Assembly: GCA_031082225.1 (NCBI GenBank)
Contig: JAVHLG010000022.1
Location: forward strand, 1 to 56,080
DNA length: 56,080 bases
Direction of reading: 5' to 3'
Source: Desulfovibrionaceae bacterium
Lineage (GTDB): Bacteria; Desulfobacterota; Desulfovibrionia; Desulfovibrionales; Desulfovibrionaceae
The position numbers and the translations under genes are program-made. Below the pieces are notes generated by a model. That model made no database searches and was not told the origin of the DNA. It worked only from the letters and a program-made list of their open reading frames with translations. This document shows, in pieces, positions 1 through 56,080 of this stretch. How positions within the stretch are numbered: position 1 is the stretch's first letter; each line of letters begins with the position of its first letter.

Positions 1-512
1 GCCTGATTCACGGGAGGGGGGTGGGCCGCAACGGGCTTCGGGGTCGCTGCGGGCGGCATGGCCGTCCCGGCGCGACCGGGTGGCGTCGTGGCCGAGGGCT
101 CGCGGGCCGCCTGGGACAGGACCGCCGTCAGGTCGGCCATGCCGTCGGCCTCGGCCAGGACGGCCTGGGGGATGTCTTGGGGCTCACGCCTGGACAGGCG
201 TACAAACACCGCGGTCGCGGCCAGAAGGGCCTCGTCGGCGTTGCGGCCGGGAAGACGCCCCGTGCCCCGGGCCGTCTCGAAGACCTCCTCCATGGCCCGG
301 GCCAGGTCTGCGGTCTCGGAGAGTCCTGCAATGCGGGCGGCGGCCTTGATGGATCCGGCGGCCCGGACCAGGGCGGCCGGGGCCTCGGCCGCAGGCGCTG
401 GACCGTCCAGAAGGGCCGTCAGCCCGGCCTGGACCGAGGCCGCGGCCTCCGTGAGCTCGGCACAAAAAAACTCCAGCATGGACAGGTCGACGGCTTCGTC
501 AGGGGGGCTCAT
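1..512 (-). CDS. CheA-type histidine kinase, WspE-like, N-terminal part only
   Basis: An open frame starts with ATG at 512 and stays open through the left edge, giving 170 residues of an N-terminus. The start overlaps the stop of the upstream CheW gene in an ATGA junction. Residues 10-105 look like the helical Hpt (P1) domain of CheA proteins, and the wording resembles WspE of pseudomonads (LxRAAxSIKxAARIxG). The residue that should be the phosphorylated His is Gly53 (AAGSIKAAAR, residues 51-60), and the usual Gly after the Lys is Ala. A Pro/Ala-rich linker begins near residue 135. The kinase, CheW-like and any receiver domains would lie outside the window. By gene order this is the kinase of the chemosensory operon. 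The identity as CheA/WspE is quite firm; whether the protein has another Hpt cannot be seen. Confidence 0.8.
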   Translation of the reverse strand, partial: MSPPDEAVDLSMLEFFCAELTEAAASVQAGLTALLDGPAPAAEAPAALVRAAGSIKAAARIAGLSETADLARAMEEVFETARGTGRLPGRNADEALLAATAVFVRLSRREPQDIPQAVLAEADGMADLTAVLSQAAREPSATTPPGRAGTAMPPAATPKPVAAHPPPVNQ

Positions 513-1195
513 CCGGTGATGCTCCTGGTCAGGGCCGGGAACAGGGTCTCCTCGTCAAGGATGCCCACCACGGCCCCCATGTAGGAAAACACGCCGCTTG
601 AGCAATGCCACGGGGTCCGGCTGACGGTGACCGGCGTCTGGCCGCGTTCGGCCGCAACCAGACGGTGCGTGCCCGCGATGGCGTCCACCGGAAAGACGAA
701 ACGGCCGTCCGGCCCGGCGACCACGGCCATGCGTGCCGGTCCCCGGGGGCCGCCTGTCCCGGTCGTCCCTGGGGCCGGGGGGGGCATGCCCAGGATCTCG
801 GCCAGGGACATGCAGGGCAAAAGCACGCCGCTGATGTTGACCAGCCCCAGAAAGGCCCGGCTGTGCAGGCCCGGGACGGTGTGGGTCGGCCTTGGCGGGA
901 CGATCTCCTCGAACCGGGCCGTGGGCAGGGCCAGCCACTCCTGGCCGACGCGAAAGACCAGCACGGACGTGGCGACCTCCTCCTGGCGGGGCTTCTCCCC
1001 GGCCAGGATGCGGGTCCACTCCCGTGCATAGCCCTCGGGGGGCTCCCGGTCGTAGAGTCCGAGCCCCTTGACCTGGAATTCCGGGCATTCCCGGCAGCCT
1101 CCCTCGGGAAGCTGCGGGCAGGTTCCCCGGCCGTAGGATCCTACGCGCACCCAGCAGCCGTATTCGTCCCGGGCCGTGTCCAAGGCCGTGTTCAT
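509..1195 (-). CDS. CheW-domain coupling protein, WspD-like
   Basis: This protein of 228 residues would couple chemoreceptors to the CheA kinase in the cytoplasm. A CheW domain occupies about residues 75-225 (VLVFRVGQEWLALP onward, then LGLVNISGVLLPC). The first 40 residues carry four cysteines, C14, C26, C34 and C37 (CW, GTCP, GGCRECP). This arrangement matches my memory of the N-terminus of Pseudomonas WspD, so the extra segment may bind a metal. The ATG at 1195 overlaps the end of the CheR gene by four bases, and the stop overlaps the start of the CheA gene, so translation is probably coupled. The longer frame upstream lies inside cheR and was rejected. Confidence 0.88.
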   Translation of the reverse strand: MNTALDTARDEYGCWVRVGSYGRGTCPQLPEGGCRECPEFQVKGLGLYDREPPEGYAREWTRILAGEKPRQEEVATSVLVFRVGQEWLALPTARFEEIVPPRPTHTVPGLHSRAFLGLVNISGVLLPCMSLAEILGMPPPAPGTTGTGGPRGPARMAVVAGPDGRFVFPVDAIAGTHRLVAAERGQTPVTVSRTPWHCSSGVFSYMGAVVGILDEETLFPALTRSITG

Positions 1196-2526
1196 GGCCG
1201 GGTTCCCCCGGTTTCGGACAGCCGCCGCAGGCGCTGCCGGTAGATGTCGGCCCTGGCCGCGTCGCCGAGCTGCTCGTGGATCAGGGCCAGGTGCGTCAGG
1301 CAGGCGGCATGGCCCGGCTCCAGGTACAGGGCCTTCTGGAACAGGGCCCTGGCCTCCTGCACCCGATGCTCGGCCGCGCCGACCAGACCCAGCAGGAAAT
1401 AGGCCTCGGCGTTGTGGCGGTCGGCCTCCAGGCAGCGGCGGCACACTGCGGCGGCCTCGGCCAGCTCGCCATGATCCGCCAGCCGTCTGGCCATCTCCAG
1501 CGGATTCTCGCCCCCGGCCCGCCCGGGCGTCCGGGACGCGGCCGGGGCCGTGGAGACGTCGGCCGGGGACCGGGGCGGGGCGTGGTCTGGGGCGCGTTGG
1601 CCGCAGGCCGGGATACCGGACGGGGAGGGCCTTGCGGCCCGGGGCGGCGTCCGAGTCCGAGTCACGCCCGGGGCGGCGGGCGCGGCGGACTCCGGCCGGG
1701 GCGGCGCGGCCGGGACATGCGGCCGGGCGGTTTCCCGGCAGCAGGCGAAGGCCCGGGGATGGCGCACGGCCTGGTAGCCCTCGGACAAAAAGCTCAGGAT
1801 CTCCGAATGTCCGACAAAGAGGATGCCGTCCGGGGCCAGGAGGCGGCCGATGTTCGCCATGAGGCGTTTTCTGGCCTCCTTGTTCAGGTAAATCAGGAAA
1901 TTGCGCGAGAAGATGATGTCAAACGGCTTCTCGTTGCATAAAAACCGCTCGCTGACGATATTGGCCTGGAGAAAATCCACCGTGGCCGCCACCTCGGGCC
2001 TGACGGCCCACACGGCCGTTCGCTCGTCGTCGCCCTGGCGGATGAAATGGCGGTCGGCCTCGGGCATGTCCTCCCGGAAGGAGTTGCGGCCGTACCGCCC
2101 GCGCGCCGCCACGGCCAGGGACTCGGGGCTGACGTCCACGGCCGTCAGGTGGAAGCCGCCCGGGGGCAGTCCGGCCTCCAGGCAGGTGATGGCCAGGGAA
2201 TAGGCCTCTTCCCCGGTGGCGCAGGGCGCGGACAAAAGGCGCGGCGTCGTCCCCCGGCGCTTGAGCGTGCGCAGCCGCTCCCGCAGAAGCCAAAACGGCT
2301 CGCGATCCCGGAAAAACCAGGTCTCCGGGACCACGGCCTCCCGGATCAGGTCGCCCTTGGCCTGGGGCGAGGCCGACAGCAGGCGCAGATAGGCCCCGGG
2401 ATCGGCGGTCCCGGCCCGGGACATGGCCGCCGTAACGGCCCGCGAGAGCCCCCGCTCGCCCAGGGCGGCGGGGTCGAGTCCGATGGCCTCGGACAGAAGG
2501 TCCGCGAAGGGTTCAAGGCGCATCAA
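1192..2526 (-). CDS. CheR-type protein methyltransferase with TPR repeats, WspC-like
   Basis: This 444-residue protein should methylate glutamates of the neighbouring chemoreceptors using S-adenosylmethionine. The CheR N-terminal domain covers about 1-75. The catalytic domain covers about 75-270, with the SAM loop LSAPCATGEEAYSLA and the late motif SRNFLIYL, where most CheR proteins have CRNVLIYF. A Pro/Ala-rich linker (about 275-335) leads to two or three TPR repeats (about 340-440). The CheR-plus-TPR layout is that of WspC and FrzF rather than enteric CheR. The start used here overlaps the upstream cheW by 14 bases; a second ATG one codon later is equally possible. Confidence 0.9.
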   Translation of the reverse strand: MMRLEPFADLLSEAIGLDPAALGERGLSRAVTAAMSRAGTADPGAYLRLLSASPQAKGDLIREAVVPETWFFRDREPFWLLRERLRTLKRRGTTPRLLSAPCATGEEAYSLAITCLEAGLPPGGFHLTAVDVSPESLAVAARGRYGRNSFREDMPEADRHFIRQGDDERTAVWAVRPEVAATVDFLQANIVSERFLCNEKPFDIIFSRNFLIYLNKEARKRLMANIGRLLAPDGILFVGHSEILSFLSEGYQAVRHPRAFACCRETARPHVPAAPPRPESAAPAAPGVTRTRTPPRAARPSPSGIPACGQRAPDHAPPRSPADVSTAPAASRTPGRAGGENPLEMARRLADHGELAEAAAVCRRCLEADRHNAEAYFLLGLVGAAEHRVQEARALFQKALYLEPGHAACLTHLALIHEQLGDAARADIYRQRLRRLSETGGTRP

Positions 2527-2986
2527 CGCTCTCCAATGCGGCGGTGAACAGGGCGTCGCGCAGGGCCTGGGGCAGGATTTTGCCTGGGTCCACCACCTGG
2601 ACCAGGCCCTGCCTGTCCAGGATCGCGCCGCTCAGGTAGGGGGCGCTGGAAACCTCGATGCCAGGCCCCTGCACGGCCTCGGGCGGGGTCATGACCGTGT
2701 CCGTGACCTGCTCGGCCACGAGCCCCAGGGCGTGGATTTTGCCGTCCGCCCCGTCATGGTCGGTGACGATGATGCGCGTGGACAAAAGCCGCCTGGACTG
2801 TCGTCCGGCCAAAAGCACGGTCAGGTCGATCACCGGGGCCAGCTCCCCCCGGTAGTTCATGATCCCGCGCACGTACGGCGGCGCATCGGGGAAGCCCCGC
2901 AGGGCCACCATGGGCACGATCTCCCGGACGCGGCCCACCGGCAGGGCGTAGCGGTTGCCGTCCGCCGTGAAGACCAAAAGGAGCAT
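2513..2986 (-). CDS. CheW coupling protein, WspB-like
   Basis: A 157-residue stand-alone CheW domain, starting LLLVFTADGNRYALPVGRV and carrying the conserved middle VRGIMNYRGELAPVIDL. It would sit at the receptor tip and link receptors to CheA. It begins only four bases after the heme receptor gene and overlaps cheR by 14 bases, so it belongs to the same transcript. With the longer CheW at 509-1195, the operon has the two coupling proteins typical of Wsp systems. Confidence 0.92.
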   Translation of the reverse strand: MLLLVFTADGNRYALPVGRVREIVPMVALRGFPDAPPYVRGIMNYRGELAPVIDLTVLLAGRQSRRLLSTRIIVTDHDGADGKIHALGLVAEQVTDTVMTPPEAVQGPGIEVSSAPYLSGAILDRQGLVQVVDPGKILPQALRDALFTAALESVDAP

Positions 2987-2990
2987 CGCC

Positions 2991-4745
2991 CTACCCGACC
3001 CTGAAGCGGCGTACTTCGTCCTGGAGGCCGCGAACCGCCTCGTTGAGCTGTCCGGCCGCCCGGTTGAACTCCTGAAGGGAGTCGCGGGTCTGGACCGCCG
3101 CCTCGGTCAACTGGGTCATGGCCTCGCTGATGCGGCCGGCGTCCTCGGACTGGCCGAGCATGCCCGCCTTGACGGCGGCGAAGCTGGGTTCAAGCTCCCC
3201 CACCCGGTCGATGATCAGCCCCAGGCTTTTGCCCACCTGGGCGGCGTCGGCCACCCTGCGCCGCACCTCCTCGGAAAATTTGTCCATCTCCATGACCTCG
3301 GCGGACACGGCCGACTGCATCTGGCCGACCATGCCCTCAATGTCCAGGGCCGCGGCGGCGGTCTGGTCGGCCAGGCGGCGGATCTCCCGGGCCACCACGG
3401 AAAACCCCCGGCCGTATTCCCCGGCCTTTTCGGCCTCGATGGCCGCGTTTAAGGACAAAAGGTTGGTCTGGTCGGCCACCTTGTTGATGGCCGTGACCAC
3501 CGCGCCGATGGTGTTGGCCTTTTCGCTGATGACCGCCAGCTTCGAGGAGACGAAGGCTGTAGAGTCCACCAGCCTGCGCATGGATTCCTCCATGAGCGCC
3601 AGGCCCTGCCTGCTTTCACCGGCCATGCCCGCCGCGTCGGCCACGGCCTGGCTGACCTCGTCCATGGAGGACAGGATGCCGTGCGACGTGGCGGCGATCT
3701 GGCGGCTGGTCTCGGCCACCTGGGCCGTGGAGGCCACCTGCTCGGCGGCCGTGGCCTCGATCTGCCGGGCCGAGGCCGCGATCTCGGTGGAGGAGGTGGT
3801 CACCTGGATTCCGGCCTGCTGCACCAGCCCGATGAGCGAGCCCAGCCCTGCGGTCATTTTCCGGAAGGCCTGGGTCAACCTGCGGGTGACGTCCGAATCC
3901 GTGGGCTCTTTCCCCGCGTGGCCGCCGGGGTCGATGCCGTCCAGGTCGGTGGCCGCAGCCTTGATGTCGCCGTCGGCGATCTTGGCGGCCACCCCGGTCA
4001 TGCGCGCCAGGGGCCGGAAAAGATGGCGCAGGGCCAGGGTCACCGTCCCCAGGACCATGACCAGGGCCAGCACCGCCGAGGACAGGATGGCCGCGTTGAT
4101 GGCCCCCAGATCCTTGGTCACGGAATCGATGGGGATCTCCACGATCTCGGCGGACTCGATCCTGCCGGTGATGCGTCCGTAGGAGCGGTCGGTCTCCGGG
4201 GGATACTTCTCCCGCAGGCCGCGCGGGGCCGCCTCGGGCACGCTGTGGCAGCGTTCGCAGTCCGGCTTGTTCACCTCCCCGGCGGCGATGATGTAGGTCT
4301 TGACGCCGTTGATCTCGCGTTCGCCCTTCCAGAAGGGTTCCTGGCCCCGGGCGTTTTTGGCCTCGAGTTCGGCGATGATCTCGGCGTCGAGGCGGGTGGC
4401 CGCGTTGGCGGGGTTTCTGGGCTTGATGGAGGCGGTCTTGAAATTGAAGCCGTGGCGGCGCGCCTCGTCGATCTTGAGGAAGACGCCCTTGGCCGTAAAC
4501 GAGGTGGACTGGAGTTCGGTGATGAAATCGTCCTCGCTGATGAACTTGTTCGCCTCGGGGCGGATGACCGAGCCCATGTGGGCCCGGACCGCCTTCATGG
4601 CGTAGAGCATCATCTCGGCCTTCTCCTCGAACTGGCTCATCATGGTCTCCCGGAAAAACCAGGTGGCGGCCAGGGCGCAGGCCACCGTGGCGATGATGAA
4701 CAGGGTGGAGATGCCCAGTGCGAGTTTTTTTTGGATGTTCATCAC
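2991..4745 (-). CDS. Methyl-accepting chemotaxis protein with a c-type heme sensor domain
   Basis: A 584-residue chemoreceptor. A first membrane helix (about 8-28) precedes a periplasmic domain of about 180 residues that looks like the DUF3365/Tll0287-type sensor and holds a CXXCH heme attachment motif (C163, C166, H167, read CERCH). A second membrane helix (about 212-240), a HAMP domain and the signalling domain follow. The hairpin tip contains [22 protein letters not shown], split here as [10 protein letters not shown] and [19 protein letters not shown] is a form I associate with Wsp-type receptors. The domain plan recalls DcrA of Desulfovibrio, a heme receptor for oxygen or redox. It lies between the Cache receptor gene and cheW, and shares a near-identical 306-bp stretch with the former. 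Confidence 0.88.
   Translation of the reverse strand: MMNIQKKLALGISTLFIIATVACALAATWFFRETMMSQFEEKAEMMLYAMKAVRAHMGSVIRPEANKFISEDDFITELQSTSFTAKGVFLKIDEARRHGFNFKTASIKPRNPANAATRLDAEIIAELEAKNARGQEPFWKGEREINGVKTYIIAAGEVNKPDCERCHSVPEAAPRGLREKYPPETDRSYGRITGRIESAEIVEIPIDSVTKDLGAINAAILSSAVLALVMVLGTVTLALRHLFRPLARMTGVAAKIADGDIKAAATDLDGIDPGGHAGKEPTDSDVTRRLTQAFRKMTAGLGSLIGLVQQAGIQVTTSSTEIAASARQIEATAAEQVASTAQVAETSRQIAATSHGILSSMDEVSQAVADAAGMAGESRQGLALMEESMRRLVDSTAFVSSKLAVISEKANTIGAVVTAINKVADQTNLLSLNAAIEAEKAGEYGRGFSVVAREIRRLADQTAAAALDIEGMVGQMQSAVSAEVMEMDKFSEEVRRRVADAAQVGKSLGLIIDRVGELEPSFAAVKAGMLGQSEDAGRISEAMTQLTEAAVQTRDSLQEFNRAAGQLNEAVRGLQDEVRRFRVG
3261..3566. repeat. 306-bp direct repeat in the receptor signalling domain, copy 1
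   Basis: This stretch matches 5037-5342 base for base apart from five substitutions by my count, with no gaps, and encodes the signalling hairpin tip of the heme receptor. Flanking parts of the two genes are much less alike, including parts of the same conserved domain, which points to gene conversion or recent recombination rather than selection on protein alone. Confidence 0.95.
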
Positions 4746-4763
4746 GCTGTCCCGGGCGAGGCC

Positions 4764-7022
4764 TCAGGCCTCGAGTTTGAATCTGGAGACTTCGCCCTGC
4801 AGGCCATGCACGGCCTCGTTGAGCCGCCTTGCCGCCTGGTTGAACTCCATGATCGATTCCTTGGTCTGGACGGCGGCCTCGGTGAGCAGGCCCATGGCCT
4901 CGCTGATCTGGCTGGCGCCCTCGGACTGGGCGCGCATGCCTTCCTCAACCGTGGCGAAGCGCGGCGAAAGGGCCTGGACCCCGGCGATGATCTCCCCGAA
5001 GCGGGCGCTGATGGCTGCAACCTCGGCCACGCCGCGCCGCACCTCCTCGGAAAACTTGTCCATCTCCATGACCTCGGCGGCCACGGCCGACTGCATCTGG
5101 CCGACCATGCCCTCAATGTCCAGGGCCGCGGCGGCGGTCTGGTCGGCCAGGCGGCGGATCTCCCGGGCCACCACGGAAAACCCCCGGCCGTATTCCCCGG
5201 CCTTCTCGGCCTCGATGGCCGCGTTTAAGGACAAAAGGTTGGTCTGGTCGGCCACCTTGTTGATGGCCGTGACCACCGCGCCGATGGTGTTGGCCTTTTC
5301 GCTGATGACCGCCAGCTTCGAGGAGACGAAGGCCGTGGAGTCGCTTAAGCGGCGCATGGCCCCGTCCATGTCGGCCAGCCCCTCGCGGCCCTGCCCGGCC
5401 ATGGCCCCGGCCTCGGCCACGGACCGGCCGACATCCTGCAGGGTGGAGACCAGCCCCACGGCGGTGGACGATATCTGGGAGCTGACGGTGCTGACCTGGC
5501 TGGTGGCGGCGGCCTGCTCGGTCGCCGTGGCCTCCACCTCCGTGGCCGAGGCCGCGATCTGGGTGGCCGAGGCCGTCACCTGGATGCCGGATTCCCGCAC
5601 CTGCCGCACCAGGGAGGCCAGGTTCCTGGTCATGCGGCGGATGGCGAAGATGAGGCGGCCCGTTTCGGAACCGGGGGGGACGGCGCCGGGGGCGTCGATC
5701 TCTTCCACGGGTCGGCCCAGGTAGCTGCGGGTGAACTCGCTGAAATCGCTCTCGGCCCCGTGCAGGTCGCCTGCGGCGATTTTTTGGGAGATGTCCGTGA
5801 TGGTTTCGATGGGCCTGGCCAGGCGCAGGCCCATGTACACGGTCAGGGGGATGATCACGAGCAGGATGAGCACGCCGCCGCTGATGACCGACAGCCGGAA
5901 GGTGTCCAGGTTGGCCAGGAACTTGTCCCTGATCTCCAGGTATTCGTCTTCGTACATGCCCACGCCGATGACCCAGTTCCAGGGCTCGAAGGCGACAAGG
6001 GCGGCGACCTTGCCCCGGGCACTGTCTTCCTGGGGATTTTTCCAGCGGAAACGGGCGAAGACCGGTTCGCCGGCCGGGGCGGCCGTGGCCTTCTCGATCA
6101 TGTCGCGCACGAAAAAGTTGCCGTCCGCGTCGCGTTCGTCCCAGACGCTTTCCCCGTCCCGGGCGTTGTCCTTGGAGATCACGTAACGTCCCCGGTCCCG
6201 GCCTGTGGCGCTCACGACGAAGATATAGCCGGATTTCCCCACCTGCGTCTCCTTCATGGCGCGGCGCAGGTTGTCGATCTCCTTGATGGCCAGCCCCACC
6301 CCGAGCATGCCGATGACCTCGCCTGCGGCGTCCATGAGGGGGGAGTATTCGACCAGATAATCAGCCCCCTGGGCGAAGACCCGGCCCAGGGTGGAGCGTC
6401 CCTTCAATACCTCGGCAATCAGGGATGACGTCGTGCCGTCGGGCTTTTTGGCCGGGATGTATTCCCCCACGCCCGAGCGGACGCCGTCGTCGCGGACAAC
6501 GGAACTGGCCACCCGCAGCATGTCGCCTTCCGGGTTCATGCGCTGGAAGATCGTGCATTCCTCGCCCGTGAGCCTGCGCATGTCGTCCACGACGGGGCTT
6601 GGCGTATCCTTGCGGGTGTTCTGTCCGATCCAGACCCCGCCGACCAGCATCTCGGGCAGTTCGATCCGGGTGCGCTGGGAGGGGGATTCCCCGTTTGCCG
6701 CGTCCCAGGCCACCTTGCGCTCCCCAAGGCTGAGTCCGCCCAGGCTTTTGAGGTATGCCCTGACCACCTTCGAGCTTTCCCGGACAGCGTCTTCCAGGAA
6801 ATGGTTGGCGGTTCGGCACAACAGGTAGGCGTCCCTGGCGATCTGGGAGATGTTGGCCTTGGTGATGTTTTCCATCTCCCCGGTCACGGCTTTCTCCACA
6901 TCGGAATCCATGGACAGGGTGAAGCTCACGGCCATGAGCACGGGCAGGATCGCTGCAGCGGAAACCACGGCGATGAGCTTGGTCTTCAGGGTCTGGGAAT
7001 GAAACAGGGTGTGCAGTCTCAT
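4764..7022 (-). CDS. Methyl-accepting chemotaxis protein with a large Cache-type periplasmic sensor
   Basis: A 752-residue chemoreceptor. A membrane helix (about 14-34) is followed by a periplasmic region of about 340 residues in two parts. The first contains [12 protein letters not shown]; the second runs [13 protein letters not shown] to [15 protein letters not shown], the typical end of a single-Cache (Cache_2) domain. The two parts suggest a Cache_3-Cache_2 fusion for small ligands. A second helix (about 383-403), HAMP and the signalling domain follow, with the same hairpin tip as the neighbouring receptor. It is the first gene of the chemosensory operon. A GGAAG sequence lies six bases before the ATG at 7022, and the next gene starts 18 bases after its stop. 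Confidence 0.92.
5037..5342. repeat. 306-bp direct repeat in the receptor signalling domain, copy 2
   Basis: The partner of 3261-3566, inside the Cache receptor gene, with five single-base differences and no gaps. One of the differences changes an amino acid (Ser to Ala); most of the rest are silent. Confidence 0.95.
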
Positions 7023-7561
7023 GATGGCTTCCGCATCCTCCCCCGGTGTGGGGCGTCAGCCGCAAAAGGTCGGCTTTTGCCCACTATGGCGCGGAGTTGA
7101 AAGGAAAGCAACCGTGGGTCTGGGCAACGGGCAATCCCCGGCCCGGGATCACCGTTTCGACCAGAGACGGCAGGGATGGCGCAGAAAACCAGTTGCGGGG
7201 GCGCGGGCCAGGGGGGCGTCATGTCGCCAAGCCGTCGCAGCACGGCGGGAAGGCGGTGTTTCAGGGGCGGATTTTTCTTTGCTGCATATCATGTGCTCCA
7301 GACAAAGGTGATGTTTTCACTTGTCTGTCGGATCAAAGTTTCTTATTAATACAATGGAGTGCTGAAAAGGCGAGGGGATAAGTCTGTTGGACATGTTGTA
7401 TTGGCAATAAATAAAAATGGTTAGCCATGGGGTGTGGGCGGGATGGAAAGGGCGTCCCGGCATTTGTCGGCGTAAATGGGCACGAGCAGGGGGTTTTTAC
7501 AGACGGTGCTGCATACCTTCGTTTCCAGCGCCCCCTGTGGGCGCTCTAGGCCCGGTGAGGG
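7023..7561. promoter_or_regulatory. Intergenic region upstream of the chemosensory operon, with three hairpins
   Basis: A 539-bp gap between the minus-strand receptor operon and the plus-strand membrane protein gene, so it should hold two divergent promoters. It contains three inverted repeats: GCAAAAG-N5-CTTTTGC (7062-7080), in the likely leader of the receptor mRNA; CAGACAA-N15-TTGTCTG (7299-7327), with a further four base pairs inside; and AGCGCCC-N5-GGGCGCT (7527-7545), just ahead of the start at 7562. The part from about 7270 to 7430 is much richer in A and T than the surroundings. I see no convincing sigma-70 or sigma-54 boxes and no gene. Confidence 0.5.
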
Positions 7562-8032
7562 ATGAAGGCCCATGGCCCTCTTGTGCGCGGTCCCGTGCTG
7601 ATTCTGGCCTTCCTGTCCCTGGCCATGGGCGGCATGTGGTACATGGCGCTTCGTCAGAGTCCGCCCGTATTCGTTGATTTTTTGGCCGATATCGGCTTTG
7701 CGGGCTGGCTCGCCGCGTTTCGGCAGACCTTCGCATCTTTTCGCGAAAGTATTCCGGATGTGCTCTTGTATTCGATGCCGAACGCCTTGTGGTCCTTTTC
7801 GTATACGCTGATCATGATGGACATATGGTGGCGGGACACATCCCGGGCCAGGTTTTTCTGGCTGGCGACCATCCCGGTCGTGGTTTTCGGATGGGAGGGG
7901 TTGCAGTATTCCCGTCTTGCGCCTGGAACAGGTTGCTTTGAGGATTTGATATTTTCCTTGCTGGGTCTTGCAGCAGGTTTTTTCATGATCGTCTACTGGA
8001 AGAGGAGGATATATGCAAAGGAAGATCACTAA
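7562..8032 (+). CDS. Small multi-spanning membrane protein, VanZ-like in character
   Basis: A 156-residue protein with four or five hydrophobic stretches (about 10-30, 60-85, 98-116 and 128-148), so it is predicted to sit in the inner membrane. The pattern of an acidic/aromatic middle (MPNALWSFSYTL), then WEGLQ, then a Gly near CFEDLIF and a final helix resembles small VanZ-like proteins, but I cannot name a family firmly. The start is poorly supported: GGTGAGG lies almost against the ATG. Its 3' end overlaps the next gene by 20 bases, so the two are probably expressed together. Confidence 0.6.
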   Translation: MKAHGPLVRGPVLILAFLSLAMGGMWYMALRQSPPVFVDFLADIGFAGWLAAFRQTFASFRESIPDVLLYSMPNALWSFSYTLIMMDIWWRDTSRARFFWLATIPVVVFGWEGLQYSRLAPGTGCFEDLIFSLLGLAAGFFMIVYWKRRIYAKEDH

Positions 8033-9113
8033 AAACAGTACGTCGCTAATTATAAGTATTCTTTTTGTATGTTTTTCTTTGGCGTCAACGACCACCAGGC
8101 GATCTTATGAAATCGATAAAGAGACTGGTGAAACGAAAGCTTTGTCTGAACATGTGGAAAATGAACTTATTAAAGAACTAAAGAAAGGGGTACCCGACAA
8201 CCTCGGGCGATGGGCTGGAGAGGTGGAGGAAACGCAGCCGACAACGGACAAGGAACCGACCTATATCGTTTCGACATGGTATGGATTATTAACTCCCGAA
8301 ATGGACGGGCCGACGTATTATTATGATAAAAACAAAAAGCTACTGTATACGGAGCATTACAATCAAGGTCGACTTGTTTGGACCACCAAGCCCAAGAATG
8401 CATTCCCGGCGACGGCTCTTCCCGGACGGGGAGAGGCTGCCGACGCCTTCACGAAAACCTTCCTCATGCTTGACAATACGCGGCCGTGGTACGTCACCAA
8501 GGTCGACAAGTTCGGGTTCACCACAAGCCAGCTCAATGCCTTCACCGCGCAGCTCGAGCCCTTGATTGCTGCGCAACATCCCAGGAACGATAAGGAATTC
8601 ACCGACGTTTTTTATGATGCCCTGGGGGATCTTTTTGAGCTCCCCGAATATGCGCTCTTCAGGGATATCTATACGTTCTTCCGCGAGGTGGGGGGCATGG
8701 AGAACGCGAAAAACTTCGAGATCCGGCTGGCGGAGATGGGGCGCTATCGCGGCCAGGGGGACTCGACGTATGCGGTGCTGACCGCATCCTATGCCGCATT
8801 CGTCCAGAAGATGGCGCAGAGGGGGGTGGACAGCGCGGCCCTGAAGAGGTTCACCGACGACCTCGACGCCCGGATGATCGCCAAGGGGCCCCTGGACATC
8901 GACGATCCGCTGTTTCCCTTCACGATGGACACCCGCATGGAGGAGGTCTTCAAGGAAATGGACCAAAGCGAGCATCAAGCCATGTTCACGGCCCTGGGCG
9001 TCATCCTCACGGACTACTACAACCAGGGCGAGCCCTTGTTGCTGGCGGCCAGGGACGCCTATTTCAAAAACGTCCCCATGGCCGTCTACATGCTGCTGCT
9101 TTTGGGGGACTGA
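8013..9113 (+). CDS. Exported protein of unknown function, tandem copy 1
   Basis: A 366-residue protein that begins with a Sec-type signal peptide (KITKN, then a hydrophobic run ending FSLAS, residues 1-25). Residues 90-125 contain GPTYYYDKNKKLLY, reminiscent of MORN/YwqK-like beta-hairpin repeats. The rest is probably alpha-helical and ends MLLLLGD. No catalytic motif is visible and I do not recognise the family. A clear GAGGAGG precedes the ATG, inside the end of the membrane protein gene. The first third is AT-rich while the last two thirds have the usual GC of the region. It is paralogous to the next gene over its whole length, most strongly at the C-terminus. Confidence 0.75.
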   Translation: MQRKITKNSTSLIISILFVCFSLASTTTRRSYEIDKETGETKALSEHVENELIKELKKGVPDNLGRWAGEVEETQPTTDKEPTYIVSTWYGLLTPEMDGPTYYYDKNKKLLYTEHYNQGRLVWTTKPKNAFPATALPGRGEAADAFTKTFLMLDNTRPWYVTKVDKFGFTTSQLNAFTAQLEPLIAAQHPRNDKEFTDVFYDALGDLFELPEYALFRDIYTFFREVGGMENAKNFEIRLAEMGRYRGQGDSTYAVLTASYAAFVQKMAQRGVDSAALKRFTDDLDARMIAKGPLDIDDPLFPFTMDTRMEEVFKEMDQSEHQAMFTALGVILTDYYNQGEPLLLAARDAYFKNVPMAVYMLLLLGD

Positions 9114-9169
9114 CGCGCGGCGCTCTCTTCCCCCTCCTGGCGGGTGATCCTGCCGCTCGCCGTCGGCGC

Positions 9170-9193
9170 CCCGGGTTCAGGCCTGAATCCGGG
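9170..9193 (+). terminator. Palindrome after copy 1, possible terminator
   Basis: A 24-base sequence beginning CCCGGG, with TTCAGGCCTGAA at its centre, is a near-perfect palindrome lying 56 bases after the stop of copy 1. A weaker hairpin (GGCGGGTG with CGCTCGCC, about 9139-9163) precedes it. There is no T run, so a function as an intrinsic terminator is doubtful. Confidence 0.35.
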
Positions 9194-9242
9194 ACGCGCC
9201 GCCAATCCGATTCACGGAAACGACACCACACGCGAGTGTCGT

Positions 9243-9341
9243 GTTCCGCAAAGATCTGATGCTATAGTGCAGTAGTGGCGATAAATAAAGTACATAGAAA
9301 CACTGATTTCGGCTAAATGAAGTTCTGCTTGCATGCGGAAC
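9243..9341. repeat. Small dispersed element with inverted ends, copy A
   Basis: A 99-bp segment bounded by GTTCCGCA and TGCGGAAC (nine bases match if one more is taken on each side). It aligns along its whole length with 47520-47620, including the shared block AAACACTG and a GAAGT core. An ACGACAC-N9-GTGTCGT hairpin (9220-9242) adjoins the left end. It covers most of the gap before the second exported-protein gene, whose start lies 18 bases on. Confidence 0.55.
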
Positions 9342-9358
9342 AGCATGGGGGAGGAAGT

Positions 9359-10462
9359 ATGCGAATGAAGATCACGAAAAACAGAGTATCTATTGTTGTT
9401 CTCTTTCTTTTTGCATGCCTCTCTCTGGCTTCAACGACGACCAAGAGCTATTACGAAATCGATAAAGAAACTGGAGAAATGAAAGTTACGTCTGAACACA
9501 ATAAAAACGAGCTTATTAAGGAACAGAAGAAAGGACATTTCGATGACACCGGGCGATGGAGTGGAGGGGTGGAGAATACGCAGCCGACAACGGACAAGGA
9601 ACCGACGTATATTGTTGAGACATGGGATGAAGGTATATTATCAAGCAGGAGGCACGGGCCGACGTATTATTATGATAAAAACAAAAAACTTCTTTATGTG
9701 GAGAACTACAATGAGGGGAGACTGAGCTGGAGCAGCAAGCCCAAGAACGCATTCCCGGCGACGGCGCTTTCCGGACGGGGAGAGGGCGCCGACGCCTTCA
9801 CGAGAACCTTCCTCATGCTTGAAAATACGCGGCCGTGGTACGTCACAAAGGTCGAGAAGTTCGGATTCACCAGGAGCGAGCTCAATACCTTCACCGCAGA
9901 ACTGGAGCCCTTGATCGCCGCGCAACACCCCAGGACCGAGAATGAATTCATCGGCGCGTTTTATGATGCCTTGGAGGATCTATTCCTGCGCAGCGAATAT
10001 GCGCTTTTCAACGATATTTTCTTCTTCTTTCGCGATGTCGAGTTCATCGAGAGCGCGAAAGCCTTTGAGATCCGTCTGGCGGAAATGGCGCGGTATCGGG
10101 GACAGGGGGCATCGACATATGCGGTGCTGACCGCATCCTATGCCGCGTTTGTCCAGAAGATGGCGCAGATGGGGGTGGACAGCGCGGCCCTGCAGAGGTT
10201 CACCGACGACCTCGACGCCCGGATGATCGCCAAGGGCCCGTTGGACATCACGGATCCGCTGTTCTTCCATACGGTGGACACCCGCATGGAAGAGGTCTTC
10301 AAGGAAATGGACCAAAGCGAGCATCAAGCCATGTTCACGGCCCTGAACGCCATCCTCATTGACTATTTCTGTCAGGGCGAGCCCTTGTTGCAGGCGGCCA
10401 AGGATGCCTATTTCAAGAACGTCCCCACGGCCGTCTACATGCTGCTGCTTTTCGGGGACTGA
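9359..10462 (+). CDS. Exported protein of unknown function, tandem copy 2
   Basis: A 367-residue paralogue of the preceding protein, with the same plan: signal peptide (about 1-28, ending CLSLAS), a GPTYYYDKNKKLLY segment, and a helical C-terminal half ending MLLLFGD. The start at 9359 is preferred over an upstream ATG at 9317 because GGGGGAGGAAGT stands right before it and because it aligns with the start of copy 1. The C-terminal 90 residues are almost identical between the copies, while the N-terminal thirds differ more. Function unknown; the signal peptide suggests the periplasm or outside. Confidence 0.75.
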   Translation: MRMKITKNRVSIVVLFLFACLSLASTTTKSYYEIDKETGEMKVTSEHNKNELIKEQKKGHFDDTGRWSGGVENTQPTTDKEPTYIVETWDEGILSSRRHGPTYYYDKNKKLLYVENYNEGRLSWSSKPKNAFPATALSGRGEGADAFTRTFLMLENTRPWYVTKVEKFGFTRSELNTFTAELEPLIAAQHPRTENEFIGAFYDALEDLFLRSEYALFNDIFFFFRDVEFIESAKAFEIRLAEMARYRGQGASTYAVLTASYAAFVQKMAQMGVDSAALQRFTDDLDARMIAKGPLDITDPLFFHTVDTRMEEVFKEMDQSEHQAMFTALNAILIDYFCQGEPLLQAAKDAYFKNVPTAVYMLLLFGD

Positions 10463-10552
10463 CGCGCGGCGTTCTCTTCCCCCTCCTGGCGGGCGATCCT
10501 GCCGCCCGCCGTCGGCGTCCCGGGTTCAGGCCTGAATCAGGGATGCGCCGCC
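9359..10552. repeat. Tandem duplication, unit 2
   Basis: The partner of 8013-9203. Similarity continues past the gene stop through a GC-rich flank and ends 16 bases inside the 3' end of the nucleotidase gene on the other strand (stop at 10537), so this copy sits in the original context. Confidence 0.8.
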
Positions 10553-12201
10553 CGGGTGATCCTGCCGTCCATGGCCAGGGCCAGGGGGGCGTGCGCCGCG
10601 AGGTATGCCGCCACCATCTCGTCCATGGCGCGGCCGTCGAGCATCACGTTTCTGGCCCGGTCCTTGAGCATGCCGTAGCCGTCGCCGCCCCGGGCCAGAT
10701 AGTCGCTTATGGCCACGCGGTAGGCGGCGGCCGGGTCCACGGGGGCGAACCTGCCGTCCGCATCTCGAATTTCAGCCGCAAGCAACCGTGATCCTGTTTC
10801 CCGGGAGGGATCGAAGACGTAGCGCAGCCCCGCCACCTGGGGGAACCGGCCCGTGCCCGACCCCATGGGATCGTGGGCCAGACTCACCCCATGCTCCAGG
10901 GCGGCCAGGAGATCCGCGCCCAGCAGGTCGCAGACCACCAGGGTGTTGCCGAAGGGGAAGGCCGTGAGCACGGCGCCAAGCGTCGCCTCCCCGGCGGGCA
11001 GCCCGGCCCGGATGGACCCGGCGTTGACCAGGGCGGCCCGGGCCTCGTGGCGTTCGGCGGCCGCCAGCATGGCCTCGGCCGCCATGTCGCCGATGAGGCA
11101 CTCCCCGCCCCGGCAGTCGGCCCGGGTCAGGGGCAGTTCCGTGTCCAGGCGGCCCGCCGCCGTGGCCCGGAAGGGGGCCAGGCGCTCCTGGTAGGCCGCC
11201 ACCAGGGCCGCCATGTCCGGATCCTTGGCCACGCCCGCGTCCATGGGCCGGGGGGCCCCCAGGGCCTCGACCACCCGTCCGGCGGCGTCGAAGCGCACAT
11301 CAAGCCGCCCCAGGTATTTTCCCCAATATCCCGCCGTGACCACACAGGCCGTGTCCCCGTCCGGCCCGGCGATGCGCAGGGGGGACGGTCCCACGGCCTC
11401 GGGCGCGCCGTTGGCCAGAAGCAGGTGGCTGTGGCCGCCGACAATGACGTCCAGGCCCGCCACGGCGGCCGCCAGGGCCTTGTCCCGTTCGAACCCGGCG
11501 TGGCTTACGGCCACCACGATGTTCACCCCCTGCCCCGTCAGTTCGGCCACGGCGGCCCGCAGGGGCTCCTCGGCCGCGGTAAAGCGCACGTTGGGGCCGG
11601 GGCTGGACAGCATGGCCGTGTCCTCGTTGGCCACGCCCACCACGCCCACGGCGCGTCCGCCCACGTCGAGGACCGCATACGGCGCGATTTTTCCGGCCAG
11701 AAGCGGCTCGGCCGAGGCGTCCAGGTTGCAGGCCACCAGGGGGAAGGGCACGCCGTCGATGAAGCGGGCCAGCACGGCCGGGCCGTCGTCGAACTCGTGG
11801 TTGCCCGGGGCCATGGCCTGATAGCCCAGGCGGCTGGTCACCTCGCGCAGGGCCTCGTCCTTGAAGCGGGTGTAGACCAGGGCGCCCTGGAACCAGTCCC
11901 CCGCGTCGACGAGCAGGGCGTTGCCGCCCTCGGCCCGGACCTGGGCGATGGCCGTGGCCAGCCGGGCCGCGCCGCCCAGGCATGCGCCCTGGGCCTCTTT
12001 TTCGGCCGTGCATTCCTGCCCCATGGCGTCGAAGTCGGCGATATGGGCGTGCACGTCGTTGGTGTGCAAAAGGGTCAGGGAAAAGTCGGCCTGTTCGGCC
12101 CGGGCGGAGGCGGCCAGGGTGACGGCCAGGACGAACAGGAGAAGGGCCGGGGCGCGCAGAAAACGCCGGAGGCCACGGTACGGCGCGGGCGAAAGGGACA
12201 T
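10537..12201 (-). CDS. 5'-nucleotidase / 2',3'-cyclic phosphodiesterase family, exported
   Basis: A 554-residue periplasmic enzyme predicted to remove phosphate from nucleotides. A signal peptide spans about 1-35, ending ASARAE. The metallophosphatase domain (about 38-280) carries LLHTNDVHAHIADFD, GNHEFDDG, VSHAGFERD and GGHSHLLL, which supply the metal ligands. The C-terminal substrate domain (about 340-520) includes the GSIRAGL and FPFGNTLV regions. The start at 12201 has GGGAG ten bases upstream and gives a proper signal peptide; the frame extends further upstream without support. It converges with the exported-protein gene, with 74 bases between the stops. Confidence 0.92.
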   Translation of the reverse strand: MSLSPAPYRGLRRFLRAPALLLFVLAVTLAASARAEQADFSLTLLHTNDVHAHIADFDAMGQECTAEKEAQGACLGGAARLATAIAQVRAEGGNALLVDAGDWFQGALVYTRFKDEALREVTSRLGYQAMAPGNHEFDDGPAVLARFIDGVPFPLVACNLDASAEPLLAGKIAPYAVLDVGGRAVGVVGVANEDTAMLSSPGPNVRFTAAEEPLRAAVAELTGQGVNIVVAVSHAGFERDKALAAAVAGLDVIVGGHSHLLLANGAPEAVGPSPLRIAGPDGDTACVVTAGYWGKYLGRLDVRFDAAGRVVEALGAPRPMDAGVAKDPDMAALVAAYQERLAPFRATAAGRLDTELPLTRADCRGGECLIGDMAAEAMLAAAERHEARAALVNAGSIRAGLPAGEATLGAVLTAFPFGNTLVVCDLLGADLLAALEHGVSLAHDPMGSGTGRFPQVAGLRYVFDPSRETGSRLLAAEIRDADGRFAPVDPAAAYRVAISDYLARGGDGYGMLKDRARNVMLDGRAMDEMVAAYLAAHAPLALAMDGRITRAAHP

Positions 12202-12473
12202 GGCGGACTCCCGTATCCGGGGTGGGGTGCTGGGCTGTTCCGGATGCCTGTCTGCATACTCCCAAATCGGTGCGCAGAACAGACCCGGGCGGCACGTCCC
12301 CTGCGGACGACGCCCCTTGACCCGGGCGGCGACCTGTGCTGCACCAGGGGCAGCGCCAGACGCACCGGACAAGTGGGGCGAATCGGTCGCGCCGGGGGTC
12401 CGGAACGGCCGAAACGTGCTGTTTTGCGAGGCCGCCGCAGGCGTCCTCAGACTGGCCATACAGGGGGCAGGAC

Positions 12474-13181
12474 ATGAAGACCATCGGGCTTTTGGGCGGC
12501 ATGAGTTTCGTTTCGACCATCAACTATCTGCGCGACATCCACGCCGGGGTGCGGGCCCGCCTGGGCGGCCAGCACTCCCCGCGCATCCTCATGGAAAGCG
12601 TGGATTTCGCCGATCTGGATTCCTGCCTCGCAGCTAACGACTGGGACGGGGTGGCGGACCTGCTGTGTCCGGCGGCGGCCCGTATAGCGTCCGCCGGGGC
12701 GGATTTTCTGCTATTATGCAGCAATACCGTGCATAACGTGTACGACGCGGTGGCGGCGGCCGTGCCCATCCCGGTGGTGCATATCGCCGATGCGGCGGCC
12801 CGGGGCGTTACGGCGTCGGGCCTGTCCCGGGTGGGGCTTTTAGGCACCCGGGCCACCATGGAGATGGATTTCTATTCCGGCTGGCTGGCCCACAAGCACG
12901 GCATCACGGTCCTGACGCCCGAGGCGGAGGATCGGGGCATGATCGACCGGGTGATTTTTGGGGAACTGTGCCGGGGGCGGATCCATGAGGCATCCCGCCG
13001 GGAATACGAGCGGGTTGTGGCGGAGCTGGCCGGGCGCGGGGCGCAAGGCGTGATCCTGGGCTGCACCGAGATCGCCATGCTGCTGCCGCCCGGGGAGTCG
13101 GCGTTGCCGCTTTTCGATACGGCGGCCCTGCATGCGGAACTGGCCGTGGACATGGCCCTGGAAGAAGGAGGGGAGGCCTAG
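12474..13181 (+). CDS. Aspartate/glutamate racemase family protein
   Basis: A 235-residue cytoplasmic enzyme of the PLP-independent Asp/Glu racemase family. It begins KTIGLLGGMSFVST and has the two catalytic cysteine regions LLCSNTVHNVYD (about residue 80) and ILGCTEIAMLLP (about residue 190). The family interconverts L- and D-aspartate or related acids; the substrate cannot be told from sequence alone. The ATG at 12474 is chosen because the protein then starts at the first beta strand; the frame is open upstream but lacks family sequence. It is divergent from the nucleotidase gene across 272 bases in which I see no clear promoter. Confidence 0.88.
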   Translation: MKTIGLLGGMSFVSTINYLRDIHAGVRARLGGQHSPRILMESVDFADLDSCLAANDWDGVADLLCPAAARIASAGADFLLLCSNTVHNVYDAVAAAVPIPVVHIADAAARGVTASGLSRVGLLGTRATMEMDFYSGWLAHKHGITVLTPEAEDRGMIDRVIFGELCRGRIHEASRREYERVVAELAGRGAQGVILGCTEIAMLLPPGESALPLFDTAALHAELAVDMALEEGGEA

Positions 13182-13363
13182 GATATCGGCAGCCGCAGCC
13201 GCACCGCCGCCACCTCGTCCCGGTCCACCAACACTTCCTGGTCCCCGGGCGCGCCGTCTTTTTTCACCTTGCGGCAGACCAGGATGCGCCGTCCGGACAC
13301 GGCCACCACCAGTTCGCCCTTGTGGCGTTTCGAGGAGATGCGGTCTCCGGCCCGGATGTCCAT
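13178..13363 (-). CDS. Small protein of unknown function
   Basis: A 61-residue basic protein (MDIRAGDRISSKRHKG, then VAVSGRRILVCRKVKK) with the feel of a small beta-barrel. I do not recognise the family. The ATG at 13363 is preferred to an upstream one 14 codons earlier. Its stop overlaps the end of the convergent racemase gene by four bases. There is no strong ribosome binding site, so its expression is uncertain. Confidence 0.5.
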   Translation of the reverse strand: MDIRAGDRISSKRHKGELVVAVSGRRILVCRKVKKDGAPGDQEVLVDRDEVAAVRLRLPIS

Positions 13364-13411
13364 GGTTGTCCGTTGCAGTGGATTTGGCCTAAGGGCCGGG
13401 CGCATATATAG

Positions 13412-13442
13412 AAAAAGGCCGGGAGATTGTCACCCCGGCCTT
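13412..13442 (-). terminator. Intrinsic terminator of the HD-domain gene
   Basis: On the minus strand AAGGCCGGG, a ten-base loop and CCCGGCCTT are followed by a short T run. The hairpin lies 23 bases after the stop of the HD-domain gene. Confidence 0.85.
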
Positions 13443-13465
13443 ATGTTTGGTGCGCAGGGATGAGA

Positions 13466-14602
13466 TCAGACCGGCTTGACCAGTTCCTCGGCCAGGGCCG
13501 CCACCCCGGCTTTCCCCTGGGTGGAAGAGGCCGCGTACAGGCGCATGGCGGTGGTCTGCGAATAAATATAATTGCGAAACGCGTTGAAAGGCTTGCCCGC
13601 AAGGTCGGTCTCGGACATGCCGTAGCGCTCCCGGGCGATTTCCGCCAGCACGGGGATGGTCCATTTGGCCGAGGGCACGGACAGCACCCAGTCGTGATCG
13701 CCCAGGTGGCACACGAACCCCTCCATGCGCCGGGGCTCGGGCAGGGTCTCGCCGCCCCGGGCCAGGAACCCCTTCTCCACGGGATCGACCCCGGCCAGGA
13801 TGGCCGCCGCCTTGATCCAGCCCACCACCTCGGCCTCGTCCTTGGGCGACCCGGGGTGGTTGTGGGCGCAGGCCTGGGCCACAACCATGGCTGGCGGCAG
13901 GCCGCGCACCATGGATTCGGCCACGCTTAGGGCATGGTGCTCCCCGGTCCCGGCCAGGGGCTTTTCCGGGCGCGACTCGCCCGACTCCCCCCAGGCGAAG
14001 ACCCAGGGCTTGTGCAGGTCGTGGAGCATCTGGGAGACCACCACCGCGTCGCGGTCCAGGTCGAAGCCGTAGACGTCGCGGTAGGTGTCGAAGATGGAAA
14101 GTGAAATCTTCATGTTGCAGGCCGTGTGCGTGGCCAGCCCCCCGGGATAGGAATGGTGGCTCTGGTAGCCGCTGCCCGGGGCGCTGCGGAAGGGCTGGAG
14201 CGCGGCGGCGGGGTCGGCGGCCAGGGGCGGCAGCAGGGTCTCGGGCGTGGCGTCCTTGACGTAGCCCTTGGCGGCAAGCTCCTCGCACACCGCGGCCCGG
14301 TTTTTGGCGTCGGCCAGGCGGGCGGCCAGGGTGGGGGCGGGGTTGTCCAGAATGGCCAGGACCGTGCTGCGGACCTGGGGATCGCGGATGGTTCCGGCCA
14401 CGTCGCGCAGATACGTCCACGAGGCCGTGACATGGGGCGAGGCGTCGGCCATCTGCACCGGGGTCATGGCCTGACAGTCGGCCAGGGACTTCTGGGACGG
14501 GGCGGCCTTGGCCAGGGCGGGGAACACGGCCTGGGCGGCCAGCACCGCGCCAAACGCCGCGCCAAGCTCCAGGAACTGGCGGCGGTCGAAATGTCTTTCC
14601 AT
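13466..14602 (-). CDS. Exported HD-domain protein with a Tat-like signal
   Basis: A 378-residue protein. Its N-terminus has a twin arginine (FDRRQFLELG) followed by an Ala-rich hydrophobic stretch (about 12-33), which suggests export by the Tat pathway. The body carries HD-type metal ligands: HHSYPGGLATHT, then MLHDLHKPW, GEHHALSVAE and CAHNHPG. HD proteins are usually cytoplasmic phosphohydrolases, so an exported one is uncommon; Tat export would fit a metal loaded in the cytoplasm. The ATG at 14602 has GGAGGAG upstream. Its substrate cannot be inferred, and it has its own terminator. Confidence 0.75.
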   Translation of the reverse strand: MERHFDRRQFLELGAAFGAVLAAQAVFPALAKAAPSQKSLADCQAMTPVQMADASPHVTASWTYLRDVAGTIRDPQVRSTVLAILDNPAPTLAARLADAKNRAAVCEELAAKGYVKDATPETLLPPLAADPAAALQPFRSAPGSGYQSHHSYPGGLATHTACNMKISLSIFDTYRDVYGFDLDRDAVVVSQMLHDLHKPWVFAWGESGESRPEKPLAGTGEHHALSVAESMVRGLPPAMVVAQACAHNHPGSPKDEAEVVGWIKAAAILAGVDPVEKGFLARGGETLPEPRRMEGFVCHLGDHDWVLSVPSAKWTIPVLAEIARERYGMSETDLAGKPFNAFRNYIYSQTTAMRLYAASSTQGKAGVAALAEELVKPV

Positions 14603-14816
14603 GGGCGTCTCCTCCGGGAACGGGGTGGTTTGGCGGTACTGAACCACGCCCGTGTGACCGCTTGGCGCATGGAGGATGTCTTTTGGACGACAGGCGGGAC
14701 GGTCGGCGCGGCCGCGCCCTGGCCCGGGGACGGGTCAGGCCCGGGCGGCAGGAGGCAGGACGGCGGCGGGCATGCCGGTTTGGGCGGGCGGCCCGGACGC
14801 GGGGAGGTCGGGTCGA

Positions 14817-15632
14817 TCAGCAGCCCAGGCTGACCAGATGCACGTCGGGCAGGGGGCGGCCCAAAAACAGCTCGCCGATGCCGCGCAGCCGTTCCGGGGC
14901 GTCGGTCACGTAGAAGTCGTGGCGCGGCGTGCGCCCGGGATCGGCCAGAAGCCCGGCCTCGGCCAGAACCCGGTGGGCGTCTTCGGCCACGGCCGTGGCC
15001 GAATCCACCAGCGTCACCGAAGGCCCGGCCTCGTCCTGCAAAAGCGGCCGCAACAGCGGATAATGGGTGCAGCCCAGAATGAGCGTGTCCGGGCGTTCGG
15101 CCAAAACCGGGGCCAGATATTCCCGGGCGATGAGCCGGGTGGCCGGGTGGTCCAGGAATCCCTCCTCGGCCAGGGGCACGAACAGCGGGCAGGCCCGGGA
15201 CACGGTGGCCTCCGGGTCGCCGCCGCGCCGGGCGATGGCCGCCTTGTAGGCCCCGCTTTGCACCGTGGACGGGGTGGCGATGATGCCGATGCGGCCGGTT
15301 GCGGTGGCCGCCAGGGCGCTTCTGGCCCCGGCGTCGATGACCTCCAGGACCGGCACGGGGGACAGGGCGGTGATGGTCGGCAGGGCCACGGCGGCCATGG
15401 TGTTGCAGGCCACAATGAGCAGCTTGACGTCTTTTTCGAGCAGGAAACGCACGATCTCGGCCGCATAGCGGCCCACGGTCTCGGGCGATTTGACGCCGTA
15501 GGGCACCCGGGCCGTGTCGCCGAAATAGACGATGCGTTCGGCGGGCAGGCGTTCCATGACCGCCCGGGTCACGGTCAGGCCGCCCACGCCCGAGTCGAAG
15601 ATGCCGATGGGATGGTTTGCCGGTTGGGTCAC
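14817..15632 (-). CDS. murI: Glutamate racemase
   Basis: A 271-residue cytoplasmic enzyme that makes D-glutamate for peptidoglycan. It starts NHPIGIFDSGVGGLTV, then has YFGDTARVPYG, the first catalytic Cys in IVACNTMAAV and the second in LILGCTHYPLL, all standard for MurI. The start is uncertain: I use the GTG at 15632 because it begins ten residues before the first conserved strand. An ATG 44 codons upstream would add an arginine- and proline-rich stretch that is not family-like. The ribosome binding site is weak. It lies between the HD-domain gene and the hybrid kinase gene on the same strand. Confidence 0.93.
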   Translation of the reverse strand: MTQPANHPIGIFDSGVGGLTVTRAVMERLPAERIVYFGDTARVPYGVKSPETVGRYAAEIVRFLLEKDVKLLIVACNTMAAVALPTITALSPVPVLEVIDAGARSALAATATGRIGIIATPSTVQSGAYKAAIARRGGDPEATVSRACPLFVPLAEEGFLDHPATRLIAREYLAPVLAERPDTLILGCTHYPLLRPLLQDEAGPSVTLVDSATAVAEDAHRVLAEAGLLADPGRTPRHDFYVTDAPERLRGIGELFLGRPLPDVHLVSLGC

Positions 15633-15824
15633 GGAAACAAGCCTTTTGCGTGGGATTCTCCGGGGGCGGCGTCCGGCCCCGGGGTGGGGACACGGATACG
15701 CCAAGGCCCGGGGGGAATCAATCCTCGCCGGGGGGGCGTCCCCAGGCGGGCGGCGACGGCGCACTGGGTGCTGATTCGCGTGCCCGGGCTGTAGGGTCGT
15801 CCCCAGGCGGGCGGCGACGGCGGG

Positions 15825-18743
15825 CTATTGCGGGAGGGGGGTGGGCGGAGCGTCCATGGCCTGTTCGATGGCCTGTTTGAGTTCGGACAGTTCCACGGGT
15901 TTGGCGACATAGCCGCTCAATCCCGCCTGCAGAAACCGCTCCCGGTCGCCGAGCATGGCGTGGGCGGTCATGGCGATGATGGGGATTTCGGCATGGTCGC
16001 GAAACGTCGCGTCGGTGCGGATGGCGGCGGCGGCGCTTAAGCCCCCCATGACCGGCATCTGGATGTCCATGAGGATCAGGTCGAAATGTCCGTTGCGCAG
16101 GGCCTCCAGGGCCTGTTGGCCATTGTCGGCGCATTCCGCCCGGTAGCCGAGCTTGGTCAGGTAGCGCCGTGCGGTGAACTGGCTGACGGGGTCGTCCTCC
16201 ACCACCAGTATCCGCCTGCCGCGTCCTGCGTCCGGCTCTCCGGCCTCGATGGCGGTGGGCCCCTGCGTGGTGCAGGCGGTCTGTCTGCGGTCGGAGAGGG
16301 TGATCCGAACCCGGGTGCCGATGCCCTCCTGGCTGCATAAAAACACCGTGCCGCCCATGAGGTCCACCAGCCGCCGGACGATGGAAAGACCCAGGCCCGT
16401 CCCGCCGTACTTGCGGGTGTAGGAGCCGTCGGCCTGGGTGAAGGGTTCAAATACCCGGGCCTGCTTGTCGCCGGGGATGCCCACGCCCGTGTCGGAGATG
16501 TCGAAGCACAGGCGGGTTCCCTCGTGGCCCGGGCTTTCGGGGAGGGGGAAGACCCGCAGGCGTACGGACCCCGCGTCGGTATATTTCAGGGCGTTGCCCA
16601 CCAGGTTGTAGAGCACCTGGCGAAGCCGTCCGGCGTCGCCGCAGAAGATATCGGGCGTGGACGGCTCGACCACGCAGGAGAACTCGATTCCTTTTTTCTC
16701 CGCCTCATGGGTGAAGGCGTAAAAGACCGGCTGCAGGGCCTCCTGGATCTCGAATGCCGTGGCGGCCAGGACCAGGTGGCCGGATTCGATCTGGGAGATG
16801 TCCAGGATGTCGGCCAGGATGCGCAACAGGCCCCGCCCGGCGCGCAGGGCCGTGGCGACGTATTGGGCCTGCTCCTCGTTAAGGGCGGTGGTCTGGGCCA
16901 GTTGGAGCATGCCCAGCACGCCGTTTAAGGGCGTGCGTATCTCGTGGCTCATGGTGGCCAGAAATTCGCTCTTGGCCCGGTTGGCGGCCTCGGCCGCGTC
17001 CTTGGCGGCCACCAGCTGGGCCTCGGCCTTTTTGCGGGCCGTGACGTCCATGCCGTAGATGTTGACGTAGCCGCTTGTGAGGATGGGGTGGACGGTCATG
17101 GCGAATGTCCGCTTCCCCACCTCTGTCTCGAAGACGACCGGCCTGTCCGTGGCGAAGGCCGCACGCAGGGACTCCTGGTGCGGCGCGGGAAAGGGCTGCC
17201 CCAGGCCGCTTTGATAATGGTCGAGGAAGGCCGCGCTGGCCTTGTTGGCGTGCAAAACGGTCATGTCCGGGGCCACCCGCAGGACCGGATTGGGGTTTTC
17301 CCCGGGGAACCGGGCCAGACTTTGGATTTCCTCGTAGGTCCGCTTGCGTTCGCTGATGTCCCGGGCGAACAGCAGCACGTCCCTGCGCCCGCTCAGGAAC
17401 AGGGGAACGGCCGAGACCTCGACGTCCACGCGGTCTTTGTTTTTCCGCAGGAAGCAGAATTCTTCCACAGGGGACATCGTGTCGGCGCCGGATTCCGCTG
17501 CATCGTCCTGACGCAGGGCGAGCCAGGCCCGGAACCGGTCCCGGTCTTCGGGCGTGACCGAATCCAGGATGAAGGGGGGCGTGCGGTCATGTTCCCGGGG
17601 CAGGCCAAGGAGGTTGTGGCTCAACGCGTTGGCGTAGATCACCTGGCCTTCCTCCAGGATGCAGATGGCCTCCGGGGCGTTTTCCACCAGCACCGTGAAG
17701 CGTTCCCGGATCTCACGCAGGGCCGCCTCGGCGCCCTTGCGGCGGTCGATGTCCTCCACCACGGAGATGAAATAGTCCGGTCGGCCAGTGTCGTCGCGCA
17801 CCAGGGAGACCGTGAGCTGGGCCCACAGCGTGCGGCCGTCGGCCCGGATATACCGCTTCTCCATGGCGTAGGACGGAATCTCGCCGGACAGCAGCCGGGC
17901 CATGTGGCCCACGTCGGTCTCCAGGTCGTCGGGATGGGTGATCTCCTGGAAGGTTATGCGGCGCAGATCGTCCCGGCTGTAGCCCAGGATGTCGCACAGC
18001 TTGCGGTTCACCCGCAGCCAGCGGCCGTCCGGGGCCACATGGGCCAGGCCCACGGCGGCCTGCTCGAAGGTGGACTCGAAGCGGGCCTGGGTCTCCCGTT
18101 TCTCGGCGTCCAGGCGGCTGCGCTGGGTGACGATCTCCTGTACCCGGGCCGACAGTTCCTCCACGGCCTGCGGGGAGATGTCGGCATCCGGGGCGCTGGG
18201 CATGCCTGCGGGGAATGCGGCGGCTGGCGTGGTCAGGTGTGGGGCCGTGCGCAGTTCATGGCTGACGTTGGCGAAAAAGCGGGTCTTAAGCTCGTCGAGT
18301 TCGCGGTTTTTTTCGTAGAGCCGGGTGATGTCGGCGTTGGCCGCCAGAAGCTTTTCATTGGCCTGCCGGGCGGATTCCAGGGCCTCGGCGGCCTGCCGGT
18401 TGACCGTGCGCAGCCGGGCGTGGGACAGGCTGAACAAAACCCCCATGCACAAAAACACGCCGATGGACAAAAGGCTTCCCGGGTTGTCGAGGATGTGGGC
18501 GGTCTCCAGCTTCATGAAATAAACGGCCACCATGGTCGCCGACAGGACCGTGGCGGCCAGGCCGCCGACCAGCCCGCCCACCCAGGAGCTGAAAAAGACC
18601 GCCGGGAAGAACAGAAACCAGACATAGGGCTTGATCGCGCCCCAGAAAAGCCACTGTATGGCCAGGGCGGCGAAGGGAATGGACAGGGCCGCCAGCAGCC
18701 GGGGGGGTGAGACCCAGGGGGGCGTTTTCATGGGCTCGACCAT
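15825..18743 (-). CDS. Membrane hybrid sensor histidine kinase with PAS domains and a receiver
   Basis: A 972-residue kinase. The N-terminus has several membrane helices (about 13-115) resembling a DUF4118 or MASE-like sensor. A coiled stretch then leads to an isolated H-box, [12 protein letters not shown] (His162), not followed by an ATPase. Three PAS domains (about 205-330, 335-455 and 465-565) precede the functional HisKA ([11 protein letters not shown], His600), the ATPase ([20 protein letters not shown]) and a receiver with Asp893 in [11 protein letters not shown]. This is the plan of a phosphorelay kinase that needs a separate Hpt protein; none is adjacent. The ATG at 18743 has GAAGGG upstream; an ATG five codons earlier is possible. 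Confidence 0.92.
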
Positions 18744-19037
18744 GTTTCCCTTCTCCATGCCGACGGCATGCCGTACCGATCCGGAAAGGATGCCGTCTTT
18801 GTCGGGGAAAGGGCGGGAACTCCGCCAATGTGCACAATACATCACAAAACGATATCGCTGTCGAGGAACAAAAGGGCGCAGGATAGATTCCGTGAACGGG
18901 ATGATTGGTCTGTCGGTGCGGGCCAACGCGGCGAAACCACGATGGGATTTCATCTGCGGGTTGCCCGTAGCGGGCATGAAGACGCGTGGGGGGAGATAAA
19001 AACATCCGCCCGGCGTCAGCCGCAACATGCGTGGCGC
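18744..19037. promoter_or_regulatory. Intergenic region upstream of the hybrid kinase
   Basis: A 294-bp gap between two minus-strand genes. It holds a short perfect hairpin, TGCCCG-TAG-CGGGCA (18962-18976), and a somewhat AT-richer part near 18835-18860 that could contain the kinase promoter. I see no gene and no recognisable promoter boxes. Confidence 0.35.
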
Positions 19038-19718
19038 TTACGCCCGGGCAGGGGGCCCTTCGGCGAGAAGCGTCCCGGCCGCGTCCAGGATGGCCGGGTC
19101 GGTGAAATCGGCCGTGGTGGTGATGGTCTGGACGGCCACCTGGGCCATGGCCGCGCAAAAGGGGGTCGCCGCCGGTCCGTAGCGGGTCGCCAGGTCGCGG
19201 CCCAGTTCGGCGCACAGGTAATGGACGCAGCGCGGGGATTTGAACAGGCGCAGGGTGCAGCCGTCGGCGGCCAGGCAGTCGCAATATCCGGGGGTCAGGC
19301 AGCGGCCGTGCTCCACCTCGAACCCGGTCTCCAGGCGTTGCAACTGGCCGATGACGTGGGAGAGCTCCATGGCCGCCGGGGAGGGCCGGGCGATCATCAT
19401 GTCGGCCAGGGACAGGATCTCGAAATGGTTGGCGTTGCAGCAGCCCACAGGGGGGCGCGCACAGTCGTCGCGGCAAAAATCCCGGGTGGCGGCGGCCTGG
19501 ATGACGTCGAGTTGGCGGACGTAGAGGGAATAGGCGATGACCCGGCGGCGCATGGACTCGGCAAGCGTCGCCAGATAGCCGCTTAACCGGGTGATCTGGC
19601 GCCGTACGGCGGCATCGGACAGGAAGGGATAGGCTGTGGCGCACAGGACCGACAGGTCGCCGTCGGCGGCCGTGCCGCGTTTTTGGGGCAGGGCGTCGAG
19701 CCAGGGTTCAGGGGCCAT
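19038..19718 (-). CDS. Cysteine-rich protein of unknown function
   Basis: A 226-residue soluble protein with many cysteines: CRDDCARPPVGCCN in the middle and CLTPGYCDCLAADGC further on, plus CVHYLC. Such spacing suggests a metal or Fe-S site, but it does not match a family I can name with confidence. No signal peptide or membrane helix is visible. I use the ATG at 19718; a GTG six codons earlier (19736) is possible and neither has a good ribosome binding site. It precedes the hybrid kinase gene on the same strand, 294 bases away. Confidence 0.6.
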   Translation of the reverse strand: MAPEPWLDALPQKRGTAADGDLSVLCATAYPFLSDAAVRRQITRLSGYLATLAESMRRRVIAYSLYVRQLDVIQAAATRDFCRDDCARPPVGCCNANHFEILSLADMMIARPSPAAMELSHVIGQLQRLETGFEVEHGRCLTPGYCDCLAADGCTLRLFKSPRCVHYLCAELGRDLATRYGPAATPFCAAMAQVAVQTITTTADFTDPAILDAAGTLLAEGPPARA

Positions 19719-19941
19719 GCCGCCCCGCGACAACACCGTGCGGGGCGCTGAAGATCGTTATGCAGGAGGTCCGGTCGTTCGGCGCGGTCCAGGCAGGGAC
19801 CGGCCGGAACCGGGCGGGTGGTGTGTGCGGACAGTCAAAGTGCAGCATGCGCGTCCTTCAGCGGGGCGAAGGGTGTGGTCGCTCCCGTTCAGGGACAGGC
19901 TACGGGCAATATCCGGAAAGTCCAAGGAAAAAACGCGGCGT

Positions 19942-20271
19942 CTAGCCGAAGGAGCAGATATATTCGGCGATGCCGTCGTCCACCACGATCTCAAACGACG
20001 AGTCGCCGGGCACGAAAAACGTGGTCCCGGCCGGATAGGCGGTAAACCCCTCCTGCCCGGCCAGCTTCACCCGGCAGGCCCCGGCCGTCACGTCCATGCG
20101 TTCGGGCGCGCCGGTGTTGAAGACATAGCTGCCGGGAAAGATGAGCCCCAGGGTGATCTTTTTCCCGGCGGCGTCCACCAGGGTGTGGCTTATGACCTTG
20201 CCGTCGAAATAGATGTTGGCCTTGCACACGGCGGTGACGCCGGGAAATTCTGCGGGGATGCCCTGGGACAT
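19942..20271 (-). CDS. ppnP: Pyrimidine/purine nucleoside phosphorylase, PpnP family
   Basis: A 109-residue cupin-fold protein of the YaiE/DUF1255 family, which cleaves nucleosides with phosphate into base and ribose-1-phosphate. Family marks are ANIYFDGKVISH, then GLIFPGSYVFNTGAPERMDV, TTFFVPGDSSFEI and the end AEYICSFG. The ATG at 20271 has GGAG nine bases upstream. It lies 41 bases after the GlgB stop on the same strand and may share its transcript. It is slightly longer than the E. coli protein. Confidence 0.92.
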   Translation of the reverse strand: MSQGIPAEFPGVTAVCKANIYFDGKVISHTLVDAAGKKITLGLIFPGSYVFNTGAPERMDVTAGACRVKLAGQEGFTAYPAGTTFFVPGDSSFEIVVDDGIAEYICSFG

Positions 20272-20312
20272 GGGATGCTCCGTATGGGGGTTGGCGGTGA
20301 CGGGAAAGAGGG

Positions 20313-22244
20313 CTAGCGCCAGTTTTGCGGCGTCAGCAGCACGGCCGACAGGGGCGGCAGGACCATCTCCAGGCTGTAGGGATGTCCGTGCCCGGGCGCG
20401 TCCTGGGCGGCCACGGCCCCGGCGTTGCCCAGGCCCGATCCGCCGTAGACGTCGGCGTCGCTGTTTAAAAGTTCGGTCCACACCCCGCCCACGGGCACGC
20501 CCACCCGGTAGGCGGGCCGGGACACGGGGGTGAAGTTGAAGACCCCGAGCACCATGTCCCGGGGATCTTTGCCCTTGCGCAGAAAGGCCACCACGCTGGC
20601 CTCGGCGTCCCGGAAATCCACCCATTCGAAGCCCGAAGACTCGAAATCCCGCTCGTGCAGGGCGGGTTCGCGCCGATACAGGGCGTTTAAGTCCTTCACC
20701 CAGGTCATGATCCCCCGGTGATGGCGGTATTCCAGAAGCCGCCAGTCGATCTCGGCGTCGTGGTTCCATTCGCCCCATTGGGCGATCTCCGCGCCCATGA
20801 ACAGGAGCTTTTTCCCGGGATGGGCGTACATCAGGGCGTAGAGCAGGCGCAGGTTGGCGAATTTCTGCCAGTCGTCGCCGGGCATCTTTCCCAGTAGCGA
20901 GCCCTTTCCGTAGACCACCTCGTCGTGGGACAGGGGCAGGATGAAATTCTCCGTGAAGGCGTACCAGATGCCGAAGGTCAGCTCTCCGTGGTGGAACTTG
21001 CGGTGGATGGGGTCGCGGGAGAAGTAGCGCAGGGTGTCGTGCATCCAGCCCATGTTCCACTTCATGCCGAACCCAAGGCCGCCGATGTAGGGCGGACGCG
21101 ACACCATGGGCCAGGCCGTGGATTCCTCGGCCATGGTCTGGATGTCCGGAAAGCGGGTGTAGGCGGCCTCGTTGAGCTTCTGGAAGAAGGCGATGTTGTC
21201 CAGGTTTTCCCGGCCGCCGTGGATGTTGGGGATCCATTCCCCGTCTTTGCGCGAATAGTCCAGGTAGAGCATGGAGGCCACGGCGTCCACGCGCAGGCCG
21301 TCGGCGTGGTATCTGGACAGCCAGAACATGGCGCTGGAGATGAGGAAGGCCCGTACCTCGTAGCGGCCGGTGTTGAAGATGTAGCAGTTCCAGTCGGGGT
21401 GGTAGCCGCGCCTGGGGTCGGCGTGCTCGAAGAGGTGGGTGCCGTCGAAATAGGCCAGGCCGTGGCCGTCCGTGGGGAAATGGGAGGGCACCCAGTCCAG
21501 GATGACCCCGATGCCTGCCTGGTGCAGGCGGTCGATCAAGGCCATGAAGTCCTGGGGCGTGCCGAAACGGCTGGTGGGGGCGAAATAGCCCAGGGTCTGG
21601 TAGCCCCAGGAGCCGAAAAAGGGATGCTCCATGACCGGCAAAAACTCCACATGGGTGAAGCCGCAGGCCAGGACATGCTCGGTCAGGCGGTCGGCCAGCT
21701 CCAGATAGGAAAGGGAGCGGTAGCGGTCGCCCATCTCCCGGGCAAACGAGCCCAGGTGCACCTCGTAGATGGACATGGGCGCGTTGAAGGCGTTTTTGGC
21801 CCGCCGTCCGGCCATCCATTCCCCGTCGGTCCACTGGTAGTCCAGATCCCAGACGATGGAGGCGGTTTTCGGCGAGGTCTCCCAGAACCGGGCGAAGGGG
21901 TCGCCCTTGTCGCCCCGGTAGTCGCCGTGGGCCGAGACGATGTGGTATTTGTAGAGCGTTCCCCGGCCGATGCCCGGCAAAAAGCCCTCCCAGATCCCCG
22001 AGCCGTCGTGGCGCACGGCCAGGGGATGGCCCTCGGGATCCCAGCCGTTGAAGTCGCCCACCACGGACACGGCGGCGGCGTTGGGGGCCCAGACGGCGAA
22101 CAGGGTTCCGGGCTCGCCGTCCACGGTCATGGGGTGCGAGCCGAGCTTGTCGTGCAGGTCGAAGTGATTGCCTTCCTTGAACAGATAGATGTCGTGGTCG
22201 GTCAAAAGGCTTGCGCCGTATCGTGGTTCATGGGGACGCCGCAT
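20313..22244 (-). CDS. glgB: 1,4-alpha-glucan branching enzyme
   Basis: A 643-residue cytoplasmic enzyme that introduces alpha-1,6 branches into glycogen. It has the N-terminal CBM48 domain (about 20-125; [20 protein letters not shown]), the GH13 barrel with [15 protein letters not shown], the nucleophile region [10 protein letters not shown], the acid in AEESTAWP and the third carboxylate in [12 protein letters not shown], and a C-terminal beta domain. The length is normal for the short form. AAGGAG stands eight bases before the ATG. Other glycogen genes are not in the window. Confidence 0.97.
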
Positions 22245-22372
22245 GACGTGGCTCCTTGGGAGGGTGCGGGATGGACGCGCGGCACGGGACAGGCCGCCGC
22301 GCGGGGCACACCCTAGACGAAGTGCCCTCCGGAGGCAAACACGCGGATGGCGGGCGTGGCGGCGGCAGGGTG

Positions 22373-23248
22373 TTACGGATAGCTAAGGACATGCCCCGAG
22401 CCCGTCTCCAGGACCGGCATGAACCGGGACAGGGCGATCTTGGCCGCAAGATCCGTGCAGTGGCAGGGATGCACGGCCGCCGGGGCGGCCTCGGCCAGGA
22501 AGCGGCCCGTGGCCTCAAGCCGTAAGGCCGGGGCGTCAAGCAGGTGCAGGCCGCCCACGATGTCCCGGATGCGCGTCTCGCCGCAGACCTGCCGGGCGTG
22601 GCGCACGGTGTTGCAGATGCCCGCGTGGGAGCAGCCGACAAGGATCACCAGCCCGGCCGGGCTGGCATAGGCCAGGGCCGTGTCGTCGGCCAGGGTGTCC
22701 GGGAGGCCCGGGGCCGGGGCCTGTCCCGGGCCTGGCAGGTCGTGGTCCTCGCGGCGCAGGCGGTCGCCGGGGGGCGGGGCGTCTTCGAAGTCGAAGTGGC
22801 GGGGGATCTCGCCCAGAAAGATCAGGCGCTCGGTCAGGGCCACGGGGTCTTTACTCAGGCGCAGGGTGAAAAAATCGGCCAGCACGGCCGGGGAGAGGTG
22901 GTCGCCGATGGCCGGAACCCGGCCCATGCCCCGCCGGGACAGGGCGTGGGGATGGGCCGTGAGCACGGGGCGGCGGATGGGGCGGTCCTCGCAGGCCTCC
23001 TCGGTCATGCGCCGTAGGAGGTGCTCCAGGCCCCACAGGTGGTCGAGGTGGCCGTGGGACAGGGCTACCTGGTCGAGGTCCGAGAGGTCGATGCGCAGCT
23101 TTTCGGCGTTTCGCAAAAAGACGTCCGAATAGCCTGCGTCGAAAAGGACGCGCGCGCCGTCCGCCTCCACAAACAGGGACAGGCCCGGTTCGCCCAGAAA
23201 ATAGCGGTCGATGAGGGTGTTGTTGTCAGCAAGGACCGTGAGCTTCAT
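22373..23248 (-). CDS. Metallo-beta-lactamase-fold hydrolase
   Basis: A 291-residue cytoplasmic protein. It starts [20 protein letters not shown] and has the metal motif [12 protein letters not shown], a second ligand region in [12 protein letters not shown] and a late His in [12 protein letters not shown]. This layout is that of the group annotated as dihydropterin-6-methyl-aminobenzene phosphate synthase-like, whose true substrates are mostly unknown. GGAGG precedes the ATG. It lies between a zinc-ribbon gene and glgB on the same strand, with gaps of 59 and 128 bases. Confidence 0.88.
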
Positions 23249-23307
23249 GGCGGCCTCCAGGGCGTGGTGTATCCTCGCCGGGGCCGGGGAGCAAGCCGGG
23301 GAGACGG

Positions 23308-23517
23308 TCAGGCCGGGCCGCCCTCATGGGTGATGTACCCGGCCAGGACGGTGTCGCGATGCTTCATGCTGGCGCAGCGGGGACAATAGGTGAAGGTGGT
23401 CACGGACAGGGCCAGGCCGCAGCGTTCGCAAAAATGGATGCCGCAGGCCGGACAGACGAAGATCGCGATTCCCGGATGGATGCATCCGCAGTGTTCGCAT
23501 TTTCGGAAAAACGCCAT
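23308..23517 (-). CDS. Small zinc-ribbon protein
   Basis: A 69-residue protein with four CxxC pairs (CEHCGC, CPACG, CERCG, CPRCA), enough for two zinc sites. A good AAAGGA stands before the ATG. It lies 36 bases after the XRE-PAS regulator gene and 59 before the metallo-hydrolase, so the three may be cotranscribed. Its role is unknown; proteins like this often act as adaptors or binding modules. Confidence 0.78.
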   Translation of the reverse strand: MAFFRKCEHCGCIHPGIAIFVCPACGIHFCERCGLALSVTTFTYCPRCASMKHRDTVLAGYITHEGGPA

Positions 23518-23553
23518 GGTGAGTCCTTTTCCGATGGGTTCGGCGGGATCGGG

Positions 23554-24168
23554 CTATATCCCGGCGGGCATGGTCCGGGCCACCAGGGCCAGGCGGGCCG
23601 GGTCGTTTTTGTCGTCGCGCAGAAGCGTCAGGGAGAGCAGGACCGGGATGCGCTTGCCGTCGCGGGCCATGAGCGAGGCCCGGGCGTTGCGCAGATCCGT
23701 GCCCCTGACGCACAAAGAGACGATCTCGGTCACATAGGCCAGGTGTTCGTCCGCGACCAGGGACAGAAGCGGCCGCCCCAGCAATTCTTTGGCGTGCCAG
23801 CCGAACTCCCGCTCGGCCACGGTGTTGACGTCCACGATGACTGTATCGATGTTTGAGATAAATATCGGATCGACGCAGTTCATGAAGGCCGCGGCCCGGA
23901 AGAGAAGGGTTTCGCCGTCCCCGCAGGCCGCATGGTCTGCGGCGCCGTCGCGCGGGGACAGGAAGAACAGGGCCGGGGAGACGTGGAAATGCCGGGACAG
24001 CTTTTCGATGATGAAAAAGGAAGGGGAAGCCAATCCGCGTTCGATCTTGGACAGGTAGTCCAGGGAGATGCCGATACGTTCGGAGAGGGCTGCCTGGGTG
24101 AGATCGCGGGATTGCCGCAGATGGCGCAATCTTCGACCGAATACACCTTTGAGGTCTTGTGTATTCAT
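23554..24168 (-). CDS. XRE-family transcriptional regulator with a C-terminal PAS domain
   Basis: A 204-residue predicted DNA-binding protein. The helix-turn-helix of the Cro/CI type covers about 8-65 (LRHLRQSRDLTQAALSER, then GISLDYLSKIERG). A PAS domain spans about 90-200, with FISNIDTVIVDVNTVAE and GRPLLSLV. The PAS part may sense a small molecule or redox state and tune DNA binding. It is the first gene of a possible minus-strand operon with the zinc-ribbon and metallo-hydrolase genes. The ribosome binding site is weak, but the start fits the family. Confidence 0.88.
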   Translation of the reverse strand: MNTQDLKGVFGRRLRHLRQSRDLTQAALSERIGISLDYLSKIERGLASPSFFIIEKLSRHFHVSPALFFLSPRDGAADHAACGDGETLLFRAAAFMNCVDPIFISNIDTVIVDVNTVAEREFGWHAKELLGRPLLSLVADEHLAYVTEIVSLCVRGTDLRNARASLMARDGKRIPVLLSLTLLRDDKNDPARLALVARTMPAGI

Positions 24169-24302
24169 GGCGGGGATGTAGGTCACGGGCGGGGAATTGG
24201 CAACGGATTGTGAGTACGGGTCGGGGATTTCGGATATTCGCGGTGAAATACCCGGGGGCCCTGGCGGCGATCCGGACGCCCCGGGCCGGGGGCCGTGCGG
24301 GG

Positions 24303-25376
24303 TCAGGCCAATCCCAGTTCCCGGTTGCGCCGTCTGGCGGCGAACAGCGCGGCCTTGTCGCCGCAGGCCTCGTCCCAGGCGGGTTCGTGCCAGGACAGCG
24401 GGGTGTCCCGGGCCGGGACCGCCCATACCGGGCTTGCCGCCGCGCCGCCGACGGAGACGGCCGTTTCCTTCCCGGCCTGCCTGGCCTTGGGCGAGAACGA
24501 GGCCACGAAGGCGGCGGCGTCGCGCACGACGGCCTCGTCCCAGACCGCGCCGGGCAGGCGTCTGGCCAGGGCCAGGGGGCCGGGGTGGTCGCGGACCTTG
24601 AACACCATGTCGTTTCCGGCCAGGGCCGCCTCCAGCCTGGCGTTGTCGGACTGGTTGCGGCCGATGCTCAGCCACAGGTTGCCGGACCAGTATTGGCGGC
24701 CGATGTTGGCCAGCTCGAAGTCCCCGGCCCCGGGGGCGGGGTGGTGCACGAAGACCGGATAATACCGCCGGACCGATTCCATCTCCGTGAGCATGCAGCC
24801 CCCGGCCGGAGTGGGGATCTCGGGCAGCCCCATGCGTTCGGCCAGGGCCAGTTGCTCCTTGCGGCTTCGGCCGCTCATGGCGTGCAGCCGCTCCCGATCC
24901 ACCAGGCCGCGTTGCTCCATGGGCGTCTCGGGCAGGCGCTTGGCGCACAGGGGGCGCAAGAGCAGGTTGCGGGCCGCCGAGTCGCGGCGGATGACGTGCA
25001 GGGCGTCCAGGCGCTGGGACATGGGACGTTGGCCCACCACCTCGCCCGTGGCCACGAACGCGGCCCCGTATTCCGGCAGAAGGGCCACGGCCCGGTCGAG
25101 CATGAAGATCTTGCAGTCGATGCAGGGGTTGAGAAACTTGCCCAGACCATGGGCCGGACCGTCGGCGAGCATGCGCACGTAGTCCTGGCCCACGTCCAGG
25201 GCCGAGATGTCCAGGCCGAAGGTCTCGCGCCAGTGGACCAGGCGTCCGGGCTTGCCGAAAAAGGGGCTCACGAAATGCAGGCACAGGACGGACAGGCCCT
25301 GGTCCATGAGGGTCCGCGCGGCCAGGACGCTGTCCAGGCCGCCGGAGAAAAGGGAAAGGGCGTCGTAGCGTTTCAT
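24303..25376 (-). CDS. PP-loop ATPase, ThiI/MnmA-like tRNA thiolation family
   Basis: A 357-residue cytoplasmic protein. It has the ATP-pyrophosphatase loop SGGLDS (residues 11-16), a CxxC in NPCIDCK (C85, C88) and a further Cys in TPAGGCMLTE (about residue 195). The C-terminal half looks like the NFACT-R/DUF814-type extension found with such enzymes. Proteins of this kind are annotated as tRNA sulfurtransferase-like. The ATG at 25376 is chosen because the first strand starts there; an upstream ATG adds 38 residues without family sequence. It is divergent from the first solute-binding kinase gene. Confidence 0.8.
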   Translation of the reverse strand: MKRYDALSLFSGGLDSVLAARTLMDQGLSVLCLHFVSPFFGKPGRLVHWRETFGLDISALDVGQDYVRMLADGPAHGLGKFLNPCIDCKIFMLDRAVALLPEYGAAFVATGEVVGQRPMSQRLDALHVIRRDSAARNLLLRPLCAKRLPETPMEQRGLVDRERLHAMSGRSRKEQLALAERMGLPEIPTPAGGCMLTEMESVRRYYPVFVHHPAPGAGDFELANIGRQYWSGNLWLSIGRNQSDNARLEAALAGNDMVFKVRDHPGPLALARRLPGAVWDEAVVRDAAAFVASFSPKARQAGKETAVSVGGAAASPVWAVPARDTPLSWHEPAWDEACGDKAALFAARRRNRELGLA

Positions 25377-25560
25377 ATCCGTCAAGCCTAAAGCCTGGAG
25401 GAGCGGCTGGCAAGGGGCTCCATGGCCTGGGTGTCCTTCCCTTTGCAGGGCGGTCCGGACGAACGCGCCCCCTGCGGTCAACGGCGTCACAGATCGTCAG
25501 GGAAGCCACGGCGTTGCCGCGCCCATGCACCTTGCCTGCCGCGGCAAGGGGTGCTATCCG

Positions 25561-28500
25561 ATGTTCTTGAAAAACCAGTCCGAAAACCCTTTTGTGGTGA
25601 GCACCATGCCTTCATCCCTTGCCGTCGCGGCGCTCCGGCCCGTCCTGGCTGCCCTGGCGGTCCTGGCGGCCGTTTTTTTAGGTTCGGCCCCGTCCGTCGC
25701 CAGCGGCGATCAGCCCGATCTGGGCCTGACCGACGCCGAGCGGGCCTTCATCGAGGCCCATCCCGTGGTCACCTTCAGCGACTCCATCTGGGAGCCCCTG
25801 GCCATGGTGGAAAACGGAAAATACCAGGGCATCTTCCACGACTTCTACGAGCTCGTCTCGGCCATGACCGGGCTGGCCTTCAAATTCGTGCCCCAGGGCG
25901 ACTCCCGGGATTTCGGCAAGGTGCTTTCCGCCCTGCGGGACAGGCGCATCGACCTGATCGACGGCACCGGAAAAACTCCTGCCCGGGAAAAGTACGCCCT
26001 GTTCGCGGGGCCGTATCTGCGTTTTCCCATGGCCATCGTCTCCCGGGACGACGTCCTGGCCGGGTCGCTTGTGGAGCTGCGCGGCAAGCGGGTGGCCGTG
26101 GCCAGCGGCTCCACGGCCTACGAATACGCCCGGGACAACCATCCCGAACTGGACCTCGTGGTGGTTGAGGATCCTGCGGCGGCCCTTTCCGCCGTGGCCT
26201 CGGGCCAGGCTGCGGCCATGCTCGAAAACCTGGCCGTGGTCACCTACGGCATCCGCAAGGCGGGCCTGAGCAATCTCAAGGTGTCGGGGCTTGCGGACTA
26301 CGTGTTCGACATCTACGCCCTGGTGCGAAACGACATGCCGGAGCTGGCCTCCATCCTGGACAAGGCCTTAAAGGCCATCCCGGTATGGGACAAGGCGGCC
26401 ATCATGGCCAAGTGGCTGCCCCTGTACACCTCGGGGCAGACGCCGGGACAGACGCCGGGCCGGGCGGCGGCGGGAGACGGCTCCTCGGCCGCTGCGGGAG
26501 GCGGCCCGGAGGCCGCCCCGGTCCGGGTGACCCTCAATCGCCGGGAACGCAGCTACGTGGAGGCCAAGGGGGCGCTTCGGTTCTGCGTGGACCCGGACTG
26601 GCCGCCTGTGGAGCGGGTGGACGAGGCCGGGCGGTACGAGGGCATGGCCGCCGACGTGCTGGCCCTGTTGTCCGAGCGTCTGGGGACGCCGGTGCGGATG
26701 CATCCCACCGCCTCCTGGGCCCAGACCCTGGAGGCGGCCCAGGCGGGCCAGTGCGACTTCATCGTGGCCGCCGTGGATACGCCCGAGCGTCGCCCCTTCC
26801 TCGAGTTCACCAGCCCCTACCTGCGCCTGCCCCTGGTGGTGGCCACCCGGGCCGACCATGCCTTCGTGGACGGCCCCAAGTCCTTGATGAACGACCGGGT
26901 GGGCGTGGTCCGGGGGCATGCCACGGCGGACATCCTGCGCGGCAGGTATCCGGCCCTGGACGTGGTGGATGTGGCCAGCGATTTCGAAGGGATGGCCCAG
27001 GTGGCGTCCGGGGAGATCGACGCCTTCGTGGACGTGCTGCCTGCCGTGGCCTACCGCATGGGCAAGGAGCGGCTGACGGGCCTGAAGATCGCGGGCCGCC
27101 TGGAGGATCACCTGGATCTGTCCGTGGCCGTGCCGCGCGGCAAGGCCGAGGTGTTCTCCATCTTTCAAAAAGGCGTCAGCAGCCTGAGCGCCGGGGAACT
27201 GGACGCCATCTTCAAGAAATGGGTGGCGGTCACGTTCGAGCACGGGTTCGACTACACCCTGGTGTGGCGGGTGGCGGCGGGCGCGGCCCTGGTCATCCTG
27301 GTCATCGTGTGGTGGAACCGCAAGCTGACCCGCTTAAACCGCGCCATCCGCCGGGCCCATGAGGATCTGGCCGCGCTTCTGGACAACTCCGGCCAGGGCT
27401 TTTTGTCGTTTCAGGCCGACGGCGTGGTGCAGCCGGGGTTCAGCCGCGAATGCCGGGACATGTTCGGCCGCGACCCGGCAGGCCTGCCCATCTGGTCCCT
27501 GTTGTTCCCGGGCGACGCGCGCGCCGCCGGGGACTTCGCCAAAAACCTGGGCCGCATCCTGGCCGAGAACGATGATTTTCGCCGCTCGCTCTACCTGTCG
27601 CTGATGCCCGCGTCCGTGCAGCCGGGGGGACGCGTCCTGGAGGTGGAATACCGGGAGATCGGCCGGGACCGGCTCATGCTGGTCCTGACCGACGTCACGG
27701 ACGCCCGCCGTCTGGAGAGCGAGGTGGAGATGGAGCGCGCCCGACTGGCCAACGTGGTGGCCGTGGCCCGCGACCCCCGGGAGTTTTTCCAGGTGGCGGA
27801 CGCCTTCCGGGCTTTTGCCGCCGCGTGCCGGTCGAAGGCCCCGGGCGGTGAGTCCCCGGCCGAGGCCCTGCGCCGTCTGTACCGCCAGGTGCATACCTTC
27901 AAGGGACTTTTCCTCATGTTCGGATGCCGCCGGGCAGCGGCGGCGCTGCACGACCTGGAGTCGCGGCTGTCGGCTCTGGAGGCCGGGGGCGGGGTCACGT
28001 CCGGTGATCTGGCCGGGGTCGTGCACCTGGAACCGGCCGTGGAGGAACTGGCCGGGGACATGGAGGTGCTGCGCCAGACCCTGGGGGACGAGTTTTTCAA
28101 CCGGCGCGGCGCGGTGTGCATCGGCGAGGACATGGCCCGGGAGCTCCGGCGTCTGGCCGAGGAACTGGCCGCCGCCCTTCCCGAGCCGCAGGATGCCCGG
28201 GTGCGCATGCTCATTGAGCGGGCCAGGACGCTTTGCCATGTGGACATGCGCGGGCTTCTGGCCGTATCCTTGGGCACGGCGGGCCAACTGGCCGAGCGCC
28301 TGGGCAAGGTGGTGCATGCGCCGCCGGTGTCCGGGGAGGCTGTGCCCGTGGACCCGGACCGCTTCGGGCCGCTGTGTCGGCGCGTGGTGCACCTGGTGCG
28401 CAACGCCGTGGCCCACGGCGTCGAGTCCCCCGAGGACCGCGTCCTGGCGGGCAAGCCCGAGGCCGGGACCGTGGCCGTGTCCGTGGCCCGGGACGGGGAC

Positions 28501-28827
28501 TGGCTGTGCCTGCAGGTGTCCGACGACGGGGCCGGGATCGACCCCGCGGCCGTGCGGGGCCGCGCCGCCGCTCTGGGGCTGGCCGACGCGCAGACCCTGG
28601 CGGCCATGGACGAGGGTCGCGTGTTGCGCCTGATCCTGGCCCAGGGGCTCAGCACCGCCACGAGCGCCGACGAGGCCTCGGGACGCGGCGTGGGCCTGTC
28701 CGCCGTTTTGGAGGAAGTGGAGCGGCTTGGCGGCGAATTGCGCATCGAAAGCCGTCCGGGGCTGGGCACGACGTTTACCGTGCGCGTTCCCCTGTGTGCA
28801 ACCGAACAGGCCAAGGAGCAACCATGA
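25561..28827 (+). CDS. Membrane CheA-like kinase with two periplasmic solute-binding domains
   Basis: A protein of 1088 residues. A signal sequence (about 1-47) is followed by two SBP_bac_3-type domains (about 53-290 and 322-565), which in transporters bind amino acids and similar small molecules. After one membrane helix (566-586) come a PAS-like region (about 600-713), an Hpt domain with His778 in RQVHTFKGLF, and a CheA-type ATPase (VRNAVAHGVE, DDGAGID, GRGVGLS). I see no CheW-like P5 domain, no P2 domain and no receiver. The phosphate would therefore go to a separate receiver, most simply the CheY two genes on. AAGGGG stands before the ATG at 25561; an ATG at 25606 is a possible alternative. 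It overlaps cheX by four bases. Confidence 0.88.
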   Translation: MFLKNQSENPFVVSTMPSSLAVAALRPVLAALAVLAAVFLGSAPSVASGDQPDLGLTDAERAFIEAHPVVTFSDSIWEPLAMVENGKYQGIFHDFYELVSAMTGLAFKFVPQGDSRDFGKVLSALRDRRIDLIDGTGKTPAREKYALFAGPYLRFPMAIVSRDDVLAGSLVELRGKRVAVASGSTAYEYARDNHPELDLVVVEDPAAALSAVASGQAAAMLENLAVVTYGIRKAGLSNLKVSGLADYVFDIYALVRNDMPELASILDKALKAIPVWDKAAIMAKWLPLYTSGQTPGQTPGRAAAGDGSSAAAGGGPEAAPVRVTLNRRERSYVEAKGALRFCVDPDWPPVERVDEAGRYEGMAADVLALLSERLGTPVRMHPTASWAQTLEAAQAGQCDFIVAAVDTPERRPFLEFTSPYLRLPLVVATRADHAFVDGPKSLMNDRVGVVRGHATADILRGRYPALDVVDVASDFEGMAQVASGEIDAFVDVLPAVAYRMGKERLTGLKIAGRLEDHLDLSVAVPRGKAEVFSIFQKGVSSLSAGELDAIFKKWVAVTFEHGFDYTLVWRVAAGAALVILVIVWWNRKLTRLNRAIRRAHEDLAALLDNSGQGFLSFQADGVVQPGFSRECRDMFGRDPAGLPIWSLLFPGDARAAGDFAKNLGRILAENDDFRRSLYLSLMPASVQPGGRVLEVEYREIGRDRLMLVLTDVTDARRLESEVEMERARLANVVAVARDPREFFQVADAFRAFAAACRSKAPGGESPAEALRRLYRQVHTFKGLFLMFGCRRAAAALHDLESRLSALEAGGGVTSGDLAGVVHLEPAVEELAGDMEVLRQTLGDEFFNRRGAVCIGEDMARELRRLAEELAAALPEPQDARVRMLIERARTLCHVDMRGLLAVSLGTAGQLAERLGKVVHAPPVSGEAVPVDPDRFGPLCRRVVHLVRNAVAHGVESPEDRVLAGKPEAGTVAVSVARDGDWLCLQVSDDGAGIDPAAVRGRAAALGLADAQTLAAMDEGRVLRLILAQGLSTATSADEASGRGVGLSAVLEEVERLGGELRIESRPGLGTTFTVRVPLCATEQAKEQP

Positions 28828-29348
28828 GCGCTTCCGGGGTGGACATCAGCCGGTTTTTGCAGGCCCTGTCCGAGCGTAGCGTCAGTTTTTTGCGTGACGA
28901 ACTGGAGATCGCGGTCACGGTCCAGACGCATCATCTCGACGATGTGCAAAAGCTCGATCTCAAGCACCTGACCGCGATCATGAGCGCCACGGACAACATG
29001 AAGCTCTACCTGGCCTACAGCTTCGACGAGGCGCTCATCGTCAAGGCCTTCGAGGCCTATTGCAAGGATCTGGACATTGCCCCGGACGAGCGCGATACCT
29101 ATATGGAAGAAACGGCCGGGGATATCATCAACATCATCGTGGGCAACGCCCTGGCCGACCTGTCGGCCCAGGGCCGGGTCATCGGCCTGTCGCCGCCCAT
29201 CGTCATCACCGAGGCCAAGAGCGTCATGCGCCACCGGGGGGCCAAATTCGCCACAGCCTGCCTCGTCACGCCGTACGGGGGACTGAACATACATCTCATC
29301 GGTCCGGGGGAGCTTTTCGACGACACCCTGGAATACCTGGAGGCATAA
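28824..29348 (+). CDS. cheX: CheX-family chemotaxis phosphatase
   Basis: A 174-residue cytoplasmic protein of the CheC/CheX/FliY type, which speeds loss of phosphate from CheY. The helix EETAGDIINIIVGNALADL carries the E-x-x-x-N style active-site pattern of the family, and the second half (GLSPPIVITEA, then ATACLVTPYGGLNIHLI) is typical CheX. The start overlaps the kinase stop in ATGA, with AAGGAG eight bases upstream. The stop is three bases before the cheY start, so kinase, phosphatase and receiver are translated as a unit. Confidence 0.88.
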   Translation: MSASGVDISRFLQALSERSVSFLRDELEIAVTVQTHHLDDVQKLDLKHLTAIMSATDNMKLYLAYSFDEALIVKAFEAYCKDLDIAPDERDTYMEETAGDIINIIVGNALADLSAQGRVIGLSPPIVITEAKSVMRHRGAKFATACLVTPYGGLNIHLIGPGELFDDTLEYLEA

Positions 29349-29351
29349 GCC

Positions 29352-29729
29352 ATGCGCCCCCTGAACATCATGGTCGTGGACGACTCCAACCTGACCATCA
29401 AAAAAATGGTCAAGATGATCGAGGATCTGGGGCACAAGGTGGTGCACGTGGCCTCAAACGGCCGCCAGGCCGCCGAGGACTATCCGAACGTGCGCCCCGA
29501 TCTGGTGACCATGGACATCACCATGCCGGACATGGACGGCATCGAGGCCACCAGGCGGATCATGGCCGTGGACGACAAGGCGGTCATCGTCATGGTCACC
29601 TCCCACGGCCAGGAGCAGATGGTCATGGACGCCATTGAGGCCGGGGCCAAGGGATACGTCCTAAAGCCCGTGAAGATGGAGAAGCTGGCGGAACACCTTG
29701 AGGCCGTGGCCGGGAAATACATCCCATGA
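29352..29729 (+). CDS. cheY: CheY-like single-domain response regulator
   Basis: A 125-residue stand-alone receiver. It has the acidic pair in MVVDDSN, the phosphorylated Asp in TMDITMPDMDG, the conserved Thr in MVTSHG and the Lys in VLKPVKM. With no output domain, it must act through binding partners such as the flagellar motor or one of the neighbouring enzymes. GGAGG precedes the ATG. It is flanked without gap by cheX and the PAS kinase gene (ATGA overlap). Confidence 0.95.
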   Translation: MRPLNIMVVDDSNLTIKKMVKMIEDLGHKVVHVASNGRQAAEDYPNVRPDLVTMDITMPDMDGIEATRRIMAVDDKAVIVMVTSHGQEQMVMDAIEAGAKGYVLKPVKMEKLAEHLEAVAGKYIP

Positions 29730-30907
29730 GCGGGAACATGCTGGAAAGCAGCCTCCTGGAGACGCATTTCGACGTCATCCCCTTTGGGATCTATGTGGTG
29801 GACGTGGCCACCCTGGACGTGGTCTTCGTCAACCGCCACTTCCGGGACCGCCTGGGCGATCTGGCCGGGCGCAAATGCCACCAGGCCCTCTACGAATCCC
29901 CCCAGCCCTGCCTGTTCTGCAAGATCAGGAACCTCGTGGGCCGCGACGGACTGCCCAACGGCAAGACCTACATCTTCGAGCACTTCAACGACAAGGACGA
30001 CCGCTGGTACCAGCTCCAGGAAAAGTCCATGAGCTGGCCCGACGGCCGGGTGGTCAAGTATTCCATCGCCGTGGACATCACGGAGCTTAAGGAGGTGCAG
30101 AACCGGCTGGCCGAGGCCCATGCCGAACTGGCCTTGAAAAACCGCGATCTGTCGCGGCAAAACGAGCTTTTGCAGGAAAACGTGCGGCTGCGCGAGCATG
30201 TGGACCGCATCGCCCGCCACGACCTCAAGACCCCGCTCAACGCCCTCATCGGCATCCCGCCGCTTCTGTCCGACTACGGGCTCAACGAAGAGGGCGTGAA
30301 GCTGGCGCGCATGATGGAAGAGGCCGGGGTCACCATGCTGAACATGATCAACCGCACCTTCGACCTCTACCGCCTGGAGACGGGAACCTACGTCCTTATG
30401 CCCACGGAGGTGAACCTGGCGGCCGTGGCCCGCAAGGCCGCCCAGGATGCCTCCTCCGACGTTTTTTTTCCGGACCGGCCGGTGCGGGTGGTTTTCGAGG
30501 GCCGTCCGGCGGCCGACGGGGACGAACTGATGATCCAGGGCGAGGAGCTTTTGTGTTACAGCATCCTCTCCAACCTGGTGAAAAACGCCGTGGAGGCCTC
30601 GCCCCAGGGAAACGAGATCACGGTGAGCCTTAGCCGCGAGGCCGGGGAGGCCGTGGTGGCCGTGGCCAACGTGGGCGAGGTGCCGGCAGGCATCCGGGAC
30701 CGTTTTTTTCAGAAATACGTCACGTCGGGCAAGCGCGACGGCACGGGACTCGGGGCCTATTCGGCCTGGCTGGCGGTCCGGGCCCACGGCGGCCGGGCGA
30801 CGCTCGACTCCTCGCGGCCCGGGCACACCACGGTCACGGTGCGTTTTCCCTTGTCCGCCCCGGCCTCGGTGGCCGCGTCCGGGGCAGGGGGTGATCCGCC
30901 GCCATGA
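29726..30907 (+). CDS. PAS sensor histidine kinase, cytoplasmic
   Basis: A 393-residue soluble kinase. The PAS domain (about 5-130) has a three-cysteine motif C-x10-C-x2-C (KCHQALYESPQPCLFC), which could hold a metal or a redox switch. A coiled stretch leads to HisKA (RIARHDLKTPLNAL), then the ATPase with NLVKNAVEASP and GTGLGAYSAWLA. There is no membrane segment. The PAS domain is paralogous to that of the next gene, so the two proteins probably sense the same thing. It overlaps cheY and the diguanylate cyclase by four bases each. Confidence 0.92.
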   Translation: MSGNMLESSLLETHFDVIPFGIYVVDVATLDVVFVNRHFRDRLGDLAGRKCHQALYESPQPCLFCKIRNLVGRDGLPNGKTYIFEHFNDKDDRWYQLQEKSMSWPDGRVVKYSIAVDITELKEVQNRLAEAHAELALKNRDLSRQNELLQENVRLREHVDRIARHDLKTPLNALIGIPPLLSDYGLNEEGVKLARMMEEAGVTMLNMINRTFDLYRLETGTYVLMPTEVNLAAVARKAAQDASSDVFFPDRPVRVVFEGRPAADGDELMIQGEELLCYSILSNLVKNAVEASPQGNEITVSLSREAGEAVVAVANVGEVPAGIRDRFFQKYVTSGKRDGTGLGAYSAWLAVRAHGGRATLDSSRPGHTTVTVRFPLSAPASVAASGAGGDPPP

Positions 30908-31815
30908 TCGAAAGCAGCCTTTTCGAATCCCATTTCGATCTCATTCCCTTTGGCATCTATGCCGTGGACGTGGCCACCTACGAGATCATTTTCAGCAACC
31001 GGCATTTCCGCGAGCTTTTCGGCGATCATGTGGGCAAGCCCTGCTACAAGACCCTCTACGACCTGGACAGGCCCTGCTCCTTCTGCCGCATCCGCGACCT
31101 CGTCACCCGCGACGGGATGCCCAACGGCAAGACCCTGGTGTTCGAGCATTTCAACGACGCCGCCGACGGCTGGTTCCAGCTCCAGGAGCGGGCCATGAGC
31201 TGGCCAGACGGCCGGGTGGTCAAATATTCCATCGCCGTGGACATCTCCGAACTCAAGGAGACCCAGAACCGGCTGGCCGAGGCCCATGCCCAACTGGCCC
31301 TCAAGAACCGGGAATTGGACCGCCTGTCCTTGACCGACCCCCTGACCGGGCTGCCCAACCGGCTGGCCCTGGACCGTGTTCTGGAGGATGAGGCCGCGCG
31401 CGGGCAACGGCATGGCCGGACGTTTTCGGTCATCATCGGCGACATCGACCACTTCAAGCGCATAAACGACGTCCACGGCCACGCCGTGGGGGACGCGGCC
31501 CTGCGGGAGGCGGCGGAGACGCTGGCCGCATCCGTGCGGGGCACGGACACGGCGGGACGGTTCGGCGGGGAGGAATTTCTGGTGGTGTGTCCGGAGACGG
31601 ACGCGGCCGGGGCGGAGATCCTGGCCGAGAATCTGCGGGCCAGGGTGGAGGAGCGGACCTACGCCAAGGGCGAACGCCTGACCATGAGTTTCGGGGTGGC
31701 GGAATCGCGACCCGGCGAGTCGCCCTCGCGTCTGGTGGCCCGGGCCGACGCGGCCCTGTACCGGGCCAAGGCCCTGGGGCGCAACCGGGTCTGCCGGGCG
31801 GAGACGGCCGACTGA
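30904..31815 (+). CDS. PAS-GGDEF diguanylate cyclase
   Basis: A 303-residue soluble enzyme that should make cyclic di-GMP from GTP. The PAS domain (about 1-125) has the same three-cysteine motif as the upstream kinase (CYKTLYDLDRPCSFC). The GGDEF domain starts at SLTDPLTGLPNRLALD and has the active site FGGEEFLVV. An RxxD inhibition site (RGTD) lies five residues before GGEEF, so product feedback is likely. It starts four bases inside the end of the kinase gene. No receiver is fused, so any control by the nearby CheY would be through contact. Confidence 0.95.
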   Translation: MIESSLFESHFDLIPFGIYAVDVATYEIIFSNRHFRELFGDHVGKPCYKTLYDLDRPCSFCRIRDLVTRDGMPNGKTLVFEHFNDAADGWFQLQERAMSWPDGRVVKYSIAVDISELKETQNRLAEAHAQLALKNRELDRLSLTDPLTGLPNRLALDRVLEDEAARGQRHGRTFSVIIGDIDHFKRINDVHGHAVGDAALREAAETLAASVRGTDTAGRFGGEEFLVVCPETDAAGAEILAENLRARVEERTYAKGERLTMSFGVAESRPGESPSRLVARADAALYRAKALGRNRVCRAETAD

Positions 31816-31920
31816 GAGGATCTGCCATGTCCGGTGCGGGCGGTTTTGCCCGGGGCATGTCCCGCAGAAAACAACAGCCTTTTTCGGCCGTGTCGACCAT
31901 GGCAACCGGCGGTCACGCTC

Positions 31921-34900
31921 ATGAAAACACGTTTGATTCTGTTGTGCGCCCTCTGTCTGGCCCTGTGGACCGGGACGGCCGCCGCCCAGAAGCTCGACCT
32001 GACCCCGGAAGAACAGGCATTCATTGCGGCCCACCCGGTCATCACCTGGTCGGACGCCCACAGGCCGCCCCTGTCCATCGTGGAGAAGGGACGCTACGAC
32101 GGCATCCTCCATGACTATTACCGGCTGGTGGCCGGACTCGCCGGGCTGACCTTCCGCTTCACGCCCATCGGCGACGGCCGGGACATCCAGCCCGTGTTCG
32201 ATGCCCTGGAGAAAAAGGACATCGACATGGCCGGGGGCGCGGGCATAATCCCGGGCCAGGCCGCCTACGCCCTGTTCTCCGGGCCCCTGTTTCATGTCCC
32301 CATGGGCCTCGCCGCCCTGGAGGGCAACCCGGTGAGGAGTCTGGCGGAGCTTTCGGGGCAAAACGTCGCGGTGGTCAGGAATTCCCTGGCGGCGGAGTTC
32401 GCCCGGGACGGCCATCCGGGCTTGGAGCTGGTCTACGCCGACACGCCCCGCCAGGCCGTGGACATGGTGGCCAGGGGCCAGGCGGCGGCCATGCTCGGCG
32501 ATATGGCCGGGCTGGCCCGGATCATCCGCGAAATGGGCCGCAGCGACATCCGCGTCTTGAACCTCCCCGAGCACAGCTTCGAGATCTATGCCCTGATCCG
32601 CGAGGATTGGCCCCTTTTGGCCTCCATCCTGGACAAGGCCCGGGCCGCCATGCCGCCCGAGGCCAAACATGCCATGGAAGACGACTGGCTGCGCCCCGAC
32701 GTCGCCGAAACCGGCGACGCGCGCCTAAATCTCACGGCCGAGGAGAGGCGCTACGTCAGGGACAATCCCGTTTTTACCGCCTCCAACGAATCCAACTGGC
32801 CGCCGTTCAACTTCAACGTCAACGGATTGCCCCAGGGCTATTCCGTGGACTACATGAACATGCTGGCCAGGATGGCCGGGCTCAAGGTCAAGTACGTGAT
32901 CGGGCCGGAGTGGGACGAATTCGAGCGCATGCTGCAGGACGGAACCCTGGACGTGCTCATGAACATGGCCTCGACGCCGGCACGCGAGGCCTATACGGAT
33001 TTTACGCCCCCCTACGCCACCCTGGTGCACGGCATCGTCTTCCGGGACGGCAAGGCCCCCCCGCCGAACCTGGAGAGCCTGTCCGGGCGCAAGGTGGCCG
33101 TGTCCAAGGGGTTTTTCACGGAAAAGGTGCTCGCGGCCGCCTATCCGGACATCAAGCTCCTGGCCCTGCCGGACGCCTTGAACTGCCTGCAGGCCGTGGC
33201 CACGGGCGAGGCCGATGCGGCCATAGACAGCCTCCCGGTGCAGAACTACCTGATCCGCAAGCACTTCCTGCTCAATCTGCAGACCAGGGCCCTGGTGGAC
33301 AACAGGCACTTCCCCACGGTCAACATCCGCTTCGGGGTGGGCAAAAACAAGCCCGTCCTGGCCAGCATCCTGTCCAAGGCCATGGCCATGGTCGGCGAGC
33401 GGCAGATGTCCGAGCTGCGGCAAAAGTGGCTTGCCGCCGACCGGATGGAGAAGGAATACATCCCCCTGACCCCGTCGGAGCAGGAGATGCTCTCCCGGTT
33501 GGGCGTGGTGCGCATGTGCGTGCATCCCGACTGGATGCCGTTTGGCCGCATCGACGGGCAGGGAACCTTTGAGGGCATGACCGCCGACTACGTCCGCCTG
33601 ATGGCCGAACGCATCGGCGTGGACCTCAGGCTGGTGCCCACGAAAACATGGGAACAGAGCGTGGCCGGCCTGGCCGAGGGGGCCTGCGACATCATTCCGG
33701 CCATCCCCCCCACGGACGAACGCCGACAGGTCATGTCGTTCACCCGTCCCTACCTGACCTTTCCTGTGGTCGCGGCCACGCTGACGGACACCATGTTCGT
33801 GCCCGACATGGCCTCCCTGGCCGGAAAGCGCATCGGCGCGGTGGCCGGGCAGGCCTGGACCGGGGAGATCCTGCGCGACTATCCCGAGGTGGAGGTGGTC
33901 AGGGCGCCAAGCGTGGAGGACGGGCTGCGGATGCTGCAAAGCGGTGAGATCTTCGCCTTTGTGGACACCCTGGCCGCCATCAGCTACGCCATCGGACAAG
34001 GCCATTTCGCCGACATCAAGATCGCGGGCAGGCTGGAGGGCGAACTGTCCCTGGCCGTGGGCGTCAGCCAGCAAAACCCCGATCTGGCCCAGGTCTTCGA
34101 CATGGCCGTGGCCTCGCTGACGGAAAACGAGCGTCGCGACATCTTTTCCCGCTGGATATCCATCACCTTCGAACACGGGTTCGACTACGACCTGTTCTGG
34201 AAGATCCTGGCCGGGCTGGCCGTGGCCGTGGCGGCCATATTCTACTGGAACCGGAAGCTTGTGCGCCTGAACCGGGCCGTGACCCTGGCCAACGCCGACC
34301 TGGGCCGGGCCCATGCCAAGATCTCCACCCTGCTCGACAACTCCGGCCAGGGTTTCCTCTCCTTTGCCGCCGACGGCCTGGTGGAGCAGGAACTGTCCAG
34401 GGAATGCGACCGGCTTTTCGGCAAACCGGCCGCCGGTTCGCCCATCCCGGCCCTCCTGTACCCCGGCGACGCCCGGGCCGGGGAGGTCTTCGGCCAAAAC
34501 GTCCGGCGCATCCTGGCCCAGGATGACGCCTTCAGGCGCGACCTGCTCCTGTCGCTCATGCCCCGGCGGTTCGTCCTGGGCGACAGGCAGGTGGATGCGG
34601 AATACAGGCTCCTGGAAGGCGGGCGGATCATGCTCGTGCTCACGGACGTGACCGACAAGTGCGCCCTGGAGGCCGAGGTGGAACGGGAGCGCCAGCGTCT
34701 GGCCATGATCGTGGCCGCGGTGCGCGACAGGGACGACTTCATGAGCGTTTATGCCGACTACGAACGGTTCGTCCGGACCAGGGGTCGCGGCGGGCCCCCT
34801 CGGGGCGCGGACGCCCCAGACGCCCCGGACGGCCCAGGCGGCCCGGACGATGGGGACGGCGGGGACGGCGGGGACGGCGGCTTTGATCTGCCGGGCCTCT

Positions 34901-35838
34901 ACCGCCAGGTGCACACCTTCAAGGGGCTTTTGCTGCAACTGGATTTCATCCATTCCCCACAGGCCCTGCATGGGCTGGAGACCGCCCTGGCCGCGTGGCA
35001 GGCCGCCGGGGAGCAGCGGGCGGACCGGAAGCGGCTTGCGGACGCCTGGAGGGAGTGCGGATGCGAAACGGCCCTGGACAACGACCTGGGAATCATCCGG
35101 GCGGCTCTGGGGGACGCGTTCTTCGAACAGGCCCGCCATGTCCCGGTGTCTTTGGAGATGCTCGAACGCCTGGAGGGGCTGGCCGTCCGCCTGGGGGCGC
35201 GGGCCGGGGAACTCGGCCTCGATGCGGCGGATTGCGGCCTCTTGCAGGAGGTGCGCCGCCTGCGTGAGCGGGATCTGCGCGACATGCTCGGGGCGTATCC
35301 CCAGGCGGTCCGCAAGCTGGCCGAACGCATGGGCAAGGTCGTGCAGCCCTTTGCAGTGGAAGGCGATGTCGTCCGGGTATCGCCGCAGACCTATGCCCCC
35401 TTTGTCTCCTCGCTGGTGCACGTCTTTCGCAACGCCGTGGTCCACGGCATCGAGGAGCCGGATTACCGGCTGGACGCGGGCAAGCCCGAGGCCGGACGCC
35501 TGGCCTGCCGCGTGACGGATCTGGGCGAGCGGGTGCTGGTCGTGGTGGAGGACGACGGCCGGGGGATCGGGGTCCAGGCCCTGCGGGACAAGGCCAGGGA
35601 GATGGGCATGGAGCCCACCGGGGATGCGCACAAGGATCTGGACCTTGTCTTTGAACGCGGCCTGACCACGCAAAAAACCTCCGATTCCCTCTCCGGCCGG
35701 GGGGTCGGGCTGTCCGCCGTCAGGGAACAGCTTGCCCGCCTCGGGGGGACGGCCCAGGTCACCTCGGTTCCGGGCCGGGGGACGACATTCGCCTTCACCC
35801 TGCCCAGGAAGGTTGTTCCTGAGGAAACAGCGGCGTAG
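31921..35838 (+). CDS. Membrane CheA-like kinase with three periplasmic solute-binding domains
   Basis: A protein of 1305 residues with the same plan as the kinase at 25561, but with one more sensor. The signal peptide spans 1-22 (ending GTAAAQ), then three SBP_bac_3-type domains (about 25-265, 270-517 and 517-755), one membrane helix (757-777), a PAS-like region (about 790-900), a Gly/Asp/Pro-rich linker (about 956-987), an Hpt domain with His998 in RQVHTFKGLL, and the ATPase (FRNAVVHGIE, DDGRGIG, GRGVGLS). No CheW-like, P2 or receiver domain is seen. The start is the ATG at 31921, since it gives a clean signal peptide; a GTG 29 codons upstream does not. It lies 105 bases after the cyclase gene. 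Confidence 0.88.
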   Translation: MKTRLILLCALCLALWTGTAAAQKLDLTPEEQAFIAAHPVITWSDAHRPPLSIVEKGRYDGILHDYYRLVAGLAGLTFRFTPIGDGRDIQPVFDALEKKDIDMAGGAGIIPGQAAYALFSGPLFHVPMGLAALEGNPVRSLAELSGQNVAVVRNSLAAEFARDGHPGLELVYADTPRQAVDMVARGQAAAMLGDMAGLARIIREMGRSDIRVLNLPEHSFEIYALIREDWPLLASILDKARAAMPPEAKHAMEDDWLRPDVAETGDARLNLTAEERRYVRDNPVFTASNESNWPPFNFNVNGLPQGYSVDYMNMLARMAGLKVKYVIGPEWDEFERMLQDGTLDVLMNMASTPAREAYTDFTPPYATLVHGIVFRDGKAPPPNLESLSGRKVAVSKGFFTEKVLAAAYPDIKLLALPDALNCLQAVATGEADAAIDSLPVQNYLIRKHFLLNLQTRALVDNRHFPTVNIRFGVGKNKPVLASILSKAMAMVGERQMSELRQKWLAADRMEKEYIPLTPSEQEMLSRLGVVRMCVHPDWMPFGRIDGQGTFEGMTADYVRLMAERIGVDLRLVPTKTWEQSVAGLAEGACDIIPAIPPTDERRQVMSFTRPYLTFPVVAATLTDTMFVPDMASLAGKRIGAVAGQAWTGEILRDYPEVEVVRAPSVEDGLRMLQSGEIFAFVDTLAAISYAIGQGHFADIKIAGRLEGELSLAVGVSQQNPDLAQVFDMAVASLTENERRDIFSRWISITFEHGFDYDLFWKILAGLAVAVAAIFYWNRKLVRLNRAVTLANADLGRAHAKISTLLDNSGQGFLSFAADGLVEQELSRECDRLFGKPAAGSPIPALLYPGDARAGEVFGQNVRRILAQDDAFRRDLLLSLMPRRFVLGDRQVDAEYRLLEGGRIMLVLTDVTDKCALEAEVERERQRLAMIVAAVRDRDDFMSVYADYERFVRTRGRGGPPRGADAPDAPDGPGGPDDGDGGDGGDGGFDLPGLYRQVHTFKGLLLQLDFIHSPQALHGLETALAAWQAAGEQRADRKRLADAWRECGCETALDNDLGIIRAALGDAFFEQARHVPVSLEMLERLEGLAVRLGARAGELGLDAADCGLLQEVRRLRERDLRDMLGAYPQAVRKLAERMGKVVQPFAVEGDVVRVSPQTYAPFVSSLVHVFRNAVVHGIEEPDYRLDAGKPEAGRLACRVTDLGERVLVVVEDDGRGIGVQALRDKAREMGMEPTGDAHKDLDLVFERGLTTQKTSDSLSGRGVGLSAVREQLARLGGTAQVTSVPGRGTTFAFTLPRKVVPEETAA

Positions 35839-36001
35839 GACCGGTCTGGGGAAGGCAGGCGCACGGGAGGTCGCGAGGGCCTGAGGACTTCGAATGCGCC
35901 GCAACGGCTGCATCATGAAATGATATGCGTTCGCCTCCAAAAGGCTCACACATGTTTAGCGTATCCTGTAGGCCAGGGTACTTCTTTTTCTGCATGCTCC
36001 G

Positions 36002-37195
36002 TCACCCGTCAAGCCTGGACATCCCCCACCTCGGGAAATGTCGGCGTACCTCGCGGCTTCCCACGATCCTGGAGAAAAGCTTATAGTTACCCGTCTCCCG
36101 GCGGACCCTCCCAGCCACGATGGCCGGATCGATTTCAAGAACGGCGGCGGTTTGCAACACAAAATCCATCTGACCCCGCCGCGACGGCGGGGTGTCATCC
36201 CACAGGCTTCCCGGGATCAGCATTTCCGAGGCCATGGCGTTGGCCTGCTCCTCAATGTCGTCCATGCTGCGAACGTCCAGGTCGTCCACCAGAAATCCGC
36301 CAGGAGCGACGTGCCCCAGGGCCAGATGGGCCAGTTCATGGAGCAAGGTGAACCAGAAATTGTCCAGGCGGTCATGGCGTAGCGACAGCCCGGCCACAGC
36401 CCCGCCATCCGGCGCGAAAAGAGCCGCGCCGTCAAGATACGTCCCAGGGAAATGCCGCAGCACCACGAGACGGATGCCAAATCCGGCGAGGTATTCCGCT
36501 GCCAGGGCCGGACCATCCGGCTTCGCGCTGAGCCTGGTCAGCCCCCGGAAAAACGTCGCATCGAGCCGCTGCTTCTCGAAGCGGGCCGCCATGGGCAACG
36601 AGGCGGCGACGGTACGGACGCCGCCGACCCAGACCAGAATGCCTCCCGGGTCGCCGCGCATGCCGAGACGGGTGGAGCCACGGGTGCAAAATGCCGGAAC
36701 GGCCTGGGCGATCCCGCAGTTTTCAAGCCATTGCCGAATTTCATCAGGCAACTCCTCCGGTCGGCAGTCGCGACGCAGCCAACCCCGGACAATCATCTCC
36801 CGGGCGACGCTATCTGAAATTCTGCTGGACTCCCGCGTCTGAGACATGTCCCCCACCAGTGTGTCCAATGGGATGCCCAGGCCGACATGCAGGCGACGGA
36901 TCATATCCAACGTCAGCGGCCGTTTTCCGGCCAGCACCTCGGAAATCTTGCTTTTCCCCCCGATAAACGGTTCCAGGTCGCGTCTGGAGAGCCCATACAC
37001 CTCCATGGCATATTGGATTGCGGACACGGGAGTGGGCGTTGGAATGGGATAGCGTTCATCCTCGTATAACCCGACAAGCGTGACCCAGTATTCCAAACGT
37101 TCCGAATCTCGTTCCTCGATTGGTTTATCCATCAAGTCATCTATGACGGCAAGAGCCTTCTCGTAATCTGCCTGGGTCTTGATGAGTCTTTCCAT
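36002..37195 (-). CDS. HigA-like antitoxin fused to an ImmA/IrrE metallopeptidase domain
   Basis: A 396-residue protein. The N-terminal part (about 1-110) resembles HigA antitoxins, including a helix-turn-helix (YGLSRRDLEPFIGGKSKISE). The C-terminal half holds an ImmA/IrrE (M78) peptidase motif, HELAHLALGH (His286, Glu287, His290). The antitoxin part would neutralise HigB and repress the operon; the peptidase could cleave a repressor or the protein itself, as in ImmA systems. The ATG at 37195 has GGAGGTG upstream. It follows higB by 38 bases. GC content looks lower than in its neighbours, which fits a transferred module. Confidence 0.85.
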   Translation of the reverse strand: MERLIKTQADYEKALAVIDDLMDKPIEERDSERLEYWVTLVGLYEDERYPIPTPTPVSAIQYAMEVYGLSRRDLEPFIGGKSKISEVLAGKRPLTLDMIRRLHVGLGIPLDTLVGDMSQTRESSRISDSVAREMIVRGWLRRDCRPEELPDEIRQWLENCGIAQAVPAFCTRGSTRLGMRGDPGGILVWVGGVRTVAASLPMAARFEKQRLDATFFRGLTRLSAKPDGPALAAEYLAGFGIRLVVLRHFPGTYLDGAALFAPDGGAVAGLSLRHDRLDNFWFTLLHELAHLALGHVAPGGFLVDDLDVRSMDDIEEQANAMASEMLIPGSLWDDTPPSRRGQMDFVLQTAAVLEIDPAIVAGRVRRETGNYKLFSRIVGSREVRRHFPRWGMSRLDG

Positions 37196-37233
37196 GGAGC
37201 ACCTCCCTGTCTTTTTCCATGAGGTGTCGTAGT

Positions 37234-37527
37234 TCAAATGGTCGTTATGTCTTTTATCCTGTCGTATTCCGCATGGGTTCCGACAAAACGAACGAATGCG
37301 ATTTGATCAGAGAAATCCATTTTAACGACAAGCCTGAACAGTCCCACATCGAAAACGAACCGATTTCCGCCGACATAGTCGACTGAACGGGAAAAACCTT
37401 GTTTGAGCGCCGCGAAACTGTCCCAGTTTCTTGAGACCACGCGGGCATACCAGTTCGCCAAGGGTGGCTGAGCGTCAGGGTGCAGCCGCCAGAAATCCAC
37501 CAGTGCGGCCCGTTTCACGACCCGCAT
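37234..37527 (-). CDS. higB: HigB-type mRNA interferase toxin
   Basis: A 97-residue protein of the HigB family, which cleaves mRNA on the ribosome. It begins MRVVKRAALVDFWRLHPDA and ends IAFVRFVGTHAEYDRI, both typical of the family. The ATG at 37527 matches known HigB N-termini. An ATG at 37548 exists, but the predicted promoter would start transcription right there and leave no leader. It is followed by the higA-like gene after 38 bases. Toxin first, antitoxin second is the usual HigBA order. Confidence 0.9.
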   Translation of the reverse strand: MRVVKRAALVDFWRLHPDAQPPLANWYARVVSRNWDSFAALKQGFSRSVDYVGGNRFVFDVGLFRLVVKMDFSDQIAFVRFVGTHAEYDRIKDITTI

Positions 37528-37554
37528 TTTCTTTTCCCGACCGCTCATGATTCT

Positions 37555-37609
37555 ATGGTATCAGACCGTCGCAGGGGGTCAACAGGAAAGTTCCCGTTAT
37601 GTGAACTTT
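37555..37609 (-). promoter_or_regulatory. Predicted higBA promoter and operator
   Basis: On the minus strand a -35 box TTGACC (37577-37582) and a -10 box TACCAT (37555-37560) are separated by 16 bases. Directly upstream is a perfect inverted repeat AAAGTTC-N9-GAACTTT (37587-37609), a likely binding site for the HTH domain of the antitoxin. Confidence 0.6.
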
Positions 37610-37697
37610 TGTAGCCCGCAATTGGTCGAAGTCGGCCGGGGGTGCGCCGCCAGACAACTGGCGGAAAGCTGGAGTCGGCCCGCGCCCGGCTGCCGCA

Positions 37698-39371
37698 CTA
37701 GCCGCTCTCCCGGCCCTTGACGGGAAACCGGGACAGAAACCGTTTTTCGGCCTCGGACGTGCCGATGAGCAACAGTTCCGCGTCAGCGCGCAGGGGCTCG
37801 GCCGGGTTGGGGTTCACCGTGAGCCCGGCGTGTGAGCGCACGGCCACCACGCTGCATCCCGTGTCGACCCGGATGTCGCTCTCCAGGAGGGTCTTGCCCT
37901 CCAGCCTGGGGGGCACGGGCATGCGGAAGATGTTCAGGCCCTCGGCAAGCATGAGCACCTTGCCCGGGGACAGCAGGTTGATGATGGTGTTGGCCACAAG
38001 CGACGCGTAGGAGATGACCAGATCCGCCCCGGCGTTGTGCAGGATGCCCACGTTGCGGTCCAGGGTGGCCCGGCTGATGATCTGGATGTCGGGCCGAAGC
38101 TTGCGGCAGTAGATGGTCAGGTAGGTGTTCATGTCGTCGTCGTGGGTGGTGATGATCACCGTTTTCGCCTGACGGATGCCTGCCCGCTCCAGCACCTCCA
38201 GGTCGGCGGCGTTGCCCGCCACCACGCGTTCGTCCCCGTCGGCCTGGCGGGGATTTTTTTCCACCAGCCTGTAGGGCAGCCCCTGGCGCGTGAGCTGTCC
38301 GGCGGCGGCCTTGCCCACCCGGCCGCCGCCCAGGATGACCACGGGGGCGTTTTTGGCCGTCGGTCCGGCCGTCAGGTGGTCGAAGGCCTCGATCTGGTCC
38401 TGGGTTCCGACCAGAACCAGCACCGTGGCCGGGCCCATGGGCGCGTCCGGATCGGGCAGGGTGAAGTGGCCGCGCTCCCACATGCCGGCCACGTTGACCC
38501 CCACGCGGCTGCGCAGTTCGCACTGGCGCAGGGTCTTGCCCGCCAGTTCGGAGCGCATGACCGGGCTTTCGGCCACCACCAACTCGTCGAACCGTCCGAT
38601 GGTCCGCGACCGGGCGTCGCCGCCCAGGGTGCGCCGGGCCAGGGTCTGGCCGAGCATGCGGGGGAACTGGAAGCTCTGGGTGCTCCCGGCCAGTTCCAGG
38701 ATGTCCAGGGAGGCGTCCTGGTCGGCCTTGGCCACGATGGTAACCGTGGGACTGACCTCGCGCACGGTGAAGGCGATGCTGGTGTTGCGCACGTCCGTGT
38801 CCAGGGCCACCACCATGGCGGCCTGATCCACGCGCAGCCGACGGTAGGTTTCCACGTCGTCGTGGTCGCCCACCACGCTCTTGTATCCCAGGTCGTGGAG
38901 GGACACGGCCTGGGCGGGGTCAGGGCACAAAAGGGCGTGTTCGTGGCCGTACCGGGCCAGCCGCTGGGCCAGGCTCAGGGCCGTGGGGTCGGTCCCGATG
39001 ATGAGGACGTGGTTTTTCGTGTCCGGGGGGAGTTCACGCGGGGCCAGGGACCGGGTTTGGGCCTCCAGCCAGGGGGCGTAGAAGAACTGGATGAAGGTGA
39101 AGGGCAGCATGACCAGAAGGAAGATGATGCCCGAAAGCAGGACCACGAGGGAAAAGAGGCGTCCCGGGTCGCTGCTGAAGGTGATGTCGCCGAAACCCAG
39201 GGTGGACATGACCGTAAGCGTCCAATAAAATCCGGTGATCCAGGTAAACCGCTGTCCCTCCCATTCCATGATGACATGGAACAGCACGCTGTACAGGGTG
39301 ATGACGGCGATCAGAAGCAGGATGAATTTCAAAAGAAAGCGCATGTTGCGCCGCGAGGTGCGGTTTTGCAT
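37698..39371 (-). CDS. Potassium channel protein with two TrkA (RCK) units
   Basis: A 557-residue membrane protein. Two membrane helices (about 12-32 and 68-92) flank a pore with the filter TLGFGD. Two cytoplasmic RCK units follow: the first TrkA-N domain begins KNHVLIIGTDPTALSLA and the second NAPVVILGGGRVGKAA, each followed by a TrkA-C-like domain. This is the plan of ligand-gated bacterial K+ channels controlled by NAD(H) or other nucleotides. The ATG at 39371 is the best fit; a GTG 11 codons earlier is possible, and neither has a strong ribosome binding site. A much longer frame upstream is an artefact. Adjacent genes suggest no partner. Confidence 0.9.
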   Translation of the reverse strand: MQNRTSRRNMRFLLKFILLLIAVITLYSVLFHVIMEWEGQRFTWITGFYWTLTVMSTLGFGDITFSSDPGRLFSLVVLLSGIIFLLVMLPFTFIQFFYAPWLEAQTRSLAPRELPPDTKNHVLIIGTDPTALSLAQRLARYGHEHALLCPDPAQAVSLHDLGYKSVVGDHDDVETYRRLRVDQAAMVVALDTDVRNTSIAFTVREVSPTVTIVAKADQDASLDILELAGSTQSFQFPRMLGQTLARRTLGGDARSRTIGRFDELVVAESPVMRSELAGKTLRQCELRSRVGVNVAGMWERGHFTLPDPDAPMGPATVLVLVGTQDQIEAFDHLTAGPTAKNAPVVILGGGRVGKAAAGQLTRQGLPYRLVEKNPRQADGDERVVAGNAADLEVLERAGIRQAKTVIITTHDDDMNTYLTIYCRKLRPDIQIISRATLDRNVGILHNAGADLVISYASLVANTIINLLSPGKVLMLAEGLNIFRMPVPPRLEGKTLLESDIRVDTGCSVVAVRSHAGLTVNPNPAEPLRADAELLLIGTSEAEKRFLSRFPVKGRESG

Positions 39372-39641
39372 CAGCGCTGAGAACTGGGCCGGGAAGAATT
39401 TCACGGGCGACCATGACCTGGGTTGCGCCCCGGGGGCCGCAATGACCCCGCCCGGGACGGTGTGCGGCGGCGTTGAAACCGAGTCTATCCCATGCAGGAT
39501 ATTTCGTCGAGGCGGCCCTCCGGCCGCATGGGCGAAGGACCGCGAGTGTCCGCGCCAGCCCCTCTCCTGCCCCGCGTCGCCTTGCAAGACGGGCAGTTCC
39601 GAAGGCCTTGACCGCGTATCCGGCGCGTGCCAGGAACGGCC

Positions 39642-40037
39642 ATGCCCTTCACCGCCCTGTCCCTGGATCATCTGGTCTTGACCGTGGCCGATGTGGAACG
39701 CTCCAGCGCGTTCTATGTCCGGGTCTTGGGCATGCGTCGGACCGTCTTCGGCCCTGACGGCTGTCGCGTGGCCCTGGGGTTCGGCCGTCAGAAGATCAAC
39801 CTGCATCCCCATGGCGGCGAATTCAGCCCCCATGCCCGGCATCCTGAACCGGGCAGCGCGGACCTGTGCTTCCTGGTCCGGGGCCCGCTCAAGGCGGCCA
39901 TGGCCCATGTGCGCGACTGCGGCGTGGAGATCGTGGACGGGCCCGTGCCCCGTACGGGGGCCGGTGGTCCCCTGCTGTCGTTTTATATCCGCGATCCTGA
40001 CGGCAACCTGGTCGAGTTGGCGGTTCCCCGCGACTGA
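39642..40037 (+). CDS. VOC (glyoxalase/dioxygenase superfamily) protein
   Basis: A 131-residue cytoplasmic protein of the vicinal oxygen chelate fold. It begins LSLDHLVLTVADVERSSAFY with the first metal His, has INLHPHGGEF in the middle, and ends FYIRDPDGNLVEL with the acidic metal ligand. The substrate is unknown; members include virulence protein-like and fosfomycin resistance-like enzymes. The ATG at 39642 aligns with the family start. It is divergent from the channel gene across 270 bases in which I see no further gene. Confidence 0.9.
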   Translation: MPFTALSLDHLVLTVADVERSSAFYVRVLGMRRTVFGPDGCRVALGFGRQKINLHPHGGEFSPHARHPEPGSADLCFLVRGPLKAAMAHVRDCGVEIVDGPVPRTGAGGPLLSFYIRDPDGNLVELAVPRD

Positions 40038-40146
40038 GGCGCGCCGCACGCGGCGTCTTGCCAGCGCCATGGGCCTGCTGACCGGGGCCGGAGTGGACCA
40101 GGCAGGGCTCCGCGGTGTTTTTTGCGAAGGGGACGTCGACGCGGTG

Positions 40147-40902
40147 TTATGGGGCGTCGCCTCCGGGCCGGACGGCGGTGTGGATGAACACGATGCCCGA
40201 GGCCAGGGGGACGTGGCTGACGGAGACGAACCCGGCCCGGGTAAGTTCGTCCGCCAGGGCCTCCTCGTGGGGAAAGGCCCGGATGGTGTCGGCCAGGTAG
40301 CGGTAGGCTGCGGCGTCGCCGGACACCAGCCGCCCGAAGCCGGGCAGGATGCGGGTCAGGTAGAAATTGTAGGCCCCGCCCCAGATGCGGCGGTTTCCCG
40401 TGCCGAACTCCAGGATGCAAAACCGCGCCCCGGGCCTTAAGACCCGCAGTATCTCGGCATAGGCCCCCTGCCTGGGCCGGATGTTGCGGATGCCAAACGC
40501 GATGGTGGCCGCGTCCATGCTGGCGTCGCAAAGGGGCAGGGCCAGGCCGTCGGCCTGCACCGGAAAAAGGCGCGATGCGTCCGCCGGTGCGATCTTTGCC
40601 TGGCCCCGGCGCAGCATGGGCAGGGTGAAGTCGGCGGCCACGACATGCGCCCGGGGATGGCGGCGGGCGATTTCCAGGGTCACGTCCATGGTCCCGGCCG
40701 CCAGATCCAGCACGTTCCCGGCATGATCCGGGGCCAGCCCGATGCCCGCCACCAGCCTGCGCCGCCACAGGACGTCCAGCCCGAGGCTTAAGGCATGGTT
40801 TAAAAAATCGTAAAACCGCGCGATGCGGCCGAACATCCCGGCCACGCGGCGGCCGTGCTCGGCGTCGTCGGGGAAAACGGGCGGATTTGGCGTCGCGGTC
40901 AC
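40147..40902 (-). CDS. UbiE/MenG-type C-methyltransferase
   Basis: A 251-residue SAM-dependent enzyme. The N-terminal part has MFGRIARFYDFLNHALSLG, as in UbiE, and the SAM loop reads VLDLAAGTMDVTLEIA, followed by AFGIRNI. This fits methylation of menaquinone or ubiquinone precursors; in a sulfate reducer menaquinone is the likely product. The start is the GTG at 40902, which overlaps the stop of the small upstream gene in GTGA. The longer frame upstream lies in another reading frame of that gene and was rejected. Confidence 0.88.
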   Translation of the reverse strand: MTATPNPPVFPDDAEHGRRVAGMFGRIARFYDFLNHALSLGLDVLWRRRLVAGIGLAPDHAGNVLDLAAGTMDVTLEIARRHPRAHVVAADFTLPMLRRGQAKIAPADASRLFPVQADGLALPLCDASMDAATIAFGIRNIRPRQGAYAEILRVLRPGARFCILEFGTGNRRIWGGAYNFYLTRILPGFGRLVSGDAAAYRYLADTIRAFPHEEALADELTRAGFVSVSHVPLASGIVFIHTAVRPGGDAP

Positions 40903-41096
40903 GGCGTCTCGTCGTCGGGTTCGGCCGGGTCGGCGGCCGTCTCGGCCGGGGCCTGGCCGCCGATGGTGCGCAGCACCTCGCGGTAGATGGGGCCGAAGTG
41001 TTCGGCGAAGTTGCCGGGCGAGATGCGGCCGGTCTCCACGAACTTGACCACGATCTCCTTGGTGATCTGCAGGGCCTGAAGCGTCGTCTTGTCCAC
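40899..41096 (-). CDS. Small conserved-looking protein of unknown function
   Basis: A 65-residue acidic protein. Two helices (TKEIVVKFVETGR and AEHFGPIYREVLRTI) recall the N-terminal helices of MucR/Ros-type regulators, but no zinc finger follows. The C-terminus is Pro/Glu/Asp-rich. The GTG at 41096 is chosen because GGAGG stands five bases before it. It is translationally coupled to the UbiE-like gene. A strong hairpin ends ten bases before its ribosome binding site. Confidence 0.6.
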   Translation of the reverse strand: MDKTTLQALQITKEIVVKFVETGRISPGNFAEHFGPIYREVLRTIGGQAPAETAADPAEPDDETP

Positions 41097-41115
41097 CTGG
41101 ACCTCCGGAAAAGAT

Positions 41116-41175
41116 AAAAAACCCGCCCGGTTGGGGAAATGGCCTTGGACCGCCCAAGGATCATCACCGGGCGGG
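41116..41175 (-). terminator. Terminator or attenuator between DUF362 and the small gene
   Basis: On the minus strand CCCGCCCGGT, a 34-base loop and ACCGGGCGGG are followed by six T. A smaller hairpin (CTTGG with CCAAG) sits inside the loop. It lies about 125 bases after the stop of the DUF362 gene and ends about ten bases before the ribosome binding site of the next gene, so it could also act as an attenuator for that gene. Confidence 0.75.
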
Positions 41176-41299
41176 AAAAGGGGAATACCCGGCAAGGCAT
41201 CCCCCTGTTTTTTCATGTGTCGCGCACCGCGCACCGCAATACCGGAATCGCCGTTTGGGAAAAAGGCGGCCACGCCGTCAGCCTGCCCGCCGTGCGGCG

Positions 41300-42484
41300 T
41301 CACTTCGCGATGTCGTGCGATCCCTTAGCACGGGCCGTGGACGTCGTCGAGGACCGCTCCTTGAGGGGGATCAGTTCGTAGGCCCGCCGCCCCAGTCCCA
41401 CGGCCTCGCCGTGGGTGAAGGTGATCTCGCCCCGGGTCTCGGGCCAGCACGCGGCGAACTTGTTTTCGCCGGGGCAGGTACAGGAGGTGAGCATGTTGCC
41501 GGGGCAGGCGGCCTGGGCGTTGACCAGATCGAAGCAGGCCGCGTCCAGGGCCACGGGGTCGGTTGCGGCCAGAAAGCCGATGTCCGGAACCAGCGGCGCG
41601 TCGCTCCAGGGCACGCAGTCGCAGTCCGGGGTGACGTTGGTGAGGATGTTGATGAACCCCACCCGGTGGCGTTTGTTTTTGATGGCCCCGTAGGCGTATT
41701 CCACCATGCGCTCCATGAATTCCGAAAGATCCGTGCGAAAATCCAGGCCCACGGCCTTGTCCCGGCACACGGTGAGGCATTCGCCGCAGCCGATGCATCT
41801 TTCTGGGTCGATATGGGCCTTTTTTCCGGCCATGGCCACGGCCTTTTGGGGGCAGACCTTGGAGCAGGCGGCGCAGCCTACGCATTTTTTCTCATCCACC
41901 CGGAAGCGCACGCAGTGCTGCTCCTGCTTGCCCAGGCGCGGGGCGCAGCCCATGGCCAGGTTTTTCACCGCCCCTCCGAATCCGGCCATCTCGTGGCCCT
42001 TGAAGTGGGAGATGACCAGCATGCTTTGGGCGGCCACGATATCGCCTGCGATCTTGACCGTTTGGAAGTGCTTGCGGTGGATGGCCACCTCGGCCACGTT
42101 GCTGCTGGACAGGCCGTCGGCGATGAGGATGGGCGCGGCCGTGACCTCGAAGCCGAAGCCGTGGGAAAGGGCCGTGAGCATGTGGTCTGCGCCGTTGTGC
42201 CGGGAGCCGGAATACAGGGTGTTGGTGTCGGTCAAAAAGGGGCGGCCGCCGCGTTCGGCGATCTTGTCCACCACGGCCCGGACCAGGGTGGGGCTGACGA
42301 AGGTGTCGCAGCCCTGCTCCCCGAAATGCAGTTTGACGGCGGTGAGGTCGCCGGGCTTGACGCATGCGGCGAACCCGGCGGCGTCAAAGAGCTTTTTGAT
42401 TTTCATGGTGCGGTTTTCCCGGGGGGAGCGGGCCCGCAGGTCGGCGAAAAAGACCTTGGATTTTTTCTGGACGCTGTCGCTCAT
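41300..42484 (-). CDS. DUF362 protein with two 4Fe-4S ferredoxin clusters
   Basis: A 394-residue iron-sulfur protein. The DUF362 region wraps around a central ferredoxin insert (about 195-250) with two cluster motifs, CVGCAACSKVCPQK and CIGCGECLTVC. It has further cysteines in DCDCVPW and SCTCPGENKF. It probably moves electrons in the cytoplasm, but the partner is unknown. Such proteins are common in anaerobes. Its start overlaps the stop of the mechanosensitive channel gene in ATGA, with AGGAAAGG upstream. Confidence 0.9.
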   Translation of the reverse strand: MSDSVQKKSKVFFADLRARSPRENRTMKIKKLFDAAGFAACVKPGDLTAVKLHFGEQGCDTFVSPTLVRAVVDKIAERGGRPFLTDTNTLYSGSRHNGADHMLTALSHGFGFEVTAAPILIADGLSSSNVAEVAIHRKHFQTVKIAGDIVAAQSMLVISHFKGHEMAGFGGAVKNLAMGCAPRLGKQEQHCVRFRVDEKKCVGCAACSKVCPQKAVAMAGKKAHIDPERCIGCGECLTVCRDKAVGLDFRTDLSEFMERMVEYAYGAIKNKRHRVGFINILTNVTPDCDCVPWSDAPLVPDIGFLAATDPVALDAACFDLVNAQAACPGNMLTSCTCPGENKFAACWPETRGEITFTHGEAVGLGRRAYELIPLKERSSTTSTARAKGSHDIAK

Positions 42485-44961
42485 GAGCCTTTCCTCTGTG
42501 GTTTTTCCGGCGTCTCCTGGCCGTTATCCGGGCCCGGGGCCGACTCCTGCTCCGGGGCAGGACGGGGCGCGGCGGGCGCGGGGTCGGTGTCCCAGGATGC
42601 CCGGGTCGCGTCAAGGGCCTGGGAGAGGCCGGGGGCCGAGCGCAGGTGCACGTCGGTCTGGGGGAAGGATATCTCCACGCCGTGCTCCCGGAAGAGGTCG
42701 TCGATGGCCTCGCGCACGCCGGAGACGATGGTCAGGCCGTCCTGGGGTTCGTTGATCCACACCCGCAGCCGGTATTCCAGGGCGCTTGGCCCGAAGTCGG
42801 TGAAGACCACGGACGGGGCCGGTTCCGCGAGCACCCGGGGGCTTTGCGCGGCGGCCGCAAGGAGAAGGCGTCGGACGAGCTCCCGATCCGAGCCGTAGGC
42901 CACGCCCACCGCCACCTCGCGGCGAACCGTGGGATCCGTGTGGCTCAGGTTCGTCACCCGGCCGGTGATGAGTTCGGAGTTGGGCACGAACACCGTGGCG
43001 TTGTCCATGGTCATGACCACGGTGTTGCGGAAATTCACCCGGCGCACCACGACCATGTCGCTTCCCAGGATGAGCACGTCGCCGGGCTCCACGGAGCGGC
43101 CAAAGAGCAGGATCAGGCCGCTGACGAAGTTGCTGACGATGTTTTGCAGCCCGAACCCGATGCCCACGCTCAATCCCCCGGCCACCACCGCCAGTCCCGT
43201 GGGCGAGAACCCCACCAGGACCAGGGCGCACAGCACGAATCCCGCCCACCACAGGTAGCCGACGATGGTGGCCAGGGTGTGGGCGGCCACGCCGCGCGTT
43301 TTTTTGCGGCGCGTGGGCGGGCCGTGGTGCAGCACAAAGGACCGGGAGGCGGCGATGGCCATCCGGGTCAGGTAGAAGGCCAGGATCACGGCCAGGATGT
43401 TCTGGGCGCTTAACGTCACATAGTCGAGATGCGCCTCCTGGCGCAGCAGGGCCACGAAGATGTCGCGGGCCTCGAACTGGGTGGAGGCGAACATCAGGCA
43501 GGAGAAAAACACCGTCAAAAGCACCAGGGGGAACCCCAATCCGGAAAGAACCGCCCTGGCCAGGACATGGCCGTCTCCCTTGCCCAGGCGTTCCAACTGG
43601 CGGTCGCGCAGAAGCCCGATGGCCACGGACAGCCGCACGGACAGGACCGCGTAAAAGAGCACCGACGTGGCCAGGATGGCCGCCCGGGTGTATCCGGCCA
43701 GGGTGCACAGGGCCAGGATGGGCAGAAAAAAGACGCAGCAGGCGGATATGGCCGCGTCCAGGCGGGTCTCGGCCGTGCGGCCGTGTCGCCTGACCAGGAG
43801 GGCGGCCCCGCACAGGGCCAGGGCGAAAAGCGGCGTGGCCAGGGGATCGGGGATGCCCGGTACCTGAAGCAGAAGCCCCAGGCAGAAAAGCCCCCACAGG
43901 GGCCAGCGGGTAAACGTGCGTGGCGACGAGAGGGGGCCGGCGGACGTAAGCGTCAGTCCCCGGGAGGCAAGGACCAGGGCGGCCGTGAAAAAGACCTCGC
44001 TTACGGCGGACAGTTCGGAATACAGCACGAACCCGAGTCGTGTGGCGAAAAAGGCCACGGCCAGGCCCGAACACAGGCAGGCCATGGCCCGGCTGAACTG
44101 CCCTGCGGCGTCCGGGAGGGCGTTTGCCGCCCGGGCCCGGCGCAGGACATGGCGCAGGATCATCCACGGCAGCACGGCGATGGCCAGGGCCAGGGCCAGG
44201 GTCGTCAGCCAGTCCCCGGCGTCCCGGCCCTGTCCGGCGACCGTGAAGGCCAGTTTGGTCGATTTGACAAAGCCGCCCAGCAACTGGGCCATGGTTTCGG
44301 GATCGGTCAGATCGGAAAGCCAGGGATCCTGGGTGAAATAATACGGCTCCCAGGCGGCGTTGAGTTCCTGCGTGAGTGAGGTCTTCCAGGCGTCCACGGC
44401 TTCCAGGAAGTCCGTCGCCGGACCCATGGCGGTCTCGATGTCCGTGCGCAGGTCGCCCAGCCGCACGCGAAGCGCGATCAGATCCCCCAGGATCAGGCGA
44501 AGCTGGACATCGGTCTCGGGACTCAAGCCTTCGTTCAGGCTCTGGGTGATGCGGGCCTCCACCTTGTCCAGGTAGCCCAGTTGATGCACGATGTCGGCCT
44601 CGTAGGCGTCCGGGCTGCCAAGAAGGGATTGGGCCTGGCGGCGCAGGTCGTCCACGCCCTCCATGACGTCGCGCAGATCCCATGGGTTGTCGGCCATCCA
44701 GGCCCACAGGGTCAGTTCCTCGCGGGTGCGTTTGAGCGACGCCACGGATTTCTCGATCTCCTCCTGTCTGGCGTGCAGTTCCATGCGGCTTTGGGCGATG
44801 GCCTGGCCAGATTCCCTGATGTCCTGCCGGGCCTGTTCCATGAGCAGACCCGGGTCTGCGGGAGAGAGTCCGAACGCCGCCGGGGCGGCGGGAAAAAGAA
44901 GGCACAGGGCCGTCAGCAGGGCCAGAAGTCCGGGGCGCGCCTTTGGCGTGAACGTGGGCAT
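42481..44961 (-). CDS. MscS-family mechanosensitive channel, large MscK-like form
   Basis: An 826-residue inner-membrane protein. A signal peptide (about 1-30) leads to a periplasmic coiled-coil region (about 35-250) and many membrane helices (about 270-600). The MscS core follows, with VAGGLSVGIGFGLQNIVSNFVSG, whose Gly/Ala pattern is the pore helix TM3, then GRSVEPGDVLIL and the beta domain with VPNSELITGRVTN. It should open under membrane tension to release solutes on hypo-osmotic shock. The ATG at 44961 gives a clean signal peptide; the frame upstream is not coding. It runs into the DUF362 gene. Confidence 0.92.
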   Translation of the reverse strand: MPTFTPKARPGLLALLTALCLLFPAAPAAFGLSPADPGLLMEQARQDIRESGQAIAQSRMELHARQEEIEKSVASLKRTREELTLWAWMADNPWDLRDVMEGVDDLRRQAQSLLGSPDAYEADIVHQLGYLDKVEARITQSLNEGLSPETDVQLRLILGDLIALRVRLGDLRTDIETAMGPATDFLEAVDAWKTSLTQELNAAWEPYYFTQDPWLSDLTDPETMAQLLGGFVKSTKLAFTVAGQGRDAGDWLTTLALALAIAVLPWMILRHVLRRARAANALPDAAGQFSRAMACLCSGLAVAFFATRLGFVLYSELSAVSEVFFTAALVLASRGLTLTSAGPLSSPRTFTRWPLWGLFCLGLLLQVPGIPDPLATPLFALALCGAALLVRRHGRTAETRLDAAISACCVFFLPILALCTLAGYTRAAILATSVLFYAVLSVRLSVAIGLLRDRQLERLGKGDGHVLARAVLSGLGFPLVLLTVFFSCLMFASTQFEARDIFVALLRQEAHLDYVTLSAQNILAVILAFYLTRMAIAASRSFVLHHGPPTRRKKTRGVAAHTLATIVGYLWWAGFVLCALVLVGFSPTGLAVVAGGLSVGIGFGLQNIVSNFVSGLILLFGRSVEPGDVLILGSDMVVVRRVNFRNTVVMTMDNATVFVPNSELITGRVTNLSHTDPTVRREVAVGVAYGSDRELVRRLLLAAAAQSPRVLAEPAPSVVFTDFGPSALEYRLRVWINEPQDGLTIVSGVREAIDDLFREHGVEISFPQTDVHLRSAPGLSQALDATRASWDTDPAPAAPRPAPEQESAPGPDNGQETPEKPQRKGS

Positions 44962-45119
44962 GGGGTGGCCGTCCGGCGTGGGAATCAGGTTGCGTCCCGC
45001 ATAGGAGCCAGGATCGGGCGGGGCCGCTGTGGGGACGCCCCCTCGGGCCTGGGGGCTTTTCCCGCAGAACATGTCCCGGTGCGCCATGATGCAAAACGTC
45101 CTTCCCCGGTGTGCGGGAG

Positions 45120-45929
45120 TTACCTGGTTTCGTCTGATTCCAAAACGCCGCGTGGGGGTCGAAGGCCGGTGCCGGTCCGTCCCGTGGCCCACAGGATCTG
45201 GCGGCACACCCCCATGAGCATGTTGAATTCGGCCCGGGTGGGACGCACCCGTTCGGCGAAGCGGCGCATGGGCAAAAGAAAATAGTCGGGGTTGTCGTCT
45301 TTAAGAAAGTCGATGGCCGCAAGGGCCTTGCCCAGGGTCGAGAACAGGGCCTCGCGTTCGGCGTGGGTGATCTCCCGGCCGACGTTGGCGGCGCAGGGGG
45401 GCGTGACCACGGCCGGGGGGCCGCCGGGCCGGGCGTGATCCCGGGCCGTGGTGAGGCATTCGTACAAAAGGATCAGCACGGCCTGGGCCAGATTCAGGGA
45501 GGTTGCCCCGTCTGCGGTGGGGATGGTCACCAGACGGCCGCACAGCCGGGTTTCCTGGTTGGTCAGCCCGGCGTCCTCGGGGCCGAAGACCAGGGCCGTG
45601 GCCTCGCCCGCCGCCAGGGCCGGGACGATCTCGGCGGCGGCGGCGCGCGGGGTGACCATGCCCTTGCGCCAGCCGCCGATGCGGGCTGTCGTGCCGTAGA
45701 CCCGGGAAAAGGGGGCCAGGGCCGTTTCCAGGTCCGGGCAGCGCACGGCTGCGGCCAGCACCTGGCGGCCCCTGGCCGTGGCCAGGGCCTCGGCCCGGCC
45801 CGGGTCGTGGTCGCGGGGGGCCGCCAGGATGAGCCGGGAAACGCCCATGTTGGCGCAGGCCCGGGCGGCCGACCCCACGTTTTCCGCGAATTTGGGCCGG
45901 AAAAGAACCACGGCCAGATTGTCGAGCAT
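45120..45929 (-). CDS. trmJ: tRNA 2'-O-methyltransferase, TrmJ type
   Basis: A 269-residue SPOUT methyltransferase. It has the N-terminal motif VLFRPKFAENVGSAARAC, the SAM knot VFGPEDAGLTNQE and the closing motif ATSLNLAQAVLILLYE, as in TrmJ, which methylates position 32 of some tRNAs. The C-terminal tail contains DFLKDDNPDYF, common in this family. GGGGAG precedes the ATG. It is divergent from shikimate kinase across 124 bases, which contain a palindrome GCCCCGGCCGGGGC (45984-45997). Confidence 0.92.
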   Translation of the reverse strand: MLDNLAVVLFRPKFAENVGSAARACANMGVSRLILAAPRDHDPGRAEALATARGRQVLAAAVRCPDLETALAPFSRVYGTTARIGGWRKGMVTPRAAAAEIVPALAAGEATALVFGPEDAGLTNQETRLCGRLVTIPTADGATSLNLAQAVLILLYECLTTARDHARPGGPPAVVTPPCAANVGREITHAEREALFSTLGKALAAIDFLKDDNPDYFLLPMRRFAERVRPTRAEFNMLMGVCRQILWATGRTGTGLRPPRGVLESDETR

Positions 45930-46053
45930 GTGCGCGTCTCCCCCGCGCCGCCATGTAGCATTTTAGCCCGCGATGTGCACCCCGCCCCGGCCGGGGCTTC
46001 CCATCCGGCCCGGGGCGCGGTATGCCCTGCCATCCTGCATCTGGAGGCACAGC

Positions 46054-46578
46054 ATGGCCGTGACCACGCCGCACAACATCTATCTGATCGGTCCCCGGGC
46101 CTCGGGCAAGACCAGCCTGGGCAGGCTTCTGGCCAAGCGCCTGGAGCGGCCTTTTCTGGACCTGGACGAGGTGTTCCGGACGCTGCGGGGGGAGAGCATC
46201 GCCGCCCTGGTGGAGCGCGAGGGCTGGGAACGGTTCCGGGAGATCGAGCGGGACATCCTGGCCGAGACGGCCAAGACACCGGGCCGGGTGGTGGCCACGG
46301 GGGGCGGCGTGGTGCTTTTGCCGGAGAATCGCAAGGCGCTGGCCCGGGGGGTGGTGGTCTATCTCCAGGCCGATCCGGAGCGCCTGGCCGAGCGCCTTCT
46401 GGCCGATTTCAAGCCCGAGCAGCGCCCGAACCTCACGGACCTGGAACTGGCCGGGGAGATCAAGGCCACCCTGGCCGAACGCGAGCCCCTGTATCTGGCG
46501 GCGGCCCATGTCAGCCTGCCCGAGGCCCCGCTGGAGGTGCTGGCCGAGCGGGCCGAAAAGGCCCTGGCCATGCTGTGA
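46054..46578 (+). CDS. Shikimate kinase
   Basis: A 174-residue enzyme that phosphorylates shikimate in aromatic amino acid synthesis. It has the Walker A loop GPRASGKTS, the substrate Asp in FLDLDEVF, the glycine-rich ATGGGVVLLP and the lid region with RPNLTD. Length and order are normal for AroK/AroL. GGAGG precedes the ATG at 46054. It is followed by the orphan regulator gene after 81 bases. Confidence 0.93.
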   Translation: MAVTTPHNIYLIGPRASGKTSLGRLLAKRLERPFLDLDEVFRTLRGESIAALVEREGWERFREIERDILAETAKTPGRVVATGGGVVLLPENRKALARGVVVYLQADPERLAERLLADFKPEQRPNLTDLELAGEIKATLAEREPLYLAAAHVSLPEAPLEVLAERAEKALAML

Positions 46579-46659
46579 AATACAATCTCGCAGCGGATGA
46601 CGGGGTGATTATGCGTCTGCTGGGCGACGGAAAACTGCACGAACTCAGGCGGGTGGAGA

Positions 46660-46962
46660 ATGAGCAGGCACCTTGGGCGAGCCCTGGAGATGGCCAGGGA
46701 CATCCACGAGGCAGGGGGAATGTCGCCCATAACTTTGCGGCAGATCGAATCCTTGTGCCTGCCTCCCCGGCGGGAGTTCCATGCCGCCGACGTCAAACGG
46801 ATCAGGGAATCCGCGCATTTGAGCCAGGCGGTTTTCGCCGCCCTTTTGAACGTCGGCCTGTCCACGGTGCAGCAGTGGGAAATGGGCCGGAAAAAACCCA
46901 GCGGGCCTTCCGCCAAGCTCCTGGATCTTCTGGAACGCAAGGGCATGGAATGCCTTGTGTGA
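46660..46962 (+). CDS. HigA/NadS-like DNA-binding protein, orphan antitoxin type
   Basis: A 100-residue protein. Its C-terminal 60 residues are a helix-turn-helix of the type found in RelE-partner antitoxins (IRESAHLSQAVFAALL, then STVQQWEMGRKKPSGPS). The N-terminal half (MSPITLRQIESL) is also typical. Such genes normally follow a RelE/HigB-like toxin, but the 81 bases upstream are too short and shikimate kinase precedes it. It may be a decayed toxin-antitoxin pair or a plain regulator. GGAG is very close to the ATG. Confidence 0.78.
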   Translation: MSRHLGRALEMARDIHEAGGMSPITLRQIESLCLPPRREFHAADVKRIRESAHLSQAVFAALLNVGLSTVQQWEMGRKKPSGPSAKLLDLLERKGMECLV

Positions 46963-46995
46963 TCCGTCCACCCGAACCGCAAGAAGGAACCGACC

Positions 46996-47301
46996 ATGCT
47001 CGTGCACATCGTCATGTGGAAGCTCAAGGAACAGACCGAACACGGCACGCGGGCCCAAAACGCCGCGAAAATGAAGGAGATGCTCGAGGCCCTGCCCGCC
47101 GTGATCCCCCAGGTCAAGCGCCTGCATGTGGGCACGGACATCCTGGAATCCGCCCCCGAGACCCACGCCATCCTCTCTTCCGAATTCGACACCGCCGACG
47201 ACCTCAAGACCTACGCCGTCCATCCCCGCCACCAGGAGTGCGTGGCCTTCATCAAGGCCGTGGCCGAGGAACGCCGGGTGGTGGACTATATCCTCGAATA
47301 G
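46996..47301 (+). CDS. Dabb-family (stress-responsive alpha/beta barrel) protein
   Basis: A 101-residue protein. It begins VHIVMWKLKE and has HAILSSEFDTADDLKTYAVHP, ending VVDYILE, which fits the dimeric Dabb fold. Known members range from stress proteins to small cyclases; the role here is unknown. AAGGA precedes the ATG. It lies 33 bases after the orphan regulator gene. Confidence 0.9.
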   Translation: MLVHIVMWKLKEQTEHGTRAQNAAKMKEMLEALPAVIPQVKRLHVGTDILESAPETHAILSSEFDTADDLKTYAVHPRHQECVAFIKAVAEERRVVDYILE

Positions 47302-47474
47302 CGCCTGACCGCGCGCTGCGGACGCTGCCCGCGACCCGGCTGGTGCGCGCCGGACGCAGGGCGGGCAGTCCGGGGCGAGGGGTCGTCCCGGCGGTTCCGG
47401 ATGCCGACCTCCTGTCGTATCCCGCGCACCTGGGGCGCGGAGCGGGAAAACAGCCCGTTGAAACGCGTGCTGCG

Positions 47475-47494
47475 CAAAACGCAGGGGCGTTTTG
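47475..47494 (+). terminator. Tetraloop hairpin after the Dabb gene
   Basis: CAAAACGC-AGGG-GCGTTTTG is a perfect eight-base stem with a four-base loop, about 170 bases after the Dabb stop. There is no T run beyond the stem, so it may be a processing site or a bidirectional terminator rather than a classic terminator. Confidence 0.45.
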
Positions 47495-47519
47495 TCGACG
47501 GGCGCAACCCTGGTGTCGC

Positions 47520-47620
47520 GTTCCGCACATAGCGAAGTATTAGATTGCGGTCGTGGCTGCCAAGCAATGGCTTAAAAACACTGCTTCCGGCCAAGCGAAG
47601 TACATGCTTATTTGTGGAAC
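47520..47620. repeat. Small dispersed element with inverted ends, copy B
   Basis: A 101-bp segment bounded by GTTCCGCA and TGTGGAAC. It aligns with 9243-9341 over its full length with one or two small gaps. An internal repeat, AGCGAAGTA, occurs twice (near 47531 and 47594), each time after a TTCCG. It ends seven bases before the stop of the phosphofructokinase gene. Confidence 0.55.
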
Positions 47621-47626
47621 ATTACA

Positions 47627-48973
47627 CTAGCCGTCGTTTTTCGGGCACAGGGTGGCCTCGTCCCCGGGCAGGGGGGTCACCCCGTGCTGCCCGGTGGATT
47701 CCAGCACCGCCCGCCAGTAGTCGGAATTGACGTTGAGCTTCTTGCGTTTGCGGGTGACCAGGTCAAAGGGCAGGTGGACGTAGCGGCCAAACAGCTTGCT
47801 GACCACCATGCCGGTCTTTCCGGCCATGGCCGCATGCACCGCGTGCTGTCCCAGGAAGCCGCAATAGACCCGGTCGTTGGCGTTGGCCGGGACCGAGCGG
47901 ATGATGTAGCTGGGGTCGATGTATTTGAGTGTCAGGGGCAGGTTTTTGGACTTGAAATAGTCCGCGATCTCCTGGGTGAGCAGGCTGGCCACGTCGCCCA
48001 GCACCGGGTTGCCCGAGGCGTCCTTTTTGCCCGAGGCGGCCAGGAGATGCTGCCCCGCGCCCTCGGCGGCCACGATGACCGCATGGCGGCGGCGGGCCAG
48101 GCGTTTTTCCAGGGACGGCAGAAGACCGTGGTCGCCGTGCAGGGTGAAGGGATATTCCGGCACCAGCACGTAGTTGACCTCTTTGAGGGCCAGGGTGGCC
48201 TGGGCGGCGATGAACCCCGACTCGCGGCCCATGACCTTGACCAGCCCCACGCCGTTTAAGACCCCCAGGGCCTCGGTGTGGGCGCAGCGGATGGCCTCGG
48301 TGGCCTTTTCCACGGCCGTGTCGAAGCCGAACGACTTGGTGACGAAGCTGATATCGTTGTCGATGGTCTTGGGCACGCCGATGACCGAGATCTTGCCCCG
48401 TCTGGCCGTGATCTCCTCCTGGATCTTGCGGGCCGCCCGCATGGTGCCGTCCCCGCCGATGATAAAAAGCATGCTCACGTTGAACCGCTCCAGGGCGTCC
48501 ACGATGTCGGCCGGTTCCTGCGGGCCCCGGCTGGACCCGAGCATGGTGCCGCCGAACTGGTGGATGTCCGAGACGTTTTCCGGGGTCAGTTCCATGAGGG
48601 AGTGGCCGAAAGACGGGATAAACCCCTGAAGTCCGTAGCGGATGCCCAACGTGGCGGCGATGTCGTAGTTGTGGTGGGCCTCCATGACGATGGCCCGGAT
48701 GACGTCGTTGATGCCCGGGCAAAGCCCCCCGCAGGTGACGATGGCGGCCTTGGCCTTGGAGGAGTCGAAATAGATTTTGCCCCGGGGCCCGGCGACCTCG
48801 AATTCGGCGAAACACGGCGTGGTGATCTCGTCGAGATCCTCGCTGGTCAGTTCGATCCTGGTCCGGGCCGTGTCGTCCATGAACCGGCAATAGGGCAGGG
48901 GCGAGGGAATCTTGGCCGTCCCGAGAACCGGGATGCTGGCGTCGATGGCCGGAAAGGGGCAGGCGTCGGACAT
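47627..48973 (-). CDS. 6-phosphofructokinase, plant/trypanosome-like group
   Basis: A 448-residue enzyme of glycolysis. It has AIVTCGGLCPGINDVIR, then IIGGDGTMRAA, PKTIDNDI and MGRESGFIA. GGDGT (rather than GGDD) favours ATP as donor, while the Lys in PKTIDND is the residue seen in pyrophosphate enzymes and in the ATP enzymes of plants and trypanosomes. The extra N-terminus (about 1-75) also fits that group. GGAGG precedes the ATG at 48973. A pyrophosphate-using form cannot be fully excluded by sequence alone. Confidence 0.9.
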   Translation of the reverse strand: MSDACPFPAIDASIPVLGTAKIPSPLPYCRFMDDTARTRIELTSEDLDEITTPCFAEFEVAGPRGKIYFDSSKAKAAIVTCGGLCPGINDVIRAIVMEAHHNYDIAATLGIRYGLQGFIPSFGHSLMELTPENVSDIHQFGGTMLGSSRGPQEPADIVDALERFNVSMLFIIGGDGTMRAARKIQEEITARRGKISVIGVPKTIDNDISFVTKSFGFDTAVEKATEAIRCAHTEALGVLNGVGLVKVMGRESGFIAAQATLALKEVNYVLVPEYPFTLHGDHGLLPSLEKRLARRRHAVIVAAEGAGQHLLAASGKKDASGNPVLGDVASLLTQEIADYFKSKNLPLTLKYIDPSYIIRSVPANANDRVYCGFLGQHAVHAAMAGKTGMVVSKLFGRYVHLPFDLVTRKRKKLNVNSDYWRAVLESTGQHGVTPLPGDEATLCPKNDG

Positions 48974-49110
48974 GGGGGCCTCCGGAAGCGCGACAGAAGG
49001 TTTTTCGATTTCGCATCTTCCAGTTACCAGCAAACGGCCTCGCGGGCAAGGCGGGCCGGTTCCCATGGGGTGACGGTCTGGCTGCGCCGGGGCGCCGCCG
49101 GGCGACACCC

Positions 49111-49452
49111 TCAGTCGACGATGAACAGTTTTGCCCCGGTTGGGGTCGCCGATTGATGCGCCTCGGCGTTGTCGGCCACCTGGTAGCTCATGCCGGGTGT
49201 GAGGGTGAAACGTCTGCCGTCTTCAAGCGTGGTGTGCAGTTCGCCTTCCAGACACAGCAGAATGTGTCCCTTGCGGCACCAGTGGTCGGCCAGATATCCC
49301 GGTGAATAGGAAACCATGCGCACCCGGAGGGGGTTTTCGGCCGGGCCGAAGGTCCGGGTGCGCCAGAGGGCCGTGCCGGTCGTCCCCGCGTGTTCCGTCG
49401 TCTCGACGCCTTCCCAGTGGGTGACGCCAAAGGGGATGTCGTCCATGTTCAT
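49111..49452 (-). CDS. Cupin-fold protein with a DHWC motif
   Basis: A 113-residue small beta-barrel protein. It has LADHWCRKGHILLCLEGEL, which holds the metal-binding His residues, and TPGMSYQVADNAEAH near the end. It resembles the DHCW-motif cupin family, whose function is unknown. The ATG at 49452 has AAGGAG at good spacing; ATGs six bases on either side are also possible. It lies 20 bases after the CGGC gene and is probably cotranscribed with it. Confidence 0.82.
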   Translation of the reverse strand: MNMDDIPFGVTHWEGVETTEHAGTTGTALWRTRTFGPAENPLRVRMVSYSPGYLADHWCRKGHILLCLEGELHTTLEDGRRFTLTPGMSYQVADNAEAHQSATPTGAKLFIVD

Positions 49453-49472
49453 CTGCATGCTCCTTGCCTGGA

Positions 49473-49916
49473 TTAGTCGTAGAGGGCCATCACCCGGCGG
49501 TCTTCCGCGAAGAGAGGCCCGGCAAGCTCGGCCATCCCCATGTCGTTCCAAAAAGGGAGGGCGGCGTGGGTCGCCTGATATTTCAGGGGAATGGGATGCG
49601 TGCCGACGACAACCGGGATATGGAAGGCGCGTTCGATGTAGTCCTTGAACTGCCGGATGTACGGACAGGGGGGATAGCCGACGACCATACCCGTGGCGAG
49701 GTGGATCACCGTCACCCCGTTTTTGATCATCTCCAGGGGCGCATATTCCACATTTCCCCCCGGACACCCGCCGCACGAGGCGTATCCGACCAGGGCCAAC
49801 GCCTCGTCCCCGGGGTAGCGTGCAAATCCGCCGACCCGTTCCTTCATGGAACGCAGGCATTTGCCCCCGGCGCACGAACTGTAGCGCCCGCAGATGAGAA
49901 TTCCGATGTGAGCCAT
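49473..49916 (-). CDS. CGGC-domain protein
   Basis: A 147-residue protein with the motif SCGGCPGG near residue 48, plus a Cys-containing N-terminus (LICGRYSSCAGGKCLRS) and GYPPCPYI. The family is common in anaerobes and is thought to bind metal or an iron-sulfur cluster; no reaction is known to me. AAGGAGG precedes the ATG. It is the first gene of a two-gene unit with the cupin. Confidence 0.88.
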   Translation of the reverse strand: MAHIGILICGRYSSCAGGKCLRSMKERVGGFARYPGDEALALVGYASCGGCPGGNVEYAPLEMIKNGVTVIHLATGMVVGYPPCPYIRQFKDYIERAFHIPVVVGTHPIPLKYQATHAALPFWNDMGMAELAGPLFAEDRRVMALYD

Positions 49917-49992
49917 AAAAGCCCTCCTTGTCGTGATGCGATGTCCGGAGGCCGACGCGCATGAACGGCCGACAGCCCCGGGGCAAGCGGTT

Positions 49993-50355
49993 TCAAACCC
50001 AGCGCAGCCGTACCCGGGCCGACCCCTTGACGGCGTTGACCACGATCCGGCCGCCGTCGGCCAGGACCAGGCGCTGCCCCGGGGCCAGGGCGAAATCCCG
50101 GCCCACGTCCTCGGCCGTGACCCAGGCCCGGCCCGACAGGCATTCCACCCGGCAATACCCGGCCCCGGTCACGGCCAGGGGCTTGCCGTCATCCAGGGTG
50201 GCGGTCAGGGATTTGCGGGCGGAAAACAGGTTGGCCAGGGCGCGCCTGCGCCGCCGGACCCATTCGGCGTCGGCCAGCCGACGCGCCAGCACATCCAGAA
50301 GTCCCAGGTTCTTCCCGGCCAAAAGCACGTCTTCCCGGGCGCGGTCTGCAAACAT
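49993..50355 (-). CDS. DUF2917-type small protein
   Basis: A 120-residue protein. The C-terminal 65 residues (about 55-120), with CLSGRAWVTAEDVGRDFALAPG split at CLSGRAWVTAED and VGRDFALAPG, have the cupin-like wording of DUF2917. The N-terminal half is a basic helix-rich segment. Function unknown. GGAGGGAAGG precedes the ATG at 50355; the frame upstream lacks support. It stands between the CGGC gene and the divergent MocR regulator. Confidence 0.75.
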   Translation of the reverse strand: MFADRAREDVLLAGKNLGLLDVLARRLADAEWVRRRRRALANLFSARKSLTATLDDGKPLAVTGAGYCRVECLSGRAWVTAEDVGRDFALAPGQRLVLADGGRIVVNAVKGSARVRLRWV

Positions 50356-50594
50356 GTCCCTTCCCTCCGTCGTGGGGGTTGCCTGCGGCCGTCGGCGTGA
50401 CCGCCGCAGCGTCACGCCTTGGCTTAGACCAGAAAATCTGTTACCGGGACAGATACAGATTTACGAAAAAATGGGCATAACAGTCCAAGGGGTGTCCCGG
50501 GCGGGCATCCCTGAAGAGGCAACAAACCCGTCGCGCCGTCGCCCGTCGCGCTGAAGCGGGCTTCGTGGACCAACGCCGCACAAGGGGGCCGGAC
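50356..50594. promoter_or_regulatory. Divergent promoter region with a MocR operator candidate
   Basis: A 239-bp gap between divergent genes. At 50436-50454 lies a perfect inverted repeat, ATCTGT-N7-ACAGAT, and the last half is repeated at once (ACAGAT at 50455-50460). MocR proteins often bind combinations of direct and inverted repeats near their own gene, so this is a natural candidate site. No firm promoter boxes are visible. Confidence 0.45.
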
Positions 50595-52088
50595 ATGGAC
50601 AATGCCGCCGCACGGGCCGGAACGTTTCGGTATGTGGCCGTGGAAAAACACATCCTGGCCCGCATCGAGTCCGGGGAACTGGCCCCGGGGGAGAAGATCC
50701 CCTCCCTGCGGGCGCTGGGGACCAGGCTGGGGGTCAGCGTCTCCACCATCGGCCAGGCCTATCTGGATCTGGAGCGCCAGGGGGTGATCGAGGCCAGGCC
50801 CAAGTCCGGCTATTTCGTGCGGGAGCGGGCCCCCAGGCTGCCGCGCCCCTGCCGCAGGACCGGCGTCTCGGACGAGCCGCGCGAGGTCAGCCGCAACACG
50901 CTTATCCGTCAGGTTCTGGACACCATGGGCCGCGACGACATCCTGCCCTTCGGTGTGGCCAAGACCGGCGAGGATCTCTTGCCGGCCAAGACCCTGGCCA
51001 GGATCATGACCCAGGTCGTGCGCGACGACCCCGAGGCCTGCCTGCGCTACGAGACCGTGGCCGGGAACGAGGGGTTGCGCCGCCAGATCGCCTTCCGCTG
51101 CCTGGATGCCGGGGCCGAGGTGGGGCCCTCCGAGGTGATGATCACCTCCGGGGCCCTGGAGGCGCTTTTTATCGCCGTGCGGGCCGTGACCCGGGCCGGG
51201 GACAACGTGGTCATCGCCTCGCCGTCCTATTACTGCTTCCTGCAGATCCTCGAATATCTGGGGCTGCGGGCCATCGAGGCCCCGTCCTGCCCGGAATGCG
51301 GGGTGAACCCGGCGGACCTGGCCAGCATCTTGCGTAAATTCGACGTCAAGGCCTGCATCTTCACCCCCAATTTCAACAATCCCGACGGCGCGCTCATGCC
51401 CGAGGCGGCCAAGCGGGAGATCGTGGCCATGCTGGCGGCCCGGGACATCCCGCTCATCGAGGACGACGTGTACGGCGAGATGCACTACGGCCCCACGCGC
51501 CCGCCCATCATGAAAAGCTTCGATGAAAAAGGGCTGGTTTTGACCTGCTCCTCCTTTTCCAAGACCCTGTCCGCCGGATACCGGGTGGGCTGGATCATCC
51601 CCGGCCGGTTCTACGACCGGGCCTTTGATTTCAAGGGCACCACCAACGTGTGTTCGGCCACGCCCACCCAGTTGGCCGTGGCCGAATACCTGCGCCTGGG
51701 CGGCTTCGACCGCCACCTGCGCCGCCTGCAGCAGGCCCTGGAAAAACAGATGCGCACCATGCGCGCCCTGGTGGCCAGGCATTTCCCGCCCGGCGCCAAG
51801 GCCACCAACCCGTGCGGCGGTTCGGTCATGTGGATCGAACTGCCCGGAGGGGTGGACGGCGGCGAGTTCTACTTCCGGGCCAAGGAAATGGGCATCGGGG
51901 TGGCCCCGGGCGGCATTTTCTCCACCCAGGACAAGTTCAACAACTGCGTCCGGTTAAGCTATGGAACCCCCCTGACCGAACCCTATCAGGACGGGGTGCG
52001 GCGGCTGGGGAAGCTGGCTGCGGACATGGCGGACGAGGCCGCTGGCGGAACGTTGCGCAAGAATCAAGGCCTGGCCGTGGCGCGGTGA
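50595..52088 (+). CDS. MocR-type regulator (GntR HTH plus aminotransferase domain)
   Basis: A 497-residue protein. A winged helix-turn-helix of the GntR family (about 10-80; GEKIPSLRALGTRLGVSVST) is fused to a fold-type I aminotransferase domain (about 110-490). The PLP lysine is in CSSFSKTLSAGYRVGW, and NFNNPDGALMP is the usual substrate-side motif. Such proteins sense PLP or an amino acid adduct and regulate vitamin B6 or amino acid genes; transaminase activity is not certain. Its divergent neighbour encodes a DUF2917 protein. Confidence 0.92.
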   Translation: MDNAAARAGTFRYVAVEKHILARIESGELAPGEKIPSLRALGTRLGVSVSTIGQAYLDLERQGVIEARPKSGYFVRERAPRLPRPCRRTGVSDEPREVSRNTLIRQVLDTMGRDDILPFGVAKTGEDLLPAKTLARIMTQVVRDDPEACLRYETVAGNEGLRRQIAFRCLDAGAEVGPSEVMITSGALEALFIAVRAVTRAGDNVVIASPSYYCFLQILEYLGLRAIEAPSCPECGVNPADLASILRKFDVKACIFTPNFNNPDGALMPEAAKREIVAMLAARDIPLIEDDVYGEMHYGPTRPPIMKSFDEKGLVLTCSSFSKTLSAGYRVGWIIPGRFYDRAFDFKGTTNVCSATPTQLAVAEYLRLGGFDRHLRRLQQALEKQMRTMRALVARHFPPGAKATNPCGGSVMWIELPGGVDGGEFYFRAKEMGIGVAPGGIFSTQDKFNNCVRLSYGTPLTEPYQDGVRRLGKLAADMADEAAGGTLRKNQGLAVAR

Positions 52089-52198
52089 GGCGGCGATTGT
52101 CCGTTGCCCAGCGGCGATAAAGAGGATAAAGGGGTCTTATATCCATCAACAGTGTTGGCCGGGGCGCTGGTCCGCCGCGTAGCACGAAGGGGATCGCG

Positions 52199-52540
52199 AT
52201 GGAAGGTTTCGAGGCTCGGCATGAGGGTGGACGCGTGATCGTGGTCCTTGGCGGCGAGATCGTCATGGACATGATTCAGGAATACAAGGTGCGCACGGAA
52301 CGCCTCCTGTCCGCCGACGGCTGCCGGGAGGTGGTGGCGGATCTTTCCGGCGTGACCTTCATGGACAGTTCCGGAATCGGGTTTCTCATCGGGCTGCGCC
52401 GCCGGGCCGAGTCGTCGGGGCGGCGCTTTCGGCTGCAAAACCCCAGTCCGCAGATAAAAAAGCTTTTGGATATGCTGCGCTTAAGCGATTTTTTCGCCAT
52501 GGGGCAAAACCGGGAAGACGGCAGCGACCGGTCGGCATGA
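52199..52540 (+). CDS. STAS-domain anti-sigma factor antagonist
   Basis: A 113-residue protein of the SpoIIAA/RsbV type. The motif FMDSSGIGFLIGL carries the serine that a partner kinase would phosphorylate. In such modules the phosphatase reactivates the antagonist, which then binds an anti-sigma factor or another target. Its stop lies 19 bases before the PP2C-type phosphatase gene, its natural partner. AAGGGG precedes the ATG. No anti-sigma kinase gene is visible nearby. Confidence 0.92.
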   Translation: MEGFEARHEGGRVIVVLGGEIVMDMIQEYKVRTERLLSADGCREVVADLSGVTFMDSSGIGFLIGLRRRAESSGRRFRLQNPSPQIKKLLDMLRLSDFFAMGQNREDGSDRSA

Positions 52541-52559
52541 CATCCCTTCGGACCCCCAC

Positions 52560-54158
52560 ATGCGCATCCTGATCGTCGACGATTCCGAGGCCTACCGCTT
52601 TTTTTTACGCGACATGCTCGAGCGTTTCGCCCCCCAGCCGGGGGCGCGGGCGATTTATGAGGCCGAGGACGGGGAGTCGGCCCTGGCGGTTCTGGCCCGG
52701 GAACTCGAAGGGGCCGGGCCATGCATCCGGTGCGGCGTCGATCTGGTGATTATGGATCTGATCATGCCGGGCATGGGCGGCATCGAGACCCTGGCCCGGA
52801 TCAAGGCCGACCCAGCCCTGCGGGACATCCCGGTGATCATGATCACCGTCAGCGACGACGAGGAGAACCTGGAACGGGCCTTTGCCGCCGGGGCGCTGGA
52901 CTACGTCAAAAAGCAGGCCCGCATGGCGGAGATGGCCGCCCGGGTGGAGGCGGCGCTGCGCCTCAAACGGGAGACCGACGAGCGCAAGGCCCGGGAGCGC
53001 GAACTGCGCGCCGAAAAGGAATTCACCGCCGCCATCCTGGAGCATTCCGGCGACGGCATCGCCGTGGCCGCGCCAAGCGGGGAATTCGTGTTTTGCAGCC
53101 CGGGCATGGAGCGCATCTTCGGCTATCCCGCCGGGGCCTTCGCCACCCTGGACGACTTCGCCCGGGTGGTCTTTCCGGAAACCACCCTGGCCCAGGACGT
53201 GCGGGACAATTTCCCCGGCGGCGTCCTGGCCGGACATGTCTGGCACACCATCTATCCCTGCCTGGACAAGAACCGTCTGCCCCGGTTTTGCCAGATCCAC
53301 TTTTCCTCCATGCCCGGCGGCAACCTGGTTTTGAACATCCAGGACGTGACCTTTTTGGAGAAGCAGAAGCGCGAACTTTTGAAAAAGCAAAGCCGCCATC
53401 AGCAGGATCTGGACGCCGCCGCCGAGATCCAGCAGAGCCTTTTGCCCAGGCGCGTCTCGGCCAACCGGACCTTCCGCTTCGCCTGGGAGTTTCGGCCCTG
53501 CGAGACCATCGGCGGCGACATCTTCAACGTCTTCCCCCTGGGGGCGGACCACGTGGGCCTGTACATGCTCGACGTCTCCGGACACGGCGTAGCCTCGTCC
53601 CTGGTGGCCCTGTCGGTCTACAACTTCATGCACTACCAGCGCAGCACGCTCATCGACCGTTTTGCAGGCGGCATCGCCGTGGCCCCGCCCAAGGACGTGC
53701 TCACCCGCCTGGACTGGGAGTTCCCGTTCATCAAGTTTTCCAGGTTCTTCACCATCGCCTACATGGTCCTAAACGTGCGCACCGGGCTTCTGACCTACGC
53801 CAACGCCGGGCATCCCTCTCCCGTTTTGCTGACGCCGGACGGCCGCCTGCATACCCTGGACGAGCGGGGAACCATCATCGGCCTGGAGGGCTTCGCCCCC
53901 TTCGAAGAGACCACCCGCACCCTGGCCCCGGGCGAGAAGGTGTTGCTCTACAGCGACGGGCTGGTGGATTTCCAGAACGAGGAGGGAGAATTTTTTGGGG
54001 AAAGGCGGTTTTTCGACATCGTCCAGTCCGCTGCCGACCAGCCCGTGACCGGGACCGTGGCCGCCGTGGGCAGACAGCTTGACCGCTTCGGCGGCGAGGT
54101 CCGGCCCCGCGACGACATCAGCCTCCTTGGCCTGGAATATCTGGGGCCGGACGCCTAG
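52560..54158 (+). CDS. Receiver-PAS-PP2C (SpoIIE/RsbU-type) phosphatase
   Basis: A 532-residue cytoplasmic protein. The receiver (about 1-130) has IVDDSEAYR and the phosphorylated Asp in VIMDLIMPGMGG. A PAS domain (about 155-270) and a coiled coil follow, then the PP2C-type domain (about 290-530) with AAEIQQSLLPRR, ETIGGDIFNV, YMLDVSGHGVASS and LYSDGLVDF. It should remove phosphate from the STAS protein when a histidine kinase phosphorylates its receiver. The cognate kinase is not identified. The gene follows the STAS gene directly. Confidence 0.95.
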   Translation: MRILIVDDSEAYRFFLRDMLERFAPQPGARAIYEAEDGESALAVLARELEGAGPCIRCGVDLVIMDLIMPGMGGIETLARIKADPALRDIPVIMITVSDDEENLERAFAAGALDYVKKQARMAEMAARVEAALRLKRETDERKARERELRAEKEFTAAILEHSGDGIAVAAPSGEFVFCSPGMERIFGYPAGAFATLDDFARVVFPETTLAQDVRDNFPGGVLAGHVWHTIYPCLDKNRLPRFCQIHFSSMPGGNLVLNIQDVTFLEKQKRELLKKQSRHQQDLDAAAEIQQSLLPRRVSANRTFRFAWEFRPCETIGGDIFNVFPLGADHVGLYMLDVSGHGVASSLVALSVYNFMHYQRSTLIDRFAGGIAVAPPKDVLTRLDWEFPFIKFSRFFTIAYMVLNVRTGLLTYANAGHPSPVLLTPDGRLHTLDERGTIIGLEGFAPFEETTRTLAPGEKVLLYSDGLVDFQNEEGEFFGERRFFDIVQSAADQPVTGTVAAVGRQLDRFGGEVRPRDDISLLGLEYLGPDA

Positions 54159-54175
54159 CCCCCTCTTTCCCCCGC

Positions 54176-55168
54176 ATGACGCCGACCATGAACTTCACCG
54201 TCTATCAGGCTCCCCAGGGACTTGTGTCCGACCTGACCCGCGAGATCGGGGCCGTGCGCGAGATCACCGCCGTGCGCGAACCCCTGGTCGCAGCCGCGGG
54301 TCCGCCGCATCCCGCGGCGTTTGCCGCCAACATCTGGCTCGATCCGGTCTTTGCGCCCATGGCCTCCATATCGGAGGCGGCCAAGACCTTAAAGGCCATC
54401 CAGCGCAACTGGGCCTGCGTGCCTGTGGGGCATTTCCGGCGCGCGGCCCTGGTGGCCGCCAAGCTCCCCAAGGTCTCGGCCCGGCCCCTGGTCTTTGGCG
54501 AGCCCCTGCCGGCCTCGCCCCTGGGGGCGTTCACCCTGTGGGACGAGCACACCCTGCTTTTTTCCCCCCGCACCTCCGAGTCCGTGCCCGGCGGAGACTA
54601 CCGGTTCGACGAGGACAAGGAAGGTCCGCCCAACCGGGCCTATCTCAAGCTGTGGGAGGCCCTGACCCGCCTGGGGACCATGCCCGGCGCAGGCGACGTC
54701 TGCCTGGACCTGGGGGGCAGCCCCGGCGGCTGGACCTGGGTGCTGGCCAACCTCGGGGCCCGGGTGACCTGCGTGGACAAGGCCCCGCTGGATCCGCGCG
54801 TGGCGGCCCTGCCCGGGGTGTCGTATCTTCCGGGCAGCGCCTTTGCCGTGGACGTGGCCGACCATCCCGGCCTGTCCTGGCTTTTCTGGGACGTGATCTG
54901 CTATCCCTCCCGGCTGGTGACCTTTCTCACCCGGCTTGCGGCCCGGCCCGACTGCCCGCGCCTGGTGTGCACGGTCAAGTTCCAGGGCGAGACGGATTTT
55001 GCCGCCATCGCCGAACTTGCGGCCATCCCCGGCGCCAGGCTCATGCACCTGTCCCACAACAAACATGAACTGACCTTCGTGCGCCTGCGGCCGGGCGAGG
55101 ATCACGGCCTGGATCGGTTCCACGCGGCCATCGACCCGTCCGCTATTCAGGACGCCCCCGGGTCATAG
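54176..55168 (+). CDS. RlmM/FtsJ-like RNA methyltransferase
   Basis: A 330-residue SAM-dependent enzyme. An N-terminal THUMP-like or RlmM-like region (about 1-165) is followed by an FtsJ domain with CLDLGGSPGGWTWVLANLG (SAM loop), then VTCVDKAPLD and CTVKFQGETDF. RlmM methylates a cytidine of 23S rRNA; that target is only an inference here. The ATG at 54176 is used; a second ATG four codons on is possible. It lies 17 bases after the phosphatase stop. Confidence 0.85.
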   Translation: MTPTMNFTVYQAPQGLVSDLTREIGAVREITAVREPLVAAAGPPHPAAFAANIWLDPVFAPMASISEAAKTLKAIQRNWACVPVGHFRRAALVAAKLPKVSARPLVFGEPLPASPLGAFTLWDEHTLLFSPRTSESVPGGDYRFDEDKEGPPNRAYLKLWEALTRLGTMPGAGDVCLDLGGSPGGWTWVLANLGARVTCVDKAPLDPRVAALPGVSYLPGSAFAVDVADHPGLSWLFWDVICYPSRLVTFLTRLAARPDCPRLVCTVKFQGETDFAAIAELAAIPGARLMHLSHNKHELTFVRLRPGEDHGLDRFHAAIDPSAIQDAPGS

Positions 55169-55286
55169 GCCCCATCTCCCGGCTTTGCGTCCGGGACCGA
55201 TTGCGGCTACACTCGCCGCTGTCCCTTGCGGGATCGAAAAACACGCCCACCATGCCGGATCGTTCCGGACATCAGAGGAGAATGCC

Positions 55287-55910
55287 GTGCCCCTTTTATC
55301 GGCCAGCGGGAGCTTTACCCGCTATAAAATCGCAGGCGACGTGCCGGACGCCGTGCTCCGGGATCCTGTGGACATCCTCAAGCACCATGCCTTTCAGGAC
55401 ATCGACGCCACGGCCGACGAGCGTTCCTTTGGCTGGGTGTCTTTCGAGGACATGCTGGACAATCGTTTCGCCTCGGCCCCACCCCAAAAGGCCCACTATC
55501 TGCTCTTCGCCCTGCGCCTGGACACCCGGCGCATCTCGCCCGCCGTGTTCAAGAAGCATCTGCGCGTGGCCCTGGACGCCGAGCGGCAGGCCGGGAAGGA
55601 AGACGGCCGCAATTTTTTGACCAAGGACCGCAAGACCGAGATCGCCGAGCAGGTCAGACTGCGGCTCATGGCCCGCAGCCTGCCCATCCCGGCGGTGTTT
55701 GACGTGGTGTGGAACACGGATACCCACGACGTGTACCTCAATTCCACCAATTCCAAGGTGCAGGAACTGTTCGAGGACATGTTCACCCTGACCTTTGAGC
55801 TGCACCTGGAGCGCATGACCCCGGCCTTTCTGGCGGCGCGCATCCTGGGCGAGGTCAGGACCAAGGAACTCGAGGACATCGAACCCAGCCCCTTCGCGGG
55901 CGGCGCATAG
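55287..55910 (+). CDS. RdgC-like protein, short form
   Basis: A 207-residue protein. Its order of segments recalls RdgC: a start with FTRYKIAGDVPD, then a WVSFEDML region, a basic stretch with KDRKTEIAEQVRLRLMARSLP, a TDTHDVYLNST region and LFEDMFTLTFEL near the end. RdgC binds DNA and limits RecA; E. coli RdgC is about 300 residues, so this would be a short form. The GTG at 55287 has GAGGAG nine bases upstream and aligns with the family start. A strong hairpin follows the gene. Confidence 0.65.
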   Translation: MPLLSASGSFTRYKIAGDVPDAVLRDPVDILKHHAFQDIDATADERSFGWVSFEDMLDNRFASAPPQKAHYLLFALRLDTRRISPAVFKKHLRVALDAERQAGKEDGRNFLTKDRKTEIAEQVRLRLMARSLPIPAVFDVVWNTDTHDVYLNSTNSKVQELFEDMFTLTFELHLERMTPAFLAARILGEVRTKELEDIEPSPFAGGA

Positions 55911-55932
55911 GACGAAAAGCGGCCTCCGGCGG

Positions 55933-55972
55933 CCAGGGGGGAAACTTTTTTACAAAAAAGTTTCCCCCCTGG
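55933..55972 (+). terminator. Long perfect hairpin after the RdgC-like gene
   Basis: A perfect 19-base stem (CCAGGGGGGAAACTTTTTT and its complement) with a two-base AC loop, starting 22 bases after the stop. The T-rich and A-rich inner parts make it work in both directions. I have the impression that this kind of sequence is common in Desulfovibrio genomes, but cannot check that. Confidence 0.85.
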
Positions 55973-56057
55973 ACCCCCCTTCAAAAAATTCTGGCGCGCT
56001 TCGCGTCCGCGCTCGGGAGACAGCACGTTCTCCGGCCACCATGATCTCCGGCCGACG

Positions 56058-56080
56058 GTTCAGGCGCTATGCGCCTGAAC
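56058..56080. repeat. Perfect hairpin at the right edge
   Basis: GTTCAGGCGC-TAT-GCGCCTGAAC is a perfect ten-base stem with a three-base loop, ending exactly at the last base of the window. Without the flank its role (terminator or repeat) is open. Confidence 0.8.

What the first reader, a model, noticed from the sequence alone, without database searches (positions are those of the whole stretch)
25561..35838. Candidate undescribed signalling system: solute-binding CheA-like kinases with CheX, CheY, PAS kinase and diguanylate cyclase
Two receptor kinases join periplasmic transporter-like binding domains to a cytoplasmic Hpt and CheA-type ATPase, without CheW-like or receiver domains. They bracket cheX, cheY, a PAS kinase and a PAS-GGDEF cyclase, with ATGA overlaps or tiny gaps through most of the run. 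This looks like a self-contained chemosensory pathway that does without chemoreceptors and CheW: binding of amino acid-like ligands drives CheY phosphorylation, CheX resets it, and c-di-GMP is a parallel output.
Basis: partly seen in the sequence, partly recalled or inferred. Interest (0 to 1): 0.8.

Follow-up and report, generated by a model that had tools for sequence, protein, structure and literature searches.

The report
Receptor-fused CheA kinases with CheX, CheY
This is a conserved bacterial signalling pathway in which a chemotaxis-type kinase carries its own outside sensor and is encoded beside the CheY messenger and its CheX eraser, so it appears to do without the chemoreceptors and CheW coupling that chemotaxis kinases are thought to need.

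Summary
Six same-strand genes at 25561-35838 encode receptor kinase A (two venus-flytrap domains, membrane helix, PAS-like domain, Hpt, CheA-type ATPase; no CheW/P5, no receiver), CheX, CheY, PAS-HisKA kinase H, PAS-GGDEF G and receptor kinase B (three flytraps). Profile comparison aligns the kinase core with the genome's own CheAs over P1, the P3 region and P4, ending before P5; the seven CheA sequences compared all have a CheW domain. Kinase, CheX and CheY lie together in 26 genomes of seven families; eight sister-clade loci have kinase, CheY and a divergent CheX. The sensor is exchangeable: flytraps, Cache/CHASE, a receiver, or a segment with two haem motifs beside a NiFe hydrogenase. CheX and CheY are fused in one genome. 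Most likely this is a chemoreceptor- and CheW-independent CheA-CheY-CheX pathway, with H and G as a second, cytoplasmic, cysteine-PAS branch (c-di-GMP). Phosphotransfer, ligands and the CheY target are untested. A survey of 13,673 CheAs reports a CheW domain in every one; eight keyword searches showed no description of this architecture. Kinase B is a lineage-specific extra. New variant of a known kind, high interest.

The parts
25561..28827 (+). Receptor kinase A (1088 aa): signal anchor, VFT1, VFT2, TM, PAS-like, Hpt, CheA-type P3 region and P4; no P5/CheW, no receiver
25711..27225 (+). Tandem venus-flytrap (SBP_bac_3) domains of A, approximate ends; solved relatives include 7ejg (an EAL-domain protein), BvgS and EvgS
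27256..27312 (+). Predicted membrane helix of A after the flytraps (residues 566-584)
   Evidence: hydropathy
27367..27696 (+). PAS-like segment of A opening with LLDNSGQGFLS, a signature of the family (approximate end; not called by Pfam)
   Evidence: low-confidence model
27856..28026 (+). Hpt (P1-like) domain of A with HTFKG; His778 (codon 27892-27894) invariant in 16 of 16 aligned cores
28381..28794 (+). CheA-type ATPase (P4) of A, close to the protein's C-terminus, no P5 behind it
28824..29348 (+). CheX, 174 aa, phosphatase signature DxxN (Asp100, GDIIN)
29352..29729 (+). Stand-alone CheY (125 aa) with Asp10, Asp11, Asp55, Thr83, Lys105
29726..30907 (+). H: PAS (three-cysteine type)-HisKA-HATPase kinase, 393 aa
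30904..31815 (+). G: PAS (three-cysteine type)-GGDEF (GGEEF) diguanylate cyclase, 303 aa; its PAS is 70% identical to that of H
31921..35838 (+). Receptor kinase B (1305 aa): three VFTs, TM, PAS-like, Hpt (His998), CheA-type P3 region and P4; lineage-specific paralogue of A
35410..35811 (+). CheA-type ATPase (P4) of B

Best explanation
A compact chemosensory-type phosphorelay in which sensor and CheA are one membrane protein. Ligand binding to the periplasmic flytraps of A (and of B where present) is carried through the membrane helix and the PAS-like/helical linker to the Hpt and the CheA-type core. P4 phosphorylates the Hpt histidine (probably across a dimer), and the Hpt passes the phosphoryl group to Asp55 of the co-encoded CheY. 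CheX hydrolyses CheY~P and sets the response time. Because P5 is missing, control is unlikely to run through CheW and receptor arrays; I infer that the sensor acts on how the Hpt is presented to P4. H and G carry near-copies of a three-cysteine PAS domain. They probably read one cytoplasmic (redox- or metal-type) signal, H adding to or subtracting from CheY~P and G making c-di-GMP. CheY~P then acts on a flagellar or other protein target not encoded here. Shown: the genes, domains, intact catalytic residues, conserved three-gene core, sensor swapping, a CheX::CheY fusion, absence of P5. Inferred: phosphotransfer partners, signal direction, the H/G link, the output.
For: Core: hhalign of 16 kinase cores with 7 own-genome CheA sequences, probability 100, E 2.5e-48, covering Hpt, the P3 region and P4 and ending before P5; the 7 CheAs each have a CheW domain by Pfam, A and B do not. 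PDB profile search: the ten best hits are CheA; Foldseek best hits CheA P3P4/P4 (modest model). Catalytic residues: Hpt H, K, G and ATPase N- and G-box residues invariant in 16 of 16; [DE]xxN of CheX in 16 of 16; CheY D, D, D, T, K in 14 of 14; GGEEF in 12 of 12. Linkage: kinase with CheX and CheY in 23 loci plus 3; the sister clade has CheY and a CheX-like protein in 8 of 8. CheX::CheY fusion in L068. The sister clade groups together in the kinase tree and in the CheY tree. Sensor exchange. No hit to six own-genome che proteins beside the unit in 20 of 23 loci. Tight junctions.
Against: No biochemistry. The Hpt of A is below Pfam's cut-off and that of B is not called. P3 is not called by Pfam in A or B, whereas it is in 6 of the 7 own-genome CheAs (one of the six below cut-off); it rests on profile alignment and a model of mean pLDDT 62. 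The CheX model was useless (pLDDT 46). The genome has at least seven ordinary CheA sequences, so CheY could be fed by other partners. Of 37 kinase loci looked at, L092 has CheY but no CheX found, L063 has neither in view (its contig begins just upstream), L113 is cut off. In G022 only the end of the kinase is in view. In G182 the CheY frame is shortened. FliM is present in 26 of 26 kinase genomes searched but also in 186 of 199 genomes of the class, so a flagellar output gets no support from that.
Confidence: 0.72

Rival explanations
1. A side input to ordinary chemotaxis: A/B phosphorylate this CheY, which is one more flagellar CheY competing with those fed by the array CheAs; G and H merely travel with it.
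For: CheY is a bare receiver with the usual residues; FliM is present in 26 of 26 kinase genomes searched and the genome has at least seven ordinary CheA sequences.
Against: FliM is nearly universal in the class (186 of 199), so its presence says little. GGDEF is seen in the window and 19 of 22 other loci, which I take as more than passive company. No excess of flagellar-type promoter matches in the window.
Confidence: 0.3
2. c-di-GMP is the main output: CheY~P (or CheX) regulates G directly through its PAS domain, and the pathway exists to control the cyclase.
For: G lies in the unit in the window and 19 of 22 other loci in several families, in four of them (L066, L068, L091, L093) without H in view; G keeps GGEEF in 12 of 12.
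Against: No G beside the unit in the hydrogenase-linked loci L088 and L089, and none seen beside the sister-clade kinases L013, L069 and L094. The PAS of G has its own conserved cysteines, which suggests its own cofactor.
Confidence: 0.3
3. The kinases are ordinary sensor kinases for some other response regulator, and CheX/CheY are served by H or by the array CheAs.
For: H is a complete HisKA kinase in the same gene run; phosphotransfer cannot be read from sequence.
Against: H is not seen in 7 of 22 loci where kinase, CheX and CheY stay together (L066, L068, L088-L091, L093; L068 and L090 are cut by contig ends). Kinase and CheY trees share the sister clade. The Hpt is CheA-like, and Hpt domains hand over to receivers (established knowledge).
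Confidence: 0.15
4. Degenerate CheA relics that lost P5 and were captured by receptors, no longer catalytic.
For: Weak or missing Hpt and P3 scores in Pfam.
Against: Hpt histidine and ATPase motifs invariant in 16 of 16 aligned cores; long open frames and conserved gene run.
Confidence: 0.03

Closest known systems
Canonical CheA and chemosensory systems (F classes, Tfp, ACF)
   Same: Hpt, P3 region and P4 ATPase align collinearly with own-genome CheAs; CheY and CheX partners
   Different: No CheW/P5 domain, own sensor and membrane helix, no CheW or receptor found beside it in most loci. A survey of 13,673 CheAs reports P5 in all and says CheA lacks a sensor domain (PMC10782961: abstract, sections 3 and 5, passages)
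BvgS/EvgS family of flytrap sensor kinases
   Same: Tandem flytraps, membrane helix, PAS-like linker; flytraps are sequence relatives of BvgS and EvgS
   Different: Transmitter is Hpt + CheA-type P4, not the HisKA-HATPase-REC-Hpt chain recalled for BvgS/EvgS
CheX (Borrelia, Thermotoga and other solved CheX; organisms recalled)
   Same: Pfam CheX above cut-off; profile matches chains named CheX; [DE]xxN kept
   Different: Encoded with a receptor-fused kinase; fused to CheY in L068; a long CheX-like version in the sister clade
PAS-GGDEF diguanylate cyclases
   Same: Complete GGDEF active site; nearest NCBIfam model SiaD, below its cut-off
   Different: Three-cysteine PAS shared with the neighbouring HisKA kinase; linked to CheX/CheY
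4HB_MCP-HAMP-Hpt-ATPase protein of an Ideonella plasmid (L070)
   Same: Receptor-type sensor on Hpt + CheA-like ATPase without CheW by Pfam, 28% identity over 91% of the core; next-but-one gene has an ExxN stretch
   Different: Betaproteobacterial, beside a receptor signalling-domain fragment; no CheY or GGDEF among the 13 features annotated there

Membership tests
CheA / chemosensory system | Hpt (P1) with phospho-accepting His | tested here: met
   HT[FL]KG in 16 of 16; aligns with CheA P1; Pfam score of A's Hpt slightly below cut-off, B's not called
CheA / chemosensory system | P3 dimerisation domain | tested here: inconclusive
   Region aligns in hhalign and two helices are predicted (low confidence); no Pfam P3 hit in A or B, though 6 of 7 own-genome CheAs have one
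CheA / chemosensory system | P4 CheA-type ATPase | tested here: met
CheA / chemosensory system | P5 / CheW-like domain (reported in 100% of surveyed CheAs, PMC10782961) | tested here: not met
   Proteins end after P4; no CheW hit in A, B or the 12 other family members scanned by Pfam, L070 included, while 7 of 7 own-genome CheAs give one
CheA / chemosensory system | No sensor domain of its own; acts with receptors and CheW | tested here: not met
   Own flytraps and membrane helix; no hit to six own-genome che proteins beside the unit in 20 of 23 loci. Dependence in the cell not testable here
BvgS/EvgS sensor kinases | Tandem periplasmic flytraps and a membrane helix | tested here: met
BvgS/EvgS sensor kinases | PAS-type linker | tested here: inconclusive
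   PAS-like only from family alignment and a weak model; not called by Pfam in A or B
BvgS/EvgS sensor kinases | HisKA-HATPase-REC-Hpt transmitter (recalled) | tested here: not met
   No HisKA or REC in A or B
CheX phosphatases | CheX domain with E/D-x-x-N pair | tested here: met
CheX phosphatases | Dephosphorylates CheY~P | not testable with these tools
   needs protein assays
CheY | Stand-alone receiver with D, D, D, T, K residues | tested here: met
   14 of 14
Diguanylate cyclase | GGDEF/GGEEF active site and metal-binding Asp | tested here: met
   12 of 12; I-site RxxD not kept in all rows

The most novel reading that the evidence does not exclude
The kinase-CheX-CheY trio is a third layout of His-Asp signalling, between classical two-component systems and chemosensory arrays: a sensor-swappable 'receptor-CheA' whose P1 is placed between sensor and P3/P4 and is controlled directly by the sensor, with a dedicated CheX. 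It accepts inputs as different as flytrap ligands, a receiver domain and, in three genomes, a NiFe hydrogenase with a Tat-like signal beside a sensor segment with two haem motifs, which would make a hydrogen-to-CheY pathway.
Probability: 0.5. Interest if true: 0.87.

Novelty: new variant of a known kind. Interest (0 to 1): 0.74.

Why it matters
Chemosensory signalling is described as needing receptors, CheW and a CheA with a CheW-like domain. If a CheA core can be driven by an attached sensor, the CheW-receptor array is not essential to CheA chemistry, and natural minimal systems exist in which sensor, kinase, CheY and phosphatase can be rebuilt in a tube. It would also make testable how array-based chemotaxis relates to two-component kinases, and it gives a route from periplasmic ligands (and in relatives perhaps hydrogen) to CheY and c-di-GMP.

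Tried and rejected
Flagellar output by gene content: FliM is in 26 of 26 kinase genomes searched (not the same 26 as the neighbourhood count: it includes G029, G201 and G571 and leaves out G022, G718 and G720) but in 186 of 199 genomes of the class, so the test does not discriminate. Sigma-28-like and sigma-54-like sites: no excess over shuffles in the window. Three sigma-70-like sites in 25000-36100, none before A's start. Rfam: no match in the window at gathering scores. CheX structure alone: unusable. Kinase-core model from two rows: modest, used only with the profile evidence. The search for related loci in genome contigs with one protein found one unhelpful locus. Plasmid searches: 0 of 562 and 1 of 449 matching records cover at least 80% of the query, so spread outside the phylum is hardly tested.

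My first reading of the sister clade as 'without CheX' was wrong: a longer neighbour there has a divergent CheX part below Pfam's cut-off. A CheY in L091 was hidden by the crude gene caller and found later.

Rows dropped before counts: kinase B rows (window, L050) are counted with their A unit. Partial kinase hits G301:C125 and G372:C140 and the P4-only hit L041 were not assessed for neighbours. L113 is cut by its contig. One search looked at L050-L069 and L088-L094; its 22 are the loci there with CheX. One search looked at 23 loci (the window and those 22). One search measured 12 of the 13 non-window loci with the five-gene order (L059 left out) and did not measure the A-CheX junction.
Full report
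WHAT IS THERE. Six + strand genes run from 25561 to 35838: A, CheX, CheY, H, G, B. A/CheX, CheY/H and H/G overlap by 4 bp, CheX and CheY are 3 bp apart, B starts 105 bp after G. A (1088 aa) has a signal anchor, two SBP_bac_3 (venus-flytrap) domains, a membrane helix at 566-584, a PAS-like segment, an Hpt with HTFKG and an HATPase_c close to the end of the protein; B (1305 aa) has three flytraps and the same cytoplasmic order. Neither has a CheW or receiver domain by Pfam. The window is a whole contig, C65, of a 4.08 Mb genome in 150 contigs.

THE KINASE CORE IS CheA WITHOUT P5. In the same genome a search with A's core found B, a third such kinase on contig C95, and seven CheA sequences (two run off contig ends). 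Pfam gives a CheW domain in 7 of 7 of those CheAs, Hpt in 6 (the seventh lacks its N-terminus) and the P3 domain in 6, one below cut-off. A profile of 16 receptor-kinase cores aligned to the seven CheAs with probability 100 and E 2.5e-48, over Hpt, the P3 region and P4, stopping before P5. Against the PDB the ten best profile hits are CheA chains, and Foldseek's best hits with a modest AlphaFold model (mean pLDDT 62, two-row alignment) are CheA P3P4 and P4. The Hpt histidine, lysine and glycine and ATPase N- and G-box residues are invariant in 16 of 16. The LLDN[AS]GQGFLS opening of the PAS-like part is in the 16 aligned rows, which were picked by most of that motif. P3 itself is the weak point: Pfam does not call it in A or B.

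THE HEAD. The flytraps are sequence relatives of those of BvgS, EvgS and of a solved EAL-domain protein. By alignment, the Arg and Asp that I recall as the amino-acid ligand pair of this family are both present in A-VFT2, B-VFT2 and B-VFT3, and not both in A-VFT1 and B-VFT1. So an amino-acid-like ligand is possible but not shown.

CONSERVATION. Kinase-core hits at E<=1e-60 occur in 23 of 348 genomes of the class, 8 of 59 genera, and in 10 of 395 genomes drawn from the phylum, 6 of 245 genera; most genomes lack it. I looked at neighbourhoods. In 23 loci including the window and 3 more short ones the kinase has CheX and CheY within 6 kb: 26 genomes in seven families (f1, f2, f3, f11, f69, f71, f82), 18 of them in f1. 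In one of the 26 (G022) only the end of the kinase is in view. Among the 22 non-window loci, G is present in 19 and H in 15. Two loci without G are open on that side (L088, L089); in L090 the contig ends inside CheY. The five-gene order A-CheX-CheY-H-G is kept in the two other genomes of the genus and in the eleven of genus g6 laid out (A cut by the contig end in L056). In 12 of these loci the three junctions measured are 3 bp or less, with one 52-bp and one 26-bp exception. In G092 and G203 parts of the unit are turned to the opposite strand. B was seen only in G000 and G065, not in G045.

SISTER CLADE. The C95 kinase (L013) and its relatives L067, L069, L094 and L114-L117 have CheY and, upstream, a protein whose C-terminal part is CheX-like. 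In the four seen whole it is 298-358 aa, with Pfam CheX scores of 17.5-24.7, below the cut-off of 27, and an ExxN stretch; the four short loci show its C-terminal part by tblastn, so 8 of 8. With the 26, that is 34 of 37 kinase loci looked at. The others are L092 (CheY, no CheX found), L063 (neither seen, contig begins just upstream) and L113 (cut). In trees of 31 kinases and 28 CheYs the four sister-clade members included group together in both (quick method, long branches flagged).

SENSORS ARE EXCHANGEABLE, CORE IS NOT. With CheX and CheY kept, the kinase input is: flytraps (window and relatives), dCache/CHASE4-like plus PAS (L065), dCache_2-HAMP (L091), a receiver domain beside a hybrid kinase (L093), or an unrecognised segment between two predicted membrane helices (L066, L068). 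In L088, L089 and L090 it is such a segment with two CXXCH motifs, directly downstream of [NiFe] hydrogenase genes. L068 fuses CheX to CheY. This points to kinase, CheX and CheY as the working unit.

CATALYTIC STATE OF THE PARTNERS. CheX keeps [DE]xxN in 16 of 16 and its profile hits solved CheX (best E 2.6e-5). CheY keeps its five residues in 14 of 14, and TSHGQ (from Thr83) is invariant in this set. G keeps GGEEF and three PAS cysteines in 12 of 12. In the window the PAS of H is 70% identical to that of G over 140 columns, and the HisKA histidine of H is kept in the nine full-length rows.

MECHANISM. Best reading: the sensor controls Hpt phosphorylation by P4, the Hpt feeds CheY, CheX empties CheY. 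Because P1 sits between the sensor helix and P3/P4, I infer that the sensor changes how P1 is offered to P4, unlike arrays, where P5 is held by CheW and receptors. H and G, with twin PAS domains, would add a cytoplasmic signal and c-di-GMP. The CheY target is open. FliM presence does not help (26 of 26 kinase genomes; 186 of 199 in the class). Six che proteins of this genome (CheW, CheR, two receptor signalling ends, two P5 ends) had no tblastn hit at E 1e-4 in 20 of 23 neighbourhoods; in the window the hits are over 20 kb away, in L064 a receptor is about 8 kb away, and in L089 CheR and P5 hits lie 3 kb and more beyond CheY, in what looks like a separate che cluster. Distant homologues could escape such a search.

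AGAINST WHAT IS KNOWN. PMC10782961 (abstract, sections 3 and 5, and passages read) surveyed 13,673 CheAs, reports the CheW domain in 100% and P1/P3/P4/P5 in all, and says CheA lacks a sensor domain. Its dimerisation domain 'always occurs' with kinase and CheW domains. Its set was drawn through a database's own CheA identification, so kinases like these would probably not have entered (my inference). [quoted passage not shown] The passages seen of PMC2829493, PMC9239204, PMC2577667, PMC4709007, PMC1183210 and PMC5706477 showed no such architecture. Searches bore on the module, 60 and 90 on hydrogenase; no title or abstract start listed there describes it, but 38 and 61 listed only part of their matches (15 of 147, 12 of 19) and the library holds open-licence papers only, so absence there is not proof. 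I call it a new variant of a known kind: it works like CheA-CheY-CheX but fails two defining features of CheA (P5, no own sensor).

LIMITS. Spread beyond the phylum is nearly untested; one Ideonella plasmid protein (28% over 91%) shows that a similar receptor-Hpt-ATPase exists elsewhere.

Noticed in passing
L088:8795-13632, L089:8470-13319, L090:899-6095: [NiFe] hydrogenase large subunit ending at DPC.ACSVH (no C-terminal extension) and a small subunit with a Tat-like SRREFLK/NRRKFLQ start lie directly upstream of a receptor-CheA kinase whose segment between two predicted membrane helices has two CXXCH haem motifs, followed by CheX and CheY: a possible hydrogen-sensing pathway.
   Followed up: partly
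L068:7409-8311: CheX and CheY fused in one 301-aa protein between a receptor-CheA kinase and PAS-GGDEF.
   Followed up: yes
L093:9016-13934: A hybrid kinase (HisKA-HATPase, two receiver stretches, Hpt) next to a REC-(PAS-like)-Hpt-P4 kinase with CheX, CheY, PAS-GGDEF: a possible two-tier relay into the module.
   Followed up: partly
window 29726-31323: H and G share a PAS domain with three conserved cysteines (C..PC..C pattern), which looks like a cofactor or redox site; not identified.
   Followed up: partly
L013:7207-10564 (own genome, contig C95): Third CheW-less kinase with CheY and a 298-aa protein with divergent CheX end; a CBS-like N-terminus is suggested by a sub-threshold hit in its relative L067.
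   Followed up: yes
window 3-7022: A separate che cluster on the - strand: CheW, CheR-TPR (Pfam), two receptors and a gene cut by the contig end that starts like an Hpt/CheA (by eye).
   Followed up: no
window 8466-9113 and 9815-10462: Two 215-aa genes with closely similar N-termini near each other on the + strand, function not looked up.
   Followed up: no
window 36002-37548: ImmA/IrrE-type peptidase gene preceded by a 104-aa HigB-like gene (HigB by eye), a likely toxin-antitoxin-type pair downstream of B on the other strand.
   Followed up: no
window 52235-54158: STAS protein next to a receiver-PAS-SpoIIE phosphatase, a likely partner-switching pair.
   Followed up: no
L070:5191-8850 (Ideonella plasmid): 4HB_MCP-HAMP-Hpt-ATPase kinase, then a short protein with an MCP signalling domain, then a 182-aa protein with an ExxN stretch like CheX/CheC but no Pfam hit.
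   Followed up: partly
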